From IMG/VR virus record IMGVR_UViG_3300007511_000007, positions 48,372-112,371 of that record: a stretch of 64,000 nt of DNA; one strand, given 5' to 3'. Both the position numbers and the translations under genes were made by a program. Source of the DNA: a virus. Positions within the stretch are counted from its first letter, which is position 1. Every line of letters begins with the position of its first letter. Below, in pieces: positions 1 through 64,000 of the stretch. Below the pieces are notes generated by a model. The model did not search any database. It saw only the letters and a program-made list of their open reading frames with translations, and was not told where the DNA came from.

Positions 1-3000
1 GTTTCTTCTCGGCCTTTTGTTGTTTCTGCTTTTCGGCTACAACCTTTTCGCCCTCTTCAAGAGTAGTGAGGATTATGTCCATCGAATTCTTATCTTCGAG
101 CTTCCCAAGCAATCGCTCTGCCCTGAACTTTGCCTCTTCAAGAGCATCCTTCGCTTTCTCCGCATCCTCAATCGCAAAGGCACTTTCCAGATTACCAAGT
201 GCTTCCTCCAGGGCTGCTTTCTCCTCATCGGGGCCTTCTAATTCCGCAAGCTCCTTCTTTGCCCCGGAGACCCCTGCCTCTTCCTCTTTGGGTTCCTTCT
301 CGCTTTCACCCTGCTCATCGGCTTCATCACTTTTGTACTTCGCCTGTTCTTCAGGGCTGAGGCTGTTCCAGCCCACCTGTGTAACTTCACCGCCTTCGGT
401 TTGGTGATCAAACTTCTTGCCCACAGCCCATTCAGGAGTATCCCCGGCCATCATCAAATGCCAGAATGCCACTCTCCCCGGAGAGGGGATGTCCTCGGAA
501 ATGAGCCAACGAGATGCAATCCTCTTGTAGTTCAAGGACATGTCTTTGTCGTCACCACGATCTCCGTGGTCAACATCGGGATCATCCTCGGGTTTGACCT
601 GCTCCCGGCGAAGATCATTGCGAGGCGGCTTCTTCTTTGGTTCTGGCCGCACCAAACGTTCCGCTTCTTCGTCTTCCTTTTCCCCATGGTCTTTGGTGGC
701 TTGCTTGAACTTTTCCTCACACGACCCGCACACAGCGGGCATCTCAAGGACTTCTGCGTGTTCATGTACTCTTTGTGGACAACGGCATTGGTTTTTGTTT
801 CCGCAGATCGGGCACGTCAAACGCCAATGCTCAGGCTGCAGGATCTGCATAATCTGAGCTACAGTCTCCCCTCTCCGAACATGCAGGTCATACAAACGGT
901 CGCCCGAAGCACTCCGATAGAGCTTCAGTTTTGCTTCATAAAGGGCTGACTGGCGCACCCCTTGATCACAATCTTCCAGATAGCCTGCCGCAATCAACTC
1001 ATCCACAGCATCGTCATCCACCTGGTGACCCCGAAGAAAGTACCCTTTTGGAGTCTTCAGAATAGGCTGCTGGTGAATGTCCATGTCCTGCATAATGGCC
1101 TGTTCATATCCGGTTAGGCTGGATTGCAGTCCCAGATCTCCCCGGAGCACCCACTCATCCCCATCACCTTCTGGGCCATCGGTAGCATTGTTGATGTTGA
1201 TGATGGCAACCTTCTTTCCTTTCTGCACCGACCCGTCATGGACATAAGAATCTTCCAGCCCCGGCACCAGATAGTCGGAACGCAAGATCGAAGTTGTGTG
1301 CCCAACGATGTCTGCCACTTCCTCAAGGGCTTTCTTGAACTCTTCCTTGAGGATCTTGTCTTTTTCTTTCCTCGCATGGGGGAGGGCCGGGCCTTTCTTA
1401 CGAACTTTTCCCAGAGCCTTTCGCATCTCACGGTTAGCGTGGAAGCCTCGCATATCCTTGGCAGTGATCTCGTAAGGTTTGAGATACTCATTGATATCAG
1501 ATGCGCTCACGTCGGGGAGGACTTCTTCGTCATCTCCCTTCCCTTTGGCCGCTGCTTTCAAGGCAGAAATCAACTTTGAGTCCGTAACTTCCTTGGTGTG
1601 TTTGACCCCAGACTTGCCAGTATACTTCAGGACCGCCTTCCCTTCTTTAAAGGATATATGGCTGGCTTTCCATCCCGTAACCCCGTAGTGGCCTTTGTCT
1701 GCGGAGTCCTCATTCCCGACTCGCTCATAAGTCTCGTTGATGAGAGCAACCGCCATCGCAGTTTGTTTCTTCTTGTCGTCCTTGGCGTTGAGATCCTTCT
1801 CTACTTGCTTACGGAGCTTGGGGTATTCCTTCTCAAGCTGTTCGAGCTTCTTAGCCTTCTCCCGGTGCCGATGCTGAACTTGCCCATCTGTGTATTCATA
1901 GACGACCTGCTCATCGCCATCCTTGTTCTTGATCTTTTTCTTGTCTTTGTACTTGGCCGCAACCCGGATCGCCTGTGCTACCATTCTACCGGCTTCTTTG
2001 CTGATCCCCTCCCAGTAAGGGTCGACGGAATAATCAGAGGGCAGTTCACCCTCCTCCTTGAGCTTCTCGACTCCTCTCTCAACATAGATGTCTTGATAGT
2101 CCCGGTCATTTCGGATCACCCAAGTACAGAACTTCCACAAAGCGTCCAACTCTTCTCGTCTCGGGGGGCGAGCAATTTCAGGATGAGCCAAATAATGCTC
2201 AACGATGTCGTGAAGGGCTGGTTCAAGAATATCCGCTGGGCCGTCCCCGATCACATAACCTGCTTGATTACCTGGGTCCATCTGCAAAGTCTCAGGATGA
2301 ATTGCCCAATACCCGGCTTGCTTCGAGAAACGAATTGCTACCCTCTTCGAACTCCCCTCAACGCCCCGACGGGCCAGTTGGAAACGCTTCCCCAACTCCG
2401 GGTAGAAACTAAAAACTTCCTGCGGTACTTCTTTGCCCCCCATCAGAGCCTTTGCGATTTCCCTCTTGTGCCTTGACCGATAAAACGCCAAATCCATCTC
2501 TCGTTTAGCGTCAAGTTCCTTCTTTTCCTTGCGGTACCCCACTTCTTCAGCAAACTGTTTTTCTAGCCTCTGACGCATAAAGACCTTTTTTGCCAATCCC
2601 TTGAGAACCCCTTTCTCTCTCCTTGTTCGGTTCGGGGTCGCAAACAAAGTGCCCCCGAGAAACGTAGCGAACTCTGCCTCCGTCGCCATTTCTCTAGGGT
2701 TAATGCCCTGTTCTCTCACCCATGCATCAAAAGGCAGATCCGGGCGTCTGATCTCTCGGAGCAGTCCTGAGTCACGGATGAACTCAGGTAAGGACATCTG
2801 CCAAAACTCCTTTCGAGATGCCCCTACCCTTTTCTCCAAATGCTCGTGCATTTCAGCATTGTTACTCCCCCACCCATGCGCGAGGGGATTTGCTGGAGTC
2901 AATGAGATCTTCTCCAGCTTCGGAAGTCCCCACACCTCGATGTCCTCCACATCCCACGCCCCTGTGGGCAGCTTCCCCTTGAATTCGCTATCAACGCCCT

Positions 3001-5152
3001 CCAGATAGCCCAACGTCGTATGCGGGCGATAAATGTGCGGTGAGACATCTACAAGGTCAAAGCCTGCCTCCTGGTACGCCTCAGCAAGCCTCCAGCGTAA
3101 TTCGGAGATAGGTCTCTCAAACCGAATGTTCATATGCGGGATCGCCAAGTCTTTCTCAGCATTACGGAAATAATCGACCTGATGGAACTCGGCTTTGGTC
3201 GTCGGCGTACCCAACCCACCAGGGATGATGGTTTCGGCAATATCGAGGAATTCCTGTTCTCGCCCTTTCACATCCCCGACAATCAAGAAGGTGATATGCT
3301 CCGGGGAATCATCATTGGCCAGTTCAGGAAACTGCTTCCCGAGTTTTTCGGGAACTCGGATGAAGAATCCTGCCGATGTGGAATCCCCCGTGACGCTGCC
3401 GTCCCCACCGGCAGTCTTACGGCTTTTCTCTTCCCAATACTCTGGGGGGTTGGACCATTCGTTCGACTCTCCCAGCAATTGCTTTGCTCTCTGAGAGTAC
3501 CACCACAAAGTGGAGCTTGCAGAATCAATGAACTCTTCCACTGCTTTGGGCTTCGGTCCCGGTGGCTCATCTTTCAAACTGTATGGGACTCCAATATCAA
3601 ACCCACTGTTTTTGACCCCAATCCACGCACGCCTCAGTTCCTCCTTCTGCTCCTCAGGAAGTGCCATGACTTGCTGCATGGTCACATTGTAATGCTCACA
3701 AATGAGATCAACCCACGGATTTAGCTTTCTATCGGTGATATTTTTGATGCTCCGAAGGAGGTGGTCAACTTCCACGCCATCTATAGGTCGGCCTAATGCG
3801 TCCCGGTACTCCATGTCGATTCTGTCAATGAAGTCCCCGGCCATATCCAAGGGGCCATCCCCAGTCCAATGCCCCGCATCGGGAACCTCTGGAATTTTCT
3901 CTGGATTCAACTCCCACCATGAGGCAGTTTTCAGGAACCGGGTTGCTACCTTTTGAGCAGGCCCCCTACGCTTCGTGATTTCGTCCATGACCGCATCCGT
4001 TAGATCGGGTTTCTTTGCCAACTCGGGCTTCTCCAGCATCAACTCTCGGGCAATCTGGAATGGAATCTGTCGTTCCGGGCCTTCCAAATTATGAATCTCA
4101 AACACTAGCCGTTGATCCACAAGAGGGCGTTGCAGGAGCTTAAGGAAGTTGTCCGCTTCCTTCGGCTTCATGCCCAGAGTGATCTTACGCAACGTTTCTT
4201 GCTGCTCAGGGGACAAGAATGAGATTGGAGACCGAACCTGAATCCCCAATCCCGCAAGATCCAACAAGAGTCCGACCCCCTTATCATTCAGGTGTCCGGA
4301 AAGGTAGCTGGCAAACGCGTTGTTCTCCCGCACCATCTCAGCGATGACTTTGAGAAGCCCCAACTTCTGCATGAGCTTCAGAGAGTCTCGGGCGTTCTTT
4401 TCCCTGATAACATTCTCCACCATGAGCTTGCCGATTGCTTCCCAAGGAGCTTTCTTCATCTTGGGGGCATTGCGTTTGATAGCGGCAGCAATCTGGGGTG
4501 GAATCGTGAAACCGTACTTAGCAACAAACTTCACGGCACGCAATAAGCGAGTTGGATCATCAGAGAACGTTTTGTCTGGATCAGACGGGCAACGGAGTTC
4601 TCCTTTCTGAAGATCACGTAAGCCACATCCCGTGATATCCACGATCTCAGCTTTATCCGGCCCCTTAGCGATCTCAGCCAATTCCCACATCAAGGTATTG
4701 AGCGTAAATTCCCGCCTCAACACATCTTCTTTAATTGTCGCAGGTTCAACCGTATGGGGTTTGTACCCTTTCCCGCCCTGGCCTCCATATGACTCTTTTC
4801 GGGCATTGGCAATCTCAAGTACCTCACCCTTCATGTCATGGCCGTCCAGATCCCAATGATCCTTCACAGTAACGATAGCAACCCCGTAGTTGTTCGTGAC
4901 CACACTGGTTCTGACAGGGATCGCTTTGACCAACTGGTTCGCAAACCATGCGGAGTCTCTGCCCTTCAACGCAATTGTATCAATTACAACATCCACATCC
5001 TTGATTGGAGCTTTGAGGAGATGATTTCGAACAGCCCCACCCACGATGTAAATGTGTTTGTCTGCCCGAGATTTCTTTGCGACTGAGGCCAGAAACTTGG
5101 CGAGGATTATTGCTCGCTTGTTTCTTCCTCGAATAGCTGTTTTTGAAACCAC
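1..5152 (-). CDS. Giant multi-domain protein: CCA-adding-type nucleotidyltransferase, 2H phosphoesterase and topoisomerase IB (3' end outside window)
   Basis: It starts at a GTG at 5152, after an in-frame TGA and with gaggtga just upstream, and is still open at the left edge, giving at least 1717 residues. Domains seen in order: a class II CCA-adding/poly(A) polymerase head at about 30-330 (IVGGAVRNHLL, catalytic DVD with D52 and D54, LRREFTLNTL, DDPTRLLRAVKF); a 2H phosphoesterase at about 580-760 with two HxT motifs (H619, H711); a type IB DNA topoisomerase at about 1065-1305 that keeps the family's five catalytic residues (R1144 in ERVGN, K1180 in GKSG, R1235, H1285, Y1294); a CPIC...CRC...CGSC zinc-ribbon-like cluster near 1447-1480; and an acidic, coiled tail. 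VAxRFL-like peptides lie near 401, 936 and 1544, between modules. It follows the portal gene, where internal head proteins are often encoded, so delivery with the DNA is plausible but inferred. Confidence 0.9.
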   Translation of the reverse strand, partial: MVSKTAIRGRNKRAIILAKFLASVAKKSRADKHIYIVGGAVRNHLLKAPIKDVDVVIDTIALKGRDSAWFANQLVKAIPVRTSVVTNNYGVAIVTVKDHWDLDGHDMKGEVLEIANARKESYGGQGGKGYKPHTVEPATIKEDVLRREFTLNTLMWELAEIAKGPDKAEIVDITGCGLRDLQKGELRCPSDPDKTFSDDPTRLLRAVKFVAKYGFTIPPQIAAAIKRNAPKMKKAPWEAIGKLMVENVIREKNARDSLKLMQKLGLLKVIAEMVRENNAFASYLSGHLNDKGVGLLLDLAGLGIQVRSPISFLSPEQQETLRKITLGMKPKEADNFLKLLQRPLVDQRLVFEIHNLEGPERQIPFQIARELMLEKPELAKKPDLTDAVMDEITKRRGPAQKVATRFLKTASWWELNPEKIPEVPDAGHWTGDGPLDMAGDFIDRIDMEYRDALGRPIDGVEVDHLLRSIKNITDRKLNPWVDLICEHYNVTMQQVMALPEEQKEELRRAWIGVKNSGFDIGVPYSLKDEPPGPKPKAVEEFIDSASSTLWWYSQRAKQLLGESNEWSNPPEYWEEKSRKTAGGDGSVTGDSTSAGFFIRVPEKLGKQFPELANDDSPEHITFLIVGDVKGREQEFLDIAETIIPGGLGTPTTKAEFHQVDYFRNAEKDLAIPHMNIRFERPISELRWRLAEAYQEAGFDLVDVSPHIYRPHTTLGYLEGVDSEFKGKLPTGAWDVEDIEVWGLPKLEKISLTPANPLAHGWGSNNAEMHEHLEKRVGASRKEFWQMSLPEFIRDSGLLREIRRPDLPFDAWVREQGINPREMATEAEFATFLGGTLFATPNRTRREKGVLKGLAKKVFMRQRLEKQFAEEVGYRKEKKELDAKREMDLAFYRSRHKREIAKALMGGKEVPQEVFSFYPELGKRFQLARRGVEGSSKRVAIRFSKQAGYWAIHPETLQMDPGNQAGYVIGDGPADILEPALHDIVEHYLAHPEIARPPRREELDALWKFCTWVIRNDRDYQDIYVERGVEKLKEEGELPSDYSVDPYWEGISKEAGRMVAQAIRVAAKYKDKKKIKNKDGDEQVVYEYTDGQVQHRHREKAKKLEQLEKEYPKLRKQVEKDLNAKDDKKKQTAMAVALINETYERVGNEDSADKGHYGVTGWKASHISFKEGKAVLKYTGKSGVKHTKEVTDSKLISALKAAAKGKGDDEEVLPDVSASDINEYLKPYEITAKDMRGFHANREMRKALGKVRKKGPALPHARKEKDKILKEEFKKALEEVADIVGHTTSILRSDYLVPGLEDSYVHDGSVQKGKKVAIININNATDGPEGDGDEWVLRGDLGLQSSLTGYEQAIMQDMDIHQQPILKTPKGYFLRGHQVDDDAVDELIAAGYLEDCDQGVRQSALYEAKLKLYRSASGDRLYDLHVRRGETVAQIMQILQPEHWRLTCPICGNKNQCRCPQRVHEHAEVLEMPAVCGSCEEKFKQATKDHGEKEDEEAERLVRPEPKKKPPRNDLRREQVKPEDDPDVDHGDRGDDKDMSLNYKRIASRWLISEDIPSPGRVAFWHLMMAGDTPEWAVGKKFDHQTEGGEVTQVGWNSLSPEEQAKYKSDEADEQGESEKEPKEEEAGVSGAKKELAELEGPDEEKAALEEALGNLESAFAIEDAEKAKDALEEAKFRAERLLGKLEDKNSMDIILTTLEEGEKVVAEKQKQQKAEKK

Positions 5153-5198
5153 ACGTCACCTCTAGCACCTACTTCCCTGCAAACTATCGAAGGAATAA

Positions 5199-8100
5199 CT
5201 AGAAGCGACCGCCATCATCCTTCGGCGGCTCATACTCCAAACCCAATTTCTCAGCGATCTGCTTCACAATTTCCGTACCTTCCACAAGTTTCGCAGCAAC
5301 ATCGTTGTAGACGCCCCGCACCATCTCATTGAAGGTAGGATCGTTTACTGTCCACAGATCCCGCTCCACCTTCTCACGGGTTCTTTCAGGATCAATGTTC
5401 AGAAGCTCAAGAATAATCTCGATGTCCAGCGACCCTTTCTGGTACAGGTTGAAGAGATGGTCGAACGTGTCGGAGTTGTCCCTCAAAGCCAACCGGGTAA
5501 AGGACACAGAGGGGTAGATGACATTCTCGTCATCATACTCATCAGCCTCAATGAACCCCATACGGCGGCACATTGGTTTGAAAAGTTGCTCCTCAATGAA
5601 GTCTTGAAGGATCTCACGCAAGAGCATGTATCTGGTATTGATGACCTCAAGATTGATCCGGTCTCCCGAATAGCTGGATTCTCCTGAAAGAAGACTTTCT
5701 GTGACACCCAGACCCGAATACATCTGGCGATCTGTGCGGTCATAAAGGTTCGACCAATCCGGAACTCGTGTGTCAGACCCCATCTCCTCCCAATTAACCT
5801 GGAAGTTGGTGACGATTGAGAAATCGGGGTCTGCCAGAGCCATATCAACCTGATCCCGCAATTCCTCGATATCGTCCACATCCATACCCTCGGCCCAGAC
5901 AATTCTGATGGGAGTCATGTGACGAGAAGCTATCGACGTTTCCGCCTGCCTAATCTTGTCTCGAAAAACGAGTATTCTCATGCAGTTGTGTACCAAAACC
6001 TCATGTGTTACTAGAGATTCGTCGTCTTCTACATCGAAGGAATAAACGATGCCTTTGTAATGCACTGCCTGTGTTTCCTTGATTTTTCTCAACAGCTTCT
6101 TTGATCCGGACCAACCAGTGTCTTTGCCCGCCCGATTCACTGCGGAGAGCTTACCCTCCCCTTTCACTGTCTGCTCGGCCCACTTCTTGACATCCTCGGT
6201 GGAGCAACAAGAGAGACCCCAAAAGTCTTTCTTTCCGTATTGGTATGTCTTCTCTTGCCACCCGGCTGCTGTTTTCCACTTCCGGGACCAATTACGTGCT
6301 TGCCGACTCCTTTTTTTAATCTGTGTTTTGATCCCAACACGATTACAAAGAAGATGGATCTGATGAATCAACAAGCGGTTATCGAGTTGGATTTCAATTT
6401 GCGCTGCGTTCTCATCCCAATGCAACCAACCATCTGTATCCAGCAATCCCTTAAGGAATGCTAAGATCCGTTCCTCGCCCAAATTGAAGACCCATTCAGG
6501 GACACTTTTACCCGAAGCCCCATGTCCAAACTCTTCCATGAACCATCGGGCCAAAAGCATATCTCCGATTCTGATTTGTGTGGCCTCCAGGTCCGCTTCA
6601 CCCACCCCAAACAAGTTCCCTCTGTCCAAGCCCCCGAATTGACTTAAGACGCCTTCAACTTTTTGTTTGAGTTTCTCATCTCGTTCACCCTTCCCAAAAG
6701 TCCATGCCAGACTATGCGTGTTGAGTAGAGAATCTTTTTGTGTCCAGACACAACCATCCCCCAACCAGGTTCCAACCAGATACATAAAGTCATCTGATAT
6801 AGAGATCTTGGAAACAGGGGAACTCAAACTTTTCGTGACGACTGCTCCTGGGACACGGATTTCTTTTGCTATTGGATGCCAAAGAGTTCCGTTTCCCTTT
6901 CCTCGGCCTTTGAACACCTTTTCGGTCTGCAGGCCAATTTGATTCCGCAGCCGTGAGACACAGGCACGGAGACCTGCATAGGTATGTCCAGTGATCCCCC
7001 TAATGGCTTCATAAGAAGCCTCAGTCGGTTCTTCTAATCCCTTGAGCCAATTGATCAGACGGGTAGACTTCTTGACGGCTTCTATCCGCCCTGCGTCATC
7101 CTGCTCATATTCAAAAGAAACAACAAGCTCTCCCGCTCCTGATGTGTCTGCCTCTATAGCAGTGATTTTCCGCTCCCGTCTCTCAAACCCTTTCTGGTTC
7201 TCCCTGAAGCGTCTATCAACTTCAAGTTCTTTTCCCCGCCACCAGTCGGCCAAATCAATCTCAGTAATCGGATTGGACTCAGGAACCACTTGCGCTTCTT
7301 TAACCAAATCGCCTTCTTTGAACTCTTGTGCTTCAATCCACTCTTCTGTCTCATCTTCGTTGACCCGCAGGATGCGGTGATCGGAAGTTACTGCCAAAGG
7401 CCGTTCAATACCCGCCACAGAAAGAATAGTTATTTCCTCATCTACGGGGCGAGAGCCTTTCTGAGCTTTACGGAATCTACCTTTGTGGGTCAACAGAGAA
7501 TCCACTTCAACGTCCACGTCTTCTACAGGAATTTGCTGAATGATACCGTTTCGTTTGACTGTGACCAGAGTGCCGGGTAGTAAGCAACGTTCCAGTAAGG
7601 AAGAACCCCGTGGCTCATATTGGGACTTCTTTCTGCACATGTAGTAGACAAAACTACCCGCGTCCGGATCTGTGTTCAAAGGAATGTTTCGTCCTTGAAG
7701 AATTGCAGACGTGACATCCCCCGGCATCGAATTTACAACCCGAATTGCGTCTCTGTCTCCCATATTGGCTTTCTGGATCACGTCCTTGGTCTTCGAGTCG
7801 GCTACCAACTCAATGATCTTCTCGTCCGTGAACGGGAATGCCTCCATATGAATCTGCTCAGGGGGTAGCACTCTGAGCGCAGTCCATCCTTTGTAGTTCT
7901 TCTTGAGCCACCCAACCGCCCGTGCATTGGCGTCTTCACGCAATTGCCATCGTTCAATTGCTTTGCCGTCTGGGGTCAGTTCCCGAATCGCCTCTTCACG
8001 AATCTCTTTCGGCATCTCCGGATTATTGTCCTCACAGAAAATGAAAACTTCGCCCAGCAAATGGTAGTCGTGGACAATCTCAATCAGACGATGGAGAATC

Positions 8101-8498
8101 TCATTTTTCTTGCACCACCGCTCACAAAATTCGAGGGCTTTCTCCGCAAGCGTCCGGTTCTTGGCCTTGGGCATCCCCAAACGAAGTTTGGAGAGAGGCA
8201 GTTCCGTGTGGAGGTCAATCGCCTGCCCGACAAAACAATCAGTTTTGTACCAGAACCGGTAATAGTTCCGTTGCTCGTCAATGCTCTGTGGAAGTTCAAG
8301 GAAGTCCGTGGATAACTCAGGAGAATAAAAGTTCCCCCCGGAACCCCCAACGGTACCACCTACCGTTGGGTAAGCCACCTTTGAGCGCATCGCAGAAGAC
8401 ATGATCTTGCGGGGTTTCCCCGTGGACACTTTGGGTCTCGGGGGGATCTTCTTTACCTCTACGGCAGTGTCATTCTGTGCCCGTTCTTCTTTGGTCAT
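5199..8498 (-). CDS. Portal protein interrupted by a LAGLIDADG intein
   Basis: The 1099-residue precursor splits into exteins of 304 and 261 residues around a 534-residue intein, giving a 565-residue portal, a normal size for this family. The portal forms the dodecameric ring at the head vertex through which DNA enters and leaves. Extein features include the N-terminal FWYKTDCFVGQAIDLHTELP region and the C-terminal stretch YSGLGVTESLLSGESSYSGD followed by EVINTRYMLL, both portal-like. The gene lies 7 bases after a small gene that follows the terminase, the expected order. The intein begins at Cys305 and ends VHN before Cys839. The portal assignment rests on size, context and general sequence style rather than a single diagnostic motif. 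Confidence 0.88.
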   Translation of the reverse strand: MTKEERAQNDTAVEVKKIPPRPKVSTGKPRKIMSSAMRSKVAYPTVGGTVGGSGGNFYSPELSTDFLELPQSIDEQRNYYRFWYKTDCFVGQAIDLHTELPLSKLRLGMPKAKNRTLAEKALEFCERWCKKNEILHRLIEIVHDYHLLGEVFIFCEDNNPEMPKEIREEAIRELTPDGKAIERWQLREDANARAVGWLKKNYKGWTALRVLPPEQIHMEAFPFTDEKIIELVADSKTKDVIQKANMGDRDAIRVVNSMPGDVTSAILQGRNIPLNTDPDAGSFVYYMCRKKSQYEPRGSSLLERCLLPGTLVTVKRNGIIQQIPVEDVDVEVDSLLTHKGRFRKAQKGSRPVDEEITILSVAGIERPLAVTSDHRILRVNEDETEEWIEAQEFKEGDLVKEAQVVPESNPITEIDLADWWRGKELEVDRRFRENQKGFERRERKITAIEADTSGAGELVVSFEYEQDDAGRIEAVKKSTRLINWLKGLEEPTEASYEAIRGITGHTYAGLRACVSRLRNQIGLQTEKVFKGRGKGNGTLWHPIAKEIRVPGAVVTKSLSSPVSKISISDDFMYLVGTWLGDGCVWTQKDSLLNTHSLAWTFGKGERDEKLKQKVEGVLSQFGGLDRGNLFGVGEADLEATQIRIGDMLLARWFMEEFGHGASGKSVPEWVFNLGEERILAFLKGLLDTDGWLHWDENAAQIEIQLDNRLLIHQIHLLCNRVGIKTQIKKRSRQARNWSRKWKTAAGWQEKTYQYGKKDFWGLSCCSTEDVKKWAEQTVKGEGKLSAVNRAGKDTGWSGSKKLLRKIKETQAVHYKGIVYSFDVEDDESLVTHEVLVHNCMRILVFRDKIRQAETSIASRHMTPIRIVWAEGMDVDDIEELRDQVDMALADPDFSIVTNFQVNWEEMGSDTRVPDWSNLYDRTDRQMYSGLGVTESLLSGESSYSGDRINLEVINTRYMLLREILQDFIEEQLFKPMCRRMGFIEADEYDDENVIYPSVSFTRLALRDNSDTFDHLFNLYQKGSLDIEIILELLNIDPERTREKVERDLWTVNDPTFNEMVRGVYNDVAAKLVEGTEIVKQIAEKLGLEYEPPKDDGGRF
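5985..7586 (-). mobile_element. Intein with LAGLIDADG homing endonuclease inside the portal gene
   Basis: The intein is 534 residues, precursor residues 305-838. Splicing blocks are visible: the first residue is Cys in CLLPGTLVTV, block B has AVTSDHRIL (TxxH), the C-terminal block is VYSFDVEDDESLVTHE, and it ends VHN followed by Cys as the first C-extein residue. Two LAGLIDADG-type motifs are present, LVGTWLGDG and FLKGLLDTDGW, both with the acidic residue. All features needed for splicing and for endonuclease activity appear intact. Confidence 0.93.
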
Positions 8499-8505
8499 GG
8501 ATCAC

Positions 8506-8802
8506 CTATTTAGCCGCGGCTTCCCGCTGTTTAGCCCGCTCCTCTTTTCGTTTCTGACGAGCCTGCATCGCCCGCTCGTCCTCAGTAATCAAATCAGGAT
8601 CTTCCATACCCGCCATATCTCGTAGTCCCCTGACAGAATTGAAAGCATCCATCAGTCGGCCAATGTCCCGCCTGGTCTTCTTCAGAGCGGGCACTTTACG
8701 AGAAGTGCTGTTGCGGCGGGTAAATCTGGCACAAAGATCAAGGGCATCCCCGAGGGAACGTTTAGCATCCTTGAGCTTCCTGTCGATTTCGGCTTCGATC
8801 AT
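8506..8802 (-). CDS. Small basic helical protein of the head gene cluster
   Basis: This 98-residue protein is rich in Lys, Arg and Glu, with a predicted helical body and a very charged C-terminal tail (QARQKRKEERAKQREAAAK). Its start overlaps the end of the upstream gene by four bases (ATGA), so the two are translationally coupled, and the portal gene begins 7 bases after it. I recognise no family. Its position between terminase and portal suggests a head-assembly accessory, but the sequence shows no function. Confidence 0.75.
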   Translation of the reverse strand: MIEAEIDRKLKDAKRSLGDALDLCARFTRRNSTSRKVPALKKTRRDIGRLMDAFNSVRGLRDMAGMEDPDLITEDERAMQARQKRKEERAKQREAAAK

Positions 8803-9047
8803 GTCACATCCTTCTTCGACACTATACCTGTGGAGATCGCCGCCTTCACAGTCTTCCGCAAAAGAGACATCTCATCCGTAGATCCCAGAAAGAGTTTCTC
8901 CCACGATCCCCCGGCTTTTTGGAACACTTCAGAGATCTTGTTGTATTCCTCAGCCTTGTCCAGAAATTTGCCGGGACTCACATCCAACAGCCGGGCGATC
9001 ATTCGATGATCAGCACGGGTTGGTTTTATCGCCGTGAGCGTGACCAT
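8799..9047 (-). CDS. Small hypothetical protein after the terminase
   Basis: The protein has 82 residues. I chose the ATG at 9047 because a ggaggggg ribosome-binding site lies just before it; an upstream GTG at 9059 would add four residues. The start lies inside the 3' end of the terminase gene, in another frame. Residues are mostly helical (MIARLLDVSPGKFLDKAEEY). It has no recognised domain and is probably a small accessory of packaging or portal assembly, by position only. Confidence 0.7.
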   Translation of the reverse strand: MVTLTAIKPTRADHRMIARLLDVSPGKFLDKAEEYNKISEVFQKAGGSWEKLFLGSTDEMSLLRKTVKAAISTGIVSKKDVT

Positions 9048-10903
9048 GCCCCCCTCCACGCTGATCTAGCCCTTTGAACGTCTACTCTTCGAGAATCATG
9101 GCTCCCGGTACGATGCAGCCGTTTGAAGTTCGAGCTTCTTGTGCCTGCTCGACGAGCCATTCCCTGTCCCTTTCCGGTACCTTTGGACATGTACTTGGGT
9201 TGGGTGATTCTCTGTGTAGCCAACCAGATCATCCTCACCAGAGCGTCTGAACGGTCGTCGTGTTTCCCTTCAATGTTCGGAGCCTGAACCTTGGTGATGT
9301 GTTTGGAAACCCGTTCTTCCTGCAACTCTAACAACTCGGTGACATACCCACAGTGCGTTTCGCCATCGGCAATAGGCCAATCGTAGAGGACAACTCTACG
9401 ATCCCACATCATGTCTTTGAAGGTCTTGAAGATTTCTGAGTTGATAATTGGCGTCAGTTGTTTGGTCTTCATCCCTTTGACACCACGTTTCATCAACGCC
9501 TGCTCAAAGGGGATTCCGGCCCACTGGTCAAACAATCCCTCTGCAACATAGAAGCGGGACGCATGTGCTTTGACCCAATCCGCAACCTCATCGAACTCCA
9601 GGCGATCCTGTTGAGCGTATTTGCCTTCCCCGGCTTTGATCTGATCCACAAGGTCAACCACCACAACCGGCCCCATCTCGGGGTCTTGCTCGATATGCCC
9701 AATTGCGATTGCTGAACCGTCTCCTTTCAACCCAACGTCAATCCCCACGAAATGAGGTACCTTGGTGGGGCCTGATGTCTGGGGTCTGCGATCAGGGTCG
9801 ATACATGCGATCAAGTCCCGCTCGTCCTCGATCCAACCCTTGGTTCGGTCGGTAAACTCGGCTCCGTATTCGGTGAAGAACTCGGTGGGGTCTTTGAGAT
9901 ACTGCTTCATGTACTCAGCTTTGGGAACCGTGGGGTTAATTTCCCAAGTTGGTGCCTGAATACACAGCATGTCTTCCGCTACCTCACCACCCCGCATCGC
10001 CATCTGGAACTGCTTGTAGAACAACCCCTGCCGCCCCATTGGGGATGAAATCAGGATCATGCGAGCTTCAACGTTCCCAATGGGGACTCTGGGATCGTCA
10101 GGGTCTTTAGGGGAGAACGCTGACAGAGAAGGCTTGATAGCTCCATAGACGGCATCCGCACTGGACTGCCCCGATTCTACAAAGTGGGCAACCTCATCCA
10201 AGATGACAACCAGGTTACCTGCACCTCGAAGCCCCTTGGCAACACAAGACTTGAACGTCACATTGATACTGGCCTTGGCCGCAGGGTCTTCGCTGTATCT
10301 CCCAAACCGATTAATGTCCTTTGGGGTCTGGAACTTCGCATAGGACATTGTGTTGTTGGCCGTGAACGTTTTGAAGAAACCACATTGACGGAAGTGGTTC
10401 GACACCCCCTGATAGAGCAACCCCGCCTGATCCTTGTCCGTCGCTACAGACGTGATTTGGATCATATCCGAACCCGGGAGTCCGTAATATGCCTGCGGGT
10501 CTCCCTTGCTCAAGAGCTTGTACGTTTCGTAGGCTGCAATACAGGCAGAAATCAGAGTCTTCCCTGACCGTCTTCCCAATGACAAAACCATTTCCCGACG
10601 TTCATCCCCGGCGACTACTTGCCGGATATTACATCGGCCTTCATCATACATGTGACGAAGGTAAGCTGCCTCCGTCATCATCTCGATATCTTCCAGCCTC
10701 CAATCGTCGGGGACCGGGACTATCTTCTCTTTCGTGTCGAGAGGCACCCCATAGTGAGCCTTCAGAATGACTCTTTGAGCGGGGAACAACTTGAAATTCA
10801 GCCCCCACCCGGATTCAATGAAAGTGATAATGTCGACAATCTTTCGCCCTTGATCAGGGTTAATCCCACCACCAGCATGTTTGACCAGGTCACCAAGACT
10901 CAT
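9026..10903 (-). CDS. terL: Terminase large subunit (DNA packaging ATPase and nuclease)
   Basis: This 625-residue motor protein pumps DNA into the head and cuts concatemers. The ATPase domain has Walker A GRRSGKT (about 110-116) and Walker B VVILDEVAHF (DE near 236-237). The RNase-H-like nuclease has acidic motifs FVGIDVGLKGDG near residue 405 and KHDDRSDAL near the C-terminus. I chose the ATG at 10903 because it overlaps the upstream stop by four bases (ATGA) and gives a family-typical N-terminus; an in-frame start 18 codons earlier is unlikely. The last 50 residues are unusually Arg-rich and overlap the next gene. Confidence 0.96.
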   Translation of the reverse strand: MSLGDLVKHAGGGINPDQGRKIVDIITFIESGWGLNFKLFPAQRVILKAHYGVPLDTKEKIVPVPDDWRLEDIEMMTEAAYLRHMYDEGRCNIRQVVAGDERREMVLSLGRRSGKTLISACIAAYETYKLLSKGDPQAYYGLPGSDMIQITSVATDKDQAGLLYQGVSNHFRQCGFFKTFTANNTMSYAKFQTPKDINRFGRYSEDPAAKASINVTFKSCVAKGLRGAGNLVVILDEVAHFVESGQSSADAVYGAIKPSLSAFSPKDPDDPRVPIGNVEARMILISSPMGRQGLFYKQFQMAMRGGEVAEDMLCIQAPTWEINPTVPKAEYMKQYLKDPTEFFTEYGAEFTDRTKGWIEDERDLIACIDPDRRPQTSGPTKVPHFVGIDVGLKGDGSAIAIGHIEQDPEMGPVVVVDLVDQIKAGEGKYAQQDRLEFDEVADWVKAHASRFYVAEGLFDQWAGIPFEQALMKRGVKGMKTKQLTPIINSEIFKTFKDMMWDRRVVLYDWPIADGETHCGYVTELLELQEERVSKHITKVQAPNIEGKHDDRSDALVRMIWLATQRITQPKYMSKGTGKGQGMARRAGTRSSNFKRLHRTGSHDSRRVDVQRARSAWRGAWSRSRR

Positions 10904-11598
10904 GAGGGTACCCCCCGGATGGTATTCTTGATTTTGTTCTTGGCCTCTTGTTCCCAATGGGCATCCATCTTCTTGGAGAGGTTATCGAACACAAGATCAA
11001 CCATCTCCGAAGGCAATCCGGATTCTCGCATAGCGTATTGGAACGTCTGCATGATATGGGAAAAGAGTGTCTTGAAAGCGGGGCTGTCGAACTCCAGGGT
11101 TGACGAATCGATCTCTTTCTTCTTCTTGAGCCACGTTTCCCCAATCGTGCGCAGAGCTTTCAGCCGACGGCTAGAAAACCCCGAAGTGCTGTCCCCCTCT
11201 CTTTCGGCCACACTCTTGTCATAGTCCAGGGACGCCGCCTCCTTAGCCATCTCCTTGAGGATGTGGTCAAGAATGTCGGTCGAGTCAGGATTCTTCCCCA
11301 TGGCTGTTACGATTGGATCATTCACGACGACGGATTCTCGTTGTCGCACCCATTCTGCCACTTCCGGATTTTTGGGGTCGGGCAAAGACACTTTCGGTTT
11401 ACCGACACCCCCCTTACGGCCGGGGAGATTCTTCATCACGATGGGTTCACCGGATTTCTTGGTCACTATCGTATCGGTTGTCTTTACCTCATCTCGATTC
11501 CGCCACCGAAGATTGCCGTCTTTATCCGTTACTTTTACTCGGAGAGCGTCCTTGGGGAGTTTGGCCGCAATCGCTTTCGCGTTTTGTTTACCCGACAT
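10900..11598 (-). CDS. Hypothetical protein, candidate small terminase subunit
   Basis: This 232-residue protein starts after gaggttatt and overlaps the terminase large subunit start by four bases. The N-terminal third is basic and probably extended (KQNAKAIAAKLPKDALRVKV, GRKGGVGKPKVSLPD); the C-terminal half is helical and charged. Position and coupling to terL make a DNA-recognising small terminase the best guess, but I see no clear helix-turn-helix, so the function is inference only. A packaging or scaffold accessory is equally possible. Confidence 0.8.
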   Translation of the reverse strand: MSGKQNAKAIAAKLPKDALRVKVTDKDGNLRWRNRDEVKTTDTIVTKKSGEPIVMKNLPGRKGGVGKPKVSLPDPKNPEVAEWVRQRESVVVNDPIVTAMGKNPDSTDILDHILKEMAKEAASLDYDKSVAEREGDSTSGFSSRRLKALRTIGETWLKKKKEIDSSTLEFDSPAFKTLFSHIMQTFQYAMRESGLPSEMVDLVFDNLSKKMDAHWEQEAKNKIKNTIRGVPS

Positions 11599-11670
11599 AA
11601 TAACCTCACGGCTCCATAATACCGCTCAAAAACAGCATTTTTATAAGGTATTTAGTGTGATCCGAGACGA

Positions 11671-12240
11671 TCAGGTATGGATTGCAGGGCCAATCGTGGG
11701 GGCACCAACAGTCAAGAATCCAGTCGTAGGAGCTAACACGAAGTTGGTCTTTGTCCCCAGATGTTCCACGGTGAACGGAACTAAACCACCCCCTGGTCCC
11801 ATTGGACCAGTGATGTTGATCACCCCCAATCCAGCATCCGTTCCGGTGAAACCGGGGAGATTGTTGAGCATTGTTGCCAAAGCTGCAGCCACATTCAAGA
11901 GAGTCGGATTCGGGTACGCCGCTAATGCCATGATGGGTGGGGCTGTGGCGACCTCAAACTGAATATCTCCAAGGGTGAGGTAAACAAACCCGGTACCAAG
12001 CTCACAATTCCCTGCCCCATCCGTGTTCTGTACGGTGAGAGTTCCGGTGGAGACTGCGGCTGCCCCAGTGGACATCCCCTGAACATTGATACCATCCGAA
12101 AACTCGAATACCTGATCCTGAACAGCATTTCGCCAACTACCGCTACTATGGGGGTGTGCTTGTCCTTTACCGGGATCACCACCAAATTGTCCCGTGCCCA
12201 CGAGCTTCCGAAACGGCGGTTTGTTCTTTACGGTTTTCAT
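11671..12240 (-). CDS. Probable virion surface protein, Ala/Gly/Thr-rich
   Basis: The 189-residue protein starts at an ATG overlapping the upstream stop by four bases. The sequence is rich in Gly, Ala, Thr, Asn and Pro, with beta-type stretches such as GTLTVQNTDGAGNCELGTGF, typical of capsid decoration or fibre proteins. It is very poor in Lys and Arg beyond the first 30 residues. I recognise no family. Its place among structural genes supports a virion role; a head-decoration function is a guess. Confidence 0.78.
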   Translation of the reverse strand: MKTVKNKPPFRKLVGTGQFGGDPGKGQAHPHSSGSWRNAVQDQVFEFSDGINVQGMSTGAAAVSTGTLTVQNTDGAGNCELGTGFVYLTLGDIQFEVATAPPIMALAAYPNPTLLNVAAALATMLNNLPGFTGTDAGLGVINITGPMGPGGGLVPFTVEHLGTKTNFVLAPTTGFLTVGAPTIGPAIHT

Positions 12241-13136
12241 TTCTGCCACTCCCCCAAACTGAACCACAGGGATTCCAGATCAGCATCTGCTGTCCGACCC
12301 CCCTGGAAATGATGCAGAGCATCTCGGAATGACGTGAAGAATGCCGAAATCATGCTGTTCGGGCCTTCCACGAACTTGAACTCTCTCGTGTAACTGCCAA
12401 AGAGCATATTACGAAGGAACACCTTCAGTCTCTTTGCCCACGGCGCATTGACCTTGGGTACCGTCTTCATGAATTTCTCAAGATTCTCTTTTGTGGGTGG
12501 CGAATAGGTCAGAGCATCCAAGCGTTTGACCGTGGAATCCCACTTCGGGTTGTCCTTCAACCACTGGATAACCGCCTTTTCCCAAACCTGAGATTCTCGC
12601 TTGAACAGAATAGCCCCGGTCTTCAAGAGAGGTTCTTCAAAATTCGCCCAACGCTGTGGACTCCCCGCACTATGCCACGCCCTTTCCCACGCAACGTCCT
12701 TATGCGCCCGCTGTTGCAACAAGTACAAGCTTTCATCGTGTTGGCTCACAAGGTCTTCGAGAAACACTTTCCACCCGGTCGGCATCTCATCAACGATCCT
12801 GCCTTTCACCATGTCCACAAAGACCAACTCGGCCTTGAGAGCACGTTCTACAGGATCAGGGATGTCCCAAAAGATCTTAAGATAGTCCGTCATCCTTTTT
12901 GCTGAATCAGGGCCGTCTACAGTTTGCCATCCAAAAAGCCCGACAATCCGTTCTGCCAGCCCGTCGATCTGGGCATCTGCCGCCTCATAAAGCCGTTGAA
13001 ACAAGAGATGATCCTGATAGAAGAATTTGCCTCTCGCCTGCCAATGGGAGGTTTGATACATCCATGAGAGCGTTCTCAGCAACCCGAGAATAAGGGCTGC
13101 GTCTCTTCTCTCAGGTTCTTTGAACGCCAGTTTCAT
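12237..13136 (-). CDS. Dps/ferritin-like domain protein
   Basis: In this 299-residue protein, residues 20-70 and 118-150 resemble the helices of Dps, the iron-oxidising, DNA-protecting ferritin relative. Aligned to the Dps ferroxidase centre, H31 (in HWQARG), H43, D58 and E62 (GLAER) match His51, His63, Asp78 and Glu82 of E. coli Dps, but the Asp67 equivalent is Gln47. The helix TGWKVFLEDLVSQHDESLYL fits the fourth Dps helix. The C-terminal 140 residues are an unrelated helical extension. It is coupled by ATGA overlaps to genes on both sides within the virion block, so a DNA-condensing or metal-binding internal head role is conceivable. The fold match is by eye. Confidence 0.7.
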   Translation of the reverse strand: MKLAFKEPERRDAALILGLLRTLSWMYQTSHWQARGKFFYQDHLLFQRLYEAADAQIDGLAERIVGLFGWQTVDGPDSAKRMTDYLKIFWDIPDPVERALKAELVFVDMVKGRIVDEMPTGWKVFLEDLVSQHDESLYLLQQRAHKDVAWERAWHSAGSPQRWANFEEPLLKTGAILFKRESQVWEKAVIQWLKDNPKWDSTVKRLDALTYSPPTKENLEKFMKTVPKVNAPWAKRLKVFLRNMLFGSYTREFKFVEGPNSMISAFFTSFRDALHHFQGGRTADADLESLWFSLGEWQK

Positions 13137-15595
13137 ATCTCGAAGCCCCCACCAAAGAAGATGTCCCCGATGTCTCCGAAGTCAGGATCATCACTCAATT
13201 TGATATTATCCGTAGCAGAACCGAGATCGAACTCAGCGGGGTCATGTGCTGGGGCGAAAAGGCTCGCCGTCATCTCAGCATCACCTGCTCCTGCGGCTTT
13301 GATGTTGGCCTGTTTCACTTTCTCGATTGCCGCCCCGTCCCCGCTCTCTGCTGCTATCAATGTCTTGTTGTACTTCTGACAAACTTGGGCTTCAATGGGC
13401 TGGTCGTCTGCCCCGGTGATCAATTTGGCATTGGCGAACTTGCAGGCATGGCAACGCTCCATCTCCAGAAGCATCGGGATACCATTGACCCGATGTTTTG
13501 ACGCCCCTTTGTCACAACCCTTGGTGCCTGTCTTGCTCGCATACACATGCGGGTCAACATAAAGGAATCCAGCAGCCCCCTCATGCGCCTTCCGCAGGGT
13601 GCTGATGGCCTCTTGTGCGGCCAAACGGACATCGCTGGTAAGGCGCATCTTGATGAGGTCATCCAGATCCTTCCCAGCGGAACCCTCATTCATAGCTTTG
13701 GCTACCCACAGCAATGACGCTCGCAATTTCTTCGGCTGTGCGTTGATCCATTCCGACACTTCCTGTACGGAAGCGGTTTTCTTGGCAGCTACTTGCTTGC
13801 GCTGAGGCACTGCAGCCTCAAACCTGTGTCCTTTGTAGTCTTCTGTCTGAGCCGCATTTTTCAGACTGGCCACTACCTGCCGCCCCAGCTTGAGTGCTTC
13901 ATCCACTACCGCTGCGGGGGAACGTCCCCCTTCTTTGTACAGTTGTTTCCGCAATTCAGGGGTGATCATCACACCATTGGATTCAATGGACTCTGTGAGA
14001 AGGCGTTTTACAGCTTGAGATTGTTTGTGGTACCAGTCGAGAAACTCAGAGTTCTGCTTGATTGCAGCCCCCTTGGGACTCCGATAGGCATTCGCCTTGT
14101 AATTGCCCCCGACATATTCCTTCGTCTCCGTAGCCTGAACCCCTTTCTTCCTTACCGCCGTCAAAGCCAGCACCATCGCTTCCCGAGGGGACTTACCCAA
14201 GGAAAAGATGCGATTGACTTCAGTGGCCGAAAGCACCCCGGCTGAGACATATTTCTTTTCGAGGTATTCACGAGCTTGTTTGTTCTGTGCCGCCCACATC
14301 TCCTGAGTCTCCATTGCGGTCTTGGACTCAGCCCGGGACAAGAGTTCCCATGCATTGCGGGTTTCCCGTTCGTCCGGGGCAGCAGCAATAAACGAGACCC
14401 CGATTCCATCATACTCTTTGCTGGGTGCCGTCGCCGCAACAAGTTTGGTCGCCGCTTTGAGGACATCAGCAGGGGGAGCCGTGGATTGGAACAGACGTTT
14501 GGCGGCTTCCTGGCTCAAAAGCCCGGCCCGCATCTTCTGTGCAATCCAGCCATGCGCTTTCTTACGCTGACCTTTGATGACCCTTTGCCCGACACTCACT
14601 TGCTGGCGAGGCTCGGGAGTTGCCGCTGCGAATTGCTTCTGAGCTTCCTCAGAAGTCACGGTATCAACAGCCTTCACCTCAACCGGCTTGAAACTGTCCT
14701 TTGCTGCCGACTCACCCGGGCCAGCGAGAAATGCTTTTTTCAAAATCTCAGGCGGGGCCAGATCCCCGTCTTCGGTGAGCACATAACCCAAAGACTGGAG
14801 CTTGGGGCCGTAGTGGGCCATCGCTTCGTCCCACGGCATCACTACCACAGCTTCCTTGCCCACGACCCCCCCGACGGGGCTTCCTTCTTCCGCAATGATG
14901 TACTTGGCACTCCCGCACTTCTTACGGATTATTTCCTTCCATTTCCCATTCTTCAGCCCGGGAAAAGCTGCTGCTCGAATGAAGACCTTACCTGCCAGCC
15001 CGTGCTCATTCACGAGCCTCCTCATTGTTTGGGCGATCCTGGGGAAGTCGGGGCCAAGTTCCTCGCGGGCTTCTTTGATGATCTCCGCAATCGGGTACCC
15101 ATAAGCTGATTTCCGCATCGCCCGCTGGACGACTCGAAGCAGATCTTCCGTACTAGCCTTCTTCGCCGTGGGTGTCGAGGCGTGGCTTTCCTTGTAGGGC
15201 AAACGTTGGTTGACCCCATCTGTTCTATGCTCAACGCCCCATGCTTGCTCCAACTCTTCAATCCCTTTGTCCACGGGGTTTACCGGAAGTCGATCTGGAT
15301 CTTGCTCACCATGCAACCAGCCCAGCCCGGCAAGGCTGCCCTCTTTCATCAGTTGATCCAAATCCCCGATCTGATGGCTCGCAGACTGACTGTCTACATC
15401 CCCTTCGGGAACGGCATCTACAACCAGACCGTCAGGAAGATCTGCCAACCCGTGTACTTCAGGCAGTCTCGCATTGTCCAGGACGCCGCTTCCATACTCC
15501 GTGTCGAATTGAAATCCGTCCAGACCGTAATTGTACCCATCGGTCATGGTGAAATCATCAGACGGCATGTTGGATTTCGATTTCTTATCAGTCAT
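13133..15595 (-). CDS. Large repeat-containing virion-block protein
   Basis: The protein has 820 residues and no recognised enzyme domain. The N-terminus is acidic and low in complexity. A compact-looking region at about 150-290 contains KVFIRAAAFPG and VVVMPWDEAMAHYGPKLQSL. The middle has several loose helical repeats of the type xxaGxLsxxExxRLF...SPxxavxxA. A cysteine cluster (KGCDKGA, RCHACKFAN, QVCQKY) sits near residue 690-740 and may bind zinc. The C-terminus is acidic and ends in GGGF. A KKTAS peptide precedes one helical repeat. It overlaps its neighbours by 4 and 8 bases. The late block and size suggest a structural or ejected protein; the function is unknown. Confidence 0.82.
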   Translation of the reverse strand: MTDKKSKSNMPSDDFTMTDGYNYGLDGFQFDTEYGSGVLDNARLPEVHGLADLPDGLVVDAVPEGDVDSQSASHQIGDLDQLMKEGSLAGLGWLHGEQDPDRLPVNPVDKGIEELEQAWGVEHRTDGVNQRLPYKESHASTPTAKKASTEDLLRVVQRAMRKSAYGYPIAEIIKEAREELGPDFPRIAQTMRRLVNEHGLAGKVFIRAAAFPGLKNGKWKEIIRKKCGSAKYIIAEEGSPVGGVVGKEAVVVMPWDEAMAHYGPKLQSLGYVLTEDGDLAPPEILKKAFLAGPGESAAKDSFKPVEVKAVDTVTSEEAQKQFAAATPEPRQQVSVGQRVIKGQRKKAHGWIAQKMRAGLLSQEAAKRLFQSTAPPADVLKAATKLVAATAPSKEYDGIGVSFIAAAPDERETRNAWELLSRAESKTAMETQEMWAAQNKQAREYLEKKYVSAGVLSATEVNRIFSLGKSPREAMVLALTAVRKKGVQATETKEYVGGNYKANAYRSPKGAAIKQNSEFLDWYHKQSQAVKRLLTESIESNGVMITPELRKQLYKEGGRSPAAVVDEALKLGRQVVASLKNAAQTEDYKGHRFEAAVPQRKQVAAKKTASVQEVSEWINAQPKKLRASLLWVAKAMNEGSAGKDLDDLIKMRLTSDVRLAAQEAISTLRKAHEGAAGFLYVDPHVYASKTGTKGCDKGASKHRVNGIPMLLEMERCHACKFANAKLITGADDQPIEAQVCQKYNKTLIAAESGDGAAIEKVKQANIKAAGAGDAEMTASLFAPAHDPAEFDLGSATDNIKLSDDPDFGDIGDIFFGGGFEI

Positions 15596-16409
15596 GGATT
15601 TCTCCTAATGCTCGCCGTGCAGCAACCCTACGGGCAAGGTGTCTCTCTTTTTCCCGCAGCTTATCCAACCCTGTCTTCCCGAGAAGCTCACCTACGATCT
15701 TTTTATGAAGCAGAACCTGTCTCTTGTCCCCGATCAGGATAGTCCCCCTGCCAGTCTGGAACCCTAAGATGTTCCAGTACGATTCTAGTTCCTTCTTGTT
15801 CATCCGGGACAATTGTTTCCTAACGGACTTCTCATCCAAAGAATTGCTGGCTGTCTTCTTGGTGCCGTGTTCTTCGTCCATCTCCTCTTCTTCTTCCTCA
15901 GCCCAACCCTCAGGATCAGAACGGATATCCTCAGCGTCCTCAACGATATCCTTGACTTCCTGTTTCTCCTCGGGGGTTTCCTGACGGGAGATCGCAGCCC
16001 AGTGGGGAGCTTGCACTTCATCGTAAAGGGTGTCCGAGATTGCAGACAACGCCTCTATAACATTCATGAACTGGCGACGCATGTGCGTGATCTTCATCAC
16101 ATAACCCTTGCCGCCTAAGGAACCGTCGGGAGAGATTTTGGCCGATTTGAGTTTAGCAAAAGTGCTGTAAGCTGACATCGCATGTCCCAAAGCAGCAGAG
16201 CCTGAGCGTAAAACCTGAGCCACGGGTTTCATGTGCTTGGGGTTGAAGGCGTACTCAGGAGTAATCTGTCGTTCTGTCGCCCCGGTGTCCCCAAATGCCC
16301 ATTCGTTGCCGTCGTCACTCTTATCTTTGATGAACCGGACTTCACCTGCGGTTTTGAGATTTTTCCCCTTCAAGAACCGCTCTGAAACCCGTTTTTTGAG
16401 ATCGCTCAT
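15588..16409 (-). CDS. Tagged hypothetical protein of the virion block
   Basis: I chose the ATG at 16409 (273 residues) because it places the peptide LKKRVSERFLKGKNLKTAG at the N-terminus, as in other tagged proteins of this phage; an in-frame ATG 11 codons upstream lacks a ribosome-binding site. The body is helical, with an acidic run EEEEEMDEEHGTKKTAS near residue 165, then a basic C-terminal part ending ERHLARRVAARRALGEIHD. No domain was recognised. It may be an internal virion protein; that is inference from the tag and location. Confidence 0.78.
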   Translation of the reverse strand: MSDLKKRVSERFLKGKNLKTAGEVRFIKDKSDDGNEWAFGDTGATERQITPEYAFNPKHMKPVAQVLRSGSAALGHAMSAYSTFAKLKSAKISPDGSLGGKGYVMKITHMRRQFMNVIEALSAISDTLYDEVQAPHWAAISRQETPEEKQEVKDIVEDAEDIRSDPEGWAEEEEEEMDEEHGTKKTASNSLDEKSVRKQLSRMNKKELESYWNILGFQTGRGTILIGDKRQVLLHKKIVGELLGKTGLDKLREKERHLARRVAARRALGEIHD

Positions 16410-16468
16410 ATTGACACACCGCCCATAGTCAATCCTATTCATTCCATACTATAGAGGGATTAACCGCC

Positions 16469-17314
16469 CTAGAATGCTGCCACCTGTTCAGGACGGGCTT
16501 CGACCCCCATCGCTTCCCAGTTCACAATGAACCCCTTTTTAGGAACCCATTCAAGGTAGTGGTTCTTGACTAACCAGATGAGTCGGAGAGCAATCGTAAC
16601 GGGGAGAGCACCATAACCCAACCCAAACGCCGCGGCAATGAAACCTACCCCCGACTCGGGCAATGAAGCGAAAAGTTCCCCGAGAGAGATTGATCCCGTG
16701 AACCCGGCAATGAGTCCTTCGATGTCCCACGAAATTTCCGCAACATTGAACCACACCCAGGCGAAGATGAATGCCAAGAGTGGCTTCTGGAGAGTCGGGA
16801 GATGCTTCTTCAGCATACGGTCGAGCGGATCAACAACGTTGGTTTTCACTTTGGCCAGGAGAGCTTTCATTTTGGGGGACACTTTGATAATACGAGACAT
16901 CAAATCAGTCAGCCCAGGCATCTTCTTTTTCGAGACGAAGAAGATACAAAGAGGGAAAACCTCAACGATCTTCCGCATAACTTTGCCGAGGGCCTTCTTT
17001 CCCCGCTTCGCCCATTCCTTGATCTTCTTCGGGATTTCGGTGATTTTCTCAACCCCAAGGAGAGCCTTGAACTTCGTCCAGAGTCTCGGAGCCTGCCGGA
17101 ACAAGTTAAGCAGTTTCTTCAGTCGCCTGACCAAGCCTCCGAAAGCGACTCTCCCCTCATGCGTCAAGAGAACTTCGCCCAACGCCGCCAATACCTCGGG
17201 TGTCAGATCGTCAAGGGCTGCTGTCCGGTGGAGGAAACTCTCCTCGTAGTACACCTCTCTCGCAGCTTTCAGGATGAGGTAACGATCTGAGACTGTGGCG
17301 ACAGTGGTTTTCAT
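16469..17314 (-). CDS. Tagged protein with C-terminal membrane segments
   Basis: In this 281-residue protein the N-terminus reads VATVSDRYLILKAA, a variant of the VAxRYL tag, followed by a helical, strongly basic middle (IPKKIKEWAKRGKKALGKV). Two long hydrophobic stretches follow, about residues 178-197 (LLAFIFAWVWFNVAEISW) and 215-245 (GVGFIAAAFGLGYGALP onward), likely membrane-spanning. It overlaps the upstream gene by four bases. A virion protein that inserts into the host membrane during DNA entry is possible; a bacteriocin- or holin-like role is less likely given its location and length. No family was recognised. Confidence 0.78.
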   Translation of the reverse strand: MKTTVATVSDRYLILKAAREVYYEESFLHRTAALDDLTPEVLAALGEVLLTHEGRVAFGGLVRRLKKLLNLFRQAPRLWTKFKALLGVEKITEIPKKIKEWAKRGKKALGKVMRKIVEVFPLCIFFVSKKKMPGLTDLMSRIIKVSPKMKALLAKVKTNVVDPLDRMLKKHLPTLQKPLLAFIFAWVWFNVAEISWDIEGLIAGFTGSISLGELFASLPESGVGFIAAAFGLGYGALPVTIALRLIWLVKNHYLEWVPKKGFIVNWEAMGVEARPEQVAAF

Positions 17315-18036
17315 TTTGATTCTTCGAGATACCTTTTTGCCACGTTTCCTGCGAGTAGCCTCGGCCCCATGCCCAATTCTCTCTCAGGTTTCTCCCACCA
17401 GTCTTCCCGTTCCAGAATATCGATCCAGAAGGCAGGGTTCCCCATTGTTTTCTTGGCTTCCTTTTGGTACTTGGCGATAGACAGAAAGAATTTGATAAGA
17501 CTCTTTTTGGGTTTCAAGAATTGGGCAGCATTGTCGTGCAGCCACTGCACTCCAGCCCGCCGCAGCTTTTGTTCACTCCGTAAGCGTGAGACTAGGAGAA
17601 ATTTCTTCAAAGCATCACTGATCGCCCTCATATCCAGATCGGCAATATCAGTAACATAGCGGTATTCTGGTGCCGCCGATTCCCCGGTAAGACGCATCTT
17701 CAATCCCGAGTCCCGTAATACCTGAAGCTCAAAAACACGTTCATTCTCCCTGTCGACCTCGTATTCGACATCCTCATAAGCTGAGAGATCGAAATCGGCC
17801 TTAATGCTCGCCACCGGAACCCCGTAATGGGCAGCAACTGCGGCGAGCATCTTTCGGTAAGGGACTGTCGGGAAAATGACCTTCTTGGAGAGGGGGGATT
17901 TCCCCCTCTTTCGCAGCTTCATCTTATCGGCAAGGACTTCGGAAGCCGTATTCGAATAGAAGTAATGGTGGGGATTCTGCTCCAAAGAACGAAGTAGACT
18001 CTCAGAGATCGGTGTCACCACTGCTGGATCAGCCAT
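17311..18036 (-). CDS. Hypothetical protein with C-terminal VAKRYL tag
   Basis: This 241-residue protein starts at ATG after gaggagaac. It is mainly helical and basic in the second half (SLIKFFLSIAKYQKEAKKT). The last residues, NVAKRYLEESK, carry at the C-terminus the tag-like peptide that other proteins here carry at the N-terminus. It overlaps the next gene by four bases. No known domain was recognised. It is probably a virion or assembly protein, by context. Confidence 0.78.
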   Translation of the reverse strand: MADPAVVTPISESLLRSLEQNPHHYFYSNTASEVLADKMKLRKRGKSPLSKKVIFPTVPYRKMLAAVAAHYGVPVASIKADFDLSAYEDVEYEVDRENERVFELQVLRDSGLKMRLTGESAAPEYRYVTDIADLDMRAISDALKKFLLVSRLRSEQKLRRAGVQWLHDNAAQFLKPKKSLIKFFLSIAKYQKEAKKTMGNPAFWIDILEREDWWEKPERELGMGPRLLAGNVAKRYLEESK

Positions 18037-18048
18037 CTTGTTCTCCTC

Positions 18049-18432
18049 CTACTTCTTCAACAAGGGGACAAGGTGCTTCCTCAACTCGGGCTTCTCTTGC
18101 GCCAACTTCTGAACCGCTTCCCGCAAATCAGAATCCGTGGAAGCGAACATCCCCGAGGGCAATTTGATCCCGACTGCATTTGCGGCCTTGAACACGTTAT
18201 TACGGAGCAATGAAATGTCCCACTTCTTAGCGTACTGGACGATCCCTTGCAACCGACTCAAAGCGTGTTCTGCCCCTGAACTCAAATCGAGTTCCTTGGA
18301 AATCTTGTCAAAGGTGGCATTTAACAATTCTGCCGACTGCTTGTCTTCTTTCTCGATCACTCGATAGGCATCAAAGAACTTCCGCCGCCCCCCAAGTAAC
18401 TCCCACAAAATGTCCATGCCTGAATTTGCCAT
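18049..18432 (-). CDS. Small protein with shared C-terminal EKPELRKH motif
   Basis: This 127-residue helical protein starts at ATG after ggggagaa. Its last 25 residues include LAQEKPELRKHLVPLL, which recurs in proteins at 62879-63400 and, diverged, at 20159-20983. The rest, including GAEHALSRLQGIVQYAKK, was not recognised. The shared ending implies a common partner or sorting signal; the function is unknown. Confidence 0.78.
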   Translation of the reverse strand: MANSGMDILWELLGGRRKFFDAYRVIEKEDKQSAELLNATFDKISKELDLSSGAEHALSRLQGIVQYAKKWDISLLRNNVFKAANAVGIKLPSGMFASTDSDLREAVQKLAQEKPELRKHLVPLLKK

Positions 18433-18444
18433 CGTTATTCTCCC

Positions 18445-19038
18445 CTACACCTTGAGAGGTGCGCCCGTGTCATCGAAGAGACGTTCCAGAACGTAGTCCT
18501 CTCCATCCTTCTGGAAAGACCACAGGTCTTGGGTGGCCTTGTGTACCAAGTCCTCCTCACTGGTCTTATCAAAGAACTGTGAAATGTCCCCGAGGTTGCT
18601 GGTAACAATTCTGAAGTTACTGGCGGTCTTCATTGTGCTCGGGGCAAGCCTGAGATGCTCCGGGTGCATCGTCCTGAATTCCCCGTCATCCCAGCTTACA
18701 AAAACTCGGCCATTGAAATGCGTGGTATCGCCATCTGCGGTACGAACCGCCACAATGGTGCCTAACACATGAGGCTCGGGCACATTGTCATAAGTCAGCA
18801 GGGAACCAACGTTCGAGGTAAAGGACACTCTGGTACCCGCAACAGCATCAAGAGACAATGCATTGGCGGCCCTGGCCTGATCGGTAAGATCTCGCAACGA
18901 AGTTGAATGGCTCCCCTCAAGTTGCCTCCCATCCATGCGAGTTTCCTGCGCCTCAGCCAAATGCTCCGTGAAGGTGTCGCCCCCGGTAGGAACAAAAGAC
19001 CCGGTGATAAATTGATCCCAGTATTCGTCGTGGCTCAT
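18445..19038 (-). CDS. SH3-like (KOW-type) domain protein of the virion block
   Basis: I chose the start at 19038, which directly follows the upstream gene and gives 197 residues; a longer in-frame start would run 130 bases into that gene. Residues about 70-130 form a small beta-barrel-type domain with VGSLLTYDNVPEPHVLGTIV, then GRVFVSWDDGEFRTMHPEHL, resembling SH3/KOW folds that bind nucleic acid or protein. A KTAS peptide follows the domain. The C-terminal 50 residues are acidic and mixed. The molecular role is unknown. Confidence 0.72.
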   Translation of the reverse strand: MSHDEYWDQFITGSFVPTGGDTFTEHLAEAQETRMDGRQLEGSHSTSLRDLTDQARAANALSLDAVAGTRVSFTSNVGSLLTYDNVPEPHVLGTIVAVRTADGDTTHFNGRVFVSWDDGEFRTMHPEHLRLAPSTMKTASNFRIVTSNLGDISQFFDKTSEEDLVHKATQDLWSFQKDGEDYVLERLFDDTGAPLKV

Positions 19039-19039
19039 G

Positions 19040-19414
19040 TTAATGCCCCCATCCTGCTGCTGTTTGCGACTTCGGTTTGCCATCCCACGGATACGCCGAA
19101 GCGTAACTAGCGATGTTGAGATATGGCTCGTCTCGATACACCTTCGGGAATTTTCGCAGAGCTTTTCCAACGAACTTGCCTTTCACGGGGACGACATAAT
19201 CAGCCCCTCGTACTTCTCTCACGACCTTATTGGCCACTTTGCGGATAGCAATCGATTTGGCTCCGACCTTCACCACCTGATAGTAGTCGATGTTTGTCTG
19301 ATTGTATCCAAAACTGGCGACAAAAATGTCTCCGACCTGAATCATCTTGATAGCTTCCGTGGGAGCATTACTCAGCAACCACCTTCTAGCCACTCTCTGA
19401 AACTGGTTATTCAT
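19040..19414 (-). CDS. Tagged small protein with GDIF...AYPWDGKP fold
   Basis: In this 124-residue protein the N-terminal RVARRWLLSN is a VAxRYL-type tag. The remainder has the signature IQVGDIFVASFGYNQTNIDY...YQVV and ends SYASAYPWDGKPK, a small beta-rich family I know from phages and plasmids but whose function is not established. Its start overlaps the homing endonuclease stop (TGAATGA), so it became coupled to that element. The neighbouring gene at 20159 ends with a similar IKVGDIFYS stretch, hinting at local duplication. Confidence 0.8.
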   Translation of the reverse strand: MNNQFQRVARRWLLSNAPTEAIKMIQVGDIFVASFGYNQTNIDYYQVVKVGAKSIAIRKVANKVVREVRGADYVVPVKGKFVGKALRKFPKVYRDEPYLNIASYASAYPWDGKPKSQTAAGWGH

Positions 19415-20166
19415 TCAGCCCTCTCAGTCAGAGACGCTCGCCAACCCTTCGCAAGCTCCCGTTTACCGCCCACTAAGCTACTAACCATAGACGCAGAAAC
19501 GCCATGAGTACGGATAAATTCTTGTCGGGTACCACAAAAAACATCGTCCGAAACCTCATGCGAAAAACAATACGTCTGGTGATCGTAGTTTGGGTTCCTC
19601 TCCCCGACGTGATTGTGTTTTCCTTTACCGCTTTCACTCATCTTCTCCCGGGTTGCATGGGATCTCTTTCTACCTCTCTGGGCATCACCGATCTTCTTCC
19701 TGGTTTCCTCACTGTGGACTCTCGTAGCAGAAAACTCCCCCACCTTTCTACGCATCTCTGCGCTGTATTCCCGTCTTCTATTCGCTGCCCCGATCTTTTT
19801 CTTGTGGGCTTCTGTGAACTTCCGCCCTTTCAATGCGACACTGATCTTCTCAATCGCTTCCGGGCTAGGTCTGCCCCCATCAGGGGCATAATTCAAATTG
19901 TAGTTTGTTTCGGGCTGCTGCTCACAAATAGTCAAATACTTCTGCTCAACACTGTGCAAGTCTCTCTCGGGCACCTTCTCCAATACCACAAACTCAAAAG
20001 CCTCTTTGCCGTACTTATGCCACGCAGCAGTCAAATGACTATTGTGGTGCTCTCTCCTGCACAACTCATACTGATGTCGGCTCCATCGAACCCTCAGATT
20101 CTTGGTGCTGCCGACATAGTATTTGCCGTTTTTCCTGTTCACAATCTTGTAAATACCACTAGCCAT
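19411..20166 (-). CDS. GIY-YIG homing endonuclease with NUMOD3 repeats
   Basis: This is a 251-residue free-standing homing endonuclease. The GIY-YIG nuclease core is SGIYKIVNRKNGKYYVGST with the conserved Arg in LRVRWSRHQYEL and a Glu in SVEQKYL. It is followed by short repeated DNA-binding NUMOD3 motifs (SPEAIEKISVALKG, TEAHKKKIG, HSEETRKKIGDAQRG, SHATREKMSESGKG) and a C-terminal HTH-like segment GVSASMVSSLVGGKRE. I chose the ATG at 20166. The gene overlaps both neighbours by 8 and 4 bases, so it has been fitted into the operon without breaking them visibly. Confidence 0.93.
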   Translation of the reverse strand: MASGIYKIVNRKNGKYYVGSTKNLRVRWSRHQYELCRREHHNSHLTAAWHKYGKEAFEFVVLEKVPERDLHSVEQKYLTICEQQPETNYNLNYAPDGGRPSPEAIEKISVALKGRKFTEAHKKKIGAANRRREYSAEMRRKVGEFSATRVHSEETRKKIGDAQRGRKRSHATREKMSESGKGKHNHVGERNPNYDHQTYCFSHEVSDDVFCGTRQEFIRTHGVSASMVSSLVGGKRELAKGWRASLTERAE

Positions 20167-20983
20167 AGCAGTCTTCCTTTGAATCTCGGAGCAATGGCAC
20201 AATGAAAACCCTTGTCTCGGGGTTCTTCTGCGCTACTTTGACTAATGCTTCTCTCAAACAAGAATAGAAGATGTCCCCCACTTTGATTCCCATTGTGGGA
20301 TCATCGGCCAGTTTCTGCTTCGCTGTAGTCCACCTCTCTGCAACAATTCCTGCGGCCTTATCGAGTTTCGCCAAATACTGTTTGGCGATGTTGTCATACT
20401 CACTTTTGGAGGTTTTGAGGATCAACCCGTCCTCGTAGTTGCGCTGGTTCAGCCGGAAGAGACCACTATACTTGTAGGATCTGAAGATGATGCTGTCCCT
20501 CGTTACCTTCGAAACCAACCCCATGTCCCCTACCTTGAACTGATATCCGCGCCCAAAGGACATATCAGAAGTGAATTTGAAAGTGTCTCCCACTTTGAGG
20601 GGGTCAGGGATCGTCACGCCTGAGGCAAGGTACTTCTGATACTCACGATTTCCTTTTACAGCCCTAGCCACGGACGCCGCACTCATCCGACCCGAACCAA
20701 CCTTGTTATAGAGAGGAATCCACTCCGGGTTTTCATGAAACGGGAGTGCCCAATTCTCATCTTCTTCGAACCAGTAGTAGCCGCCCTGTTTGATTGCACA
20801 CTTCAATGCGGCCGGGGATAGCTTCTTTCGGGCCAACCCTTGAGCGACTCCGATACCCCCATGTCCCGCAGTATGCACTTCATTCAAACCACGACCAATG
20901 AGATACATGGTCTGGACTTTCCCCCATGGAGAATTCGGGGCTTTCCGATCATAATCGTCCCAATCTCGACGTTTCTGCGACAT
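20159..20983 (-). CDS. DUF7007-like protein with SH3-like and EKPELR-type segments
   Basis: In this 274-residue protein, residues 17-90 (SPWGKVQTMYLIGRGL, HTAGHGGIGVA, GGYYWFEEDENWALPF) resemble DUF7007, a domain found in polyvalent phage and conjugative-element proteins. A small beta domain follows (KVGDTFKF...KVGDMGLVSKV). Near the end, IKVGDIFYS runs straight into LREALVKVAQKNPETRVFIV, a diverged copy of the C-terminal motif shared with two other proteins. It ends in a short tail overlapping the GIY-YIG gene. The ending looks like a fusion of two modules, possibly made when the endonuclease arrived. The function is unknown. Confidence 0.75.
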   Translation of the reverse strand: MSQKRRDWDDYDRKAPNSPWGKVQTMYLIGRGLNEVHTAGHGGIGVAQGLARKKLSPAALKCAIKQGGYYWFEEDENWALPFHENPEWIPLYNKVGSGRMSAASVARAVKGNREYQKYLASGVTIPDPLKVGDTFKFTSDMSFGRGYQFKVGDMGLVSKVTRDSIIFRSYKYSGLFRLNQRNYEDGLILKTSKSEYDNIAKQYLAKLDKAAGIVAERWTTAKQKLADDPTMGIKVGDIFYSCLREALVKVAQKNPETRVFIVPLLRDSKEDCYG

Positions 20984-20986
20984 CTC

Positions 20987-22273
20987 TTAACCTCCCTGCA
21001 TCACACAATACGTGACATTCAAAGTTTGGGCGACGCCAAAGCTCACGGTGAATCCAGTGGCAAGCTTCCCTGTCACCGCAGGAAAAGCACCCCCTGCAGG
21101 GGCACCACTCACATCAAGTGCAACCGTATAGTTCGCATCCAACCTTTCCCATGGAAGAATTACAGGCTTTGACGCTTCCACGGCAAACGCCAGTGTCCCC
21201 CGGAGGACTGATTCATTCACTTTGCCTCCCCCAGCCGAGACTCCTGTTCGACAGGAGGAGTTCATAGTCAATTCAGTCCCGGCACCCACTGTGAGATTCT
21301 GAAAGGTCGAATGGTTAATTGTCCCGGTCCGATCCCCACTCAAAGCAAAGTGAGCCATACTGGGGCAACCATTGACAGCCAACACACCAGCACCTGAAAG
21401 AGTACAAGACAGGTTTCCAACCGTTCTACACTCTCCAATCGCATAGGATGAACCCACAGTGATCGGCTTCGTGGCCGCAGCATTGTCGTAGTCCAATTGG
21501 AGATGGTTGACCGCGTCGACTTCCGAGAGGTTGAATTCCGCAACCTCCTCAATCAAAGAGATCGAATCCGCATCGCTCCATTTCCACGAGCCACCTTGCA
21601 CGTAAAGATGATTGATGGCATCCGCACGAATCTGGTACCCGCCGACTCCCCGTGCTCGAATCATGCAGTCAATGATCCTGATGCCGCCAGTACCATAAAG
21701 GACACCGACTGCGGTATCCACAAGACCGACGCTGGTTGCATTTACACCGCCGCCCTGAGTGATCCTCACGCACGCGCCTGTGTCGCCTGCGGGTGTGTGC
21801 GAATTTGTAATGATAAGGTTCTGAAGGATACACTGCTTCGGGACGAAGTTGCCCGAAGATTGGATCGTCAAGGTATTGGAGGCATTGACGTTGGGGGTGT
21901 CTTCATGTGCCGATTGAATTGTAGGCCAACCAATTCCCATGAGATGCACACCATCTTTGGTGAGCGAGACATCTTCCTGATAGACCCCGGGCAGAATGAA
22001 GATAACAGCGGGAGCCGCTGCACTCGTAGTAGCCCCATTGACGGCATCAATAGCACTCTGAACCGTTGTATACTCAACGCCTGCGCCACCTTTCCCGACC
22101 ACGAAGACCTGAGTTCCTGATTTGATCCCCGCAAGCTGTGAGAGAGTCAGTGTCCCGGCAACTCCATCTGTGAACTGAAGAGAGTTATCACTGGCATTGC
22201 GAGTGATCGTGCGAGTCCCGGTGGAACCCGGTTCAATCTGTATCTGGTCTACCAACCACGGGTCTTGTGCCAT
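20987..22273 (-). CDS. Beta-helix tail spike or fibre protein
   Basis: This 428-residue protein has the alternating Gly/Asn/Ile-rich pattern of right-handed parallel beta-helices, with a pectate-lyase-like core: YTTVQSAIDAVNGA, IFILPGVYQEDVSL, LTIQSSGNF, IRIIDCMIRARG. Such proteins form trimeric spikes that bind or cleave surface polysaccharide. No catalytic residues can be assigned by eye. The C-terminus is a beta-rich globular region. It sits next to a lectin-like repeat protein, consistent with a host-recognition cluster. Confidence 0.85.
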   Translation of the reverse strand: MAQDPWLVDQIQIEPGSTGTRTITRNASDNSLQFTDGVAGTLTLSQLAGIKSGTQVFVVGKGGAGVEYTTVQSAIDAVNGATTSAAAPAVIFILPGVYQEDVSLTKDGVHLMGIGWPTIQSAHEDTPNVNASNTLTIQSSGNFVPKQCILQNLIITNSHTPAGDTGACVRITQGGGVNATSVGLVDTAVGVLYGTGGIRIIDCMIRARGVGGYQIRADAINHLYVQGGSWKWSDADSISLIEEVAEFNLSEVDAVNHLQLDYDNAAATKPITVGSSYAIGECRTVGNLSCTLSGAGVLAVNGCPSMAHFALSGDRTGTINHSTFQNLTVGAGTELTMNSSCRTGVSAGGGKVNESVLRGTLAFAVEASKPVILPWERLDANYTVALDVSGAPAGGAFPAVTGKLATGFTVSFGVAQTLNVTYCVMQGG

Positions 22274-22282
22274 TCGTTACCC

Positions 22283-22963
22283 CTACACAAACACATCATA
22301 GCCAACCACAGCCGTTTGCCCGACTCCGAGGGTAATCCCCAAAGTGGCCGTGAACCCTGTCTTCGATTGTGCTGAAATCTCTACCGGGAAAAATCCAACG
22401 GGACTTAATATCACCCGGTACTCGTCACTATTGAATGCCGCAGCAAACGTCACACTCTTTGATCCCGCATCCGCATCCGTGAACGTCAAGCTCCCGCCTG
22501 TCGTGCTAGTCTGTGAAGTCTTCTCCAACACCACATAGGCCACAGTGATCGGGACTGCGGGTGTCCCATAAGCCACCGGAGCCACAGCATTGAACCCAGC
22601 CGTGGTCTTGTCCTCAGTCGTGAGGATCGTTCCATCAGGCGTCGTGTATACAACCCGGTAGTTGGTGTTGTTCATCGCCGCACCGAAAACCACGGGTCTA
22701 CTCGTCTGCCCCGAGAACACAATGTTGCCGTTATCAATACTGGTTTCAGCAAGTAAATCCTCAGTCAGGTCTTTGGCGGTACCCATATCGTCAAGAACCG
22801 ACTGGGGAAGGGATGTCGTACTATCTCGGATGAGTCCCGTGGGGGCGATGATGTTCCGTACTGAGACCAGACCTTGCTCATCGACTACAATGTCGAAATA
22901 GTAGGCCACACCCCCTGATTCTGACTTGTAGGTATGCACTCCCAGAGTTCTTGTCAGAGCCAT
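22283..22963 (-). CDS. Virion surface protein with two H-type-lectin-like repeats
   Basis: In this 226-residue protein, two tandem beta modules of about 60 residues are seen: SRPVVFGAAMNNTNYRVVYT...TTAGFNAVAPV...ITVAYVVLE, and KSVTFAAAFNSDEYRVILSP...SKTGFTATLGI...TAVVGYDVFV. This pattern (F-x-A-x-F-x-x-x-Y-R-V, then T-x-x-G-F, then V-x-Y) is typical of H-type-lectin-like fibre-tip domains. The N-terminal 70 residues probably attach it to the virion. It lies upstream of the beta-helix gene, supporting an adsorption role. Confidence 0.78.
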   Translation of the reverse strand: MALTRTLGVHTYKSESGGVAYYFDIVVDEQGLVSVRNIIAPTGLIRDSTTSLPQSVLDDMGTAKDLTEDLLAETSIDNGNIVFSGQTSRPVVFGAAMNNTNYRVVYTTPDGTILTTEDKTTAGFNAVAPVAYGTPAVPITVAYVVLEKTSQTSTTGGSLTFTDADAGSKSVTFAAAFNSDEYRVILSPVGFFPVEISAQSKTGFTATLGITLGVGQTAVVGYDVFV

Positions 22964-22975
22964 GCGGCATTCTCC

Positions 22976-23281
22976 TTACCACAAACCTGTCGTGAGATAG
23001 CTACGTTTGAGGAACCATTTCTCCAGAGTCTTGAGAGCAGTTCGGTTACCAGACCAGAATTCAATGGAGTCGTAGTCTTCTTTGATCCCCAGGTCAGGAA
23101 TCGGGGAAACTCCTGCCATGGCTATTTTGCGATCCCGAAAAGAACGCAAAAGACCGGCCAGATTCTTGATTTCATGCCCATGGTACACCTTCAGCCGATA
23201 CTCGGCTCGGACTTCCGCTTCAAGAAACCTCTTGGCCACGGATTTCGCCATGACAACTCGGCGTTCAGAGGGTTTCGCCAT
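22976..23281 (-). CDS. Small N-terminally tagged protein
   Basis: The protein has 101 residues, from an ATG preceded by gaggtagc. The tag-like peptide KSVAKRFLEAE lies at residues 13-23, just after a short basic leader. The rest (GLLRSFRDRKIAMAGVSPIP, DYDSIEFWSGNRTALKTL) is mixed alpha/beta and unrecognised. The tag and location next to spike genes suggest a virion-associated or delivered protein; nothing more can be said. Confidence 0.75.
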   Translation of the reverse strand: MAKPSERRVVMAKSVAKRFLEAEVRAEYRLKVYHGHEIKNLAGLLRSFRDRKIAMAGVSPIPDLGIKEDYDSIEFWSGNRTALKTLEKWFLKRSYLTTGLW

Positions 23282-23342
23282 AACAGCTACCTCACAAACA
23301 ATTCTACTTGTTGGGAAAAAATAGAGGGATTAGTGGGCACCG

Positions 23343-23939
23343 CTATACGATGGCGTGAGTCACTTGCCTCTCAATCGGACTACGTTGAACCTCACGCAAG
23401 ATGTTGAGGTTCTTCGAGATCACATCGAAAACCCCAACATAGACTTTCATCCCTTTAGCTGCCCTGAGTTTCTTGATCGATCTGATAAACCGATGTCGTA
23501 CCAACCCTTGACTAACCCCTAATCGCTTGGCCACTTCTGATTGACAGGTGGTTTGGTACATCAAGGACATGATCTGGACATCCAAGGAATCCGGCAGCAC
23601 ATCTTCCAGGTCTTCTTCCATGTCTTCGATTTGAATATCAGGGAGTTGGAAGATGAATTGAATCCGGGCTGTGGCTCTTTGCAGCCGATAGCAAACGGTG
23701 GGCTGGGATACCCTGAAGATTTGCGCTATGTCTGTTTGTTTGAGGTGTCGGAAGAAATAGAGATCAATGAAGTCTGCCTCTCGGGGTGGAAGTTCATCCA
23801 TGATCCCGCGTATACGTTCAATCTTTCTTTTGTCTGCATCAGAGAGTTCAGTGAAGATCGAGTCCATAAAGCCTAAGCCATCTTCAGTGGAGAAGCGGGT
23901 TTCCATTTCAAAAGGATCTAACACATTACGACCCGCCAT
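23343..23939 (-). CDS. Sigma-factor-like protein with two region-4-type helix-turn-helix units
   Basis: This 198-residue protein has two helix-turn-helix blocks. Residues about 50-93 (LPPREADFIDLYFFRHLKQT, then DIAQIFRVSQPTVCYRL) match sigma-70 region 4, and residues about 117-160 (DVQIMSLMYQTTCQSEVAKR, then LGVSQGLVRHRF) repeat that design. No region 2 is evident, so it may act as an anti-repressor, an activator or a partial sigma rather than a full promoter-recognition factor. It overlaps the NusG-like gene by 14 bases. Its place between late and replication blocks fits a switch controlling late transcription. Confidence 0.8.
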   Translation of the reverse strand: MAGRNVLDPFEMETRFSTEDGLGFMDSIFTELSDADKRKIERIRGIMDELPPREADFIDLYFFRHLKQTDIAQIFRVSQPTVCYRLQRATARIQFIFQLPDIQIEDMEEDLEDVLPDSLDVQIMSLMYQTTCQSEVAKRLGVSQGLVRHRFIRSIKKLRAAKGMKVYVGVFDVISKNLNILREVQRSPIERQVTHAIV

Positions 23940-24471
23940 CTTCGGCCTCCACTAAAAACACACGAGGTATTTTCGCAATAATCTTCAAGGAACGCAAGTT
24001 GAAAAACACAAATGCGTGATCATCGTGCAAACCTAAGACCTCTCCACTCAGCTTTGAATACGTACCATCAACGATCTCTACATCCATCCCGGCTTCAATA
24101 CCCTCCGAGAGAATTTCCCTTAGTTTAAGGCGCATCTGATGAATACGTTGATTCGGGATTGTACTCAGGACTCGGACACCTGCAGCAGACATGCTGGTCA
24201 TGACTTTGTTGACGTAAGCTTTCTTCTCTAATCGGAAATACTCAGTTTCCTCTAACCCCGTGGCGATGAAAACGTAACCCTCCATCAAATGTGTTGTGAT
24301 TGTCTTTCCGTCTTTTCGGTAAGTTGTCGCGGGAACAAAGATTGGGTGTTCTTCAGAAAGGATCAGGTCTTTGCGGATACGGGTTTCAAGGGTACCATCG
24401 TCAACTTTGTTCTCCCCCGTCCGGGTGAGTTCCAAGACTACCCAAGTCTGGCCGTCCCTTATGTCCGCCAC
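23926..24471 (-). CDS. NusG-like transcription elongation/antitermination factor
   Basis: The protein has 181 residues, taking the GTG at 24471, which has gaggg upstream; a TTG at 24483 is the alternative. It resembles NusG: an NGN-like N-terminal domain (TWVVLELTRTGENKV...FVPATTYRKDGKTITTH, EGYVFIATG) and a C-terminal KOW-like part (EAGMDVEIVDGTYSKLSGEV, then ALVFF-type strand AFVFFNLRSLKIIAKI). Phage NusG relatives bind RNA polymerase and help it read through terminators. Its start lies inside the 3' end of the clamp-loader gene, so the two are coupled. Confidence 0.78.
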   Translation of the reverse strand: MADIRDGQTWVVLELTRTGENKVDDGTLETRIRKDLILSEEHPIFVPATTYRKDGKTITTHLMEGYVFIATGLEETEYFRLEKKAYVNKVMTSMSAAGVRVLSTIPNQRIHQMRLKLREILSEGIEAGMDVEIVDGTYSKLSGEVLGLHDDHAFVFFNLRSLKIIAKIPRVFLVEAEDGGS

Positions 24472-25849
24472 TGCTTCCCTCAAGTAACTCGTTCACTCGA
24501 AGCTCAAGAAGCGCACAGAATTGAGACAGGTCAAGACCAAACTGGGATGAACCTCCCACTGAATCTTGGGGGGTTCTTCTTTTCATGGCCCGTTTATCAA
24601 CAAACACTCCACCCACGGTAACTCCATGAGTCGCTGGTACTTTACCATCAGTCTTAGTGGTTTTCTCGCTTTTTTTCTCAACTTTTCCGGAAGGTTCCGA
24701 ATCTTGCTCCTCGAATACAGTCCCGGAAGCCCCCGAAACTACGGGTTGAAGAACAATGGGCACGCCCCCTTCCAGGGAGACTCCTTCCACGACCTTTGCC
24801 AGTTGAAGAACATCGCACTCCAATGTCGAAAGGTTAGACCGTCCGGGTCGAGAAGAAAGGAAACTGACAAAGTCAATCAACTGCCTGCCATAGTGGGTTC
24901 CCAACTCTTCGACTCTTGGCCGATCCCAGTACACCGGAATCGAACTTACCCCCAGATAAGACTTGTAAGCCACCATGAAAAGCTCCGCGAGTTTCTCATA
25001 GCAGGTGACCGGGGAAATCCGCTGATTCAAAGTCTTGAGAGACTCAGCGATTTTCTTGGCGTCAGATCCAATGCTTTCAGCCAGATCGAGGTACACCGAA
25101 TGCAAATCCAAATGGAGGAACTTGTCAGTATGTACCCTGCTTACAGCCCCCATACGTGCGATCCCCTCGACAGCTTTGATCGCATCACGGATATGCGACT
25201 CACACACTTCCGCAATCAAAGGTAATGCTTCAGCTTCATACTCGAATTTCTCTTGTTCGCAGATATGCTGCAACCTTTCTGCGATCACCTTGGGCTTCAG
25301 GGTCTCGATCACAAAGGCCGGGGCACAACGAGACAAAACCGTTGACCGCATCTTCTCCGGTTCCGTCGTACAAAAGATGCAAACCAACTTCCGATCCTTA
25401 GTCTTGGCCTGACACTCTTCCATAGGCTTGAGCATCGAATCCAAAGCCCCTTTTGTGAGAGCATGGGATTCATCAAAGAGATACAGCCGCCGCTTTCCTG
25501 AGAAGCTGCAATACTGAATCTCTTCCTTGATCTTCCGAAGCTCCTCTTTCCCCGAATTGGTTGCCGCATCCACCTCGACAAAGGTCTCGCTTTGTCCCTG
25601 CTCAAGGATCGTTTTACAGGTCGTACATTGGTTACACGGATCACCCTCAGGAGAAAGATGGCTGCAGAGCATCGCTCTGGCCAAAATTCTCCCAAGGGTT
25701 GTCTTCCCGCTACCGAAGGGGCCAGCAAACAGATACGACTGTTGAAACGCCTCGCCCTTTTTCAGAATCTGACGCAAGATGGCGATGGTACCATCCTGCC
25801 CCAAAACGTCTGCAAACGTTTCCGGACGGTATTTGATGTCAAGACTCAT
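24401..25849 (-). CDS. dnaX: DnaX-like clamp loader ATPase (gamma/tau type)
   Basis: This 482-residue protein opens with the DnaX signature YRPETFADVLGQDGTIAIL. The AAA+ module has Walker A GPFGSGKTT (about 44-52), a four-cysteine zinc motif (CSHL...CNQCTTC), Walker B-like LYLFDESHAL, sensor 1 in CIFCTTEPEK and the arginine-finger SRC motif (STVLSRC). The C-terminal 120 residues are Ser/Gly/Lys-rich and extended. With the delta and delta-prime candidates at 43712-45264 it would load the phage sliding clamp (28701-29852). Its start overlaps the upstream stop (TAATG). Confidence 0.94.
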   Translation of the reverse strand: MSLDIKYRPETFADVLGQDGTIAILRQILKKGEAFQQSYLFAGPFGSGKTTLGRILARAMLCSHLSPEGDPCNQCTTCKTILEQGQSETFVEVDAATNSGKEELRKIKEEIQYCSFSGKRRLYLFDESHALTKGALDSMLKPMEECQAKTKDRKLVCIFCTTEPEKMRSTVLSRCAPAFVIETLKPKVIAERLQHICEQEKFEYEAEALPLIAEVCESHIRDAIKAVEGIARMGAVSRVHTDKFLHLDLHSVYLDLAESIGSDAKKIAESLKTLNQRISPVTCYEKLAELFMVAYKSYLGVSSIPVYWDRPRVEELGTHYGRQLIDFVSFLSSRPGRSNLSTLECDVLQLAKVVEGVSLEGGVPIVLQPVVSGASGTVFEEQDSEPSGKVEKKSEKTTKTDGKVPATHGVTVGGVFVDKRAMKRRTPQDSVGGSSQFGLDLSQFCALLELRVNELLEGSSGGHKGRPDLGSLGTHPDGGEQS

Positions 25850-26331
25850 TACGCCTCTTCGGGATCACCGTCCTCGTTCTCTTCATCCCCGAACAACTGT
25901 TCGATGATGCTCTGTCCTTCCTCGTCGTCTGCGGGGGGAGTTCTCCAGACGCCGTGCCGTTCGATCTCTGCGAAGTAGGCCGAGAAATCCGGGGGCACGA
26001 GGTAATACTTCATCTCTGCCGTCTGCGGATCTTCGTCCCCTTTCATGGAACAGAGGTGATGATCGACCAGGGCAAACTGCTGCTTCTGAGTGAGATCATC
26101 CCACTCATCCGAGGCCAACTCCATCACGAACACGTATTCTGTGTCCCCCAACACGTTGACCAACGGCGGGGCTTTCTTGCTCTTACCCAGGATCGCTCGC
26201 CCGCCCGCTTTGGTTGCCTTCTCCTTGAACACAATCGCAATCTCGGCATTGGCCAGATGGGGATGATACTTGGACACCAGATCCAGCATGATGTCTCTTA
26301 CTTCGTCTCCTGCTTTCCACATGCTTCCCAT
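25849..26331 (-). CDS. Putative phage metallopeptidase-family protein with altered active site
   Basis: This 160-residue protein follows the PhageMetallopep pattern: AEIAIVFKEKATKAGGRAIL, a W-D-x-L-T-x-x-Q-x-x-A-L-V-D block, and ERHGVW near the C-terminus. Where the family usually reads DHELCH, this one reads DHHLCSM (residues 90-96), so the presumed catalytic Glu is His and a metal-binding His is Ser. It is therefore probably inactive or uses another chemistry. The C-terminus is very acidic. It is coupled to dnaX, so the role may lie in replication rather than proteolysis. Confidence 0.75.
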   Translation of the reverse strand: MGSMWKAGDEVRDIMLDLVSKYHPHLANAEIAIVFKEKATKAGGRAILGKSKKAPPLVNVLGDTEYVFVMELASDEWDDLTQKQQFALVDHHLCSMKGDEDPQTAEMKYYLVPPDFSAYFAEIERHGVWRTPPADDEEGQSIIEQLFGDEENEDGDPEEA

Positions 26332-26342
26332 AGGTTCCTCCT

Positions 26343-27047
26343 TCAGATTGGGAAATACTCCTTGATACCTCTACCATACTTATCCCAAAGCTCCCCCGGG
26401 TCTTTGCCCCCGGAGTACGGGATATCTACACAATCTAATCCTACTCTTTTGAGAGCTTCTAGTGCTCCCATTCTCTTTCTTCCGGTGTCGTCCACCCACC
26501 CCACGACTCCCCTGCGCCCCGTGTCATCCCGGTCGTAAACCATTTTGACACGACATCGGAACCGACGTAAAAACTCGATATGCTTGCGAGTCATCGCAGC
26601 CCGGATCGAAGACAACACGACATCGCCCGCCGGGATAACCCACTCCATTGCGAACAGATCGAAAAGCCCTTCCACAACCCACGCCGTTGATCCCTGCCAT
26701 AACCGTGCGACAGAATCTCGACGCATCTCCCAAAGAGGGTTCCAGCCCGAACGGGGGCCGAGGTACCGGACAACCCTTTTCTGCACCATCGATCTCGCAT
26801 TGAATCCGATGGGAACCCCACGAGGAGACCAGATGGGGCAGATCAACATCCCCTTGAGGCGTTCCCCATGAGAACCAAATTGAGAGCAAAAGTTTGCGTC
26901 CGGGGGTGGCTCGGCTAACTCTGTCCACTCCCCCAACTCCATGTCTTGAATGGTTTCCAACTTTCCACCACGCCCCAAAAGGTATCCTTCTACCTCTTCG
27001 GTGAGGACGACGGCTTCTGACAGGGCTTCTGTTAACCACTCACTCAT
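26343..27047 (-). CDS. DnaG-type primase catalytic core (TOPRIM)
   Basis: This 234-residue protein has the primase core order: CPIWSPRGVPIGFNARSM (RNA polymerase basic-like motif), the TOPRIM glutamate in WVVEGLFDLFAMEW, the DxDxxG motif in VYDRDDTGRRG, and SGGKDPGELW. It is shorter than DnaG and lacks a clear N-terminal zinc domain and helicase-binding domain, so it is a minimal primase. It starts four bases inside the upstream gene. It would lay RNA primers for the phage replisome. Confidence 0.85.
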   Translation of the reverse strand: MSEWLTEALSEAVVLTEEVEGYLLGRGGKLETIQDMELGEWTELAEPPPDANFCSQFGSHGERLKGMLICPIWSPRGVPIGFNARSMVQKRVVRYLGPRSGWNPLWEMRRDSVARLWQGSTAWVVEGLFDLFAMEWVIPAGDVVLSSIRAAMTRKHIEFLRRFRCRVKMVYDRDDTGRRGVVGWVDDTGRKRMGALEALKRVGLDCVDIPYSGGKDPGELWDKYGRGIKEYFPI

Positions 27048-27589
27048 CTCTTGGCGATTGCCATACCTCTACTGGGGTTGTGGACAACTGAAATGATGCT
27101 GGACGAGCCGATCCGAGAGACAAAACCCAAAAGCTCTTTGTCTGTGGGTACCACAACAACATGACTGCCAGGGAGCCACTGAACCTCTGTGACCTTTTGA
27201 TCCTTGAACGTCTCCCGCAAACGATCTGCCATCTTGGACTTCGCCCGGATGAGCAATTCAAGCTCCTCAATTTCGAAGGACTTGAGATACTGAATTGCCG
27301 CCCCGATCCCCTTTAAAGAATAAGGAAAGACATTCCCCCACTGGCTCGTTGTGCCCTGTGAAGCAATCTCGGCCACGACCTCTCTGTAGAATTCCCCATT
27401 CTTGCGCACGTTTCGGCGCACCGCTGCCCGAACCACATCTCCGAAAGCCTCCGGAACCCACACCAGAGCACGGGTACTGGAAACCAAAAAGGGAGCCGCA
27501 ATCGGATCAACCCTGAACTCCATCGCCAACGGCAACCGGTTCGAGCCGATATTGATAGGCAACTCCAGAGTCTGAAGTAAATCACTCAT
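27044..27589 (-). CDS. Hypothetical replication-block protein
   Basis: This 181-residue protein starts at ATG after gaggtag and overlaps the primase start by four bases. It has mixed alpha/beta composition with a C-terminal strand-rich part (VTEVQWLPGSHVVVVPTDKE). I recognise no family. Tight coupling to the primase and to the zinc-cysteine protein upstream suggests a replisome accessory role, by context only. Confidence 0.78.
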   Translation of the reverse strand: MSDLLQTLELPINIGSNRLPLAMEFRVDPIAAPFLVSSTRALVWVPEAFGDVVRAAVRRNVRKNGEFYREVVAEIASQGTTSQWGNVFPYSLKGIGAAIQYLKSFEIEELELLIRAKSKMADRLRETFKDQKVTEVQWLPGSHVVVVPTDKELLGFVSRIGSSSIISVVHNPSRGMAIAKR

Positions 27590-27595
27590 TTTGGC

Positions 27596-28039
27596 CTACC
27601 TCATGAATTTGATCCACCTCTTGAACCTGTCCCATTTCCCAAGCGGTTCTTCCTCCTCCTCGTCGATCTCTGGGAGATCCACAGATTCACTACCGCTTTC
27701 CTGTAAAACCCACCGGAGAGCAGCAATATCGGGGTAGTTCGCCGCAATCTCTGATAACTTGCCCTTCATCAAGGCTTGAAACTCAGTTTTGATCGTTTCC
27801 TTCGTCTGACGGGCCTCCCACAGACTACAAGACCTCGCTTGTTCCAGACATTCAGGGTCGCTCGGGTCACAAAAAATCCTGAACTTACTGTTAGGGTGCC
27901 CACAGAAACAACCTAACGCCTCTTTAGAGTTATGGAGACAGCGAAGGGGTGTCTTCTTGAAGTTGCTTTGTAGAAGCTTCTTGAGGTGCCGATACGTCAC
28001 CTGTTTCAGCTTCTGCTGTATTTCCCCTTCCCGTCGCAC
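27596..28039 (-). CDS. Cysteine-rich putative zinc-binding replication-block protein
   Basis: The protein has 147 residues. The start GTG overlaps the upstream stop (TAGTG). A cluster of six cysteines (PLRCLHN, LGCFCGH, RIFCDPSDPECLEQARSCSL) in residues 33-72 probably binds one or two metal ions. The N-terminal helix EIQQKLKQVTYRHLKKLLQ is amphipathic; the C-terminus has an acidic EEEEE run and a basic-aromatic tail. No enzyme motif was seen. A replication or recombination accessory is likely by location. Confidence 0.78.
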   Translation of the reverse strand: MRREGEIQQKLKQVTYRHLKKLLQSNFKKTPLRCLHNSKEALGCFCGHPNSKFRIFCDPSDPECLEQARSCSLWEARQTKETIKTEFQALMKGKLSEIAANYPDIAALRWVLQESGSESVDLPEIDEEEEEPLGKWDRFKRWIKFMR

Positions 28040-28701
28040 TACTTTTTCCCCTTCCCACGTACTCGGTCCAGATGGGCAATCCCTTGTTTACCTTTCCTGA
28101 CTCGATAGGGGTTATGCCCGGCATCAACCAAAACCGTATCGTGAGTGATTAGAAGAATATCAAGCCCCATCCTTTTACAGATCGCTTCGAGGAACTTTCC
28201 GGTATTGACCACATACTCGTGGTTGATCGCAGGGAGGGCTTCGTCCAACAAAAGAAGAGGGCGCATCCCCCGTTTGACCAGAATGGTGATCCTCATCAAA
28301 ACTGATTGAAGAGTCGTTACCGCACCGCCGAAAGCATCGTTGGCCATACCTTCGACCACGGTACCATCATCTTTGCAGTCAAGCGTCTTCATCCCCACAC
28401 TAACCTTACCCCGCAAGACCTCCACTTCTCCCTTTACCGAAAGGTTCTGGTCATCAAAAACAGACTGCAACCCCTCGCTCTGAAGTTTCTCTACCGCGGC
28501 CACGCTGTCGGTAATCTCTTTGTCAATGAGGCTGCGAAACAATCCCGAGACCCGATCCAGCAAATCCCCCTCCACTTCGAGGTTGCCGATCTCTGTCTGG
28601 ATATTTTTGATCCGAGTCCGCACCGCTTCACGCAGCCCGATCACCATATCAACCCGGCTTCGGAGATTCGAAACGTCAGAGATGCCTACTTCGTCTGGCA
28701 T
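28039..28701 (-). CDS. Rad50/SbcC-type ABC ATPase, C-terminal lobe only
   Basis: The 220-residue protein starts at the ATG of a TAATG overlap with the clamp stop. The N-terminal 85 residues are coiled coil. They are followed by strands (LSVKGEVEVL), an ABC-signature-like NDAFGGAVTTLQSVLMRI, Walker B with D-loop LLLLDEALPAI and the switch-region LLITHD. There is no Walker A, so it cannot bind ATP alone. The Walker A half is encoded separately at 32063-33304. The pair probably forms one composite Rad50-like ATPase working with the SbcD nuclease. Confidence 0.85.
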   Translation of the reverse strand: MPDEVGISDVSNLRSRVDMVIGLREAVRTRIKNIQTEIGNLEVEGDLLDRVSGLFRSLIDKEITDSVAAVEKLQSEGLQSVFDDQNLSVKGEVEVLRGKVSVGMKTLDCKDDGTVVEGMANDAFGGAVTTLQSVLMRITILVKRGMRPLLLLDEALPAINHEYVVNTGKFLEAICKRMGLDILLITHDTVLVDAGHNPYRVRKGKQGIAHLDRVRGKGKK

Positions 28702-29852
28702 TAGACCAACCACATCAACATGCTCAAGTAGTGATCCTGCCCCCGGGTTTCCTCAACCCGGACCCAACCCCCCTGCTTCCGAGGACGGATATCGAATCGA
28801 ACATTGTCGTTCTCAGATTTCGACAACAACTTCAAGAGGGCTTCCGCATCTACAATGAGGCCGTCCTTGGGGAGATCGGGCACACCTTCATCGCTCCCCG
28901 AATCCATGAACTCCAATCCGATCTCTGCCATGTCCCCGGTACTACGATCAATCATCCCAAGAAGCAATTCCCCGTCTTTCTCATGAAGATGGAGCTTCGT
29001 GTCTCCCTCCTTCCTGAACGGCATCAAGTAGAAGATCGAATTCGTCATCCCTTCTCGGGAAACGACCCACCAATGAACTTCGCCGCCCTGCCCCAAAGTC
29101 AAGGTCGGGAACTTGCTAGGCGGTTTCGCCTCCCCCAGGAGCGCACCATCGTTGCGACGGAAGATCGCATACCGCTCATGCTCCAACACTTCGACATCGG
29201 AGTCCCCGCAAAGACCCATGAAGTTCTCTATGGTCGTGACATCCTTACCCTGCATCCGCAGAGACCCTTTTTCCGTCCCTGGCAACGTCACAACAGTTGC
29301 GATCTTTTTGTCCGTCGCATAGAAGACCCCCTTGCGCAACTCTGTCACACAAAACGCCGGGGTCTTTGTCTCCTCCGTGGAGATGAAGGTCTTGAGGAAA
29401 GCCATAGCACTTTTCAGACGGGGTGCCTCGACCGCCATCGTCAACTTGGACTCTTCTACCAGTTTATCCCAACTGAAGAAATCTTCGGGGTCCAGAGACT
29501 CAAAGTTCATGGGACGGCGGGACTTGGTTCTTTGTGTCGTGACCTTGACCAGAGCTTCATCTGCATCGTAGGAGAACTCCATGGGGGCTTCTCCGTACAC
29601 GAAATTGATCCATTGGTTCATCGTCGAAGCGGAAAGAGTGAAGGGTACAAACTCACCCTCAATGGTTCCCTTGAGGGGTGCCCGACTGAACATCCTGCCA
29701 CTCTGGGACAAAATCTCTACCTTGTCTTTTGATCCCGGCCGCAATCGAAACAGGTAATGGCGTCGAATTTCCTCGGAGGAGGTTGAAGACACCGTCAGCC
29801 CAACCACTTTCAATGCGTCTACCAGGTCATTCTTCTCAACTGTCAGTTTCAT
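28701..29852 (-). CDS. dnaN: DnaN-like sliding clamp
   Basis: This 383-residue protein has the size and three-domain layout of a bacterial beta clamp: MKLTVEKNDLVDALKVVGLT at the start, central SKLTMAVEAPRLKSAMAF, LGEAKPPSKFPTL, and the third domain LIVDAEALLKLLSKSENDN. It ends in a hydrophobic YLSMLMWLV, resembling the beta clamp C-terminus. It tethers polymerase to DNA after loading by the DnaX, delta and delta-prime genes of this phage. The start has gagggggat upstream and lies inside the preceding small coiled-coil gene. Confidence 0.85.
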   Translation of the reverse strand: MKLTVEKNDLVDALKVVGLTVSSTSSEEIRRHYLFRLRPGSKDKVEILSQSGRMFSRAPLKGTIEGEFVPFTLSASTMNQWINFVYGEAPMEFSYDADEALVKVTTQRTKSRRPMNFESLDPEDFFSWDKLVEESKLTMAVEAPRLKSAMAFLKTFISTEETKTPAFCVTELRKGVFYATDKKIATVVTLPGTEKGSLRMQGKDVTTIENFMGLCGDSDVEVLEHERYAIFRRNDGALLGEAKPPSKFPTLTLGQGGEVHWWVVSREGMTNSIFYLMPFRKEGDTKLHLHEKDGELLLGMIDRSTGDMAEIGLEFMDSGSDEGVPDLPKDGLIVDAEALLKLLSKSENDNVRFDIRPRKQGGWVRVEETRGQDHYLSMLMWLV

Positions 29853-30126
29853 CTACATCCCCCTCAAACTGTTTCATGGCTGTTTCAGCCTTTTCAAGTT
29901 GCCCTTCCAGCTTGGTTACGGCTTTCCCGAGCATCCCCTCCAATCGGACAATCGTATCGTCGATCTTCTTTGGGTCGATGCCCTTCTTTTTGGCCTCTTC
30001 TTCGACTTGTTTCAAGCTATCTCTCGCATGTTCCAGCCGCCCGGTAATTCGCTGTACCCCAGCAGCCAGATCATCCCTTTTCTGAATGGCCGTATCCAAT
30101 CTGGCCGTCAATTCTTCTTGGCTCAC
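29836..30126 (-). CDS. Small coiled-coil protein of the recombination operon
   Basis: The protein has 96 residues. I chose the GTG at 30126 because it has gaggagg six bases upstream; another GTG at 30141 has no site. It is almost entirely coiled coil (two heptad-rich helices around IDPKKIDD), with a short acidic tail. Its position between the RecB-like nuclease and the clamp, near the split Rad50 genes, suggests it may add a missing coiled-coil arm or act as a recombination mediator; this is inference. Confidence 0.75.
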   Translation of the reverse strand: MSQEELTARLDTAIQKRDDLAAGVQRITGRLEHARDSLKQVEEEAKKKGIDPKKIDDTIVRLEGMLGKAVTKLEGQLEKAETAMKQFEGDVDETDS

Positions 30127-30146
30127 TTCGTTCCTCCTCACAGAAC

Positions 30147-30154
30147 TCTACCCC
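30147..30154 (-). promoter_or_regulatory. GGGGTAGA motif before the coiled-coil gene
   Basis: This is a variant of the GGAGTAGA motif, 21 bases upstream of the GTG at 30126, with TAGAGT as a possible -10 hexamer. Confidence 0.35.
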
Positions 30155-30170
30155 ATTTCGGGAAATTCTG

Positions 30171-31088
30171 TTAAAACGTCAACTCGACGGGGCCATCAGC
30201 CCCATCAATCAAATCATCCACTTCCTTGGGTTTTCTCGCCCTCTTCTTCCGTTGCACCTGCCGTTCCGTGCAAACAGTTTCCCAATCACACCATTTGCAA
30301 TACTTCGCTACCGGATTGGGATCAAACTTCTCCTTGTCCATCGCTTTGCGAGCCTCAATAGCCCTTTGCGCCAAGCCCTTGAGATCCTCTTTGGTGAACT
30401 CCACCCAATCGATCCCGCTTTCGACTTCATCGCTGTTTTCAATGGCAGTCCCATAAGGATACCGATAGTAAATGAAGCCCAACCGGTCGGGGCTTTTCCC
30501 ATAGGCCAGATTGAAGCAGAGGGCATACCATCGGAGTTGGTCCGGGTCTGTGTACTTCCCCTTGGACATCGAATTCTTGCCGTCGTAGATGGAAACCCCA
30601 CTATCGTCTCTTCGGATAATCAGGTCAGCACGCCCCCCAATCGGAGTGTACTTGTTGACGAAACCAATCAGATCCACCTCTCCCTTGGCGTATGGCCCCA
30701 GAAGACGGTTGTGCTTCATGGTCTTCAAGTAACCCTCAACCCCACGCAAACAAACGTCATACAACTCATCCCGTGGCGGGCAGGTTCTGGCATCGAGATG
30801 GAAGTTTGCAGTCTCAATAACGAACACTTTGTCCAACTGCTCTACCATTCGCTTCTTGAGCTTTTTGGGATCTCGCCAGATCTCCTCATTGTACATCCAC
30901 TCAATGACAGCCTGGATTACCGTCCCCATGTACGCATGATGTTCTGAGCGTTTGAACGGCTTTGACTTGCGCTTACCCGGGCCATTCCCGAGATCAATAG
31001 TGCCCCACCCCCGAGACCACAAAAAGCGTTGGGGGCAGTTCTCATACGTATCTAGGCTTGACCAATAAAGCGTGAATTTCTTTGCCAT
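30171..31088 (-). CDS. RecB/Cas4-like PD-(D/E)xK nuclease with Fe-S cysteines
   Basis: This 305-residue protein carries nuclease core motifs: SSLDTYENCPQRFLW at the N-terminus, GGRADLIIRRDDSGVSIYDG followed by Lys (GxxD...DGK), and DQLRWYALCF (QxxxY). One Cys in ENCPQ and three near the C-terminus (KYCKWCDWETVC) match the four-cysteine Fe-S cluster of AddB and Cas4 nucleases. It lies between SbcD and the clamp in the recombination operon. It is likely an exonuclease that resects DNA ends for RecA-mediated recombination. The ATG has gaggagag upstream. Confidence 0.9.
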   Translation of the reverse strand: MAKKFTLYWSSLDTYENCPQRFLWSRGWGTIDLGNGPGKRKSKPFKRSEHHAYMGTVIQAVIEWMYNEEIWRDPKKLKKRMVEQLDKVFVIETANFHLDARTCPPRDELYDVCLRGVEGYLKTMKHNRLLGPYAKGEVDLIGFVNKYTPIGGRADLIIRRDDSGVSIYDGKNSMSKGKYTDPDQLRWYALCFNLAYGKSPDRLGFIYYRYPYGTAIENSDEVESGIDWVEFTKEDLKGLAQRAIEARKAMDKEKFDPNPVAKYCKWCDWETVCTERQVQRKKRARKPKEVDDLIDGADGPVELTF

Positions 31089-31108
31089 TTCTCTCCTCGC
31101 CTGCTCAC

Positions 31109-31116
31109 TCTACTCC
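31109..31116 (-). promoter_or_regulatory. GGAGTAGA motif before the RecB-like nuclease gene
   Basis: This is an exact copy of the motif, 21 bases upstream of the ATG at 31088 and just before the ribosome-binding site gaggagag; the next bases give TAGAGT. Confidence 0.4.
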
Positions 31117-31119
31117 GAG

Positions 31120-32088
31120 TCAGGCGGTCTTCTCCAGATAAAGATACGCTTTCTCCCGAACATCCTCCGAGATCCCTGGCATCCCCCTCACGATATCTTT
31201 GAGACTCTCTCGATCTGTTGTCGTGAGGGCTGCTTGAATACTGTCGATAAATCCTTCCATCACCGCCGCTCTGGATTGCGTCCTTTCGCGCCCCTCCAGA
31301 TCAAAAATTTCAGCGGCCGGAGCGGTCTGCAGAGGGACTTGATCTATTTCGCAAGCCGTTTTAGAGAACTTCAAGACGGCTACAGAAGGTGTCCGATCCA
31401 CGTTGTCCTCGATCAAGGCTCCCCGAGAAATTGATCCCACATTCACGGCGTACTTGCCGGGGGCGAATTCGTAGACTCCCTGATCCCGGTGCCAGTGCCC
31501 GAAAGCAAAAACCGAGGCCGGATGGTTCTTGAGGTCTCCGTACTTGATTATGTCTTCGCCCTGGAACATGGTGCCACCGGCTCGGCTGGCCAATAAATGC
31601 GCAACAACTACCAGGTGGTCTTCATCCTTCTTCTGGATTCTCCCGAGTCGTTCGAGATCATACTCTGCACCGTGATACGGAACTCCCACCACCCGCACCT
31701 TCAGACCGCTTCGATCCGTAAAGACTGCTTCGTGTTCATCATACAGTCGCTGAAAAACTCCCGTGGAGAACAGAACCCCCAGAGGTTGTCTGTCTATGAA
31801 GCTGTAATCGCCGTAAACGCAGTCATGGTTCCCCACACAACAAAACGTAGGGCATGGGTAGTTTGCATGGGTATCTGCTATCGCCCTGACCATCTCGTGG
31901 GAATTCCTGAATGGGGACTTGGTGTCAAATACATCTCCCCCATCAAGCACGGCATCCGCTTTGTGCTGTTTTGCCAATCGCCCGATTTGGTCAAGCTTCC
32001 CCAGCAAGGTTTCCCGCCAATTGTCTTTGCGAGAACGAGGGGGCTTGTCCGAAATGTGGAGATCAGTCCTCCAAAGAAGTGTGATCAT
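31120..32088 (-). CDS. sbcD: SbcD/Mre11-type metallophosphoesterase nuclease
   Basis: This 322-residue protein has all five phosphoesterase motifs in order: RTDLHIS, DGGDVFD, VGNHDC, VVAHLL and FGHWHRD. These coordinate two metal ions for double-strand break nuclease activity. The C-terminal region is helical and probably contacts the Rad50 coiled coil. Its start overlaps the Walker A half of SbcC by 26 bases, the usual SbcC/SbcD coupling. Confidence 0.93.
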   Translation of the reverse strand: MITLLWRTDLHISDKPPRSRKDNWRETLLGKLDQIGRLAKQHKADAVLDGGDVFDTKSPFRNSHEMVRAIADTHANYPCPTFCCVGNHDCVYGDYSFIDRQPLGVLFSTGVFQRLYDEHEAVFTDRSGLKVRVVGVPYHGAEYDLERLGRIQKKDEDHLVVVAHLLASRAGGTMFQGEDIIKYGDLKNHPASVFAFGHWHRDQGVYEFAPGKYAVNVGSISRGALIEDNVDRTPSVAVLKFSKTACEIDQVPLQTAPAAEIFDLEGRERTQSRAAVMEGFIDSIQAALTTTDRESLKDIVRGMPGISEDVREKAYLYLEKTA

Positions 32089-33304
32089 GCTCCTCCCCCA
32101 CAGGTCGACTACAAGTTGGGCATACCGGTAGCAGTGCCAGCACTTCCTCTACCTCAGCATTTGCCTCATCCAACTCTTGCTGTTTGTTTTCCAATTCCCG
32201 TCCATTGAATCGGATCATATCAACTAGAAGCTTTTGATCCCCCTTCAACTGCTGAACAATCCCCAATGCCTTGGCCTGTTTCCGAGCCTGTTTCACAGAA
32301 AGCCCTTCAACCGTGTTCCGGAGATTATCCACCCCTGCCAACACCGCCTCCGTCTCCTTGGCATTCGTGTAACGTTGAGATAAATCACGCAGGGACGCCA
32401 GTTCCGCAGCAGTTTCCTGAACCTCTTGTATCTCTGTCCTTGACGCCACTTCGACCTGTTCCACACCCTCAGTCGCTTCAACAACTGCCTGTGCCTCTAC
32501 AAAACGTTGCTGCAACTCTTCCGCTTCTTTCAGCGCATCTTGTTGCTTGGCGAGTTCCTTCATTTCTTTACTGGACGGGACTTTGATCCCCTCAACAGGG
32601 ACTAGGGAAGCTACCAACTCCTGCGCAGCCATAAGCTGGTCTCGGATCTTCTTGACCCCCCGCAAACCATTTTCGATTCGTTGAACCTCTTTGCTCTGTT
32701 TCTCGATCAAAGCCATCTGAGTAACCAAATCGTCCAGGCCCTCGAAACTTTCCAACTCGGTTTCGGCTTCCCGCTCATCCTCGCGCCTTACCTTGAGCTT
32801 ACTTGTCACGGCTCTTTTGTCACGGTCGGATTCTCGCAAAGCCCGATTCAAATGACCCACCCGCTCAACATCGGCAATTGCTTCGGCCAAAACCGACCCC
32901 GGCTGATCCAGCAAAAAGACTGTCCCGGTAAACTGTTCCGCCACTTGAGGCCAGATTTCCCTGCCCGCAGCTTCGATGGGAACAACCCCGAAGGCTTTCA
33001 CTTCATCAGGAACGCCTTTCCCAGGATGAATCTCCTTACCGTTCACCGTATATTTGGGTTTGATCTTCTCCCCTTTCTCCCATTTGACGTGGTTCCCGTC
33101 GTCAAAGGTGATCTCCACGATGCACTTTTCAGCACCATGCCGCACAAAATTGTGCCCCGGGGTATTCGTGAAGACACCTTTGATAGCCCTCATCACAGTC
33201 GTCTTGCCAGCGTTGTTTGGCCCAGAAACAACAGTCAACCCGTCGATCTCGACAGTGGCATCCTTGATAGCCTGAAAATCTCGTATTCTGACTGTGACAG
33301 CCAT
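32063..33304 (-). CDS. sbcC: Rad50/SbcC N-terminal half, ending at the zinc hook
   Basis: In this 413-residue protein, the first 150 residues form the ATPase N-lobe with IRDFQAIKDATVEIDGLTVV, Walker A GPNNAGKTT (28-36) and a Q-loop-like segment FLLDQPGSVL. A long coiled coil from about 155 follows and reaches a zinc-hook motif CPTCSRPV near residue 395, after which the protein stops. A full-length SbcC would continue with the returning coil and the Walker B lobe; here that lobe is encoded 3.4 kb downstream at 28039-28701. No stop-codon mutation is evident; the two parts look like separate functional genes. Confidence 0.9.
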   Translation of the reverse strand: MAVTVRIRDFQAIKDATVEIDGLTVVSGPNNAGKTTVMRAIKGVFTNTPGHNFVRHGAEKCIVEITFDDGNHVKWEKGEKIKPKYTVNGKEIHPGKGVPDEVKAFGVVPIEAAGREIWPQVAEQFTGTVFLLDQPGSVLAEAIADVERVGHLNRALRESDRDKRAVTSKLKVRREDEREAETELESFEGLDDLVTQMALIEKQSKEVQRIENGLRGVKKIRDQLMAAQELVASLVPVEGIKVPSSKEMKELAKQQDALKEAEELQQRFVEAQAVVEATEGVEQVEVASRTEIQEVQETAAELASLRDLSQRYTNAKETEAVLAGVDNLRNTVEGLSVKQARKQAKALGIVQQLKGDQKLLVDMIRFNGRELENKQQELDEANAEVEEVLALLPVCPTCSRPVGEEHDHTSLED

Positions 33305-33306
33305 CG

Positions 33307-34515
33307 CTATGTAATCTCCAACAATTCGTCTACTTCTGCGTCCGACTCAGGCTCCGAGACATCGGTATCGTCTGCGGCTTCAATCGCTTTGATTACCAAT
33401 CCCCTGAGGATTTCGTACTTCCCCTTCTCGATGAGGAGTTTTTTGAAAGTGTCCCCCCCTTGCGCTTTCAACACTTCACCTTCAACTTCCCAATTAAGCC
33501 ACGAACCACTCTGAACCACGATCTTGTACGCTTTGGCGATCTCCATAATGGAACGGACATCGTCAATCCCAGTACCCCATTTCAAGTAAAACTCCATCTG
33601 AGATCCCTGAGACGTACTGACTTTGCACTTATCCAACTGTGAGCGAACTCTGCCGCCGACAACCCGTTCCTCGACTTTATGCGTCAGACGATTGCGGACT
33701 CGCCCTTTCTCCGATTTGACCCTGGCAAGGCTCATACGGACACAACTGTAATACTTCCAAACATCACCACCCTGGACATTTTTGCCGCCTGCGCCTCGTC
33801 CCATCGTACTGATCTTCTGACGACACTGCCCAATCGCAATGATGCTGGTTCCGGTGACCCCGATACGCTGTTTGATCTTGGGTACGAAAGACGACCACTT
33901 TGCAGCGATCAGGCCGACTCGTCCGATTTCCCCCTGTTCTTCAAGACTCTGATCGAAGATCGCTTTGGGGACTCCCGCCCCCACGGAATCGATCACAATC
34001 AAATGAACCCCACGGGACGCCGCCGCCCACATGATTTTCATCCCGTCTTCAAGGGTATTCGGCTGGGCCAGAAGAAAACGATCCGGATCTTCAATCGGAA
34101 CTCCCAATGCTTTTGCATAACTGGGAACGATCTCGTTTTCCCAATCAATGTAAATGCACTGGCCACCCATCTGACAGACACTGGCCGCAGCCGTCAAAGC
34201 CATTGTAGTCTTGCCAGAAGTTTCATGACCGTAGACCTGGACAATCCTCCCTCTCGGAATCCCGGGACACGGAGCAATCCCATATTGATTGGGCTGTCCT
34301 CCAATCTGATAGTCCAAAACGAATGACCCCGTGGAGAAGTGAGGAAGTGGCTTTTTCCAGACCGAGGCATCCAACTTGACCTCCCAATCCTTCCGCGGGA
34401 GCACTTTGTCTACGACATCTGCCAGTTGGGACAGTTTGCCACTTTTAGGTGACGGCCCCTTTTTGCCCTTCGCCTTTTTCCCTTTGGCCTTAGTTTTACC
34501 CTTATCCTTTGCCAT
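33307..34515 (-). CDS. recA: RecA-family recombinase
   Basis: The protein has 402 residues from the ATG at 34515, two bases after the upstream stop. The N-terminus is an unusual Lys/Gly-rich stretch (AKDKGKTKAKGKKAKGKKG). The core has STGSFVLDYQIGG, Walker A GHETSGKTT, the catalytic Glu region IDWENEIVPSYAKALG, Walker B HLIVIDSVGAG and the DNA-binding loop end GGKNVQGGDVWKYYSCVRMSL-like, corresponding to GGxALKFYASVR of RecA. The C-terminus is acidic. It would catalyse strand exchange in phage recombination and repair, together with the SbcCD and RecB-like genes of the same operon. Confidence 0.95.
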   Translation of the reverse strand: MAKDKGKTKAKGKKAKGKKGPSPKSGKLSQLADVVDKVLPRKDWEVKLDASVWKKPLPHFSTGSFVLDYQIGGQPNQYGIAPCPGIPRGRIVQVYGHETSGKTTMALTAAASVCQMGGQCIYIDWENEIVPSYAKALGVPIEDPDRFLLAQPNTLEDGMKIMWAAASRGVHLIVIDSVGAGVPKAIFDQSLEEQGEIGRVGLIAAKWSSFVPKIKQRIGVTGTSIIAIGQCRQKISTMGRGAGGKNVQGGDVWKYYSCVRMSLARVKSEKGRVRNRLTHKVEERVVGGRVRSQLDKCKVSTSQGSQMEFYLKWGTGIDDVRSIMEIAKAYKIVVQSGSWLNWEVEGEVLKAQGGDTFKKLLIEKGKYEILRGLVIKAIEAADDTDVSEPESDAEVDELLEIT

Positions 34516-34516
34516 T

Positions 34517-35161
34517 TCAGTCCTCCGACCACAGGAAGAATCTCTCGTCTTCTCGATACAACATACCCGAGCGAGTGATCTTTCCTGCTTTCTTGCCTCG
34601 CACATACGTGTGAATGTTAAGGAACTCTTTCTCTTCCACAGGAGTCAAATCCTCCCGTGAAAGGAGTCCATCATAGTACAACCAGAATCTCGCCGCCGAA
34701 GACGCCACCCAATAGGCATCAGCTTCGTTGTGGTTCCACCGCCCTTTACCGCCCGCCTGCGTTTTCGCTGCCTCTACCATATCAGGCTTGTTCATTTTCC
34801 AACCCTGCGGACGCTTCAGGAACTCCCTCGCATGAGCTTTCACCTGGGTCGGAGAGAAAAACACCGTATCCATTTTCTCAGTTCTCAAGGCTTCACAACA
34901 GTAGAGGAACAGGCCGTACATACCCTCTGAATAGAGATCGTTGAAGATCGGGTACTCGATCCCTACCCGGTCAGGCTTGTACTCCTGAAGCAGCTTTCTG
35001 AGTTCTTCCCGAAGATAAATGTAACGGTCAATGAAAAGAGAAGTGGGGAGGGTTTTGAAACGTCCACGAGCGATGCAAAGCCCCCTTCTCGTACTGGCCT
35101 CGGTATCGTAGATCGCCCATCCAAACTGTCTCAAAGATGGGTCGAATCCTGCGATAATCAC
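34517..35161 (-). CDS. RuvC-like Holliday junction resolvase
   Basis: This 214-residue protein has an RNase-H-fold resolvase pattern: first acidic motif IIAGFDPSLRQFGWAIYD, second VGIEYPIF and a C-terminal NHNEADAYWVA motif that supplies further acidic residues. The N-terminal 165 residues are RuvC-sized; the last 45 form a basic tail. It starts at GTG with ggagaaac upstream. Neighbouring recA supports a role in resolving recombination branches before packaging. Confidence 0.88.
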   Translation of the reverse strand: MIIAGFDPSLRQFGWAIYDTEASTRRGLCIARGRFKTLPTSLFIDRYIYLREELRKLLQEYKPDRVGIEYPIFNDLYSEGMYGLFLYCCEALRTEKMDTVFFSPTQVKAHAREFLKRPQGWKMNKPDMVEAAKTQAGGKGRWNHNEADAYWVASSAARFWLYYDGLLSREDLTPVEEKEFLNIHTYVRGKKAGKITRSGMLYREDERFFLWSED

Positions 35162-35205
35162 CTGTTTCTCCGGTCACAAAAAGGCCAGTACGAAAGGGGA
35201 ATCTT

Positions 35206-35928
35206 CTATTCGTCGTCAAGCACGTCGTCGATGATCCCTTCGAGATCTTCCACACTACCCGCGCTTTCAACAGGTGACGAAAGAGCCTCGCCCATCTTCT
35301 CCCGAAGCTGATCGAGAGTCAGGTCACGGGCGATGTCATTGGGCAGACTTTCCACCACTTCCTGTGCGCCAGCGATGATCTTCTCCACCAGAGCCTTTTT
35401 CTTGCTTCCAGCAGACAAGAGCTTGCGGAGCACGCTGTCCTTGGTGGGAGTGAACGTCATCTTCTGGAACTGGGCATCGGTGCAGTGGATAGCCAGATCG
35501 TGAGCACCCATCGGGAATTCCCGGTGGACGCCTTTGATGGTTTCGTACTTGTCCGTGCTGAACGTCCAGGGCAACACCTTGAAATCCATCGACGCAATCT
35601 TGGCGGCATCGAGTTTCCCGTCGCTGCTCGTGGGCCACTGGACAATGGCAGTCGCAATTGAAGTCTTGGGCGGTTCACCACCACACTGCTTGGTGTACTC
35701 CGGTCCCTTGTTGAGGACGTAGCCCGCTCCGGGGACATAGTGCCTGCGGGCACCAATGAACTTGGGGGTGTCCGCATCCAGATCGGGAGTCCCTTCTTCC
35801 AAACCCGGCCACCACACAAAGGAAACACGGTACCGTTCATTCTCACGACCCTTGAACCGCTCCTTTTTGCCGGTGAACCCTTCGTCGCCCTGATCGAATC
35901 CCAAATCAACATAACCTTCGTTCGACAT
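35206..35928 (-). CDS. Probable single-stranded DNA-binding protein
   Basis: The protein has 240 residues from the ATG at 35928, which has ggagg seven bases upstream. The beta-rich core (ERYRVSFVWWPGLEEG, GARRHYVPGAGYVLNKGPEY, KTSIATAIVQWP) is followed by a helical region and a strongly acidic end (EDLEGIIDDVLDDE), as in phage and bacterial SSBs that recruit partners through an acidic tail. It lies next to RuvC- and RecA-like genes. There is no diagnostic OB-fold motif, so the assignment rests on composition and context. A 23-base palindrome lies in the gap upstream. Confidence 0.6.
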   Translation of the reverse strand: MSNEGYVDLGFDQGDEGFTGKKERFKGRENERYRVSFVWWPGLEEGTPDLDADTPKFIGARRHYVPGAGYVLNKGPEYTKQCGGEPPKTSIATAIVQWPTSSDGKLDAAKIASMDFKVLPWTFSTDKYETIKGVHREFPMGAHDLAIHCTDAQFQKMTFTPTKDSVLRKLLSAGSKKKALVEKIIAGAQEVVESLPNDIARDLTLDQLREKMGEALSSPVESAGSVEDLEGIIDDVLDDE

Positions 35929-36003
35929 GTTCTTTCCTCCATTCATTCGGCGTGTCGTTGAATCTTTCCGTTTCTAAGACGTGCCAGTTATCATGTCATC
36001 CCT

Positions 36004-36026
36004 ATATACTCCAATTTGGAGTATAT
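36004..36026. promoter_or_regulatory. Perfect 23-base palindrome, probable operator
   Basis: The arms ATATACTCCAA and TTGGAGTATAT are exact inverse complements around a single central base. It lies in the 114-base gap between the coiled-coil gene and the candidate SSB gene, about 75 bases upstream of that start. The symmetry and length suit a dimeric repressor. One arm also contains GGAGTATATAG, similar to the GGAGTAGA motif found before several other genes in this block, so operator and promoter may overlap. Confidence 0.6.
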
Positions 36027-36042
36027 TGTTGTCTCTTTTTTC

Positions 36043-36912
36043 TCAGCCCTCGAAATTATCCAACAAAGTGTCCAAATCTGCCTCAACAACTTCTACCGAA
36101 GCCTCAACTTCGCCCTCCCCCTCTTCAGTATCGATCTCGGTGAGGATATCATCTATGTCCTTCTCAGGCACATTCGTCGAAGTGAGCTTTTCACTCTCAG
36201 GTTCTTCAGGCTCTACTTCCTCCCCACCGATTGGGGGGTAGTCCTTGTCCTTGCTCACTGGCAGATGCGTTTCCGCTTTGTCCATTCCCTCAATGAGTTC
36301 ATCAATCTCATTAGCATCCGCAGCCGTTGCATGGCCTTGTCCGGGTTCCCACTCAGCTTGCTTGTCGCCGGGGAGCTTTGATCCCCATCTTGCCCCTAGT
36401 GTGATTTCTTCAAGACACACTTTGAATTGATCCCGCAATCGTCCCTGTATGTCTTTGAGGTCTGTGCGTTTGGCACGAACAATCTTCAAAGTGGTGTCGA
36501 GGTCAGTGGAATTGGACTCCAACATGAAGATTTGGTCAGCCAATGCCCGCAACTTCGTTTTTGCCGTTGCTTCCCGATCTGCAATGTTGCGCCCAGCCCT
36601 CACTTCGGGGTCATTTACAAACAGGCTGTCTTTCTGGATCTCGAATTTGAGTTTGGCGTTTCGATGGCGACGTTGTTGCTGATACAATTCTTGAGCGAGT
36701 TGGGTGAAGATCCGCTCACAACGGCTCAATAGGAGTCGGGTTTGGGCGATCTTTTGATTCAGCCGTTTGGGGCCATACGCCAACGGGTCATCGTCTAACT
36801 CTATTTCCATTTCCATGAGTTCCGCATACACTTTTTCAATGCGTCGGAAATCTATGGGTTCAACCTTACTACCGTTCTCTTGCTCCGAGGTGGAACTAGG
36901 ACTTGTCACCAT
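36043..36912 (-). CDS. Coiled-coil acidic-tailed replication-block protein
   Basis: This 289-residue protein has helical and coiled-coil residues from about 20 to 175, including FVNDPEVRAGRNIADREATA and VRAKRTDLKDIQGRLRDQFK, a conserved-looking pattern I associate with an uncharacterised phage family. The last 90 residues are extremely acidic (EPEEPESEKL, EEGEGEVEASVEVVEADLD). The start lies inside the preceding gene. It probably assembles on DNA-replication or recombination complexes; no catalytic motif was seen. Confidence 0.8.
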   Translation of the reverse strand: MVTSPSSTSEQENGSKVEPIDFRRIEKVYAELMEMEIELDDDPLAYGPKRLNQKIAQTRLLLSRCERIFTQLAQELYQQQRRHRNAKLKFEIQKDSLFVNDPEVRAGRNIADREATAKTKLRALADQIFMLESNSTDLDTTLKIVRAKRTDLKDIQGRLRDQFKVCLEEITLGARWGSKLPGDKQAEWEPGQGHATAADANEIDELIEGMDKAETHLPVSKDKDYPPIGGEEVEPEEPESEKLTSTNVPEKDIDDILTEIDTEEGEGEVEASVEVVEADLDTLLDNFEG

Positions 36913-37285
36913 TCCCGTCTTCTCCTACAAGTTCCGCAAGCTGGAGCGCGTAGTTTCTTTTGATCCCGTCAATCATCTGGTCAGCCTGAGCGGGAGAGAG
37001 ATTGCCATTGGACTTGGCGTTTCGATGGGCGGCGACATCAACCTGCAACCCCAACAGGCAAGTTGCAATCTGGGCGTCCTTGAGAGCCATCGCCTGCACC
37101 GGCACGCTATCCTCGACCATCTCTTCCAAATCCTGCGTCCCATCGTTCTGGACCGTGTCCCACGCACAAGACCACCCGACAAAGTTGTCTCCCCGTGCGC
37201 CCTTGATTGAGCGGGTACAAACTACCTTCGTCACCCTCAAACGTTCCTTGATCATCTTGATTCGTTCTTTCGTTTCCTTTTTCAT
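36896..37285 (-). CDS. Hypothetical replication-block protein
   Basis: The protein has 129 residues from the ATG at 37285, preceded by ctggggga. The N-terminus is basic and helical (ETKERIKMIKERLRV); the middle contains GWSCAWDTVQNDG; the C-terminal half is helical (AQIATCLLGLQVDVAAHRNA). It is coupled by a 17-base overlap to the coiled-coil gene. The family has no known function as far as I can tell. A GGAGTAGATATAG motif precedes the helicase gene's end about 40 bases upstream of this start. Confidence 0.75.
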   Translation of the reverse strand: MKKETKERIKMIKERLRVTKVVCTRSIKGARGDNFVGWSCAWDTVQNDGTQDLEEMVEDSVPVQAMALKDAQIATCLLGLQVDVAAHRNAKSNGNLSPAQADQMIDGIKRNYALQLAELVGEDGNGDKS

Positions 37286-37325
37286 TACATCCCCCAGCGC
37301 AAGAAGCACAAAAGTGTCATCTATA

Positions 37326-37333
37326 TCTACTCC
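37326..37333 (-). promoter_or_regulatory. GGAGTAGA motif before the gene starting at 37285
   Basis: This is an exact copy, continuing as TATAGATGACA. It is close to the sequence GGAGTATATAGGGATGACA in the palindrome before the SSB candidate. Confidence 0.4.
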
Positions 37334-37347
37334 ATTCCGCCAGTTTT

Positions 37348-39675
37348 CTACGAAGAAAAATGCGCCAGCAAACGATCTACAAAGAGAGAGTTGCGCTCAT
37401 CTTCTTTATTGTTGTTGATCGCAGCCTCGATTGCCTTCTTGGAACCGACGAGAATCACCTTCTTTCTCGCCCTTGTGATCGCCGTGTAAAGCAAGTTCCT
37501 TTGAAGCTGGTGTCTGAATGACGGAACAATCGGCATAACAATGACATCACACTCCTGCCCCTGGAACTTATGAATCGTGCAGGCATAAGCGAGCCTGATA
37601 TAAGCCACAGCCTCCTGAAAAGAGAAATTCACAACAATAGGAGGTAATCCGTCAATCTCAATTTCGATCTCTTTGGCTTTGAGGTCGATTCGATGAACAT
37701 GCCCGATATCTCCGTTGAAGACATCCAACTTGTAATTGTTCTTGACCACCATGACCCGATCCCCCTGTCGGATCATTCCTTTGCCCAATTTCACCTCGGT
37801 GATCCCAATCTGTGGGGGATTCAAGACCTTTCGCAATTCCCGGTTGAGGATCGTCACACCAACTGTCCCTGAATGTCGGGGAGAAAGTACCTGAAACTCC
37901 TTGTCCCCATTAGACAGACGCTCCGCAAAACGAACAACTGTTGTCAGCACCTCATCTTCAGTCCCAACCGAGACCAATGAAAAATCCGATTTCATCTCTG
38001 CCTGCGGGATCAATCCATTGTGAATGTCATGAGCAGCTTGGACAATATCCGAGGTGTCTTCTTGCCTGAAAATCTCCGTCAGTCTGGTAGTTGGGAAGTG
38101 CCCTGAGGAAATGATATCCCGCAACACATTCCCCGGACCCACAGAAGGAAGTTGTGCCGCATCCCCGACAAACAAGAGCTTGCTGGTATTCGAAGTGCAA
38201 GATAACAATCGGTACAGCAATGACTGATCGATCATTGACGATTCATCTGCAATGACAAATTGAGCGGGGTAAGGGTTGTCGGCGTCATACCCCCAATCTC
38301 CATCATCGGTTCCTACTAGAAGTTGCGCCTCCCCAACGATTCCCTCATATGTGGTCTCTCGGGTATCCGCAGTATCGCTATCGATCTTGGCGGCAAACGC
38401 TCGGTGAATCGTATAGGCTTTTGATCCTGTTGCCAGAGCTAACCGTTTGGCCGCTATTCCAGTAGGGGCTACCAGCAAATAAGGAGTACCGATAGTTTGT
38501 AGGATCTTCACCAGCACTTTCAAACTAGCCGTTTTACCTGTCCCGGGAAGTCCGGTAATGACACTCACCGGAGCAGTCAGAGCATTGAAAATCCCTTCTC
38601 GCTGCTTCTCAGATAACCCGATTTTACAGAGATCATCCCATTCCGAGATCGCAGCCAAAACCGTTTTGTCTAATTCCCCTGTCTTTGCCAGTGCTTCAGT
38701 TCGCTGACCCACATTAGCCAACCGGGTGAGAAAATCCTCCTTATCTCCTTCCGCTGATTTCTCTGCTCGGTCTTTGAGCATCTGTGCCGACTCGGATTCA
38801 ACTTGATAAAACCACGGTTCGTACACAGCCTTGGTACCGGGCACCGTCTTAGCGTCTATCTTGAGCCTTCCCTTTTTGTGCAAGCTAATCAGAGCAGTCG
38901 CTACCTCCTGTTCCGTAGCTTCTGGAATGTAACGACGCACATAACCAAGAATCAAACCCGTGGAAACATACAGGTGCCCCAATGACTTCTGTGAACGGCA
39001 CCCATGCAACACGGCACCCCGGATTCGGTTCGGATTATTCTCCTGCGGCAAGCCCAAGTTAGCGGCGACCGCATCGACTTGCGAAAAAGTGAACCCATCT
39101 ATGCTCACAAGTTGCCACGGGTCTCTAGCCAGAATCTGCTCGGCGTCATCACCGAACTCTGCCCAGACTTGTTTGATCTTACTGCGGGGCACATCCAGTT
39201 CATTGAGGAACTCCACCGTCTTGAAGTTGGCTCTGGCAAACTCCCACTTCGCCACAATGTGTTTGGCACTGAATGGGGTCAAACCCTCCATTTGCATCAG
39301 TAAGCTCTCATCATGGACGGCGTCAGGGAAGCCTTCCCCGAAGTGCTCTCGAACGCTTCTAATCAGCATCTCCCCGACACCATTCGCAATCAGGATCTTT
39401 TGGATCGTATCTGCATCCCAGTCTTTGATGACTGGAGCTTTCGTGATTTCAATCTGGCGACCATATCGAGGATGATCTTTCCAGTTCCCCTCAAACCCGA
39501 ACCAGGCACCGGTTTTCACCGGGAAGCCGGGGATGTGGCCTCGGACAGTTGTGGAATTCAGGGTTTGAAAAGAATCCTCGGAAGACGAATCCAACGCCAC
39601 CTTGATAACATAGAATGCCTGTGGGCCGTTCTCATAAACTACAGCTACGACTCTTCCTGAATAGTAGGTACTCAT
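37348..39675 (-). CDS. recD: RecD2/TraA-like SF1B DNA helicase
   Basis: This 775-residue helicase has an N-terminal OB-like domain and helix-hairpin-helix region (IANGVGEMLIRSVREHFGEG, EGLTPFSAKHIVAKW) as in RecD2. The motor has motif I GLPGTGKT, Ia VAPTGIAAKRL, II VIADESSMID, III LFVGDAAQLPSVGPGNVL, IV LTEIFRQED, V ACTIHKFQGQE and VI NLLYTAITRAR. It unwinds DNA 5' to 3', using a single-stranded tail. The start overlaps the upstream stop by four bases. It is likely the phage's recombination or replication-restart helicase. Confidence 0.95.
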   Translation of the reverse strand: MSTYYSGRVVAVVYENGPQAFYVIKVALDSSSEDSFQTLNSTTVRGHIPGFPVKTGAWFGFEGNWKDHPRYGRQIEITKAPVIKDWDADTIQKILIANGVGEMLIRSVREHFGEGFPDAVHDESLLMQMEGLTPFSAKHIVAKWEFARANFKTVEFLNELDVPRSKIKQVWAEFGDDAEQILARDPWQLVSIDGFTFSQVDAVAANLGLPQENNPNRIRGAVLHGCRSQKSLGHLYVSTGLILGYVRRYIPEATEQEVATALISLHKKGRLKIDAKTVPGTKAVYEPWFYQVESESAQMLKDRAEKSAEGDKEDFLTRLANVGQRTEALAKTGELDKTVLAAISEWDDLCKIGLSEKQREGIFNALTAPVSVITGLPGTGKTASLKVLVKILQTIGTPYLLVAPTGIAAKRLALATGSKAYTIHRAFAAKIDSDTADTRETTYEGIVGEAQLLVGTDDGDWGYDADNPYPAQFVIADESSMIDQSLLYRLLSCTSNTSKLLFVGDAAQLPSVGPGNVLRDIISSGHFPTTRLTEIFRQEDTSDIVQAAHDIHNGLIPQAEMKSDFSLVSVGTEDEVLTTVVRFAERLSNGDKEFQVLSPRHSGTVGVTILNRELRKVLNPPQIGITEVKLGKGMIRQGDRVMVVKNNYKLDVFNGDIGHVHRIDLKAKEIEIEIDGLPPIVVNFSFQEAVAYIRLAYACTIHKFQGQECDVIVMPIVPSFRHQLQRNLLYTAITRARKKVILVGSKKAIEAAINNNKEDERNSLFVDRLLAHFSS

Positions 39676-40211
39676 CCTTTCGACATCTTTTCCAGCATCT
39701 CACGGGCTTCCGCGGCCGATAGACCCATCGCCGCCAATGTCTCGGGGCTGCATGTCATCAGTTCTTCCTTCATTTTTTCCGTGTCTATGACTGTGGCCGC
39801 TGCAATACGCCCAAAATGTCCGATCATCACTTCAAAAGGAATCTCCTCCACCTTGCCCATGAAAGTACGAAGTTGCCAGACCCCATCAACCTCCTCCAAA
39901 ACCCCTGACTCACTCATGTTAAAGAAGTAGAGGGGGTCAAGATGATGTTTCGCTGGGCACCATCCCTCAGATTGCCAAATACAATTTCCCCCACCCCACA
40001 AGAAAGGGTTCATGCTAATCGGGACATGGTGCATGGAAAAGACGATCTCTTGTCCTACCGCCGGGCGAAGCACATCCACGACACGACACTGTGGCTTGTT
40101 CTCAGGTTTTACGATGACCTTTTCGGCATCTACGGAATCGAACCGTTTCGTCTTGTCCAGATCTTGTAGAGTGAATTTACCTTCCAGAAGTATCGCATTG
40201 AACTCAGGCAT
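39672..40211 (-). CDS. Hypothetical protein between helicase and ribonucleotide reductase
   Basis: The protein has 179 residues from the ATG at 40211, which has a strong site (ggaggaggcgagg) just upstream. The N-terminal half is beta-rich with cysteines, histidines and tryptophans (VFSMHHVPISMNPFLWGGGN, WQSEGWCPAKHHLDP) that could bind metal. The C-terminal part is helical and ends in SPETLAAMGLSAAEAREML, a UBA-like or helical-hairpin segment. No recognised family. It is coupled to the helicase by a 4-base overlap. Confidence 0.75.
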   Translation of the reverse strand: MPEFNAILLEGKFTLQDLDKTKRFDSVDAEKVIVKPENKPQCRVVDVLRPAVGQEIVFSMHHVPISMNPFLWGGGNCIWQSEGWCPAKHHLDPLYFFNMSESGVLEEVDGVWQLRTFMGKVEEIPFEVMIGHFGRIAAATVIDTEKMKEELMTCSPETLAAMGLSAAEAREMLEKMSKG

Positions 40212-40232
40212 TTCCTCGCCTCCTCCTTTCAT

Positions 40233-40240
40233 TCTACTCA
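40233..40240 (-). promoter_or_regulatory. TGAGTAGA motif before the gene starting at 40211
   Basis: This motif variant overlaps the stop of nrdJ and is followed by ATG AAAGGAGGAGG; TAGAAT would serve as -10. Confidence 0.35.
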
Positions 40241-43200
40241 GTTCTCTGGTTTTGGCGGGACTATTTCACAAGAATCGTTGGTGCAGAACTTCTCGGTCAC
40301 CTCATGCACAGAATCGGACAGGTCAAGAGGCTTCAAGGCCGCTACCATCTCGTTGTAGGTCTCCTCATCGATCTCAATGTATGGTGCCTGCTCATACCCA
40401 TGGTCTTCAAGAGGCAATAGAGAAACTCCTTTGAGTTTTGTCTCGTAAGTCTCCAGGCATCTCTGAATGTCCTCGACCTCATGCGCCTGGAAAGTAACCG
40501 TAGCACTGACCTGATTGTCGGCCCACTCCCGTTGCAAATCCGAGACATTGGCGAATTGTTCCCAAATAGAAACATCCCTCTTTGCTCTGTCAAAGTTCTG
40601 CTCTCGGACCGGGAAACTGATTACAACTGTATCCGGAGCGTAAGTGTCTTCCTCTACGGTGTATTGCGCATCTCTGCAAGCCTGCACCAGTGGCGATGTG
40701 TCCTGCACCCTCACATTACGGATGTAGAATTCTGAGTGCGGGTAGTGTTGCCCCGGTGTTGCCCCAACCAACAATGAGATCGTTCCGGAAGGTTTCACTG
40801 TCGCCATTTTGATCGAACGAGGAATACAAAGCCATTCTGAATACACCTTATCCAAGGTAGCCATGTACCGGTATCCATCGTCGCACCAGCGAAGGTACTG
40901 ATAACGCCCCAACTTCTTCAGTGCCTGAGTAATCCCCGATTGAGAACACCCGATCCTACGATTCCTCATGGCGACCGCATTGGTACGGGGGTCATGGGTC
41001 GGGATCAGAGTTACCGTTTTTGCATAGAGATAGGCGAACTTCAGGGTTCTCTGGTAATCCTCGAAGGTGTCATGGTGAGCCGGGAAGGTCTCAACCAAAT
41101 TACACGCCTCCCTATCTTCGAGGGGGATCTCGCCACATTGGAATGTGGCAATCCCTGAAAAAGACCGTTCCGTTATGGAAGTGGCAACACACACAGTGTG
41201 GTTGTTGTCCACAGTGATGTTGTAAACGTCCTCCAGAGTTTCAACTTCTCTGACATATTTAACCCGATGATTGTACCCCTGCGCCAAACTCTCGAATTCC
41301 CGATACCCTGCCATGACATGCGGGTTTGGGGAATCCTTCTGAAACCTGACAGACACACTTCTATCCCGACAAAGACTCTCCCACTCCTTCTTAGCGGGGT
41401 TCCTGCCAAGCTGCTCTTGCAAATCTTTGTAAGCCATCATTTGCCTGTGGAGAGTCTGCCGCTGTCTATTATCAAACGCTCCCCGAACCCCCAGTTTTCT
41501 CTTCTCTGACTGAGCCAGCCTCTGCTGACTGCACGAGGTAGAACAGAAGCCCCTTTCACGCTTACCCCACGGCACTATAAAGTCCTCTGCACACATCTCA
41601 CATACCCGCACCGCATACAGACGCCCTTCTACCCACACCGTGTCTAGATCAGTAATTCTCCCTTGCCCCTCATAATAGCTTCTAAGCTCTCCCTTTCTTT
41701 GAGAAGCCATTCGTTCCGAAGATGCCTCTCTAATCTCTGGAGACTGCCCTTCAGACAATCTCTTTCGATACTCACTAGATCGACATCGCTCTTTCGCTTT
41801 CAAGCTTATCTTCTTTCGAGTCTCTGCTGATTGTGTGCGACCCCACATCGGGTTATCTTCACCTGATTGCCCAGCTAAACGGGCATGGTACGCCTGGTGT
41901 TCTTTAAAGCTCATGATCTGGAGATTGTCAGGGGAATTGTTAAACCTATTGAAATCCTTGTGATGGACAACTAAGCCGCCCGCCAGCCACCCGGACCTTT
42001 TAGCTTCATCATACATCTCAACCCACTCCACAGGAGAGTGGAACTTGGCAATCATCCTATGCTCAAAGATTTTCTTCTTAGTAACTCCTCTAGTGTCCAC
42101 ATGCACCCTGTAATATTCCGACCCTGGATCACCTGCTCGAATCCGTTCCTTCGCCTTAAAGAATCTCGGAAGGCTGTCTCCAACTTTTAGGTCTTGGGCT
42201 GACACGCTCGCCCCATTCAGCAACAGCATCTCATGCTCAGGAGTTACTCGTAAGGAGCCTCCCCCCACTAGACCGATCTCCACAAGTTTTGCGTTCTCCT
42301 GTGTCTTCCGAGGGTGCCTCCCCCATTGTATCTCCACCAAGCCCGTCTGCGGGTTTACCGAATAAACAGGAACATCCCGGCCTTCCTTGGCTAACTCCCG
42401 CAAAGACACCGCCCCTCTTCCGTCTGCCACAGCAATCAGAGTGTCCCCTGTAAAACAAGGATTGCTCCCCATCACTCTTCGGTCTCGGAAATTTGGTTTG
42501 TTCCGAATACGAGCAAACTTCTGCATGTTATCTAACCAGATGATTCCGGGTTCCCCGTTTTGGGCAATCCGCCGGGACACATCCGCATAATTCATTCCAA
42601 CCTGCCCAAAGATCGAGTTGTTACTGGCCCACCTCCGGTCAGTTAATGCCTCCTGATCCAATTTGAGATCCAAGAACTCGGCATCTTCAGGATCACCAAA
42701 CATGATCTCGGACGTTCGCCTGACACCCCCGGCCACCACTGCCTTCCCAATATAGTTGAAGATATCCACGATCTGGCTCGAACTAATGCGGTGGCTTTCT
42801 CCATCTGGAGGTGTGAGCAGCTTCGTCAAAGAGGATACCAGATCTTCAAGAGGCTTTGAGCCACTCGAAATTCCCCCGAAAGTCTTTAATGGACTCCCCT
42901 TTGGCCGCAATTGGGAGTAATCGATCTCCTTCGGATAGAAGCCTCGACCAATGAATGAATTGAGAAGCGTCTTGATCAAATCAACCCAACCCTCTCTGGT
43001 ATCTTCCACCACAAAAGGCTTTGTCGTAAAGCGAGGAGGCTGTATCCTTATTTTCCCAGCACCACGAGTATCCCCACCAACCCCAACCCCCAACATGGAC
43101 ATATCCATGAGCCAGCAGAATGGCCCCGCAAAATCCACTTCGATGTTCTCGGTCGAACAGAAAGCGCAGTTGAACAAGATTGCCGCTCCCTTCTTTTTCA

Positions 43201-43564
43201 GAGCTTCGGTACCCATCGCCCAAAGACCACGACCGGGGGGCAGAAACTTGAACTCCCACATACGGGTGAACATTTCTTGTGCCGACCCTTGTGCTTTCGG
43301 CTCATTCCAGGGGAGCTTCAAGTTCCAGCAATGCTCCTTTTGAATGTTGTAGACCCCCTCCACAACCCGTTGGCACGTCTGCCAGAATTCCTCAGTACCC
43401 CCATCCTCCAAATCCCTGGAATATGTCCTCTTGTACACAAAATAACCCAACCCGTTGTACCCCCATTCGGGTTGCTTCCCAGCAAATTCATCTATGAAAC
43501 TTTGGTTGAGAGAAAATACTCTCGCTTTCCGGCTGGCTGTTTGATCCAGATAAGTCGTGGTCAT
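40238..43564 (-). CDS. nrdJ: Class II (adenosylcobalamin-dependent) ribonucleoside-triphosphate reductase with intein
   Basis: The 1108-residue precursor contains a 440-residue intein, leaving a 668-residue enzyme. It resembles the monomeric Lactobacillus-type reductase: RTYSRDLEDGGTEEFWQTC, FKFLPPGRGLWAMG, FNCAFCST with C133, and SMLGVGVGGDTRGAGK. After splicing, GSNPCGEIPL provides the thiyl-radical Cys (C810) with Glu two residues on, and C821 matches the second redox cysteine; a CTNDSC pair near the end fits the re-reducing tail. It makes deoxynucleotides using coenzyme B12. I chose the ATG at 43564 over one 21 codons upstream because of better family fit and an agga site. Confidence 0.95.
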   Translation of the reverse strand: MTTTYLDQTASRKARVFSLNQSFIDEFAGKQPEWGYNGLGYFVYKRTYSRDLEDGGTEEFWQTCQRVVEGVYNIQKEHCWNLKLPWNEPKAQGSAQEMFTRMWEFKFLPPGRGLWAMGTEALKKKGAAILFNCAFCSTENIEVDFAGPFCWLMDMSMLGVGVGGDTRGAGKIRIQPPRFTTKPFVVEDTREGWVDLIKTLLNSFIGRGFYPKEIDYSQLRPKGSPLKTFGGISSGSKPLEDLVSSLTKLLTPPDGESHRISSSQIVDIFNYIGKAVVAGGVRRTSEIMFGDPEDAEFLDLKLDQEALTDRRWASNNSIFGQVGMNYADVSRRIAQNGEPGIIWLDNMQKFARIRNKPNFRDRRVMGSNPCFTGDTLIAVADGRGAVSLRELAKEGRDVPVYSVNPQTGLVEIQWGRHPRKTQENAKLVEIGLVGGGSLRVTPEHEMLLLNGASVSAQDLKVGDSLPRFFKAKERIRAGDPGSEYYRVHVDTRGVTKKKIFEHRMIAKFHSPVEWVEMYDEAKRSGWLAGGLVVHHKDFNRFNNSPDNLQIMSFKEHQAYHARLAGQSGEDNPMWGRTQSAETRKKISLKAKERCRSSEYRKRLSEGQSPEIREASSERMASQRKGELRSYYEGQGRITDLDTVWVEGRLYAVRVCEMCAEDFIVPWGKRERGFCSTSCSQQRLAQSEKRKLGVRGAFDNRQRQTLHRQMMAYKDLQEQLGRNPAKKEWESLCRDRSVSVRFQKDSPNPHVMAGYREFESLAQGYNHRVKYVREVETLEDVYNITVDNNHTVCVATSITERSFSGIATFQCGEIPLEDREACNLVETFPAHHDTFEDYQRTLKFAYLYAKTVTLIPTHDPRTNAVAMRNRRIGCSQSGITQALKKLGRYQYLRWCDDGYRYMATLDKVYSEWLCIPRSIKMATVKPSGTISLLVGATPGQHYPHSEFYIRNVRVQDTSPLVQACRDAQYTVEEDTYAPDTVVISFPVREQNFDRAKRDVSIWEQFANVSDLQREWADNQVSATVTFQAHEVEDIQRCLETYETKLKGVSLLPLEDHGYEQAPYIEIDEETYNEMVAALKPLDLSDSVHEVTEKFCTNDSCEIVPPKPEN
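41138..42457 (-). mobile_element. Intein with HNH endonuclease and NUMOD3 motifs in nrdJ
   Basis: The intein is 440 residues (precursor 370-809), inserted exactly before the catalytic cysteine. It starts at Cys in CFTGDTLIAVADG, has block B LRVTPEHEMLLL and a C-terminal VYNITVDNNHTV block. It ends ATFQ before Cys, so the usual penultimate His is Phe and the last residue is Gln rather than Asn. The middle carries an HNH nuclease (VVHHKDFNRFNNSPDNLQI), a NUMOD3 motif (SAETRKKISLKAKERC) and a zinc-like CEMC...CSTSC element. Its endonuclease type differs from the LAGLIDADG intein of the portal gene, so the two arrived independently. Confidence 0.92.
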
Positions 43565-43711
43565 TGATATCCTGCTTCCCAATAAAGAACCTTCACGAAT
43601 TCGGATGCCGTTTACATTTGGTAACAACCCCCTCTAAGACAGTTCCACCGAACCGCCCCACCCGACTGCCTCTTTCTCTAGCCAGCCCCCAGGCGCACAA
43701 GGAGGTGTAGT

Positions 43712-44674
43712 TCACACACAACTCAATATACCACTCACAAAGACATTCCAGGGATCAATTGCCCCACTTAATACCGCTCGCTCGGTTGCCGCAAACTTCT
43801 GCAACAATTTGAACATCCGACGCTTTCCCCAATGCTTGGCAAACGGCAACACCGTCTTCTGATACCGGAACGGGTGTGCCTTCACTATGGCCGCAGCCTC
43901 TTTAGGGGAAACACCTCGCCCCGCCAACTCTGCAGCCTGCGCACATTGCAGAATCGTAGATCGAATCTGACCAAGAATCGGCATCACCTGTTTTGCACGA
44001 GTTTCAGCCAATCGCCCCAGCAATGCCGCCACCGTCTTTGAGTTCCGAGCCGCTAACGCATCAATCAGAGGCCAAAAAGACGCCTCCGAAATAACCGCCA
44101 TTGACCCCTTCAAAATCCCAGCAGTCAATTCCTTTGTCCCCTGAGCCTCAGCAAGCTCCACAGCTTTCTGAACCTCAAACGAGACAACTCCGAGATCCGA
44201 ACCAACACGATTTATCCAGGCAGCAGCCAAATCAGGAGAAATTGAAAACCCCTTTGCCTTTACTTCTGAAACACAGAAATTCGTCGCCACCTCATCGACC
44301 TCGAAGGGAGATGGAGCCGGATACTTTGCATGAGTTTTGGGAAACGCTTTGGCCAACTGACCAAAAGAAGATTTCGCCTTGGGTGTCCCTTCATAACAGA
44401 AAATGAATCCCAACTGGGGATCAGGGTTCTTGCCGAACTCCTTGATCATATCGACATCGAAATCTGCCGTGGAATTCAACAAGGCTACCCGTGACCCCTC
44501 GAACATCGCCGCAAAGCCACACAAGTAATTGTGCAACTCATCGGAATTGGCCAACTCCTCGATATCCCAACCAGCATCCTCATAACGGAAAATGATCTCT
44601 CGTAACCTGCGCCAACGCAAAAAGTGATGCCCCCCAGAGATCAACACCACCGGAGGAATCTTCAAGGTAGTCAT
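43712..44674 (-). CDS. holA: Clamp loader delta subunit (HolA-like)
   Basis: The protein has 320 residues from the ATG at 44674, which overlaps the upstream stop. It resembles DNA polymerase III delta: strand-helix start PVVLISGGHHFLRWRRLREI, FEGSRVALLNSTADFD, FIFCYEGTPKAKSSFGQLA, then helical collar sequence FWPLIDALAARNSKTVAALL and ILGQIRSTILQCAQAAELAG. Delta is the wrench subunit that opens the clamp. The assignment is strengthened by the delta-prime-like gene immediately upstream. Confidence 0.8.
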   Translation of the reverse strand: MTTLKIPPVVLISGGHHFLRWRRLREIIFRYEDAGWDIEELANSDELHNYLCGFAAMFEGSRVALLNSTADFDVDMIKEFGKNPDPQLGFIFCYEGTPKAKSSFGQLAKAFPKTHAKYPAPSPFEVDEVATNFCVSEVKAKGFSISPDLAAAWINRVGSDLGVVSFEVQKAVELAEAQGTKELTAGILKGSMAVISEASFWPLIDALAARNSKTVAALLGRLAETRAKQVMPILGQIRSTILQCAQAAELAGRGVSPKEAAAIVKAHPFRYQKTVLPFAKHWGKRRMFKLLQKFAATERAVLSGAIDPWNVFVSGILSCV

Positions 44675-45264
44675 TCTGACACCATCGCTGCAATCACTCC
44701 CATCATCGTCGGATTCCAGTATTTGATCCCTTTGCGGAGCCGTAACCAGAACTCCCCGTAGAGATCCCAATTCCGAGCTACCCCGAAACTCACCGCCTCA
44801 AGAAGGTCGTCTATTTTGTCCTTCTGGTCAACTACAACTTGTATCGCATCTGCAATCCGACCCGCATCCAAATGCTTGAGGAGACTCTCTGCCTCCTCAT
44901 GAAGCTCAGGCACCACGAATTCACTCACTGGTGCCCAATAGGTGAGACAACGAGAACGAATCGTTTTACGCACCATCCCCGCATCTTTAGTCCAAAGAAC
45001 CAATCCCACCTCTTTCGAGTCCTCAACCGATTTCAACAAGACATCCTGAGTCTTCGGCATCGCCGTATCCATCGGGCCAATAAGAATGATCGGTAGCTTT
45101 TCGTCTGGGTAAACTGGAGGCTGATGAACCAGCACTACAACTTGTCTTGCATCATCTATCTTTAAACCATCGTCACCAAAACGACCGGCTAGTCGCCCCC
45201 AACTGTGAGCTTCCTCTTCGGCTCTCGTCTTGGCTCCCGGGCCATGAATCAAAATGCTGGACAA
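44671..45264 (-). CDS. holB: Clamp loader delta-prime subunit (HolB-like)
   Basis: The protein has 197 residues, starting at TTG with aggaggtgg upstream. It opens ILIHGPGAKTRAEEEAHSWG in place of an ATP-binding Walker A and has the delta-prime pattern LKIDDARQVVVLV, PIILIGPMDTAMPKTQDVLL, KSVEDSKEVGLVLWTKD and IRSRCLTYW, which carries the SRC arginine finger that acts in trans on DnaX. It lacks a usable P-loop, as expected for delta-prime. With DnaX and delta it completes a bacterial-style clamp loader. Confidence 0.85.
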   Translation of the reverse strand: MSSILIHGPGAKTRAEEEAHSWGRLAGRFGDDGLKIDDARQVVVLVHQPPVYPDEKLPIILIGPMDTAMPKTQDVLLKSVEDSKEVGLVLWTKDAGMVRKTIRSRCLTYWAPVSEFVVPELHEEAESLLKHLDAGRIADAIQVVVDQKDKIDDLLEAVSFGVARNWDLYGEFWLRLRKGIKYWNPTMMGVIAAMVSE

Positions 45265-45287
45265 AGTAGTCCACCTCCTAAAGAGTA

Positions 45288-45295
45288 TCTACTCC
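45288..45295 (-). promoter_or_regulatory. GGAGTAGA motif before the delta-prime gene
   Basis: This exact copy lies 24 bases upstream of the TTG at 45264, immediately before the ribosome-binding site aggaggtgg. Confidence 0.4.
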
Positions 45296-45314
45296 AAATG
45301 TCCGCAAAAAGAGA

Positions 45315-45491
45315 TCAGTATGTGATATGGAAAGGTCGGTTGCAAGTCAGACACCGATATCGAATCGATGTCCCGGTTGTCATCCCACCGGCGGGACGCT
45401 TGAAAACAATCACCGCCTGTTTCCCTTCACAACCCGGAGTGGCACGGCAAGAAATCCATTGTTTGTCAGTCTGTTTCACATTCTCATTCAT
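45315..45491 (-). CDS. Tiny zinc-ribbon protein (58 residues)
   Basis: This small gene starts at 45491 with an ATG that overlaps the upstream stop by four bases (ATGA). Four cysteines in two pairs (ISCRATPGCEG and YRCLTCNRPF) form a zinc-ribbon pattern around a beta-hairpin-like middle (KQAVIVFKRPAGG). It ends HITY. Coupling and cysteine spacing support a real protein, perhaps a nucleic-acid-binding accessory of the clamp-loader operon. Confidence 0.72.
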   Translation of the reverse strand: MNENVKQTDKQWISCRATPGCEGKQAVIVFKRPAGGMTTGTSIRYRCLTCNRPFHITY

Positions 45492-46075
45492 GGTATCAAC
45501 CCCTGTTCACGATAACTCAGGATTAACTTACCATGAATGAACTGGAAGAATTCCAAATACTGGTGCCGCCGCAACATGGCTGCAACTATCGGCTCCGAAG
45601 ACTGATTGGCATCATCCTGCAAAACTGGCACCACCGCATTCTGCCAGATGTCCCATGGAACCAACATGGGAAACTGACTTCGATCCTGTGCCCGCAAAAG
45701 TCCTTTGGTACTCAAACTCACCTGAACGTATTTGGAAGGAGCGGCTCGATTCGTAGTAGGGAAATTCAAGACTGCACTCCCAGCTAACAAATAACCAACC
45801 CCAATCGCCAACTTCGCATTACCGGAAGGAGTGTCAGCAAACTCACCGGGATGCAATGTCGCATCTCGAATAATCCCGGTCCCACTTCTGGTAACATGAT
45901 CTCTTTCCAGATCCCCATCCCGATCATATGTCCCACTACCAGTTAAATCAGTAGGAGGCAAAGCAGCACCTCTGGCCATTCCCCGGCAAGCAGCATAACC
46001 CCCACGTAACCCAAGACGTTTCCCAGTTCTCGGATCAGTTGGAACCAAAGTGAATGTCTTCTTGTAAATAGGCAT
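45488..46075 (-). CDS. Hypothetical protein, first gene of the replication operon
   Basis: The protein has 195 residues from the ATG at 46075, which has ggagggagg nine bases upstream. The sequence (PIYKKTFTLVPTDPRTGKRL, GYAACRGMARGAALPPTDLT, VGYLLAGSAVLNFPT) shows no recognised domain; there is a possible short hydrophobic helix around residue 100. It is the first gene after the long leader region at 46076-46998 and thus the leading gene of a transcript running to at least dnaX. The function is unknown. Confidence 0.75.
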   Translation of the reverse strand: MPIYKKTFTLVPTDPRTGKRLGLRGGYAACRGMARGAALPPTDLTGSGTYDRDGDLERDHVTRSGTGIIRDATLHPGEFADTPSGNAKLAIGVGYLLAGSAVLNFPTTNRAAPSKYVQVSLSTKGLLRAQDRSQFPMLVPWDIWQNAVVPVLQDDANQSSEPIVAAMLRRHQYLEFFQFIHGKLILSYREQGLIP

Positions 46076-46161
46076 CCCGAAATTACCTCCCTCCAAAAAT
46101 GCACCACCTATGACCAAATTACCGAACCACCCAAAAAACATGCTCGCAAAAAAATGCCCTC

Positions 46162-46281
46162 CACTTTTTCAAAAATGCAAAAAGACACAACTCACTTTTG
46201 CAAAATACTCCTTTCAGGAAACAAAATCACAATTCACTTTTTGGGTTCTCGTCAGGAAATCACTTTTGAAAACTACTTTTG
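46162..46281. repeat. Five short CACTTTTG direct repeats (iteron-like)
   Basis: Plus-strand copies: CACTTTTTC at 46162, CACTTTTG at 46193, CACTTTTTG at 46235, CACTTTTG at 46261 and TACTTTTG at 46274. They lie in the A/T-rich end of the leader just upstream of the first replication-operon gene. CAGGAAA also occurs twice between them. The spacing is irregular. They could be binding sites for a regulator or an initiator. Confidence 0.5.
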
Positions 46282-46465
46282 ATGAGGTTTCTTTTTTGGT
46301 GGGAATAGAGGATGTTTGGGGTCTTTTATAGGTTTACTATACATTTCACCTATTGGCAGCCCTCTTAGTTCAAAAAGCACAAGACCGAAAAACGGTTACG
46401 ACTCAGACTAAAAACAGAAGCGGTACAACTATCATTCTAGCGATCTTCCCAAGGTAAGATCTCTT

Positions 46466-46594
46466 TTAACTTAATGTCTTCTTCAACATCAGTTTCCCTT
46501 TTCGAGATCTGGACCCTCGGTTCATTTGGGTTACCTGATGAATCTCTTCCAAACGGATTCTTTCCCTGATTCCAAATTCAGGGAAGAGATTCAT
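46466..46594 (-). CDS. Possible 42-residue leader peptide gene
   Basis: This is a short minus-strand frame in the leader region, starting at ATG 46594 with GGGAG four bases upstream and ending TAA at 46466. The product would be basic (NLFPEFGIRERIRLEEIHQV, then a KGKLMLKKTLS tail). The start codon lies in a 13-base inverted repeat, so its translation could be controlled by RNA folding. It may equally be a chance frame within a structured RNA. Confidence 0.3.
   Translation of the reverse strand: MNLFPEFGIRERIRLEEIHQVTQMNRGSRSRKGKLMLKKTLS
46538..46594 (-). promoter_or_regulatory. Nested alternative hairpins in the leader
   Basis: The outer stem pairs 46582-46594 with 46538-46550 (13 exact bases, ATGAATCTCTTCC and its complement). 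The inner stem pairs 46578-46585 with 46562-46569 (8 exact bases, TTCCCTGA and its complement). The two share 46582-46585, so in full they exclude each other, as in attenuators and riboregulators. No ligand or protein can be named. Confidence 0.5.
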
Positions 46595-46962
46595 GAGACT
46601 CCCATACAAGCCTTACCAGAGGTTCGCCTAACTTCTAGGGGAACATGGGTTAGGCAACATCGCCCACCGTGGCTCTTTTTTCCCAATAGTATCTACCCAT
46701 TCAGAAATTCAGGGTTCAATGGATTCCTCTATTGGAAACTCGGGTAGTAATTGTCAAAGAATTCGACGGGTCCAAGGTAGCGCAACGTGTATCTCTACCA
46801 GTTTTTCAACCGCACCTTCACTCGTTAAGGAATCCTGAAAAGGGATACGGACTCCTCACTCAGGCCCCATTGTGTTTCCTTTGACACACCGCAGGGCGTT
46901 TAAGGTGGCTCTTGATTTTCAACCGAGGAAGATCAAGTGGACCCGACCTACCTACATGGGAC

Positions 46963-46992
46963 ACTATAGGGGAACGGAGGAAACGGTGTCAA
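46963..46992 (-). promoter_or_regulatory. Sigma-70-like promoter reading left into the replication leader
   Basis: Minus strand: TTGACA at 46992-46987, an 18-base spacer, then TATAGT at 46968-46963. This is a full -35 match and a five-of-six -10 match to the bacterial housekeeping promoter. Transcription would begin near 46956 and run toward the gene starting at 46075. It is probably recognised by unmodified host RNA polymerase, hence early. Confidence 0.7.
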
Positions 46993-46998
46993 GAGGTT

Positions 46999-47229
46999 TT
47001 AATCGGCCCAACGAAAAGGAAACAGCTTGATGGTTTTCCCCTTGGCTTTGGGTTTGTCAGGGGTGGTCACGAAGATAGTAGGCATACGATGTTCGTCGTA
47101 ACCCATACCAGAAATAATCCCCTTTTTGTTGCGATATTTGCCATACAAGATGCGATCTCCCTTTTTGGGTATTCTCAAACCCCCTGTGAGGAATCGAGAA
47201 GCTACTCTTTTGGCTGAAGGTTTTCTCAC
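46999..47229 (-). CDS. Small tagged SH3-like protein
   Basis: The protein has 76 residues, taking the GTG at 47229 whose GTGA overlaps the upstream stop. The N-terminus, KPSAKRVASRFLTGG, is one of the clearest VASRFL tags. The rest is a small basic beta-rich domain (IPKKGDRILYGKYRNKKGII and MPTIFVTTPDKPKAKGK), SH3/KOW-like, possibly binding nucleic acid. It is translationally coupled to the tandem-repeat regulator candidate. The promoter for the replication leader lies just beyond its stop. Confidence 0.78.
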   Translation of the reverse strand: MRKPSAKRVASRFLTGGLRIPKKGDRILYGKYRNKKGIISGMGYDEHRMPTIFVTTPDKPKAKGKTIKLFPFRWAD

Positions 47230-49169
47230 CGTAACCACTTGTCCAGGAGTGGGGACGCTACTTTGTAGCCAGAATGTCCTTTGGAGAGTTCATGCTGGGT
47301 CAAAAGGGACTGCATGGTATTTTGGATGTCCTTGGATTTGAGGACTGCTTTACGGATTGCCTCAGCTACTTTAGCGATTGCCCTCCCAACGGCCATTTCA
47401 TCTTTGGATGTGACCTCCCGACCCATGGAGTACAGGATCTCACGTTTCTTCGGAGCTTTGCCGTTACGGGCAATCAAAGTCATCCATTGAACTCCGTACT
47501 CCGCGACGGCTGGTTTCATTTGATGGATGACCCGCAAACAGAAGCCACGGAGCTTTTTCCCAAGTTGATCTCTTCCGGTCAGAGCTTCTGCAATGAGGTC
47601 GTACTGGTTTTTCTCATTCAACTCGGTGTAAAGGAGAGTCGGAACATTCTGTTGGGGTTTTTGCCCTTCCATTTCCGGGTACATCTTTTTCTTCTGTCGT
47701 TTCAGAGTCTTCATGTAGGTCATAGCCCGGAAATGGGCATAAGTAACTACAGTCGGCAAAATCTTTTCAGGAGTCTCCTTCCCATTCAGAATTCGTTTGC
47801 CTCTTTTTTTGCCCACATCCCAGAAGAGGGGGAGGATCTTTTTTCCGGTCATCCCAATTCCGGCCATCGAGTTTTGAAGCAAATCCTCAGGAGGTTGTGT
47901 CATCCCCGACTTGTTGTACATGGTTTGCATTGTGCCGAGAGCCGTTTTGTAGAGATCAGTTGGCTGGAACCATTCCGGGTCTACCTCATGCTCAGACAAG
48001 AATTGTTGCGCCTTCACCAACCCTTGTCTCGGACGATTGCTCCACGTACCCGGAGTCAATCCAGCAGCCCCTTCCAATACCTGTGCCCGCGCCACCATCT
48101 CCAAAGCCTTACTCAGAGCCGCCTGGAGGTGCCTTTGGGCGAGTTTCTGTACCAAGGACGTGTCAGATGCCACCCGGCCCCTATAGGACTGTAGAACGGC
48201 TGTCAGGAGCCTTGCGAGTCGTACTCCATACTCCTTGGCCAATTCAAACCAGTATTCTTCGATGAGCTTGGTGATTTTGGGGGAGTTCTTGATAGCTCTG
48301 GGTAAAGTGCGGTGGAGCTTGGTCTTCACCCGAGAGAACATCTGTTCGACGCCTTTGTCTCCGGGTTCCCACTCGTAGCCCAATGCTTTCAAGAGAGCGG
48401 TTTGCTTCTTCGGAGCTTGAGGATTCTTTTCCACGTAATCGAACCATCGGATCGCCATCTCGGTTTCGGCACTGGAACGGAAGGTCTTGTCAATCACTTT
48501 GAGAATGAAGCTTCTGAACTCAAGACCGGCCTTGGAATTCGAGGCCATGAGTTCGCCCATGACGCGGAATGGATCAAGGTCTACCTTCTTGTAAATGTAG
48601 TCCTTCACCTTATCGACTTGTTCCTCTACGGAGATTCCCACGTCATGCTCGCCCATGGGATCGTACTCAGGACTTTGTCGTTTCTGCTGTCTGCGATATC
48701 CCTTCAGATCTCGTATTGCCCGATTCCTCGAATACTGGACAGCCACAGCCGCAGCTTTGGCAACAGTCTCCTTACCGTTCAGGATGCCCTTAGACTTGTG
48801 TGTTCCCACCGACCAGAAGATGGCACTCGTATCGGTTTGTGTCTTGCCGTCTCCCCAAAGCCCCATCATCCCATCGTTCATAATGCCGCTGGGGTCCAAC
48901 GCAGTCGCATTTCCGATAACCTTGTTGACCATACTCAAACAGTCCGAGTACATGCGGGAAGGCTGGAACCAGCTTTCATCCACCTGAGGCAATTCTTCTC
49001 GGGCTTTTTTCAAACCTCGCCGGGGATTCCGGGACCAAACTCCCATTTTGACCCCCGCAGCCCCTTCCAAAGCCTGACAGCGAGCAAGCTCGTCCAACTG
49101 CTTGGCAAAATTCCCTTGCAGGTATCTCGAAGCGACCTTGAGTATCAGCGTATGGAAAAAATCGTTCAT
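47226..49169 (-). CDS. Tandemly duplicated tagged protein, possibly sigma-like
   Basis: This 647-residue protein is built from two related halves. Each starts with a tag-like peptide (LKVASRYLQGN near residue 10; QKLAQRHLQAA near 350), then QALEGAAG or QVLEGAAG, a Trp/Asn/Arg-rich segment (GVWSRNPRRGLKKA; GTWSNRPRQGLVKA), WFQP, a region with GKETVAKAAAVAVQYSRNRA or GKETPEKILPTVVTYAHFRA followed by basic residues, and a C-terminal helical HTH-like part with APKKQTALLKALG or APKKREILYSMG. The layout (region-2-like basic helix, then region-4-like HTH) suggests a sigma-type factor, but similarity is weak. Starts at ATG 49169 with aaggag upstream. It is divergent from the plus-strand regulator. 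Confidence 0.8.
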   Translation of the reverse strand: MNDFFHTLILKVASRYLQGNFAKQLDELARCQALEGAAGVKMGVWSRNPRRGLKKAREELPQVDESWFQPSRMYSDCLSMVNKVIGNATALDPSGIMNDGMMGLWGDGKTQTDTSAIFWSVGTHKSKGILNGKETVAKAAAVAVQYSRNRAIRDLKGYRRQQKRQSPEYDPMGEHDVGISVEEQVDKVKDYIYKKVDLDPFRVMGELMASNSKAGLEFRSFILKVIDKTFRSSAETEMAIRWFDYVEKNPQAPKKQTALLKALGYEWEPGDKGVEQMFSRVKTKLHRTLPRAIKNSPKITKLIEEYWFELAKEYGVRLARLLTAVLQSYRGRVASDTSLVQKLAQRHLQAALSKALEMVARAQVLEGAAGLTPGTWSNRPRQGLVKAQQFLSEHEVDPEWFQPTDLYKTALGTMQTMYNKSGMTQPPEDLLQNSMAGIGMTGKKILPLFWDVGKKRGKRILNGKETPEKILPTVVTYAHFRAMTYMKTLKRQKKKMYPEMEGQKPQQNVPTLLYTELNEKNQYDLIAEALTGRDQLGKKLRGFCLRVIHQMKPAVAEYGVQWMTLIARNGKAPKKREILYSMGREVTSKDEMAVGRAIAKVAEAIRKAVLKSKDIQNTMQSLLTQHELSKGHSGYKVASPLLDKWLR

Positions 49170-49259
49170 TGAAGTCTCCTTACAGACCAACTCAAAAAGG
49201 CACATCGCATAAGGAAAATAACGAGTTTCCGTCGAGGCGATTTTTTTGCGCGTTTTTTC

Positions 49260-49287
49260 TTGACAGCCGGTGGCGTGGTGTTACGAT
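49260..49287 (+). promoter_or_regulatory. Sigma-70-like promoter for the rightward regulator
   Basis: Plus strand: TTGACA at 49260-49265, a 16-base spacer, then TACGAT at 49282-49287. It is about 100 bases upstream of the ATG at 49385. The -35 is perfect, the -10 matches at four of six positions. It drives the only large rightward gene in the window. Confidence 0.65.
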
Positions 49288-49290
49288 CTT

Positions 49291-49339
49291 CGTAGGGTAA
49301 AACGACCCGCTCGGCAAGAGCATTGTCACTAACCCTACG
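49291..49339 (+). promoter_or_regulatory. Inverted repeat in the 5' leader of the rightward regulator
   Basis: CGTAGGGT at 49291-49298 is inversely repeated as ACCCTACG at 49332-49339, right at and after the expected transcription start. A further AACCCTAG follows, and a GTTGC-attgc-GCAAC hairpin stands directly before the ribosome-binding site. It is either an operator for autoregulation or a leader stem-loop. Confidence 0.45.
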
Positions 49340-49384
49340 CTAACCCTAGCCTGAGTTGCATTGCGCAACCAAGGAGAAGGTCGT

Positions 49385-50800
49385 ATGTCATTGATTCCTT
49401 CCAACAAAAATCTGAAGTATTCGGTTTTGAAAGCTCTCGCCTGGCTGAGTGGCAAAACCCCGGGTCATGGTGTCCCCCTCAAGCAGGCCAAAGAAGCCGT
49501 TCTGCTTCTGGAGGGGATAAACCGCAACAAGCCGCCAATCCCTTTGGAGGGGAAGACTCCCCTTGGACTACATCGCAGAATCGGATTTGCTTTCCGTAAT
49601 CAGCGAGATGGTTATTGCGGAACCCAGCAACCGAAGACACAATTACTCCCCGACGGCTCGTGGGCGATCACACAGGCGGGGTTGGATTCTCTGCCCTGGA
49701 ATCGGAGGAGTGGCCCCACCCCGGCTCTTTTTCGGAAGCCCGTCTTGAAAGCTCTGGTCGTTCTTTCTGGTCAACAGGAAGAAATCGGGGTCAAGTATGA
49801 GGATATAAAGACCGAGATACTTCGTCAGTTCGGGATTGATCCTGCAACTACAAGGGTGCCCTTGAAGGGGCGGGCGGGGATCTATCGGGATATCACGCTG
49901 GCTTTTCGTGGTATGAGGGAAGGATACTGCCCGGCCGGGACGATTCCCCTCACTATGCAGATGGAGAAAAGCCTGTGGGGAGTCACGAAAGGTGGTTTGG
50001 AATCCGTATTGGGCAAGCGGTGTTGCATCACGGCTGATTGGTTAGGCAAACGGCCCCCCCAATTCCATCAGGCAATTATGAAGACCTTGAGGAAAAAGAT
50101 GCCGCAGTCGGCCCGTCTGGGGCTAATCGAGGAACACCACTCTTCGATCATTCTGAAATGGATCACCAGAGATTCATTCAGGGATCGGTTGGAAGCAAAC
50201 AAGCCGCCATCCATCACAGAATGCTGCCTTTGGGCGCATCGCTCTGCCATTTCCGACATACGAAGTGATGGGAAAGATGCTCTGGGGGTTATAAGAGGGG
50301 CGAAAACAGCCACCACGAGGGTCAAGCATAAGAAGGCCGAAGAACAGATGGAGAAGGCGACGGTACGTGAAAACCCCCTCTTGCAGGAGCCTGAGTATCG
50401 GGCAGGCTATCAGGGCGACACACTCGATTTCATGGATGTGGCGCAGGGAGATCCCTCTGAAGCCGCCGCGTTGAATGAAATGTTGGGGGCGATTTTCCGT
50501 GTGCTTGCTCAAGAGAGACCCCGATTTGCACGCCGGTACCAAAGAGTCTTCCGCAAGCATTTTCTGGAGGGCAAAACTGCCGAAGAGATCGCTGAGGAGT
50601 ACAACGTAGACCGCAAGCGGGTTCAGTTAGCGATCAGGGAAGTGCGTACTCTTTTGATAAAGGCTCGTGCCGCAGGCAAACTCGACTATTCGTTGATTGA
50701 GCAAAGAGATGCAGAACGGGCTGCAAATCAAGAGGCGTCTATGGCATCGATTTCGTCGAACATGATGGAAACTGCATCGGGTTCCCCGGCGTCATCGTAA
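49385..50800 (+). CDS. Repeat-containing regulator with C-terminal sigma-region-4-like HTH
   Basis: The protein has 471 residues from the ATG at 49385, which follows aaggagaagg. Two clear N-terminal repeats of about 110 residues are present: SVLKALAWLSGKTPGHGV...FRNQRDGYCG...WAITQAGLDSL and PVLKALVVLSGQQEEIGV...FRGMREGYCP...WGVTKGGLESV, with a weaker third. The C-terminal part has FLEGKTAEEIAEEYNVDRKR then VQLAIREVRTLL, a classic HTH as in sigma-70 region 4. This suggests a DNA-binding transcription regulator. It has its own sigma-70-like promoter and is transcribed against all neighbouring genes; its 3' end overlaps the opposing gene by 73 bases. Confidence 0.85.
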   Translation: MSLIPSNKNLKYSVLKALAWLSGKTPGHGVPLKQAKEAVLLLEGINRNKPPIPLEGKTPLGLHRRIGFAFRNQRDGYCGTQQPKTQLLPDGSWAITQAGLDSLPWNRRSGPTPALFRKPVLKALVVLSGQQEEIGVKYEDIKTEILRQFGIDPATTRVPLKGRAGIYRDITLAFRGMREGYCPAGTIPLTMQMEKSLWGVTKGGLESVLGKRCCITADWLGKRPPQFHQAIMKTLRKKMPQSARLGLIEEHHSSIILKWITRDSFRDRLEANKPPSITECCLWAHRSAISDIRSDGKDALGVIRGAKTATTRVKHKKAEEQMEKATVRENPLLQEPEYRAGYQGDTLDFMDVAQGDPSEAAALNEMLGAIFRVLAQERPRFARRYQRVFRKHFLEGKTAEEIAEEYNVDRKRVQLAIREVRTLLIKARAAGKLDYSLIEQRDAERAANQEASMASISSNMMETASGSPASS

Positions 50801-51087
50801 TCCTCGTCAGGTTGAGCGAAGTTGCCCGGGACTGCTTCGGGGTCATCAGCCACCAGGTCACGCATATCGAGGATACCATCAGGGGGATCGAATCCGGCAG
50901 CGGAAAGCCTTCTGGCCATGAGGGTGAAGATCTTTTCGATGTCGCCCATTGAGTAATCTTCACCACGTAGAGTCTTGACGAATTTGATCGTATTCATCGA
51001 TTTGGCTTTGCTGAAAAGCTGTTTCCCTGAGTACCGGGCAAAGTTGGCGTCCCACTCTTCCATCGTTTCTGGGTATTCTACGCTCAT
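50728..51087 (-). CDS. Acidic hypothetical protein
   Basis: The protein has 119 residues, from an ATG with aggag upstream. The N-terminal half is helical (EEWDANFARYSGKQLFSKAK, GDIEKIFTLMARRLSAAGFD), the C-terminal 50 residues are strongly acidic (DEDYDDAGEPDA, FDEIDAIDAS). It overlaps the rightward regulator tail-to-tail. It follows the SNF2-type ATPase gene upstream in transcription direction by 13 bases. The function is unknown. Confidence 0.72.
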   Translation of the reverse strand: MSVEYPETMEEWDANFARYSGKQLFSKAKSMNTIKFVKTLRGEDYSMGDIEKIFTLMARRLSAAGFDPPDGILDMRDLVADDPEAVPGNFAQPDEDYDDAGEPDAVSIMFDEIDAIDAS

Positions 51088-51099
51088 GGGTTCTTTCTC

Positions 51100-54000
51100 C
51101 TACAAGGCATCGTGTGGAGTTTTCGAGTTCCCCACTTCGGGATCGAGATAGAGGGCAGCAGTGTCTTTGCTCACCTGTGAGAACTTGGCACTCTTCTTCG
51201 CCATTTCCTGCCACTCTTTGCCCAACTCGGCTCCCTGTGCTTCCTTGATCACAGAATCGAAAAGCTCTCCTTCAAGGATCTGGAAATACTTGCGGATCTC
51301 GTCTACGGTACCCTGATACACCTCTTCCTTGGCGTCCCGCCCCTCATCTGTGTCAGGAACGGAGTAAGTGGCATCAAGAGTAATCTCATCCACCTCTTGA
51401 TCTTGCCCCTGCCGCCAGGCTCTTGCTGTCCGTTGTTTCATCTGCTCTGAATTCCAGGTGTCCCGATCCAGATGGACGACCGTATTGAAGGGCTGCAGAT
51501 TATGCCCGAAAGCATACTCAGGCGCAAATAAGGAACAGGTCTTGAACTTTGCGCTGGGATTCACCATCACCTGAAAGACAAACTGTTGCCACTCGGCTTT
51601 GGGGTAATGCTGATTGTACTTATCCTTGGCGGGGAAACCAGGATACTTCTTCTTGACTCCGGGTTTGATCGGCAACGAATGGGTGACCCGACCCCCCATT
51701 TCTTTCATTCGTTCCTGTAGGACTTCACACTCTTTCCCGGTGCAAACCCCATCGATGTCTTTTTGGGAGATCCGCATGGAATAGGCTTCCATCTCGGAAC
51801 CATTACGGAAGAAGTGGATACCGTCTTTGAGCGCACCAACATGAATCCCCGGAATATCTTGAGAAACCCGCAGGGCATTCATCAGCACCAGTTTAGGATC
51901 ATCAGTGAAGTACAGGGCACGAGAACCGGGGTCTTGTCCCATCTTGTCCTGAACGACACCTACGGCTGCGTCGAGTTTGGGGTTCCCTACCCCACTGGCA
52001 ATTTCCCGCAACTCCTCGGGAGTCATCCCTTGTCTTTTCATGTAGTTGATAATGGGCTGCACCGTCTCCCACAGCTTCTCTTCTTTGCCCTGCGGGGTAA
52101 CCCGAGTGTTCGTTTCCATCCAGTCTGCAATCTCGTAGAGGGCTTGCTGGGGGCGGTTCATCAAAGAGTCGAACATCTTGAGGAGAGGCCCAAACTTGGT
52201 CATGAACATACGACTGATCCGCTCTACCATCTGGGTCGTAAGCTTCGGATTCTTGTACTTGTGGGTGATATTCCCCTCTTCATCTTCTTTGTACCCGATG
52301 AGACCCTTGTCACGAGCCAGACTCACCATACCTTCCATGACCTTTGCGAACTTCTTGGTGGTCAGCCGGTAAACCTTCTCCACCTCGGGGTTCATCTCTA
52401 CGACTCTGGTATCTGCCTTGAGTTGAGGGAGATCGTACTCAGGGACATCCGACTTGTCGGTGAAGAACATGCTTCGCTTCACCCAAATGTCCAACTCCTG
52501 ACGTAACACGGGATCGTTTTTGACCTCGGTGACTCGACCGCCGACTTTCTCGCAATAGCGATCCTTGAAGTTACTCATCTTCTTGCGGGCAAGCTTTTGC
52601 TCCTCCTTATTTTTGGAGTGCAGAGGTACATTTTGGCAAATGGCCGAAAGCACCCAAGCCTCCATGGGTTCGCGTTCCATCGGGGACGCGGTCAAACAGA
52701 TCTTGTGCGGGTGATCTAATTTGAGCGCATGTTCCGCAGCCTTGGTCTTCCAGTTGGCCATCTCCTGTGCTTCGTCGAAGTAAATAGCCACATATCGTTT
52801 GGGACTCCACAGCTTTTTCTTCCATTTCCCCGTTCGGTTGGCTGTCTTCCAATCGTCGTAGGACATGACATCGAGACGTTTCAGCAACTCCTTCATGGGA
52901 GACGCTGGCCCATCGTCCTTGGCAAAACGGGCAGCGACCTTGGCCGGGCTGGGGGTTTCCTGATCTCCCCCCACAGCATCGGAAAGGAATTTCCGGACTT
53001 CCTTGATGATATTCCCCTTCAAGGATTTGGGGCTGACAAACAAGAATTTGCCATTGGTCTTGATCTTCCTGCCTTTCTTGTTGAGGTAGAAACCGTCTTC
53101 TTCCCCTTCCCCATCCCGCAGGAACTTCTGCATAGAGGCGACCGCGATCACGGTTTTTCCCACGCCGGTGTCCAACGCCATCAATCCCCGATTCTCATTG
53201 GCATCCAACCAGGCGAGAGACTTCTTCTGTGTTGTGGAGAGCTTGGTGCCTCGTTTGAACCCCCCGAGTTCTTCAGCCGTGTAGAAACCGAGGTTTTCAT
53301 CCGCAGTTGCTTGATCCGCTTTGGAAAGCTCTGTGTAGTACGATTTCAATTCTCGTACCGCAGCACTGGACATACTGAGACTGCTGGTTTGTGCCTGAAT
53401 TGCGGCGAAATCCTTGGGTTCAAAGCAGAATGTGTTTCTCCCGGTGCCCAACTGGACAATGGTTTCCGAGGTGCCGGTTTTACGAGCCGCCTTATTGCAG
53501 GTCATGTTCTGGACATCGATCCGCATCTGATTGGTAGCCGGGGTGTGCTTCCGGGGCAATTGAAGCATGAGCTTTTTGACCTTCTTGCCACCCTCTTCGA
53601 CTTCCATTACGGTAACGTAAGGCTCATTCTCCCACACATCCCGAGTTACCGGTTTCCCTCGAACCCGTGCATTCTTGGGCGAGATTTTGTAGGTTGTTCC
53701 CTCGACCATACGACCGCTGGCACTCACAAGATTGTCCAATGGGATGCCCTTGAACCTTCCTTCCACCACAACTTTGACGCCCATCTTTTGAATTTTGCCC
53801 TCGGCGTCAGTGTACTCTGTCTCCATGACCTTGGTGGGATAAACTCGGGTCAATCTGCCGCTCTTGGCCTTATCGTCCGTCATACTGACGTATTCGACTT
53901 TTCCCCCCAAAGCGTCGATCTCGGCATCGGAGACAGTTCGCAGGCTATCTAGGTCTGGAACCGAGGGGTGTCTCATCTCCTGATAAAGGGCCTTACGTTG

Positions 54001-54813
54001 TTCTTCTCGTTCGTCCAGACGGTCTACAAACTCACCTGTCCACTTTGGTCGTCCGTTTTCACCTACAGTACGAGTGATCGGAACGGCTCCCCATGCCCGG
54101 TCATACACGGTGTACTCATCCGTGATTGGGTTTTTGCCCATGATGACAGCCCGGCCCTTGATCATTATCCGTTCTTCGACCTCTCCTTTGCGGGCGACGA
54201 TAGAGCGGTTGCGGGTATCAATCTCACCCAAACTCTGTTTCTGGGCGAGGATTGTGGCGTACATCTCGGGATCATCATCTTCCAAAACAGCTAGAGCCTC
54301 TTCCTTGGCTCGCATTTTCTGGAATTCGCTGAACCACATATTGGATGGAGTGGCTGGGCGCATCTTGAAATAGACGCTTTTGTCTCGTGCAACAGCTTGA
54401 ATCATGGAAGCAAAAACCGGGGCGATCCTTTTCCAGGTCACGGAAGTGATACGACCCATTTCGACATCTTTCAGGAACTTCCGCATCAACTTCATGCCGT
54501 CGAGAACCTGGTTCCTGGCAATTGCTGAGAGGGGTCTCTTGTCTACCCTTGTTTTGATCTTGAAGAAGATTTTGGCAAGGCGGCGAAGTTCTATGTACAG
54601 ATCGGTTTCCACGGGTGCGCCCATGGAGATACGACGCAATTGAACGTAAAAGAGGAAAAAGGGCATCCCCCGCACTCCAAACGCTTTACGGAGAATCATC
54701 CTCACACGGTTCGAGAGAACATATTCGGCTTTCTTGAGACGTTTCTCCAGATCTTCGTCGTCTTCCGTCTGAGCCTGGATGTAGCGTTCCGAGACTATCT
54801 TCAAAATGTCCAT
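51100..54813 (-). CDS. SNF2-type DNA-dependent ATPase with N-terminal tag
   Basis: This 1237-residue protein has the tag variant ILKIVSERYIQAQ at its N-terminus. After about 500 residues of uncharacterised, partly beta-rich sequence comes a superfamily 2 motor: motif I LMALDTGVGKTVIAVAS (about 568), Ia FLFVSPKSLKGNII, II YVAIYFDEAQEM, III ICLTASPMER, and a C-lobe with VVHLDRDTWNSEQMKQRTAR then AWRQGQDQEV (motif VI). This matches the SNF2/HepA group that translocates on duplex DNA and displaces proteins. A KVAARFAKDDG peptide lies inside the motor region. A virion-carried remodeller that clears host proteins from entering DNA is an attractive but unproven idea. I chose ATG 54813. Confidence 0.88.
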   Translation of the reverse strand: MDILKIVSERYIQAQTEDDEDLEKRLKKAEYVLSNRVRMILRKAFGVRGMPFFLFYVQLRRISMGAPVETDLYIELRRLAKIFFKIKTRVDKRPLSAIARNQVLDGMKLMRKFLKDVEMGRITSVTWKRIAPVFASMIQAVARDKSVYFKMRPATPSNMWFSEFQKMRAKEEALAVLEDDDPEMYATILAQKQSLGEIDTRNRSIVARKGEVEERIMIKGRAVIMGKNPITDEYTVYDRAWGAVPITRTVGENGRPKWTGEFVDRLDEREEQRKALYQEMRHPSVPDLDSLRTVSDAEIDALGGKVEYVSMTDDKAKSGRLTRVYPTKVMETEYTDAEGKIQKMGVKVVVEGRFKGIPLDNLVSASGRMVEGTTYKISPKNARVRGKPVTRDVWENEPYVTVMEVEEGGKKVKKLMLQLPRKHTPATNQMRIDVQNMTCNKAARKTGTSETIVQLGTGRNTFCFEPKDFAAIQAQTSSLSMSSAAVRELKSYYTELSKADQATADENLGFYTAEELGGFKRGTKLSTTQKKSLAWLDANENRGLMALDTGVGKTVIAVASMQKFLRDGEGEEDGFYLNKKGRKIKTNGKFLFVSPKSLKGNIIKEVRKFLSDAVGGDQETPSPAKVAARFAKDDGPASPMKELLKRLDVMSYDDWKTANRTGKWKKKLWSPKRYVAIYFDEAQEMANWKTKAAEHALKLDHPHKICLTASPMEREPMEAWVLSAICQNVPLHSKNKEEQKLARKKMSNFKDRYCEKVGGRVTEVKNDPVLRQELDIWVKRSMFFTDKSDVPEYDLPQLKADTRVVEMNPEVEKVYRLTTKKFAKVMEGMVSLARDKGLIGYKEDEEGNITHKYKNPKLTTQMVERISRMFMTKFGPLLKMFDSLMNRPQQALYEIADWMETNTRVTPQGKEEKLWETVQPIINYMKRQGMTPEELREIASGVGNPKLDAAVGVVQDKMGQDPGSRALYFTDDPKLVLMNALRVSQDIPGIHVGALKDGIHFFRNGSEMEAYSMRISQKDIDGVCTGKECEVLQERMKEMGGRVTHSLPIKPGVKKKYPGFPAKDKYNQHYPKAEWQQFVFQVMVNPSAKFKTCSLFAPEYAFGHNLQPFNTVVHLDRDTWNSEQMKQRTARAWRQGQDQEVDEITLDATYSVPDTDEGRDAKEEVYQGTVDEIRKYFQILEGELFDSVIKEAQGAELGKEWQEMAKKSAKFSQVSKDTAALYLDPEVGNSKTPHDAL

Positions 54814-54823
54814 GTCCAACCTT

Positions 54824-57376
54824 TTAGTCCATAGGTAACGCCAACCAATCGCTCACCGTTTCCGGGGATGAGGCCAGTCGAATTGAAACGTCAGGATATG
54901 CTGTCAGGAGCATTTTGCTGGCCGAGCACTTCACGGAACGTGAGTGTTGTTTCAGGAAACCAGTAATCTGCTCATGCAGACCCGCTTTCCGACTATGCAG
55001 ACCCGAAGCGACAAGCCCCGCCTCTTCTTTTAATGATGTACAAGCCGTGAGTCCCAGGTTCGCTGTCTTGGAGGGATAGCCGTACAGACCATACTGTTTC
55101 CCTTCTTTGACTACCGGAGTTTCAGAAGCGAACTTGGGGCCGAGGTCTTGCATCGCTGCAACCAGCACTTTGGCGGTCGTGGATTTCGACCGCTTAACAT
55201 GAGCACTGAGGAACTCGGAAACTCGTTGATCCTTGGCGTAAATCTGTTTGGCCAGCTTGGAGGCTTTCCGTTGGAGCTTTCTGATGGACGCCTCCACGGA
55301 ACCCTGCAATGCCTTGGTATATCCATACAGACCCGAAGCGGGTGCCGCTGTTACAGATGTTACTTCGACCTGAGTGGGTTCTGTTTTCGGAGAAGAGGCA
55401 ACGGTACCCACGATCTCGGTCTCAGTTGCTATCTTGAGATTACGAAGGCCATGTATTCCCAGATGCCCCCAGTTATCCCGCATGTCCTCATCCATCTCGA
55501 TCCAGTTCTTGACATACCTCTTGGCGGCATCCCAAGCCTCGTACCCATCTCGGAAAGACTGTGCTGTCGTTCCTTGATCTATGAGTTTCTCGGCCAATTC
55601 ATCGGGGACGCCCCGGAGTTCGTAGATGACCCATGTGGAGTTCGGCTTGATGACCCCAGAATGCTGCCAGTACCGGGAATCCCCGCCACGCCGATCCGTG
55701 GTGGCTCCATAAAGGGAACCGTCTCCGTATACGAGGGCATAGAGTTTGTTCCCTGCATCGAGCTTGAGGCGAGCGGTCATCCGCTCACGAGCGGATCTTC
55801 CGAAATTGTCTTTCCACCATTTGTTGTACTTGTGGCGTTGGTCAGAACCCGGCTCTCCCGCCAAGGGAGGTGCCCCGATCTCTTTTCTTTTGCCGGGGCC
55901 ATAGGGATAGTTGTCAGGCTCTGTTCGATCCCCGTCCCATGTTCTTCCGGCGTCTACTTCGTCGCTGGGGTACTCGTCGTCGGGCATACCGGGATCGACA
56001 TCAGCCACGGGGGAAACGGTCAAGTCGGCTTCCTTGAACTTGTCCTTGTTCTTCTCGTTCTCTTCCTTCCACTTTGCGGCATCCTCGGGACTCATGTTCT
56101 CAGTCGGGTCAGCAGGCTTCCCCTTCTCAAACTGGGCGTCGATCTCCTCACCCGCAAAGATAGGTGCATGGGTTACCTGCTTGCCGCCCTTCTCCGCCAA
56201 CATGACGGTGACATCTGATTCCCTTCTGGCCCGGAAGTGCTTCGCTGCAATCTGCTGGGCTTGATAGGAGGTATCCGCCATCACCTCAATTCGTTTGCGT
56301 TTGTAGATGGCAATGTAACCGTTCTTGCCCTTCCCGATAGGGGCCGCTACGAGACTCCGCATCGTCTCAAGGTCTTGTGCGAGCTTGAGTTGCTTGCGGG
56401 ATTTTTCCGGCAGACTGTCGATGAACTTCTGATCCCATTCAGCGGGAACGAGCTTCATGCCGCTGATATCGATGATGTGATTGGGGCTGACCTTGTTCTT
56501 GTTATCCCGGAGCCACAACTTCAACTCGTTCTTGACCTCGCTCTTCTTGCCTGAGAATCGGGCCTTGATCTTGGAAGAGGATTTCTTCGGGTCACCGAGG
56601 GTGATGATGTAGCCTCCGCCAGAATCCTTGGAAATGACCCACATCCAATCGGTAACGACCTTCTTGGCGGCCATCTTCCGGTATTTGAAGAGGGCTTCGG
56701 CAAAAGCTTCCTTGCCCATGAAGTTATCCTTCCACCACTTGTTGTACCGGTGTCTTTGGTCTGATCCTGGTTCCCCGGCCAACGGCGGCGCACCAATCTC
56801 TTTCCGTTTCCCGGGGTGATAGGGATGGTTGTCGGGTTCGGTTCGGTCCCCGTCCCAAGTACGACCAGCAAGAGCGTCTTCCAGTTCTGCGATGGTGAAC
56901 AGGTCAGCCTTCTTGCTGAAAGAAAAACCCTTGCCCGTGGATTCGAGGTATTCCTTGGCGACCTTGTGGAGATCTGCTCTGGAGAACTTCTTCAACCAAT
57001 CTTTGATGTGGTCGATCCCTTGCCCAAACTCAGATTCGGCAACACCAGAAAGGTCTCGTCGCAAATTTGTTTCCCAATCGGTATCCTGAAGTCTTACGAA
57101 GAGAGAATCCTTGCGTTTTCCTTTGACCCACTTCTCCACCTTCTTGAGCAGGCTCTTGTTGAGCTTCTTAGGCAGATCTTTGGGGGGGAATGTCCTTGAG
57201 GTCCACGCAGTCTTGCCGTGCAATTCCTTGACGACATCCCCATATTCCTCGTTCATCTCTTTGAACTCGGGATTCTCGTCAAAGAGTTTCTTCTTTGCCG
57301 GGGCAGACATCGGACCCTTCTTGAACCGGGCCAGAGTTTCCTGCATCTCTTCGACGGACATTTTCTTGACACTCAT
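54824..57376 (-). CDS. Large protein with duplicated 50-residue module
   Basis: The protein has 850 residues from ATG 57376 (gaggtgatc upstream). Two nearly identical 50-residue modules, encoded at 56720-56869 and 55802-55951, both start AGRTWDGDRTEPDN and contain KRKEIGAPPLAGEPGSDQRH then YNKWWKDNF. Between them lie a basic region (KRKRIEVMADTSYQAQQIAA, resembling a small phage domain) and an acidic linker. The C-terminal third has a beta-type domain (NKLYALVYGDGSLYGATTDR) and small cysteine/serine repeats around KTANLGLTACTSLKEEAG. An internal tag-like HKVAKEYLESTG lies near residue 150. No enzyme is recognised; it is probably an injected or structural polyvalent protein. Confidence 0.82.
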   Translation of the reverse strand: MSVKKMSVEEMQETLARFKKGPMSAPAKKKLFDENPEFKEMNEEYGDVVKELHGKTAWTSRTFPPKDLPKKLNKSLLKKVEKWVKGKRKDSLFVRLQDTDWETNLRRDLSGVAESEFGQGIDHIKDWLKKFSRADLHKVAKEYLESTGKGFSFSKKADLFTIAELEDALAGRTWDGDRTEPDNHPYHPGKRKEIGAPPLAGEPGSDQRHRYNKWWKDNFMGKEAFAEALFKYRKMAAKKVVTDWMWVISKDSGGGYIITLGDPKKSSSKIKARFSGKKSEVKNELKLWLRDNKNKVSPNHIIDISGMKLVPAEWDQKFIDSLPEKSRKQLKLAQDLETMRSLVAAPIGKGKNGYIAIYKRKRIEVMADTSYQAQQIAAKHFRARRESDVTVMLAEKGGKQVTHAPIFAGEEIDAQFEKGKPADPTENMSPEDAAKWKEENEKNKDKFKEADLTVSPVADVDPGMPDDEYPSDEVDAGRTWDGDRTEPDNYPYGPGKRKEIGAPPLAGEPGSDQRHKYNKWWKDNFGRSARERMTARLKLDAGNKLYALVYGDGSLYGATTDRRGGDSRYWQHSGVIKPNSTWVIYELRGVPDELAEKLIDQGTTAQSFRDGYEAWDAAKRYVKNWIEMDEDMRDNWGHLGIHGLRNLKIATETEIVGTVASSPKTEPTQVEVTSVTAAPASGLYGYTKALQGSVEASIRKLQRKASKLAKQIYAKDQRVSEFLSAHVKRSKSTTAKVLVAAMQDLGPKFASETPVVKEGKQYGLYGYPSKTANLGLTACTSLKEEAGLVASGLHSRKAGLHEQITGFLKQHSRSVKCSASKMLLTAYPDVSIRLASSPETVSDWLALPMD
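55802..55951 (-). repeat. 50-residue coding module, second copy
   Basis: This copy encodes a module 47 of 50 residues identical to the one at 56720-56869. By my count about 35 of 150 bases differ, mostly at silent positions, so the protein sequence has been conserved while DNA diverged. Confidence 0.85.
56720..56869 (-). repeat. 50-residue coding module, first copy
   Basis: This is the N-terminal copy of the module (AGRTWDGDRTEPDN...NKWWKDNF). Differences from the second copy are H to Y, H to G and R to K. It lies directly after a helical segment with a KKADLFTIAELEDAL stretch. Confidence 0.85.
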
Positions 57377-57380
57377 GTGA

Positions 57381-58946
57381 TCACCTCGATTCCTTTTCAA
57401 ATCGGCTCGCAACCTTATTCACCAAACCGTAGTCCCGCCGCAAACTCAACGGCGAACCCAGGCTGTATTCCTTCTTCGGTTCTTCGGTCTCTTTCGCAAA
57501 CCTCTCTCGATCCACCTGTACGAATCGACCCTTCTTCAAGTGAGCAATCATCTCCCGCTCAGTCTTCCATCTACGGCGAGTACCCTGGCTGGTATGCCCG
57601 ACGTAATGGGGGCCTTCCTTGGTTATCGAGAGCGTGACTCCACGGGGATCGGTGTAGATGATAAACTCTCGACCCGACGTGGGAAGCTCGAACTTCTGAT
57701 GGGCGGTTTTGTCTGCGGGGAACCACGCTTGCTCCAAGATTTCCTTATCGTCTTCTGCGGGATCATATTTTTGCACAACCGGAGGGTTCTTGTCCCACTC
57801 ATCTCGACTCAAAGTAGTCTCGTACTGGTCCAACAGGTCACGTACTACATCTGAAGTTACATCAACCTGGTCACCTATCGGTCTTCCCGTCAGGTCTTTC
57901 CTTTGATCCCACGCATGAGCGAATGCCTCAGGGTGAGCATCAAATAGTGGGTCAGCAAAATTGTGTTCACTGGGGCGTTCATTACAGTCTCGGATGAAAG
58001 CGAGCATGTACTTGGCGAACTCCATACCGTATTTCCCGGCCAAGAGACTATAGGCTTCCAACATCCGATGAGAGTTTGCCAACAGGTACTCTCGGTAGGT
58101 GTCCCATTCTTCTTGATAGGTGGCTGCTGTTTTCCCGAACCACACCCGTTCCAGATCGGCAGCGTTCTTGATCCGATGGTTGGGGGCACGCATCATGCCA
58201 TCATTGCCTTGTTCATGAAGCAATTGATTCTGCAACTGCTGCATGACATCGCTGCCACCTGCGAGTGGGGCTTCGTAGCCGTGATCTATTTCGTTGGGGT
58301 AAATGTCTTGACATCCGGCAGCGTCTTTTTGCTGAAAGCTGCTCTGGTCGTCCAATATCATAGCAAACTTCATCCGACCCCGAAGAGGGGTCTTCGGAGC
58401 AGAAGCCATAACTTGCTTCCCATCCATTGTGATCTCACGCTCTACTGCCATCGCAGGACGCCTGATGAGGTAACCCTGAGAAGCCTTCTCAAACCATTTG
58501 CCGTAGAACTCAGCTTTGGGCATTACCCTGACAGTCTCGTCGGGATCGGGGATATTGGGATCAGCGATATGCACATTGAGATCGTCATCAACATCGAAAA
58601 CCACAGAAGCATGTGACCATTCTCGGTTCTCAGGATTCCAGGCGATCATTACGGCAATGCCCTGGTCAGTCCAATTCTTCAGTTGCTTTACGGTAGCAGG
58701 AACAGTGAGGGTTGCCCTCATTCCATAATGTTGTGCGCACGCAAGAGCCTGTTCCCACGCTGCTCCCATCATGGGTCTAGCACCCATAACCTTGTTGACT
58801 TCATCCTCATTGGTTACAACGCCTTGAGCTTGCAAACACATCATCATGGATGTGCTCATACAGGTGTATTGGCTTCGCTGCCGCACGGGAGCAACATCGG
58901 CTGCAGCCTGCTTCTTCTGGCGTGCTCGTTCACGGATCTTATGCAC
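57381..58946 (-). CDS. C39-like cysteine peptidase with large C-terminal extension
   Basis: The protein has 521 residues from GTG 58946 (gagg upstream). The N-terminal 160 residues follow the papain-fold C39 pattern: oxyanion Gln and nucleophile Cys29 in VRQRSQYTCMSTSMMMCL, His112 in REWSHASVVFDVD, and Asp129 in VHIADPNIPDPDET. Bacterial C39 peptidases cut leader peptides at export; phage relatives could process virion proteins. The middle is helical (FGKTAATYQEEWDTYREYL), and a beta segment FIIYTDPRGVTLSIT follows. The last residues, NKVASRFEKESR, form a C-terminal tag variant. Substrate is not known; see findings for the idea that the tags are its targets. Confidence 0.82.
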   Translation of the reverse strand: MHKIRERARQKKQAAADVAPVRQRSQYTCMSTSMMMCLQAQGVVTNEDEVNKVMGARPMMGAAWEQALACAQHYGMRATLTVPATVKQLKNWTDQGIAVMIAWNPENREWSHASVVFDVDDDLNVHIADPNIPDPDETVRVMPKAEFYGKWFEKASQGYLIRRPAMAVEREITMDGKQVMASAPKTPLRGRMKFAMILDDQSSFQQKDAAGCQDIYPNEIDHGYEAPLAGGSDVMQQLQNQLLHEQGNDGMMRAPNHRIKNAADLERVWFGKTAATYQEEWDTYREYLLANSHRMLEAYSLLAGKYGMEFAKYMLAFIRDCNERPSEHNFADPLFDAHPEAFAHAWDQRKDLTGRPIGDQVDVTSDVVRDLLDQYETTLSRDEWDKNPPVVQKYDPAEDDKEILEQAWFPADKTAHQKFELPTSGREFIIYTDPRGVTLSITKEGPHYVGHTSQGTRRRWKTEREMIAHLKKGRFVQVDRERFAKETEEPKKEYSLGSPLSLRRDYGLVNKVASRFEKESR

Positions 58947-59793
58947 GGGTTCCTCTCTGTTCTTGTTCCCAGCGGCGAGCCAATTTGATGGACGTTAGCC
59001 TGAAGTAATCCTCTTTCAAGTCCGAAAACAGATTCCAGACACTCCACTTGGTTGGCATCACCAGGGACTCTCTAGGCAAACGGCGGCTCACCCTCTTCCA
59101 ATCATCGTAGAGCTTTTGAGCTAACTTCTTCGCTTCTTTTCGTTTGGCGTAAAAAGCATCAGGCTTGTTGTTGGCCATCAGTTTGAGGATGTCAATCAGC
59201 TTCTTCGCCTCTTTATGAAACGGCTTCAAGTCGGAATCTCTCAGAACTCCAGTGTAGTCTTGAATTGTACGCTTGGCCCATGCTGTGTACTCGCCCTTCT
59301 TATGCTTGTCGTGTTCGTCGCCGTATGGGAGGGCGTAGGAAAAAGACTCTACGTAGTCTCTCTTCTGCGCCCTGTCCCATGCTTTCTTGGGATCTTTCAA
59401 TACTGAGTTGTACTCTTTCCAACCCAATCCAATGATGTGGCTGCATAGATCGTCAAAGCCATCATCCCCGGTTCCGAAGTTCCGGTTCTCCCCTAGCTCC
59501 TCTCCTTCGGCCTCCCAGTTATTGAGTTGTTGGTAGAGAGCCGCCTTGAGTTTAGCAAAGGTGTCTCTGATCCCTTCAAGCTCCTTCTTGAAGTGGTACT
59601 TGTTGAGAATGGCAGATTTGATAGCCTTGTAGTCGGTAGTCTTAGTGCCCCAACCGATTTTACTTACGAGTTTCCAGAACTCCCCATCTGACATTCTCGC
59701 AGTTCGGGTGGAAGCCACGTAGAGCCGATCTCGTTCCCGCAAAGCCCTTTTCTCATGGAAGAGGAAGGCTACTCGCTTGTGCATATTCGACAT
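58939..59793 (-). CDS. Helical hypothetical protein of the polyvalent block
   Basis: This 284-residue protein starts at ATG after ggaggggg. The N-terminus KRVAFLFHEKRA resembles a degenerate tag, and LARRWEQEQRGTRA at the C-terminus a second one. The body is helical and rich in charged and aromatic residues (NWEAEGEELGENRNFGTGDD, RKEAKKLAQKLYDDWKRVS). No domain was recognised. It overlaps the peptidase gene by 8 bases, so they are co-translated and may act together. Confidence 0.75.
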   Translation of the reverse strand: MSNMHKRVAFLFHEKRALRERDRLYVASTRTARMSDGEFWKLVSKIGWGTKTTDYKAIKSAILNKYHFKKELEGIRDTFAKLKAALYQQLNNWEAEGEELGENRNFGTGDDGFDDLCSHIIGLGWKEYNSVLKDPKKAWDRAQKRDYVESFSYALPYGDEHDKHKKGEYTAWAKRTIQDYTGVLRDSDLKPFHKEAKKLIDILKLMANNKPDAFYAKRKEAKKLAQKLYDDWKRVSRRLPRESLVMPTKWSVWNLFSDLKEDYFRLTSIKLARRWEQEQRGTRA

Positions 59794-59797
59794 TGGG

Positions 59798-61267
59798 CTA
59801 CCCCCTCCGCTTCGCCTGCGACAGCGGCATCGGTTTGAAGTGACGGTCTCTTTCGATCCCTTGTGCGCCAGCCGGTCCCTTGAGAGATTTCAATTCTCGA
59901 AGACTGAAGTATCCCAACTCGTCTCCCCCGAGGCCCATCACATAACCGAAGAACCGATCCCGCCCATCAAACTCAATGGCCAACCATGTGCCTCGACCAT
60001 AGGGATGGAAGAATTTGACCCACACCATCGGGTCTTTCTCGTTCTCCTGGCTGTACAAGGGGGGGAGATTCTTCTTGTCCTTCTGAGTAAGGAACTGAAC
60101 AGGGCGTGCTTGTTTCTGATTGGCAGTCCTTACCATGTCACTCACATAAAACTCGATATTGACTACGGTATCCACATACCCTGATTGAGCAGGCTCCTGC
60201 CTTCTCCGTAGATGTTTGTCCTGATACTCATAGAGTTTCTTGGGGCCAGCCAGCCCGTCCAGAGCAACGCCGGAGCTTTTGATCACTCGACGGATTGCCC
60301 CCAGAATCTTGCGGTAGTCTTTGATCTCATAGACTTTGGCATCACGTCCCCTTGCAGTCGGGAAGATCGTCTTTGTGCCAGAGGGTTTCAGTCTGACAAA
60401 GAAATTGTAGTAACCATCTTTCCATTCGTCATTGATCTCCACATTGGCCACACCGGAAATGCGTTCGAGATTTTGCATCAGGGCAGATGCTATGGGGGAG
60501 TACGAAGCTCTGGAGTCCCAACGAGCTTTCTTCTGTCTCGCAACTCGGCCAGAATCCCGAGCTTCATCCCAAAGAACATCCGCCCAATCTGCCAGAGCCT
60601 TGGCAGCTTTCTTCGGGTCGCTGTAATTGAGTCCATCGACATCTGCGAGGATTCTCGGGCGGCTATGTATGACCACGTAAGGGGCAACCCCCGGTGCCTC
60701 CCGCCATTGAAGAACCAAGTTCCCCCTACGATCCGAGCCAATGTCCTTCGGTCTTGCATAATGGGGCCAGCGACGTTTCAGTTCGGCCAAGAAGAGATTC
60801 TGGAACTCTTCTTTGGTTGAAACGGCACCTTTCTTCTTCCGAGGCCCTTTACGCCAGTCCGTGTTCCCTTCGACCATATCGCAGCAAGAGGCGCAAAAAG
60901 CTCCTGGGTTGGGGACTTTGCCCTCCATCTTCTTGATACACTCAGTCACCTTGTGTTTTGGCGCACCGCTGGTAAGGTTCGTCCAAAACTTCTTGACCGA
61001 TTCCTGAGTCCAACCCTTTGGGAGCTTTTTCCAACCAAGGGCTGATTTCACCCCAGCCTGAAGGTAATGGTGTGCAACTCTCTTAGAGGTATCCATTGAA
61101 TCTCCTGTCCGCTTGTTTCGTTGTTTCCACGCCTGATTGACGGTCTGGGGTACTTTGCAACGCCTCAACTGTTCCACGGCATCGTGTAGCTCATTCTTTT
61201 CCAGAACGGAGAAAAGTTGCCCCACTAGTTCAGGGGCGTTATATTTATTGAAAGCGTCTTTTTTCAC
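59798..61267 (-). CDS. Tagged DUF2958-containing protein
   Basis: The protein has 489 residues if begun at GTG 61267; a very good site (acaggagattca) before ATG 61096 would instead start it at MDTSKRVAHHYLQAG, placing the VAxRYL tag at the N-terminus. Both forms may be made. Next comes a Cys-containing motif (KVTECIKKMEGKVPNPGAFC, CCDMVEG), a basic region and uncharacterised alpha/beta sequence. Residues near the end (LTQKDKKNLPPLYSQENEKD, WLAIEFDGRDRFFGYVMGLG, GYFSLRELKSLKGPAG, IERDRHFKPMPLSQA) match DUF2958, a domain of polyvalent phage and conjugative-element proteins. The function is not established. Confidence 0.85.
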   Translation of the reverse strand: MKKDAFNKYNAPELVGQLFSVLEKNELHDAVEQLRRCKVPQTVNQAWKQRNKRTGDSMDTSKRVAHHYLQAGVKSALGWKKLPKGWTQESVKKFWTNLTSGAPKHKVTECIKKMEGKVPNPGAFCASCCDMVEGNTDWRKGPRKKKGAVSTKEEFQNLFLAELKRRWPHYARPKDIGSDRRGNLVLQWREAPGVAPYVVIHSRPRILADVDGLNYSDPKKAAKALADWADVLWDEARDSGRVARQKKARWDSRASYSPIASALMQNLERISGVANVEINDEWKDGYYNFFVRLKPSGTKTIFPTARGRDAKVYEIKDYRKILGAIRRVIKSSGVALDGLAGPKKLYEYQDKHLRRRQEPAQSGYVDTVVNIEFYVSDMVRTANQKQARPVQFLTQKDKKNLPPLYSQENEKDPMVWVKFFHPYGRGTWLAIEFDGRDRFFGYVMGLGGDELGYFSLRELKSLKGPAGAQGIERDRHFKPMPLSQAKRRG

Positions 61268-61354
61268 TGGACTCCTCAAACCCGTCTACCAAACTGTGTC
61301 TCATAGAAAGACTATTCGGTAGAGTAGAGAGTGACGATGAGCCAAGGTGAAAGA

Positions 61355-61621
61355 ATGAAATACAAGAAACTGGTCAAGCAAATTGCTATCAGAACCTGGC
61401 AGGATGAAGATAATGTTCGCAGAACCCTCAGGGTTTTCGGAGAACTGATCGCTCAGTTGAAAGACGGTGAGATGGTGATAACCCCCATGGGGACTTTCCG
61501 AGGATACTTCAGGCACCCGAAGCAGGTTCGTTTACCCGACGGGACATGGACTGAGGCTGGGCCTCAGATGCAGGTCAAGTTTCGAGCGGGGACGTTGCTG
61601 AAGACGGATCTATCTGAGTAG
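61355..61621 (+). CDS. HU/IHF-family DNA-bending protein
   Basis: The protein has 88 residues from ATG 61355, preceded by aaggtga; in-frame starts at 61331 and 61337 lack sites. The family pattern is present: helical start YKKLVKQIAIRTWQDEDNVR, dimer core VFGELIAQLKDGEMVITPMG, GTFRGYFRHPKQ and a C-terminal strand-helix QVKFRAGTLLK. The arm is shorter than in HU. It is one of only two rightward genes. HU-like proteins bend and compact DNA and often help replication or packaging. Its 3' end overlaps the opposing gene by 47 bases. Confidence 0.9.
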   Translation: MKYKKLVKQIAIRTWQDEDNVRRTLRVFGELIAQLKDGEMVITPMGTFRGYFRHPKQVRLPDGTWTEAGPQMQVKFRAGTLLKTDLSE

Positions 61622-62015
61622 TTGTCATCTCCAGAACTGCCTCTGCCGCTTCCGGAGCCATTCTCTGGATGAGATCGGTCATTTGGCGACAGACGGTACC
61701 AATCAACTGCTTCTGCATCGCTTCCTTCTCTTCAGGAGATGCCGCCACATACTGTTCCAAATACCCTTCTTGCTCCGAAGCCATGATGACAAGTTCCAGA
61801 TACGCCTCACGGCGCAACGCCTCCGTCAGCAGGCCAATCACAATCTGCTCTAACCCATGAGAGGGCAATGATCCTGCCGTCTGGCCATCCTCCATCTCCC
61901 CGAATTCGTGGGTTGAATACACGTTGCCGTCATTGTCTTGTGCAATCCGGACCAGGAGATCGAAACACCGATACTCGGGATGCACGCCTTTTTGCCATTT
62001 GTTTGCGTCTTCCAT
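61575..62015 (-). CDS. Hypothetical acidic helical protein
   Basis: The protein has 146 residues from ATG 62015, with gaggag seven bases upstream. The N-terminal 40 residues (KGVHPEYRCFDLLVRIAQDN) are mixed; the rest is acidic helix (LLTEALRREAYLELVIMASE, APEAAEAVLEMTTTQ). No domain was recognised. It is convergent with the HU-like gene and overlaps it by 47 bases. Confidence 0.72.
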   Translation of the reverse strand: MEDANKWQKGVHPEYRCFDLLVRIAQDNDGNVYSTHEFGEMEDGQTAGSLPSHGLEQIVIGLLTEALRREAYLELVIMASEQEGYLEQYVAASPEEKEAMQKQLIGTVCRQMTDLIQRMAPEAAEAVLEMTTTQIDPSSATSPLET

Positions 62016-62055
62016 TTGAAAACTCCTCATACTGGTTAGGGATACTGTACCGAGG

Positions 62056-62874
62056 TTACGGCATTGGCGGGGCTACTTGTTGCATTTGAGTCTCCGCTCT
62101 CATCTCTTCATGCTCTGCAGTTTCTTTGAGGATACTGGCGGTGATTTTATCCCTTGTGATGACTCCGTTGAAACCTTCATCTTCATCCAAAACAGGAAGA
62201 AGGGTTGCGTCCAACTTGCTCATTTTCTCCAGAGCCTCTCTTTTCTCCGTCTCGATTGATAACGCCGCGGCCCGAGGTATCCACTGGGGAATCGAATCCA
62301 GAGAAACCCGGTCATCTTCCTTCAGCCATTGTGCGAGAGCCTCGGGATCAAGCTGCTCTGAATCGATCGCTTGTAGCAGGTCTTTAGTTCGAACTAGCCC
62401 GATGAAGGTTCTCTCTTTGGTGCTCACGATGACGTACTTTACCCGTGTGTTCCCGACTAACATCCGCACCCGATTGGAAAGACCTTCTCCTGTGTACTCC
62501 CGTCCGGTCACCAGCATGATCACTTCAACATCGGGAGCAGGCAACTCTACTGGCTCTAAAGCATCAGACTGTGAGACGGCATCAGTGGGATATGCCATTG
62601 ACTCCGGTGCTTCTTCCTTGACGGAAGCTTGCGCCATCTTGTTTACTTCGGTCTCAATCGTCTTTTTGGAGGCTTTGGAGATCGGGGTCTCCATCTTGAA
62701 CTTGCCGATTTCAACTGAGGAAATGCCCCCGGAAACTAATAGCCAGACAACCACGGGGATGCAGGCCACAACCACATCCGGCCAGCGGTATTCGAGATTC
62801 AGGAACTTCCGCAACAAGCCGATGATGAGAAGAATACAAAAGAAGAGCAGGATCATCCATGCGGGGTGAGGCAT
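62056..62874 (-). CDS. Membrane protein with CBS-type domain
   Basis: The protein has 272 residues from ATG 62874, five bases from the upstream stop. Two N-terminal hydrophobic helices (WMILLFFCILLIIGLL and VVVACIPVVVWLLVSGGIS) flank a short basic loop, so the bulk faces one side of the membrane. The C-terminal half is a CBS pair: VKYVIVSTKERTFIGLVRTK DLL in the first, and LDATLLPVLDEDEGF, GVITRDKITASIL in the second. CBS pairs bind adenosyl ligands and regulate transporters or enzymes. A phage CBS membrane protein is unusual; it may sense the cell's nucleotide state, by inference. Confidence 0.78.
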   Translation of the reverse strand: MPHPAWMILLFFCILLIIGLLRKFLNLEYRWPDVVVACIPVVVWLLVSGGISSVEIGKFKMETPISKASKKTIETEVNKMAQASVKEEAPESMAYPTDAVSQSDALEPVELPAPDVEVIMLVTGREYTGEGLSNRVRMLVGNTRVKYVIVSTKERTFIGLVRTKDLLQAIDSEQLDPEALAQWLKEDDRVSLDSIPQWIPRAAALSIETEKREALEKMSKLDATLLPVLDEDEGFNGVITRDKITASILKETAEHEEMRAETQMQQVAPPMP

Positions 62875-62878
62875 TAGA

Positions 62879-63400
62879 CTACCCTTTTCCTCTGAGAATC
62901 GGAACAATGTGCTTCCGCAGTTCCGGTTTTTCATGAGCGAGCCGCATCAAACCACTACGCAACTCATCATCAGCCTTCTTTCCGAAGAATCTCTCTTTCA
63001 GGGATTTCTTGTTTTTGGCTTTCTCCCCTTTTTGGAGGGCATGGTTGGCTCCCTCTAATTTCCAGAGAAGGTCGTAGAATTCTTTGGGGACACTCTTCTT
63101 AGGGGGGAGCCACTTATCGGTCATTTTGTCCCAAGCCTCTTGAGCTTTAGAGGCATCCCCTCCTTTGAGAGCTTTGTCTACCGCATCGGCCATCCCTGAC
63201 AAAGCCTTCTTTTCGGCGTCGCCGCCCTTGAACTCCTTGAACCCATCGGAGAACTGTCTCAGTGATTTGTTGGCCTTGTCATGCTGTTTCTCTGTCTTTG
63301 TGGGTTTGGTTTTCCCTTTTGAAACAGTGTGGTTCTTGGGATCAGCATCGGGGTGTTCCTTGAGGTACTTCTTCCGGGCTTTTTCCGTTGCATGTTCCAT
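62879..63400 (-). CDS. Hypothetical protein with EKPELRKH C-terminus
   Basis: The protein has 173 residues, with gaggga upstream. The N-terminus has KARKKYLKEHPDADPKNHTV, a pattern I have seen in polyvalent phage proteins. The middle is Lys/Asp-rich and helical (MADAVDKALKGGDASKAQEA). The C-terminal RLAHEKPELRKHIVPILRG is nearly the same as that of the 127-residue protein at 18049-18432. The function is unknown; the shared ending suggests a common partner. Confidence 0.78.
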   Translation of the reverse strand: MEHATEKARKKYLKEHPDADPKNHTVSKGKTKPTKTEKQHDKANKSLRQFSDGFKEFKGGDAEKKALSGMADAVDKALKGGDASKAQEAWDKMTDKWLPPKKSVPKEFYDLLWKLEGANHALQKGEKAKNKKSLKERFFGKKADDELRSGLMRLAHEKPELRKHIVPILRGKG

Positions 63401-63445
63401 GGCTCTCCCTCAACTGCGTCTAAATGAGTCTGAGTCATAGGAAAA

Positions 63446-64000
63446 CTAGCGGGTTCGAGAGAGAGATTTCTCCATGATGTCCATCATCACTGGATTGATT
63501 TTCTTCCAGCGGGGTTTCTTGGGAACTATCGTAGACTCCTGGTAGAGCCGGTCCAACTCTTTGTCTTTCACTTCAGCCCACTCCACAAGTTCTTCGTAAG
63601 TCCAGATCCCATGGTTCCGAATGGCGAGAAGCTCCTCGGCATCAATGTCCGTTCGGTCGACATTGATCTTCCCGGTTTCGAGGATCTCAACCCCGATTTT
63701 CAACAACCGGACGAGGTGACTCGCGTGCTTTGAATCATATCCGTACTTCTTTTCCAACTCGGCTCGGGCTGGATTTCGTTCTCGTTTCCACGTCTGGTAG
63801 GACTGCCAATCTCGCAGGTCACGCTTGTATCGCTTTTCCTGTTCCAGATACGCCATGAAGTTCGAGTCGAAGCCAAGCTCCGTGACCGCAGCCCGATACA
63901 TGACATCCTCAGTTTCGAGAGCTTCAACCCGTTCAATTTTACTTCCCCCCGAACCGACCTCGTACCCGGCTGCAAAGACTGCTTTGAGGATTTGGGACTG
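63446..64000 (-). CDS. Phage nucleotidyltransferase-family protein, C-terminal part (5' end outside window)
   Basis: The frame is open through the right edge; 184 codons are visible with no start required inside the window. The C-terminal pattern RNPARAELEKKYGYDSKHAS, HLVRLLKIGVEILETGKINV, DRTDIDAEELLAIRN and TYEELVEWAEVKDKELDRLY matches the end of a predicted pol-beta-type nucleotidyltransferase family that I know from phages. The catalytic GSxxxGxxxxxSDxD part would lie upstream, outside the window. A second nucleotidyltransferase domain is in the giant protein at 1-5152. Confidence 0.7.
   Translation of the reverse strand, partial: QSQILKAVFAAGYEVGSGGSKIERVEALETEDVMYRAAVTELGFDSNFMAYLEQEKRYKRDLRDWQSYQTWKRERNPARAELEKKYGYDSKHASHLVRLLKIGVEILETGKINVDRTDIDAEELLAIRNHGIWTYEELVEWAEVKDKELDRLYQESTIVPKKPRWKKINPVMMDIMEKSLSRTR

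Follow-up and report, generated by a model that had tools for sequence, protein, structure and literature searches.

Why a bacteriophage should join enzymes of RNA ends and of DNA strand passage in a single polypeptide, encoded beside the genes that build its head, is the question raised by this locus. The window, which is the whole stretch of 64,000 nucleotides analysed, covers positions 48372-112371 of a 112,371-base virus record. A sequence-only reading had described a frame running open from position 5152 to the left edge, directly after the portal gene, and encoding three enzyme modules. Placement and content were borne out by the reading frame, Pfam and structure prediction. The extent needed revision: the frame is indeed open, but the protein is 330 amino acids longer than had been seen, the gene spanning 2047 codons (genome 47380-53523; L004:11380-17523) with no internal stop. 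Translation starts at a GTG preceded by a ribosome-binding-like GAGGTGA, and the modules follow in the order nucleotidyltransferase, 2H phosphoesterase, topoisomerase IB core and helical tail (Table 1). The catalytic residues named earlier (R1144, K1180, R1235, H1285, Y1294, H619 and H711) all stand where they had been placed; of the transferase blocks, DVD occupies residues 52-54 and RREFT begins at 146. AlphaFold2 followed by Foldseek recovered the expected folds of both the 2H and the topoisomerase modules. Inteins occur in both the portal gene and the head-maturation protease gene (L004:6678-9362).

Table 1. Features of the polyvalent locus, in window coordinates; residue numbers refer to the 2047-residue protein.
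Feature	Position	Strand	Evidence	Remark
Polyvalent protein gene, first 1717 codons	1..5152	-		Rest runs past the window edge to genome 47380
Class II CCA-adding/poly(A)-type nucleotidyltransferase module (predicted), residues 8-400	3953..5131	-	Pfam, PDB profile, conservation	
Inter-module tag 1, KVATRFL, residues 401-407	3932..3952	-		
Linker with 'W.LNPE...GDGPxD' repeat unit 1, residues 411-575	3428..3922	-		No Pfam family
2H phosphoesterase module, residues 586-762	2867..3397	-	Pfam PF13563, AlphaFold2, Foldseek	H619xT621 and H711xT713
Inter-module tag 2, KRVAIRFS, residues 936-943	2324..2347	-		
'YWAIHPE...GDGPAD' repeat unit 2, residues 946-1045	2018..2317	-	Sequence	No Pfam family
Topoisomerase IB catalytic domain (predicted), residues 1055-1320	1193..1990	-	Pfam, AlphaFold2, Foldseek	R1144, K1180, R1235, H1285, Y1294
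Inter-module tag 3, RVAAKY, residues 1063-1068	1949..1966	-		Immediately before the topoisomerase core
Cysteine-rich zinc-ribbon-like stretch, residues 1444-1480	713..823	-	Sequence; weak Pfam matches	
Conserved 'KPPRxDLR ... DxSxNYKRVAxRW' segment with tag 4	503..625	-	Alignment of nine relatives	
Inter-module tag 4, KRIASRWL, residues 1543-1550	inside 503..625	-		
Long helical charged C-terminal tail, residues 1551-2047 (start)	1..502	-		Remainder beyond the window
Portal protein gene	5199..8498	-		Split by an intein with LAGLIDADG endonuclease
Terminase large subunit gene	9026..10957	-		

The first module is predicted to be a class II nucleotidyltransferase of the CCA-adding/poly(A) type, a class in which sequence alone does not tell CCA from A addition. 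All class II motifs (GG..R, DxD, RR(D/E) and (E/D)DxxR) are present as GGAVR, DVD, RREFT (146-150) and DDPTR (198-202), and the two aspartates are kept in 49/49 non-redundant copies. The Pfam family PolyA_pol matches with E=1.5e-15, and a three-sequence profile of the module matches CCA-adding enzymes of the PDB with E-values to 4e-21. Head-domain motifs and a length of about 390 amino acids, over the whole of which the module is conserved, are common to it and to class II CCA-adding enzymes and bacterial poly(A) polymerases. It departs from class II CCA-adding enzymes past residue 277 or so, where its sequence is conserved yet finds no match in solved enzymes; PolyA_pol_RNAbd, the tRNA-binding neck/body/tail region, matches slightly under the cut-off (E=1.7e-4). 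Inteins lie inside the nucleotidyltransferase of three relatives (L011, L029 and L139), in L011 exactly at the RREFTFN motif.

The second module belongs to the 2H phosphoesterases. As a single sequence, the isolated region matches 2_5_RNA_ligase2 (PF13563) with E=3.4e-4, the copies of relatives match the same family with E down to 2.9e-12, and both HxT motifs are kept in 34/34 non-redundant copies. The AlphaFold2 model (pLDDT 91.5) has 47 PDB matches at E<=0.001 in Foldseek, with drCPDase and LigT at the top and, at lower ranks, rotavirus and coronavirus 2'-5' phosphodiesterases and a poxvirus cGAMP phosphodiesterase. Sequence comparison likewise places LigT/RNA 2',3'-cyclic phosphodiesterases closest among solved structures, whereas Acb1 reaches an E of only 0.85, and a profile built from relatives reaches RNA 2',3'-cyclic phosphodiesterase relatives with E=1e-4. 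The two HxT motifs and the predicted fold are common to the module and to these LigT-like enzymes of the 2H superfamily, but identity is about 15%. Either 2',3'-cyclic ends of RNA or oligonucleotide signals could serve as its substrate. Gp102 of Mycobacterium phage Dandelion (L149:3299-3850), annotated as 'RNA ligase', also resembles a 2H phosphoesterase, with a Pfam match slightly short of the cut-off (1.2e-5), and is encoded between the portal and capsid genes; this cultured phage may show the same principle.

The third module is a predicted topoisomerase IB catalytic domain that lacks a cap. Topoisom_I matches with E=1.4e-27, a profile from relatives matches topoisomerases IB with E=2e-15, and the catalytic pentad is invariant among non-redundant relatives (the first R in 64/64; K, R, H and Y in 65/65). 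The AlphaFold2 model (pLDDT 80.8) finds variola topoisomerase as its best Foldseek match (6.5e-12), and ranks 1-22 are all topoisomerases IB of variola, Deinococcus, archaeal or human origin; a tyrosine recombinase was rejected on this ranking, XerH reaching merely 2.9e-3. Pentad and fold are common to the module and to the enzymes of poxviruses, Deinococcus and eukaryotes. The active-site histidine is that of the pox and eukaryotic enzymes, whereas D. radiodurans has an asparagine at the aligned position. To call the enzyme complete, as the sequence-only reading did, is nonetheless too strong, since alignment to the variola and D. radiodurans enzymes found no counterpart of the cap domain that known IB enzymes have at their N terminus. 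The cap is considered absent because the alignments start at residues 68 (variola enzyme) and 70 (D. radiodurans enzyme) and because the sequence upstream of the core varies among relatives. The module further differs from these topoisomerases in being embedded in a multi-enzyme chain. Topoisomerases I with a tyrosine-recombinase fold, likewise of the IB type, are described in the jumbo phages Motura, RSL1, Lu11 and PaBG (PMC7824862). They are distant at best, because a tblastn search with the topoisomerase module matched no cultured phage, and a head-locus fusion of them was not found in the portions of that paper covered here.

Relatives of the locus were found through module profile queries of viral contigs, which gave 128 hits, some on the same contigs; searches of viral contigs with the whole protein and with the 2H module alone returned none. 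Among named records, the 485-kb metagenomic huge phage LR745208.1 comes closest, with 51% identity in the topoisomerase and 87% in the capsid protein. The topoisomerase lies between the portal and the head-maturation protease in 33 of the 38 non-redundant contigs showing both genes, a count that measures linkage and not abundance, as contigs were gathered via topoisomerase or transferase hits. The gene order is terminase, portal, the 2H/transferase/topoisomerase set, a helical protein, an SH3-like protein, the protease, in some cases a scaffold, and the major capsid protein. All three modules are present in 13 of the 33 locus contigs, 2H and topoisomerase in nine, transferase and topoisomerase in six, and topoisomerase alone in five. 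Single-chain fusions occur in the order transferase-2H-topoisomerase (the studied phage, L029 and L086) and in the order 2H-transferase-topoisomerase (L009, L049, L052, L053 and L085). L011 and L016 have a 2H-transferase chain beside a separate topoisomerase gene, the chain is fused to the next head-locus protein in L033, L051, L058 and L080, and further arrangements exist. Three enzyme modules with intact active-site residues make up a set that many large phages have conserved in the interval from portal to head protease.

No cultured phage carrying the topoisomerase came up among the relatives. Bacillus phage G and Tunturi_5 have distant portal and capsid proteins in common with these phages, and their post-portal gene has no Pfam match to the modules. 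In phage G this gene (gp15, L147:3810-5186) shows, by eye, a MuF-like Cys/His pattern (CCPVC...HHSFCNY) with no Pfam match. The MuF domain of Mu gpF/SPP1 gp7 has no Pfam match in the protein or its relatives, gene position being all that is in common. An origin in bacterial genomes was considered and set aside: a first contig scan gave no such contig and a second gave two MAG contigs, one of which (L145) is likely phage because the locus recurs there along with a portal gene. Defence-system models gave no match for the studied protein and three matches among relatives. On contig L002 a tRNA-like gene (L002:12007-12080) with a CTA (amber) anticodon has no encoded CCA end, and the portal gene there ends in TAG; it is possibly a suppressor tRNA.

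Between the modules stands a short motif, [RK][VI][AS]xx[WFY], which appears here as KVATRF, RVAIRF, RVAAKY and RIASRW. In 129 ORFs bearing the modules it was counted 171 times against 21 expected from shuffled sequence, an excess that is partly due to shared descent and overstates independent origins. Its density is 1.88 per 1000 residues outside recognised domains and 0.23 inside them, an eightfold difference, and the tag preceding the topoisomerase, like the one following PPRxDLR, occupies homologous places. Other genes of the region likewise have an excess of tags in the 35 residues next to either terminus (27 versus 4). It looks like a linker or an address peptide, as judged from sequence pattern and position. 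Terminal tags occur, for example, in the genes at window 47226-49205, 57381-58946 and 15588-16442, which have no recognised PHROG family. The repeat units at 2018-2317 and 3428-3922 adjoin tags and have the common pattern W..(N/H)PE...GDGPxD; the unit of the linker at residues 411-575 recurs in L016 between 2H and transferase. A KxA[SG] head-protease processing site, spotted by eye at module boundaries, was dropped after 16 were seen and 20 expected across the family. A second recurring terminal motif, LAxxxPELRxxLxPLLR, is found in the same phages (L003:12502-13065, L003:12977-15616, L010:8379-8678 and L013:16631-17035) and is possibly another address tag. In the 735-kb phage LR756501.1, a multi-domain protein (L006:2637-6338) has a deaminase-like domain and a C-terminal CCA-type transferase, its parts being separated by a different repeated motif, DPYGEEDW.

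The chains of relatives carry further cargo. Additional Pfam domains in 20 locus chains include HAD_SAK_1, PAP2, InPase, ART-PolyVal, AIG2/GGACT, acyl-transferase-like and GNAT domains as well as inteins. HAD_SAK_1 ('Swiss Army Knife RNA repair proteins') reaches E=1e-22, and ART-PolyVal (E=1.7e-8) and InPase (E=1.5e-39) are likewise found in relatives and not in the studied protein. Among ten whole phage records of relatives, RtcB occurs in five and ATP-dependent RNA ligases in three; none has more than one CCA/poly(A)-type transferase, and in the eight that have one it is encoded either within the locus or outside it. Neither an RNA ligase nor RtcB was found in the 112-kb record of the studied phage, which is probably incomplete.

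The idea of a polyvalent protein, proposed in the sequence-only reading, gains support from these features: the chain holds at least two unrelated enzyme domains by Pfam, and portal-terminase packaging genes accompany its placement in a virion locus. Polyvalent proteins, predicted to be packaged, also combine several unrelated enzymes per chain in portal-terminase phages, and their 2H, ART-PolyVal, InPase and GNAT modules recur in the studied protein or its relatives (Iyer et al. 2017, PMC5512222). Polyvalent proteins, 2H domains within them, CCA-adding enzymes and jumbo-phage topoisomerase IB are each known singly; that their combination is unusual also holds, as they are not described together in one head-locus protein in the portions of the two sources covered (PMC5512222, PMC7824862). 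Within the same portions of PMC5512222, topoisomerase IB and a CCA/poly(A)-type transferase as recurrent modules, the portal-protease place, the RVAxRW tags and the shared helical tail were not found. A term search of the open-access literature, as far as its texts were covered, did not find the RVAxRW-type tag, the capless topoisomerase or a portal-to-protease locus joining the modules, and the tag is apparently undescribed. The head ejection proteins of phiKZ and SPN3US are also large proteins of giant-phage heads, some cut by the prohead protease within the head (PMC5694885); they differ in enzyme content.

The favoured reading, with a probability of roughly 60%, is that of a polyvalent protein of a large-phage clade which is packaged and injected and unites RNA-end healing with a strand-passing DNA enzyme. 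Its separate enzyme modules would be strung on RVAxRW-type tags and end in the helical tail. The protein would be made late, enter the prohead by means of tail and tags, perhaps with cleavage by the protease, and be injected together with the DNA. In the new host, 2H and nucleotidyltransferase would heal and rebuild RNA 3' ends, chiefly of tRNAs damaged by defence nucleases, and phage-encoded RNA ligases or RtcB from outside the locus would do the joining. The topoisomerase core would nick and rejoin one strand of entering or newly replicating phage DNA. Delivery with the DNA is made more likely by the conservation of the combination between portal and head protease in many phages, and the closest structures, the HAD partners of the RNA-repair type and ligases encoded at other places speak for RNA-end healing. 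Poxvirus particles carry topoisomerase IB together with poly(A) polymerase, an analogous pair; there, however, the two are separate proteins and the host is eukaryotic, and common ancestry is not claimed. A more far-reaching proposal, offered tentatively and with the odds leaning against it, is that the tag may be a modular address loading any enzyme into the capsid, in analogy to encapsulin cargo-loading peptides. The chains would then be cargo racks, with topoisomerase IB and RNA-end healing as standard items that are possibly released by the protease.

Alternatively, the protein may be a kit against host signalling, in which the 2H module, once injected, breaks down alarm molecules (cyclic or 2'-5' oligonucleotides) and the transferase modifies host tRNAs or other RNAs for takeover, with no RNA repair. 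Acb1 and rotavirus VP3 destroy such alarm signals. The lower-ranked Foldseek matches to 2'-5' and cGAMP phosphodiesterases are consistent with this proposal, as is a sub-threshold Acb1 match of a 2H protein encoded in the same gene interval of a mycobacteriophage. It is nevertheless considered unlikely, as RNA 2',3'-cyclic/LigT enzymes hold the top ranks and are nearest by sequence, and the 2H module accompanies a CCA-type transferase and, in relatives, RNA-repair HAD domains. For 2H domains of polyvalent proteins, Iyer et al. preferred a function as RNase or against signalling to one in end healing, since they never saw these domains in company with RNA ligases (PMC5512222).

The main rival to an action of the topoisomerase on entering or replicating DNA is a role in packaging. 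The protein would then act late and not be injected, the topoisomerase relieving torsion or freeing ends as the DNA is packaged, with the RNA modules riding along or acting late in the producing cell. No module is more constant than the topoisomerase, and the other five of the 38 contigs encode it as a stand-alone protein between terminase and portal, which agrees with such a role. The RNA-end enzymes, however, have no obvious packaging job and yet are in the chain or locus in 28 of 33 contigs, and shuffled cargo modules are a hallmark of injected polyvalent proteins (PMC5512222), which leaves a purely late role quite improbable. Lastly, an artefact in which genes were wrongly joined or a stop between them missed, as the separate adjoining genes of some relatives might suggest, has a negligible chance and was rejected, since identical single-chain fusions without stops recur on other metagenome contigs.

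For injected polyvalent proteins of the kind favoured here, the implications concern a clade of large phages, most of them uncultured: a ready kit against RNA damage and an enzyme that passes DNA strands may be stored in their heads. The capless topoisomerase would be an unusual minimal form within a drug-relevant enzyme family, and the tag is a candidate head address peptide of phages. If the reading is true, RNA repair would operate at the very start of infection, before phage gene expression, and these phages are predicted to resist tRNA-cutting defences.
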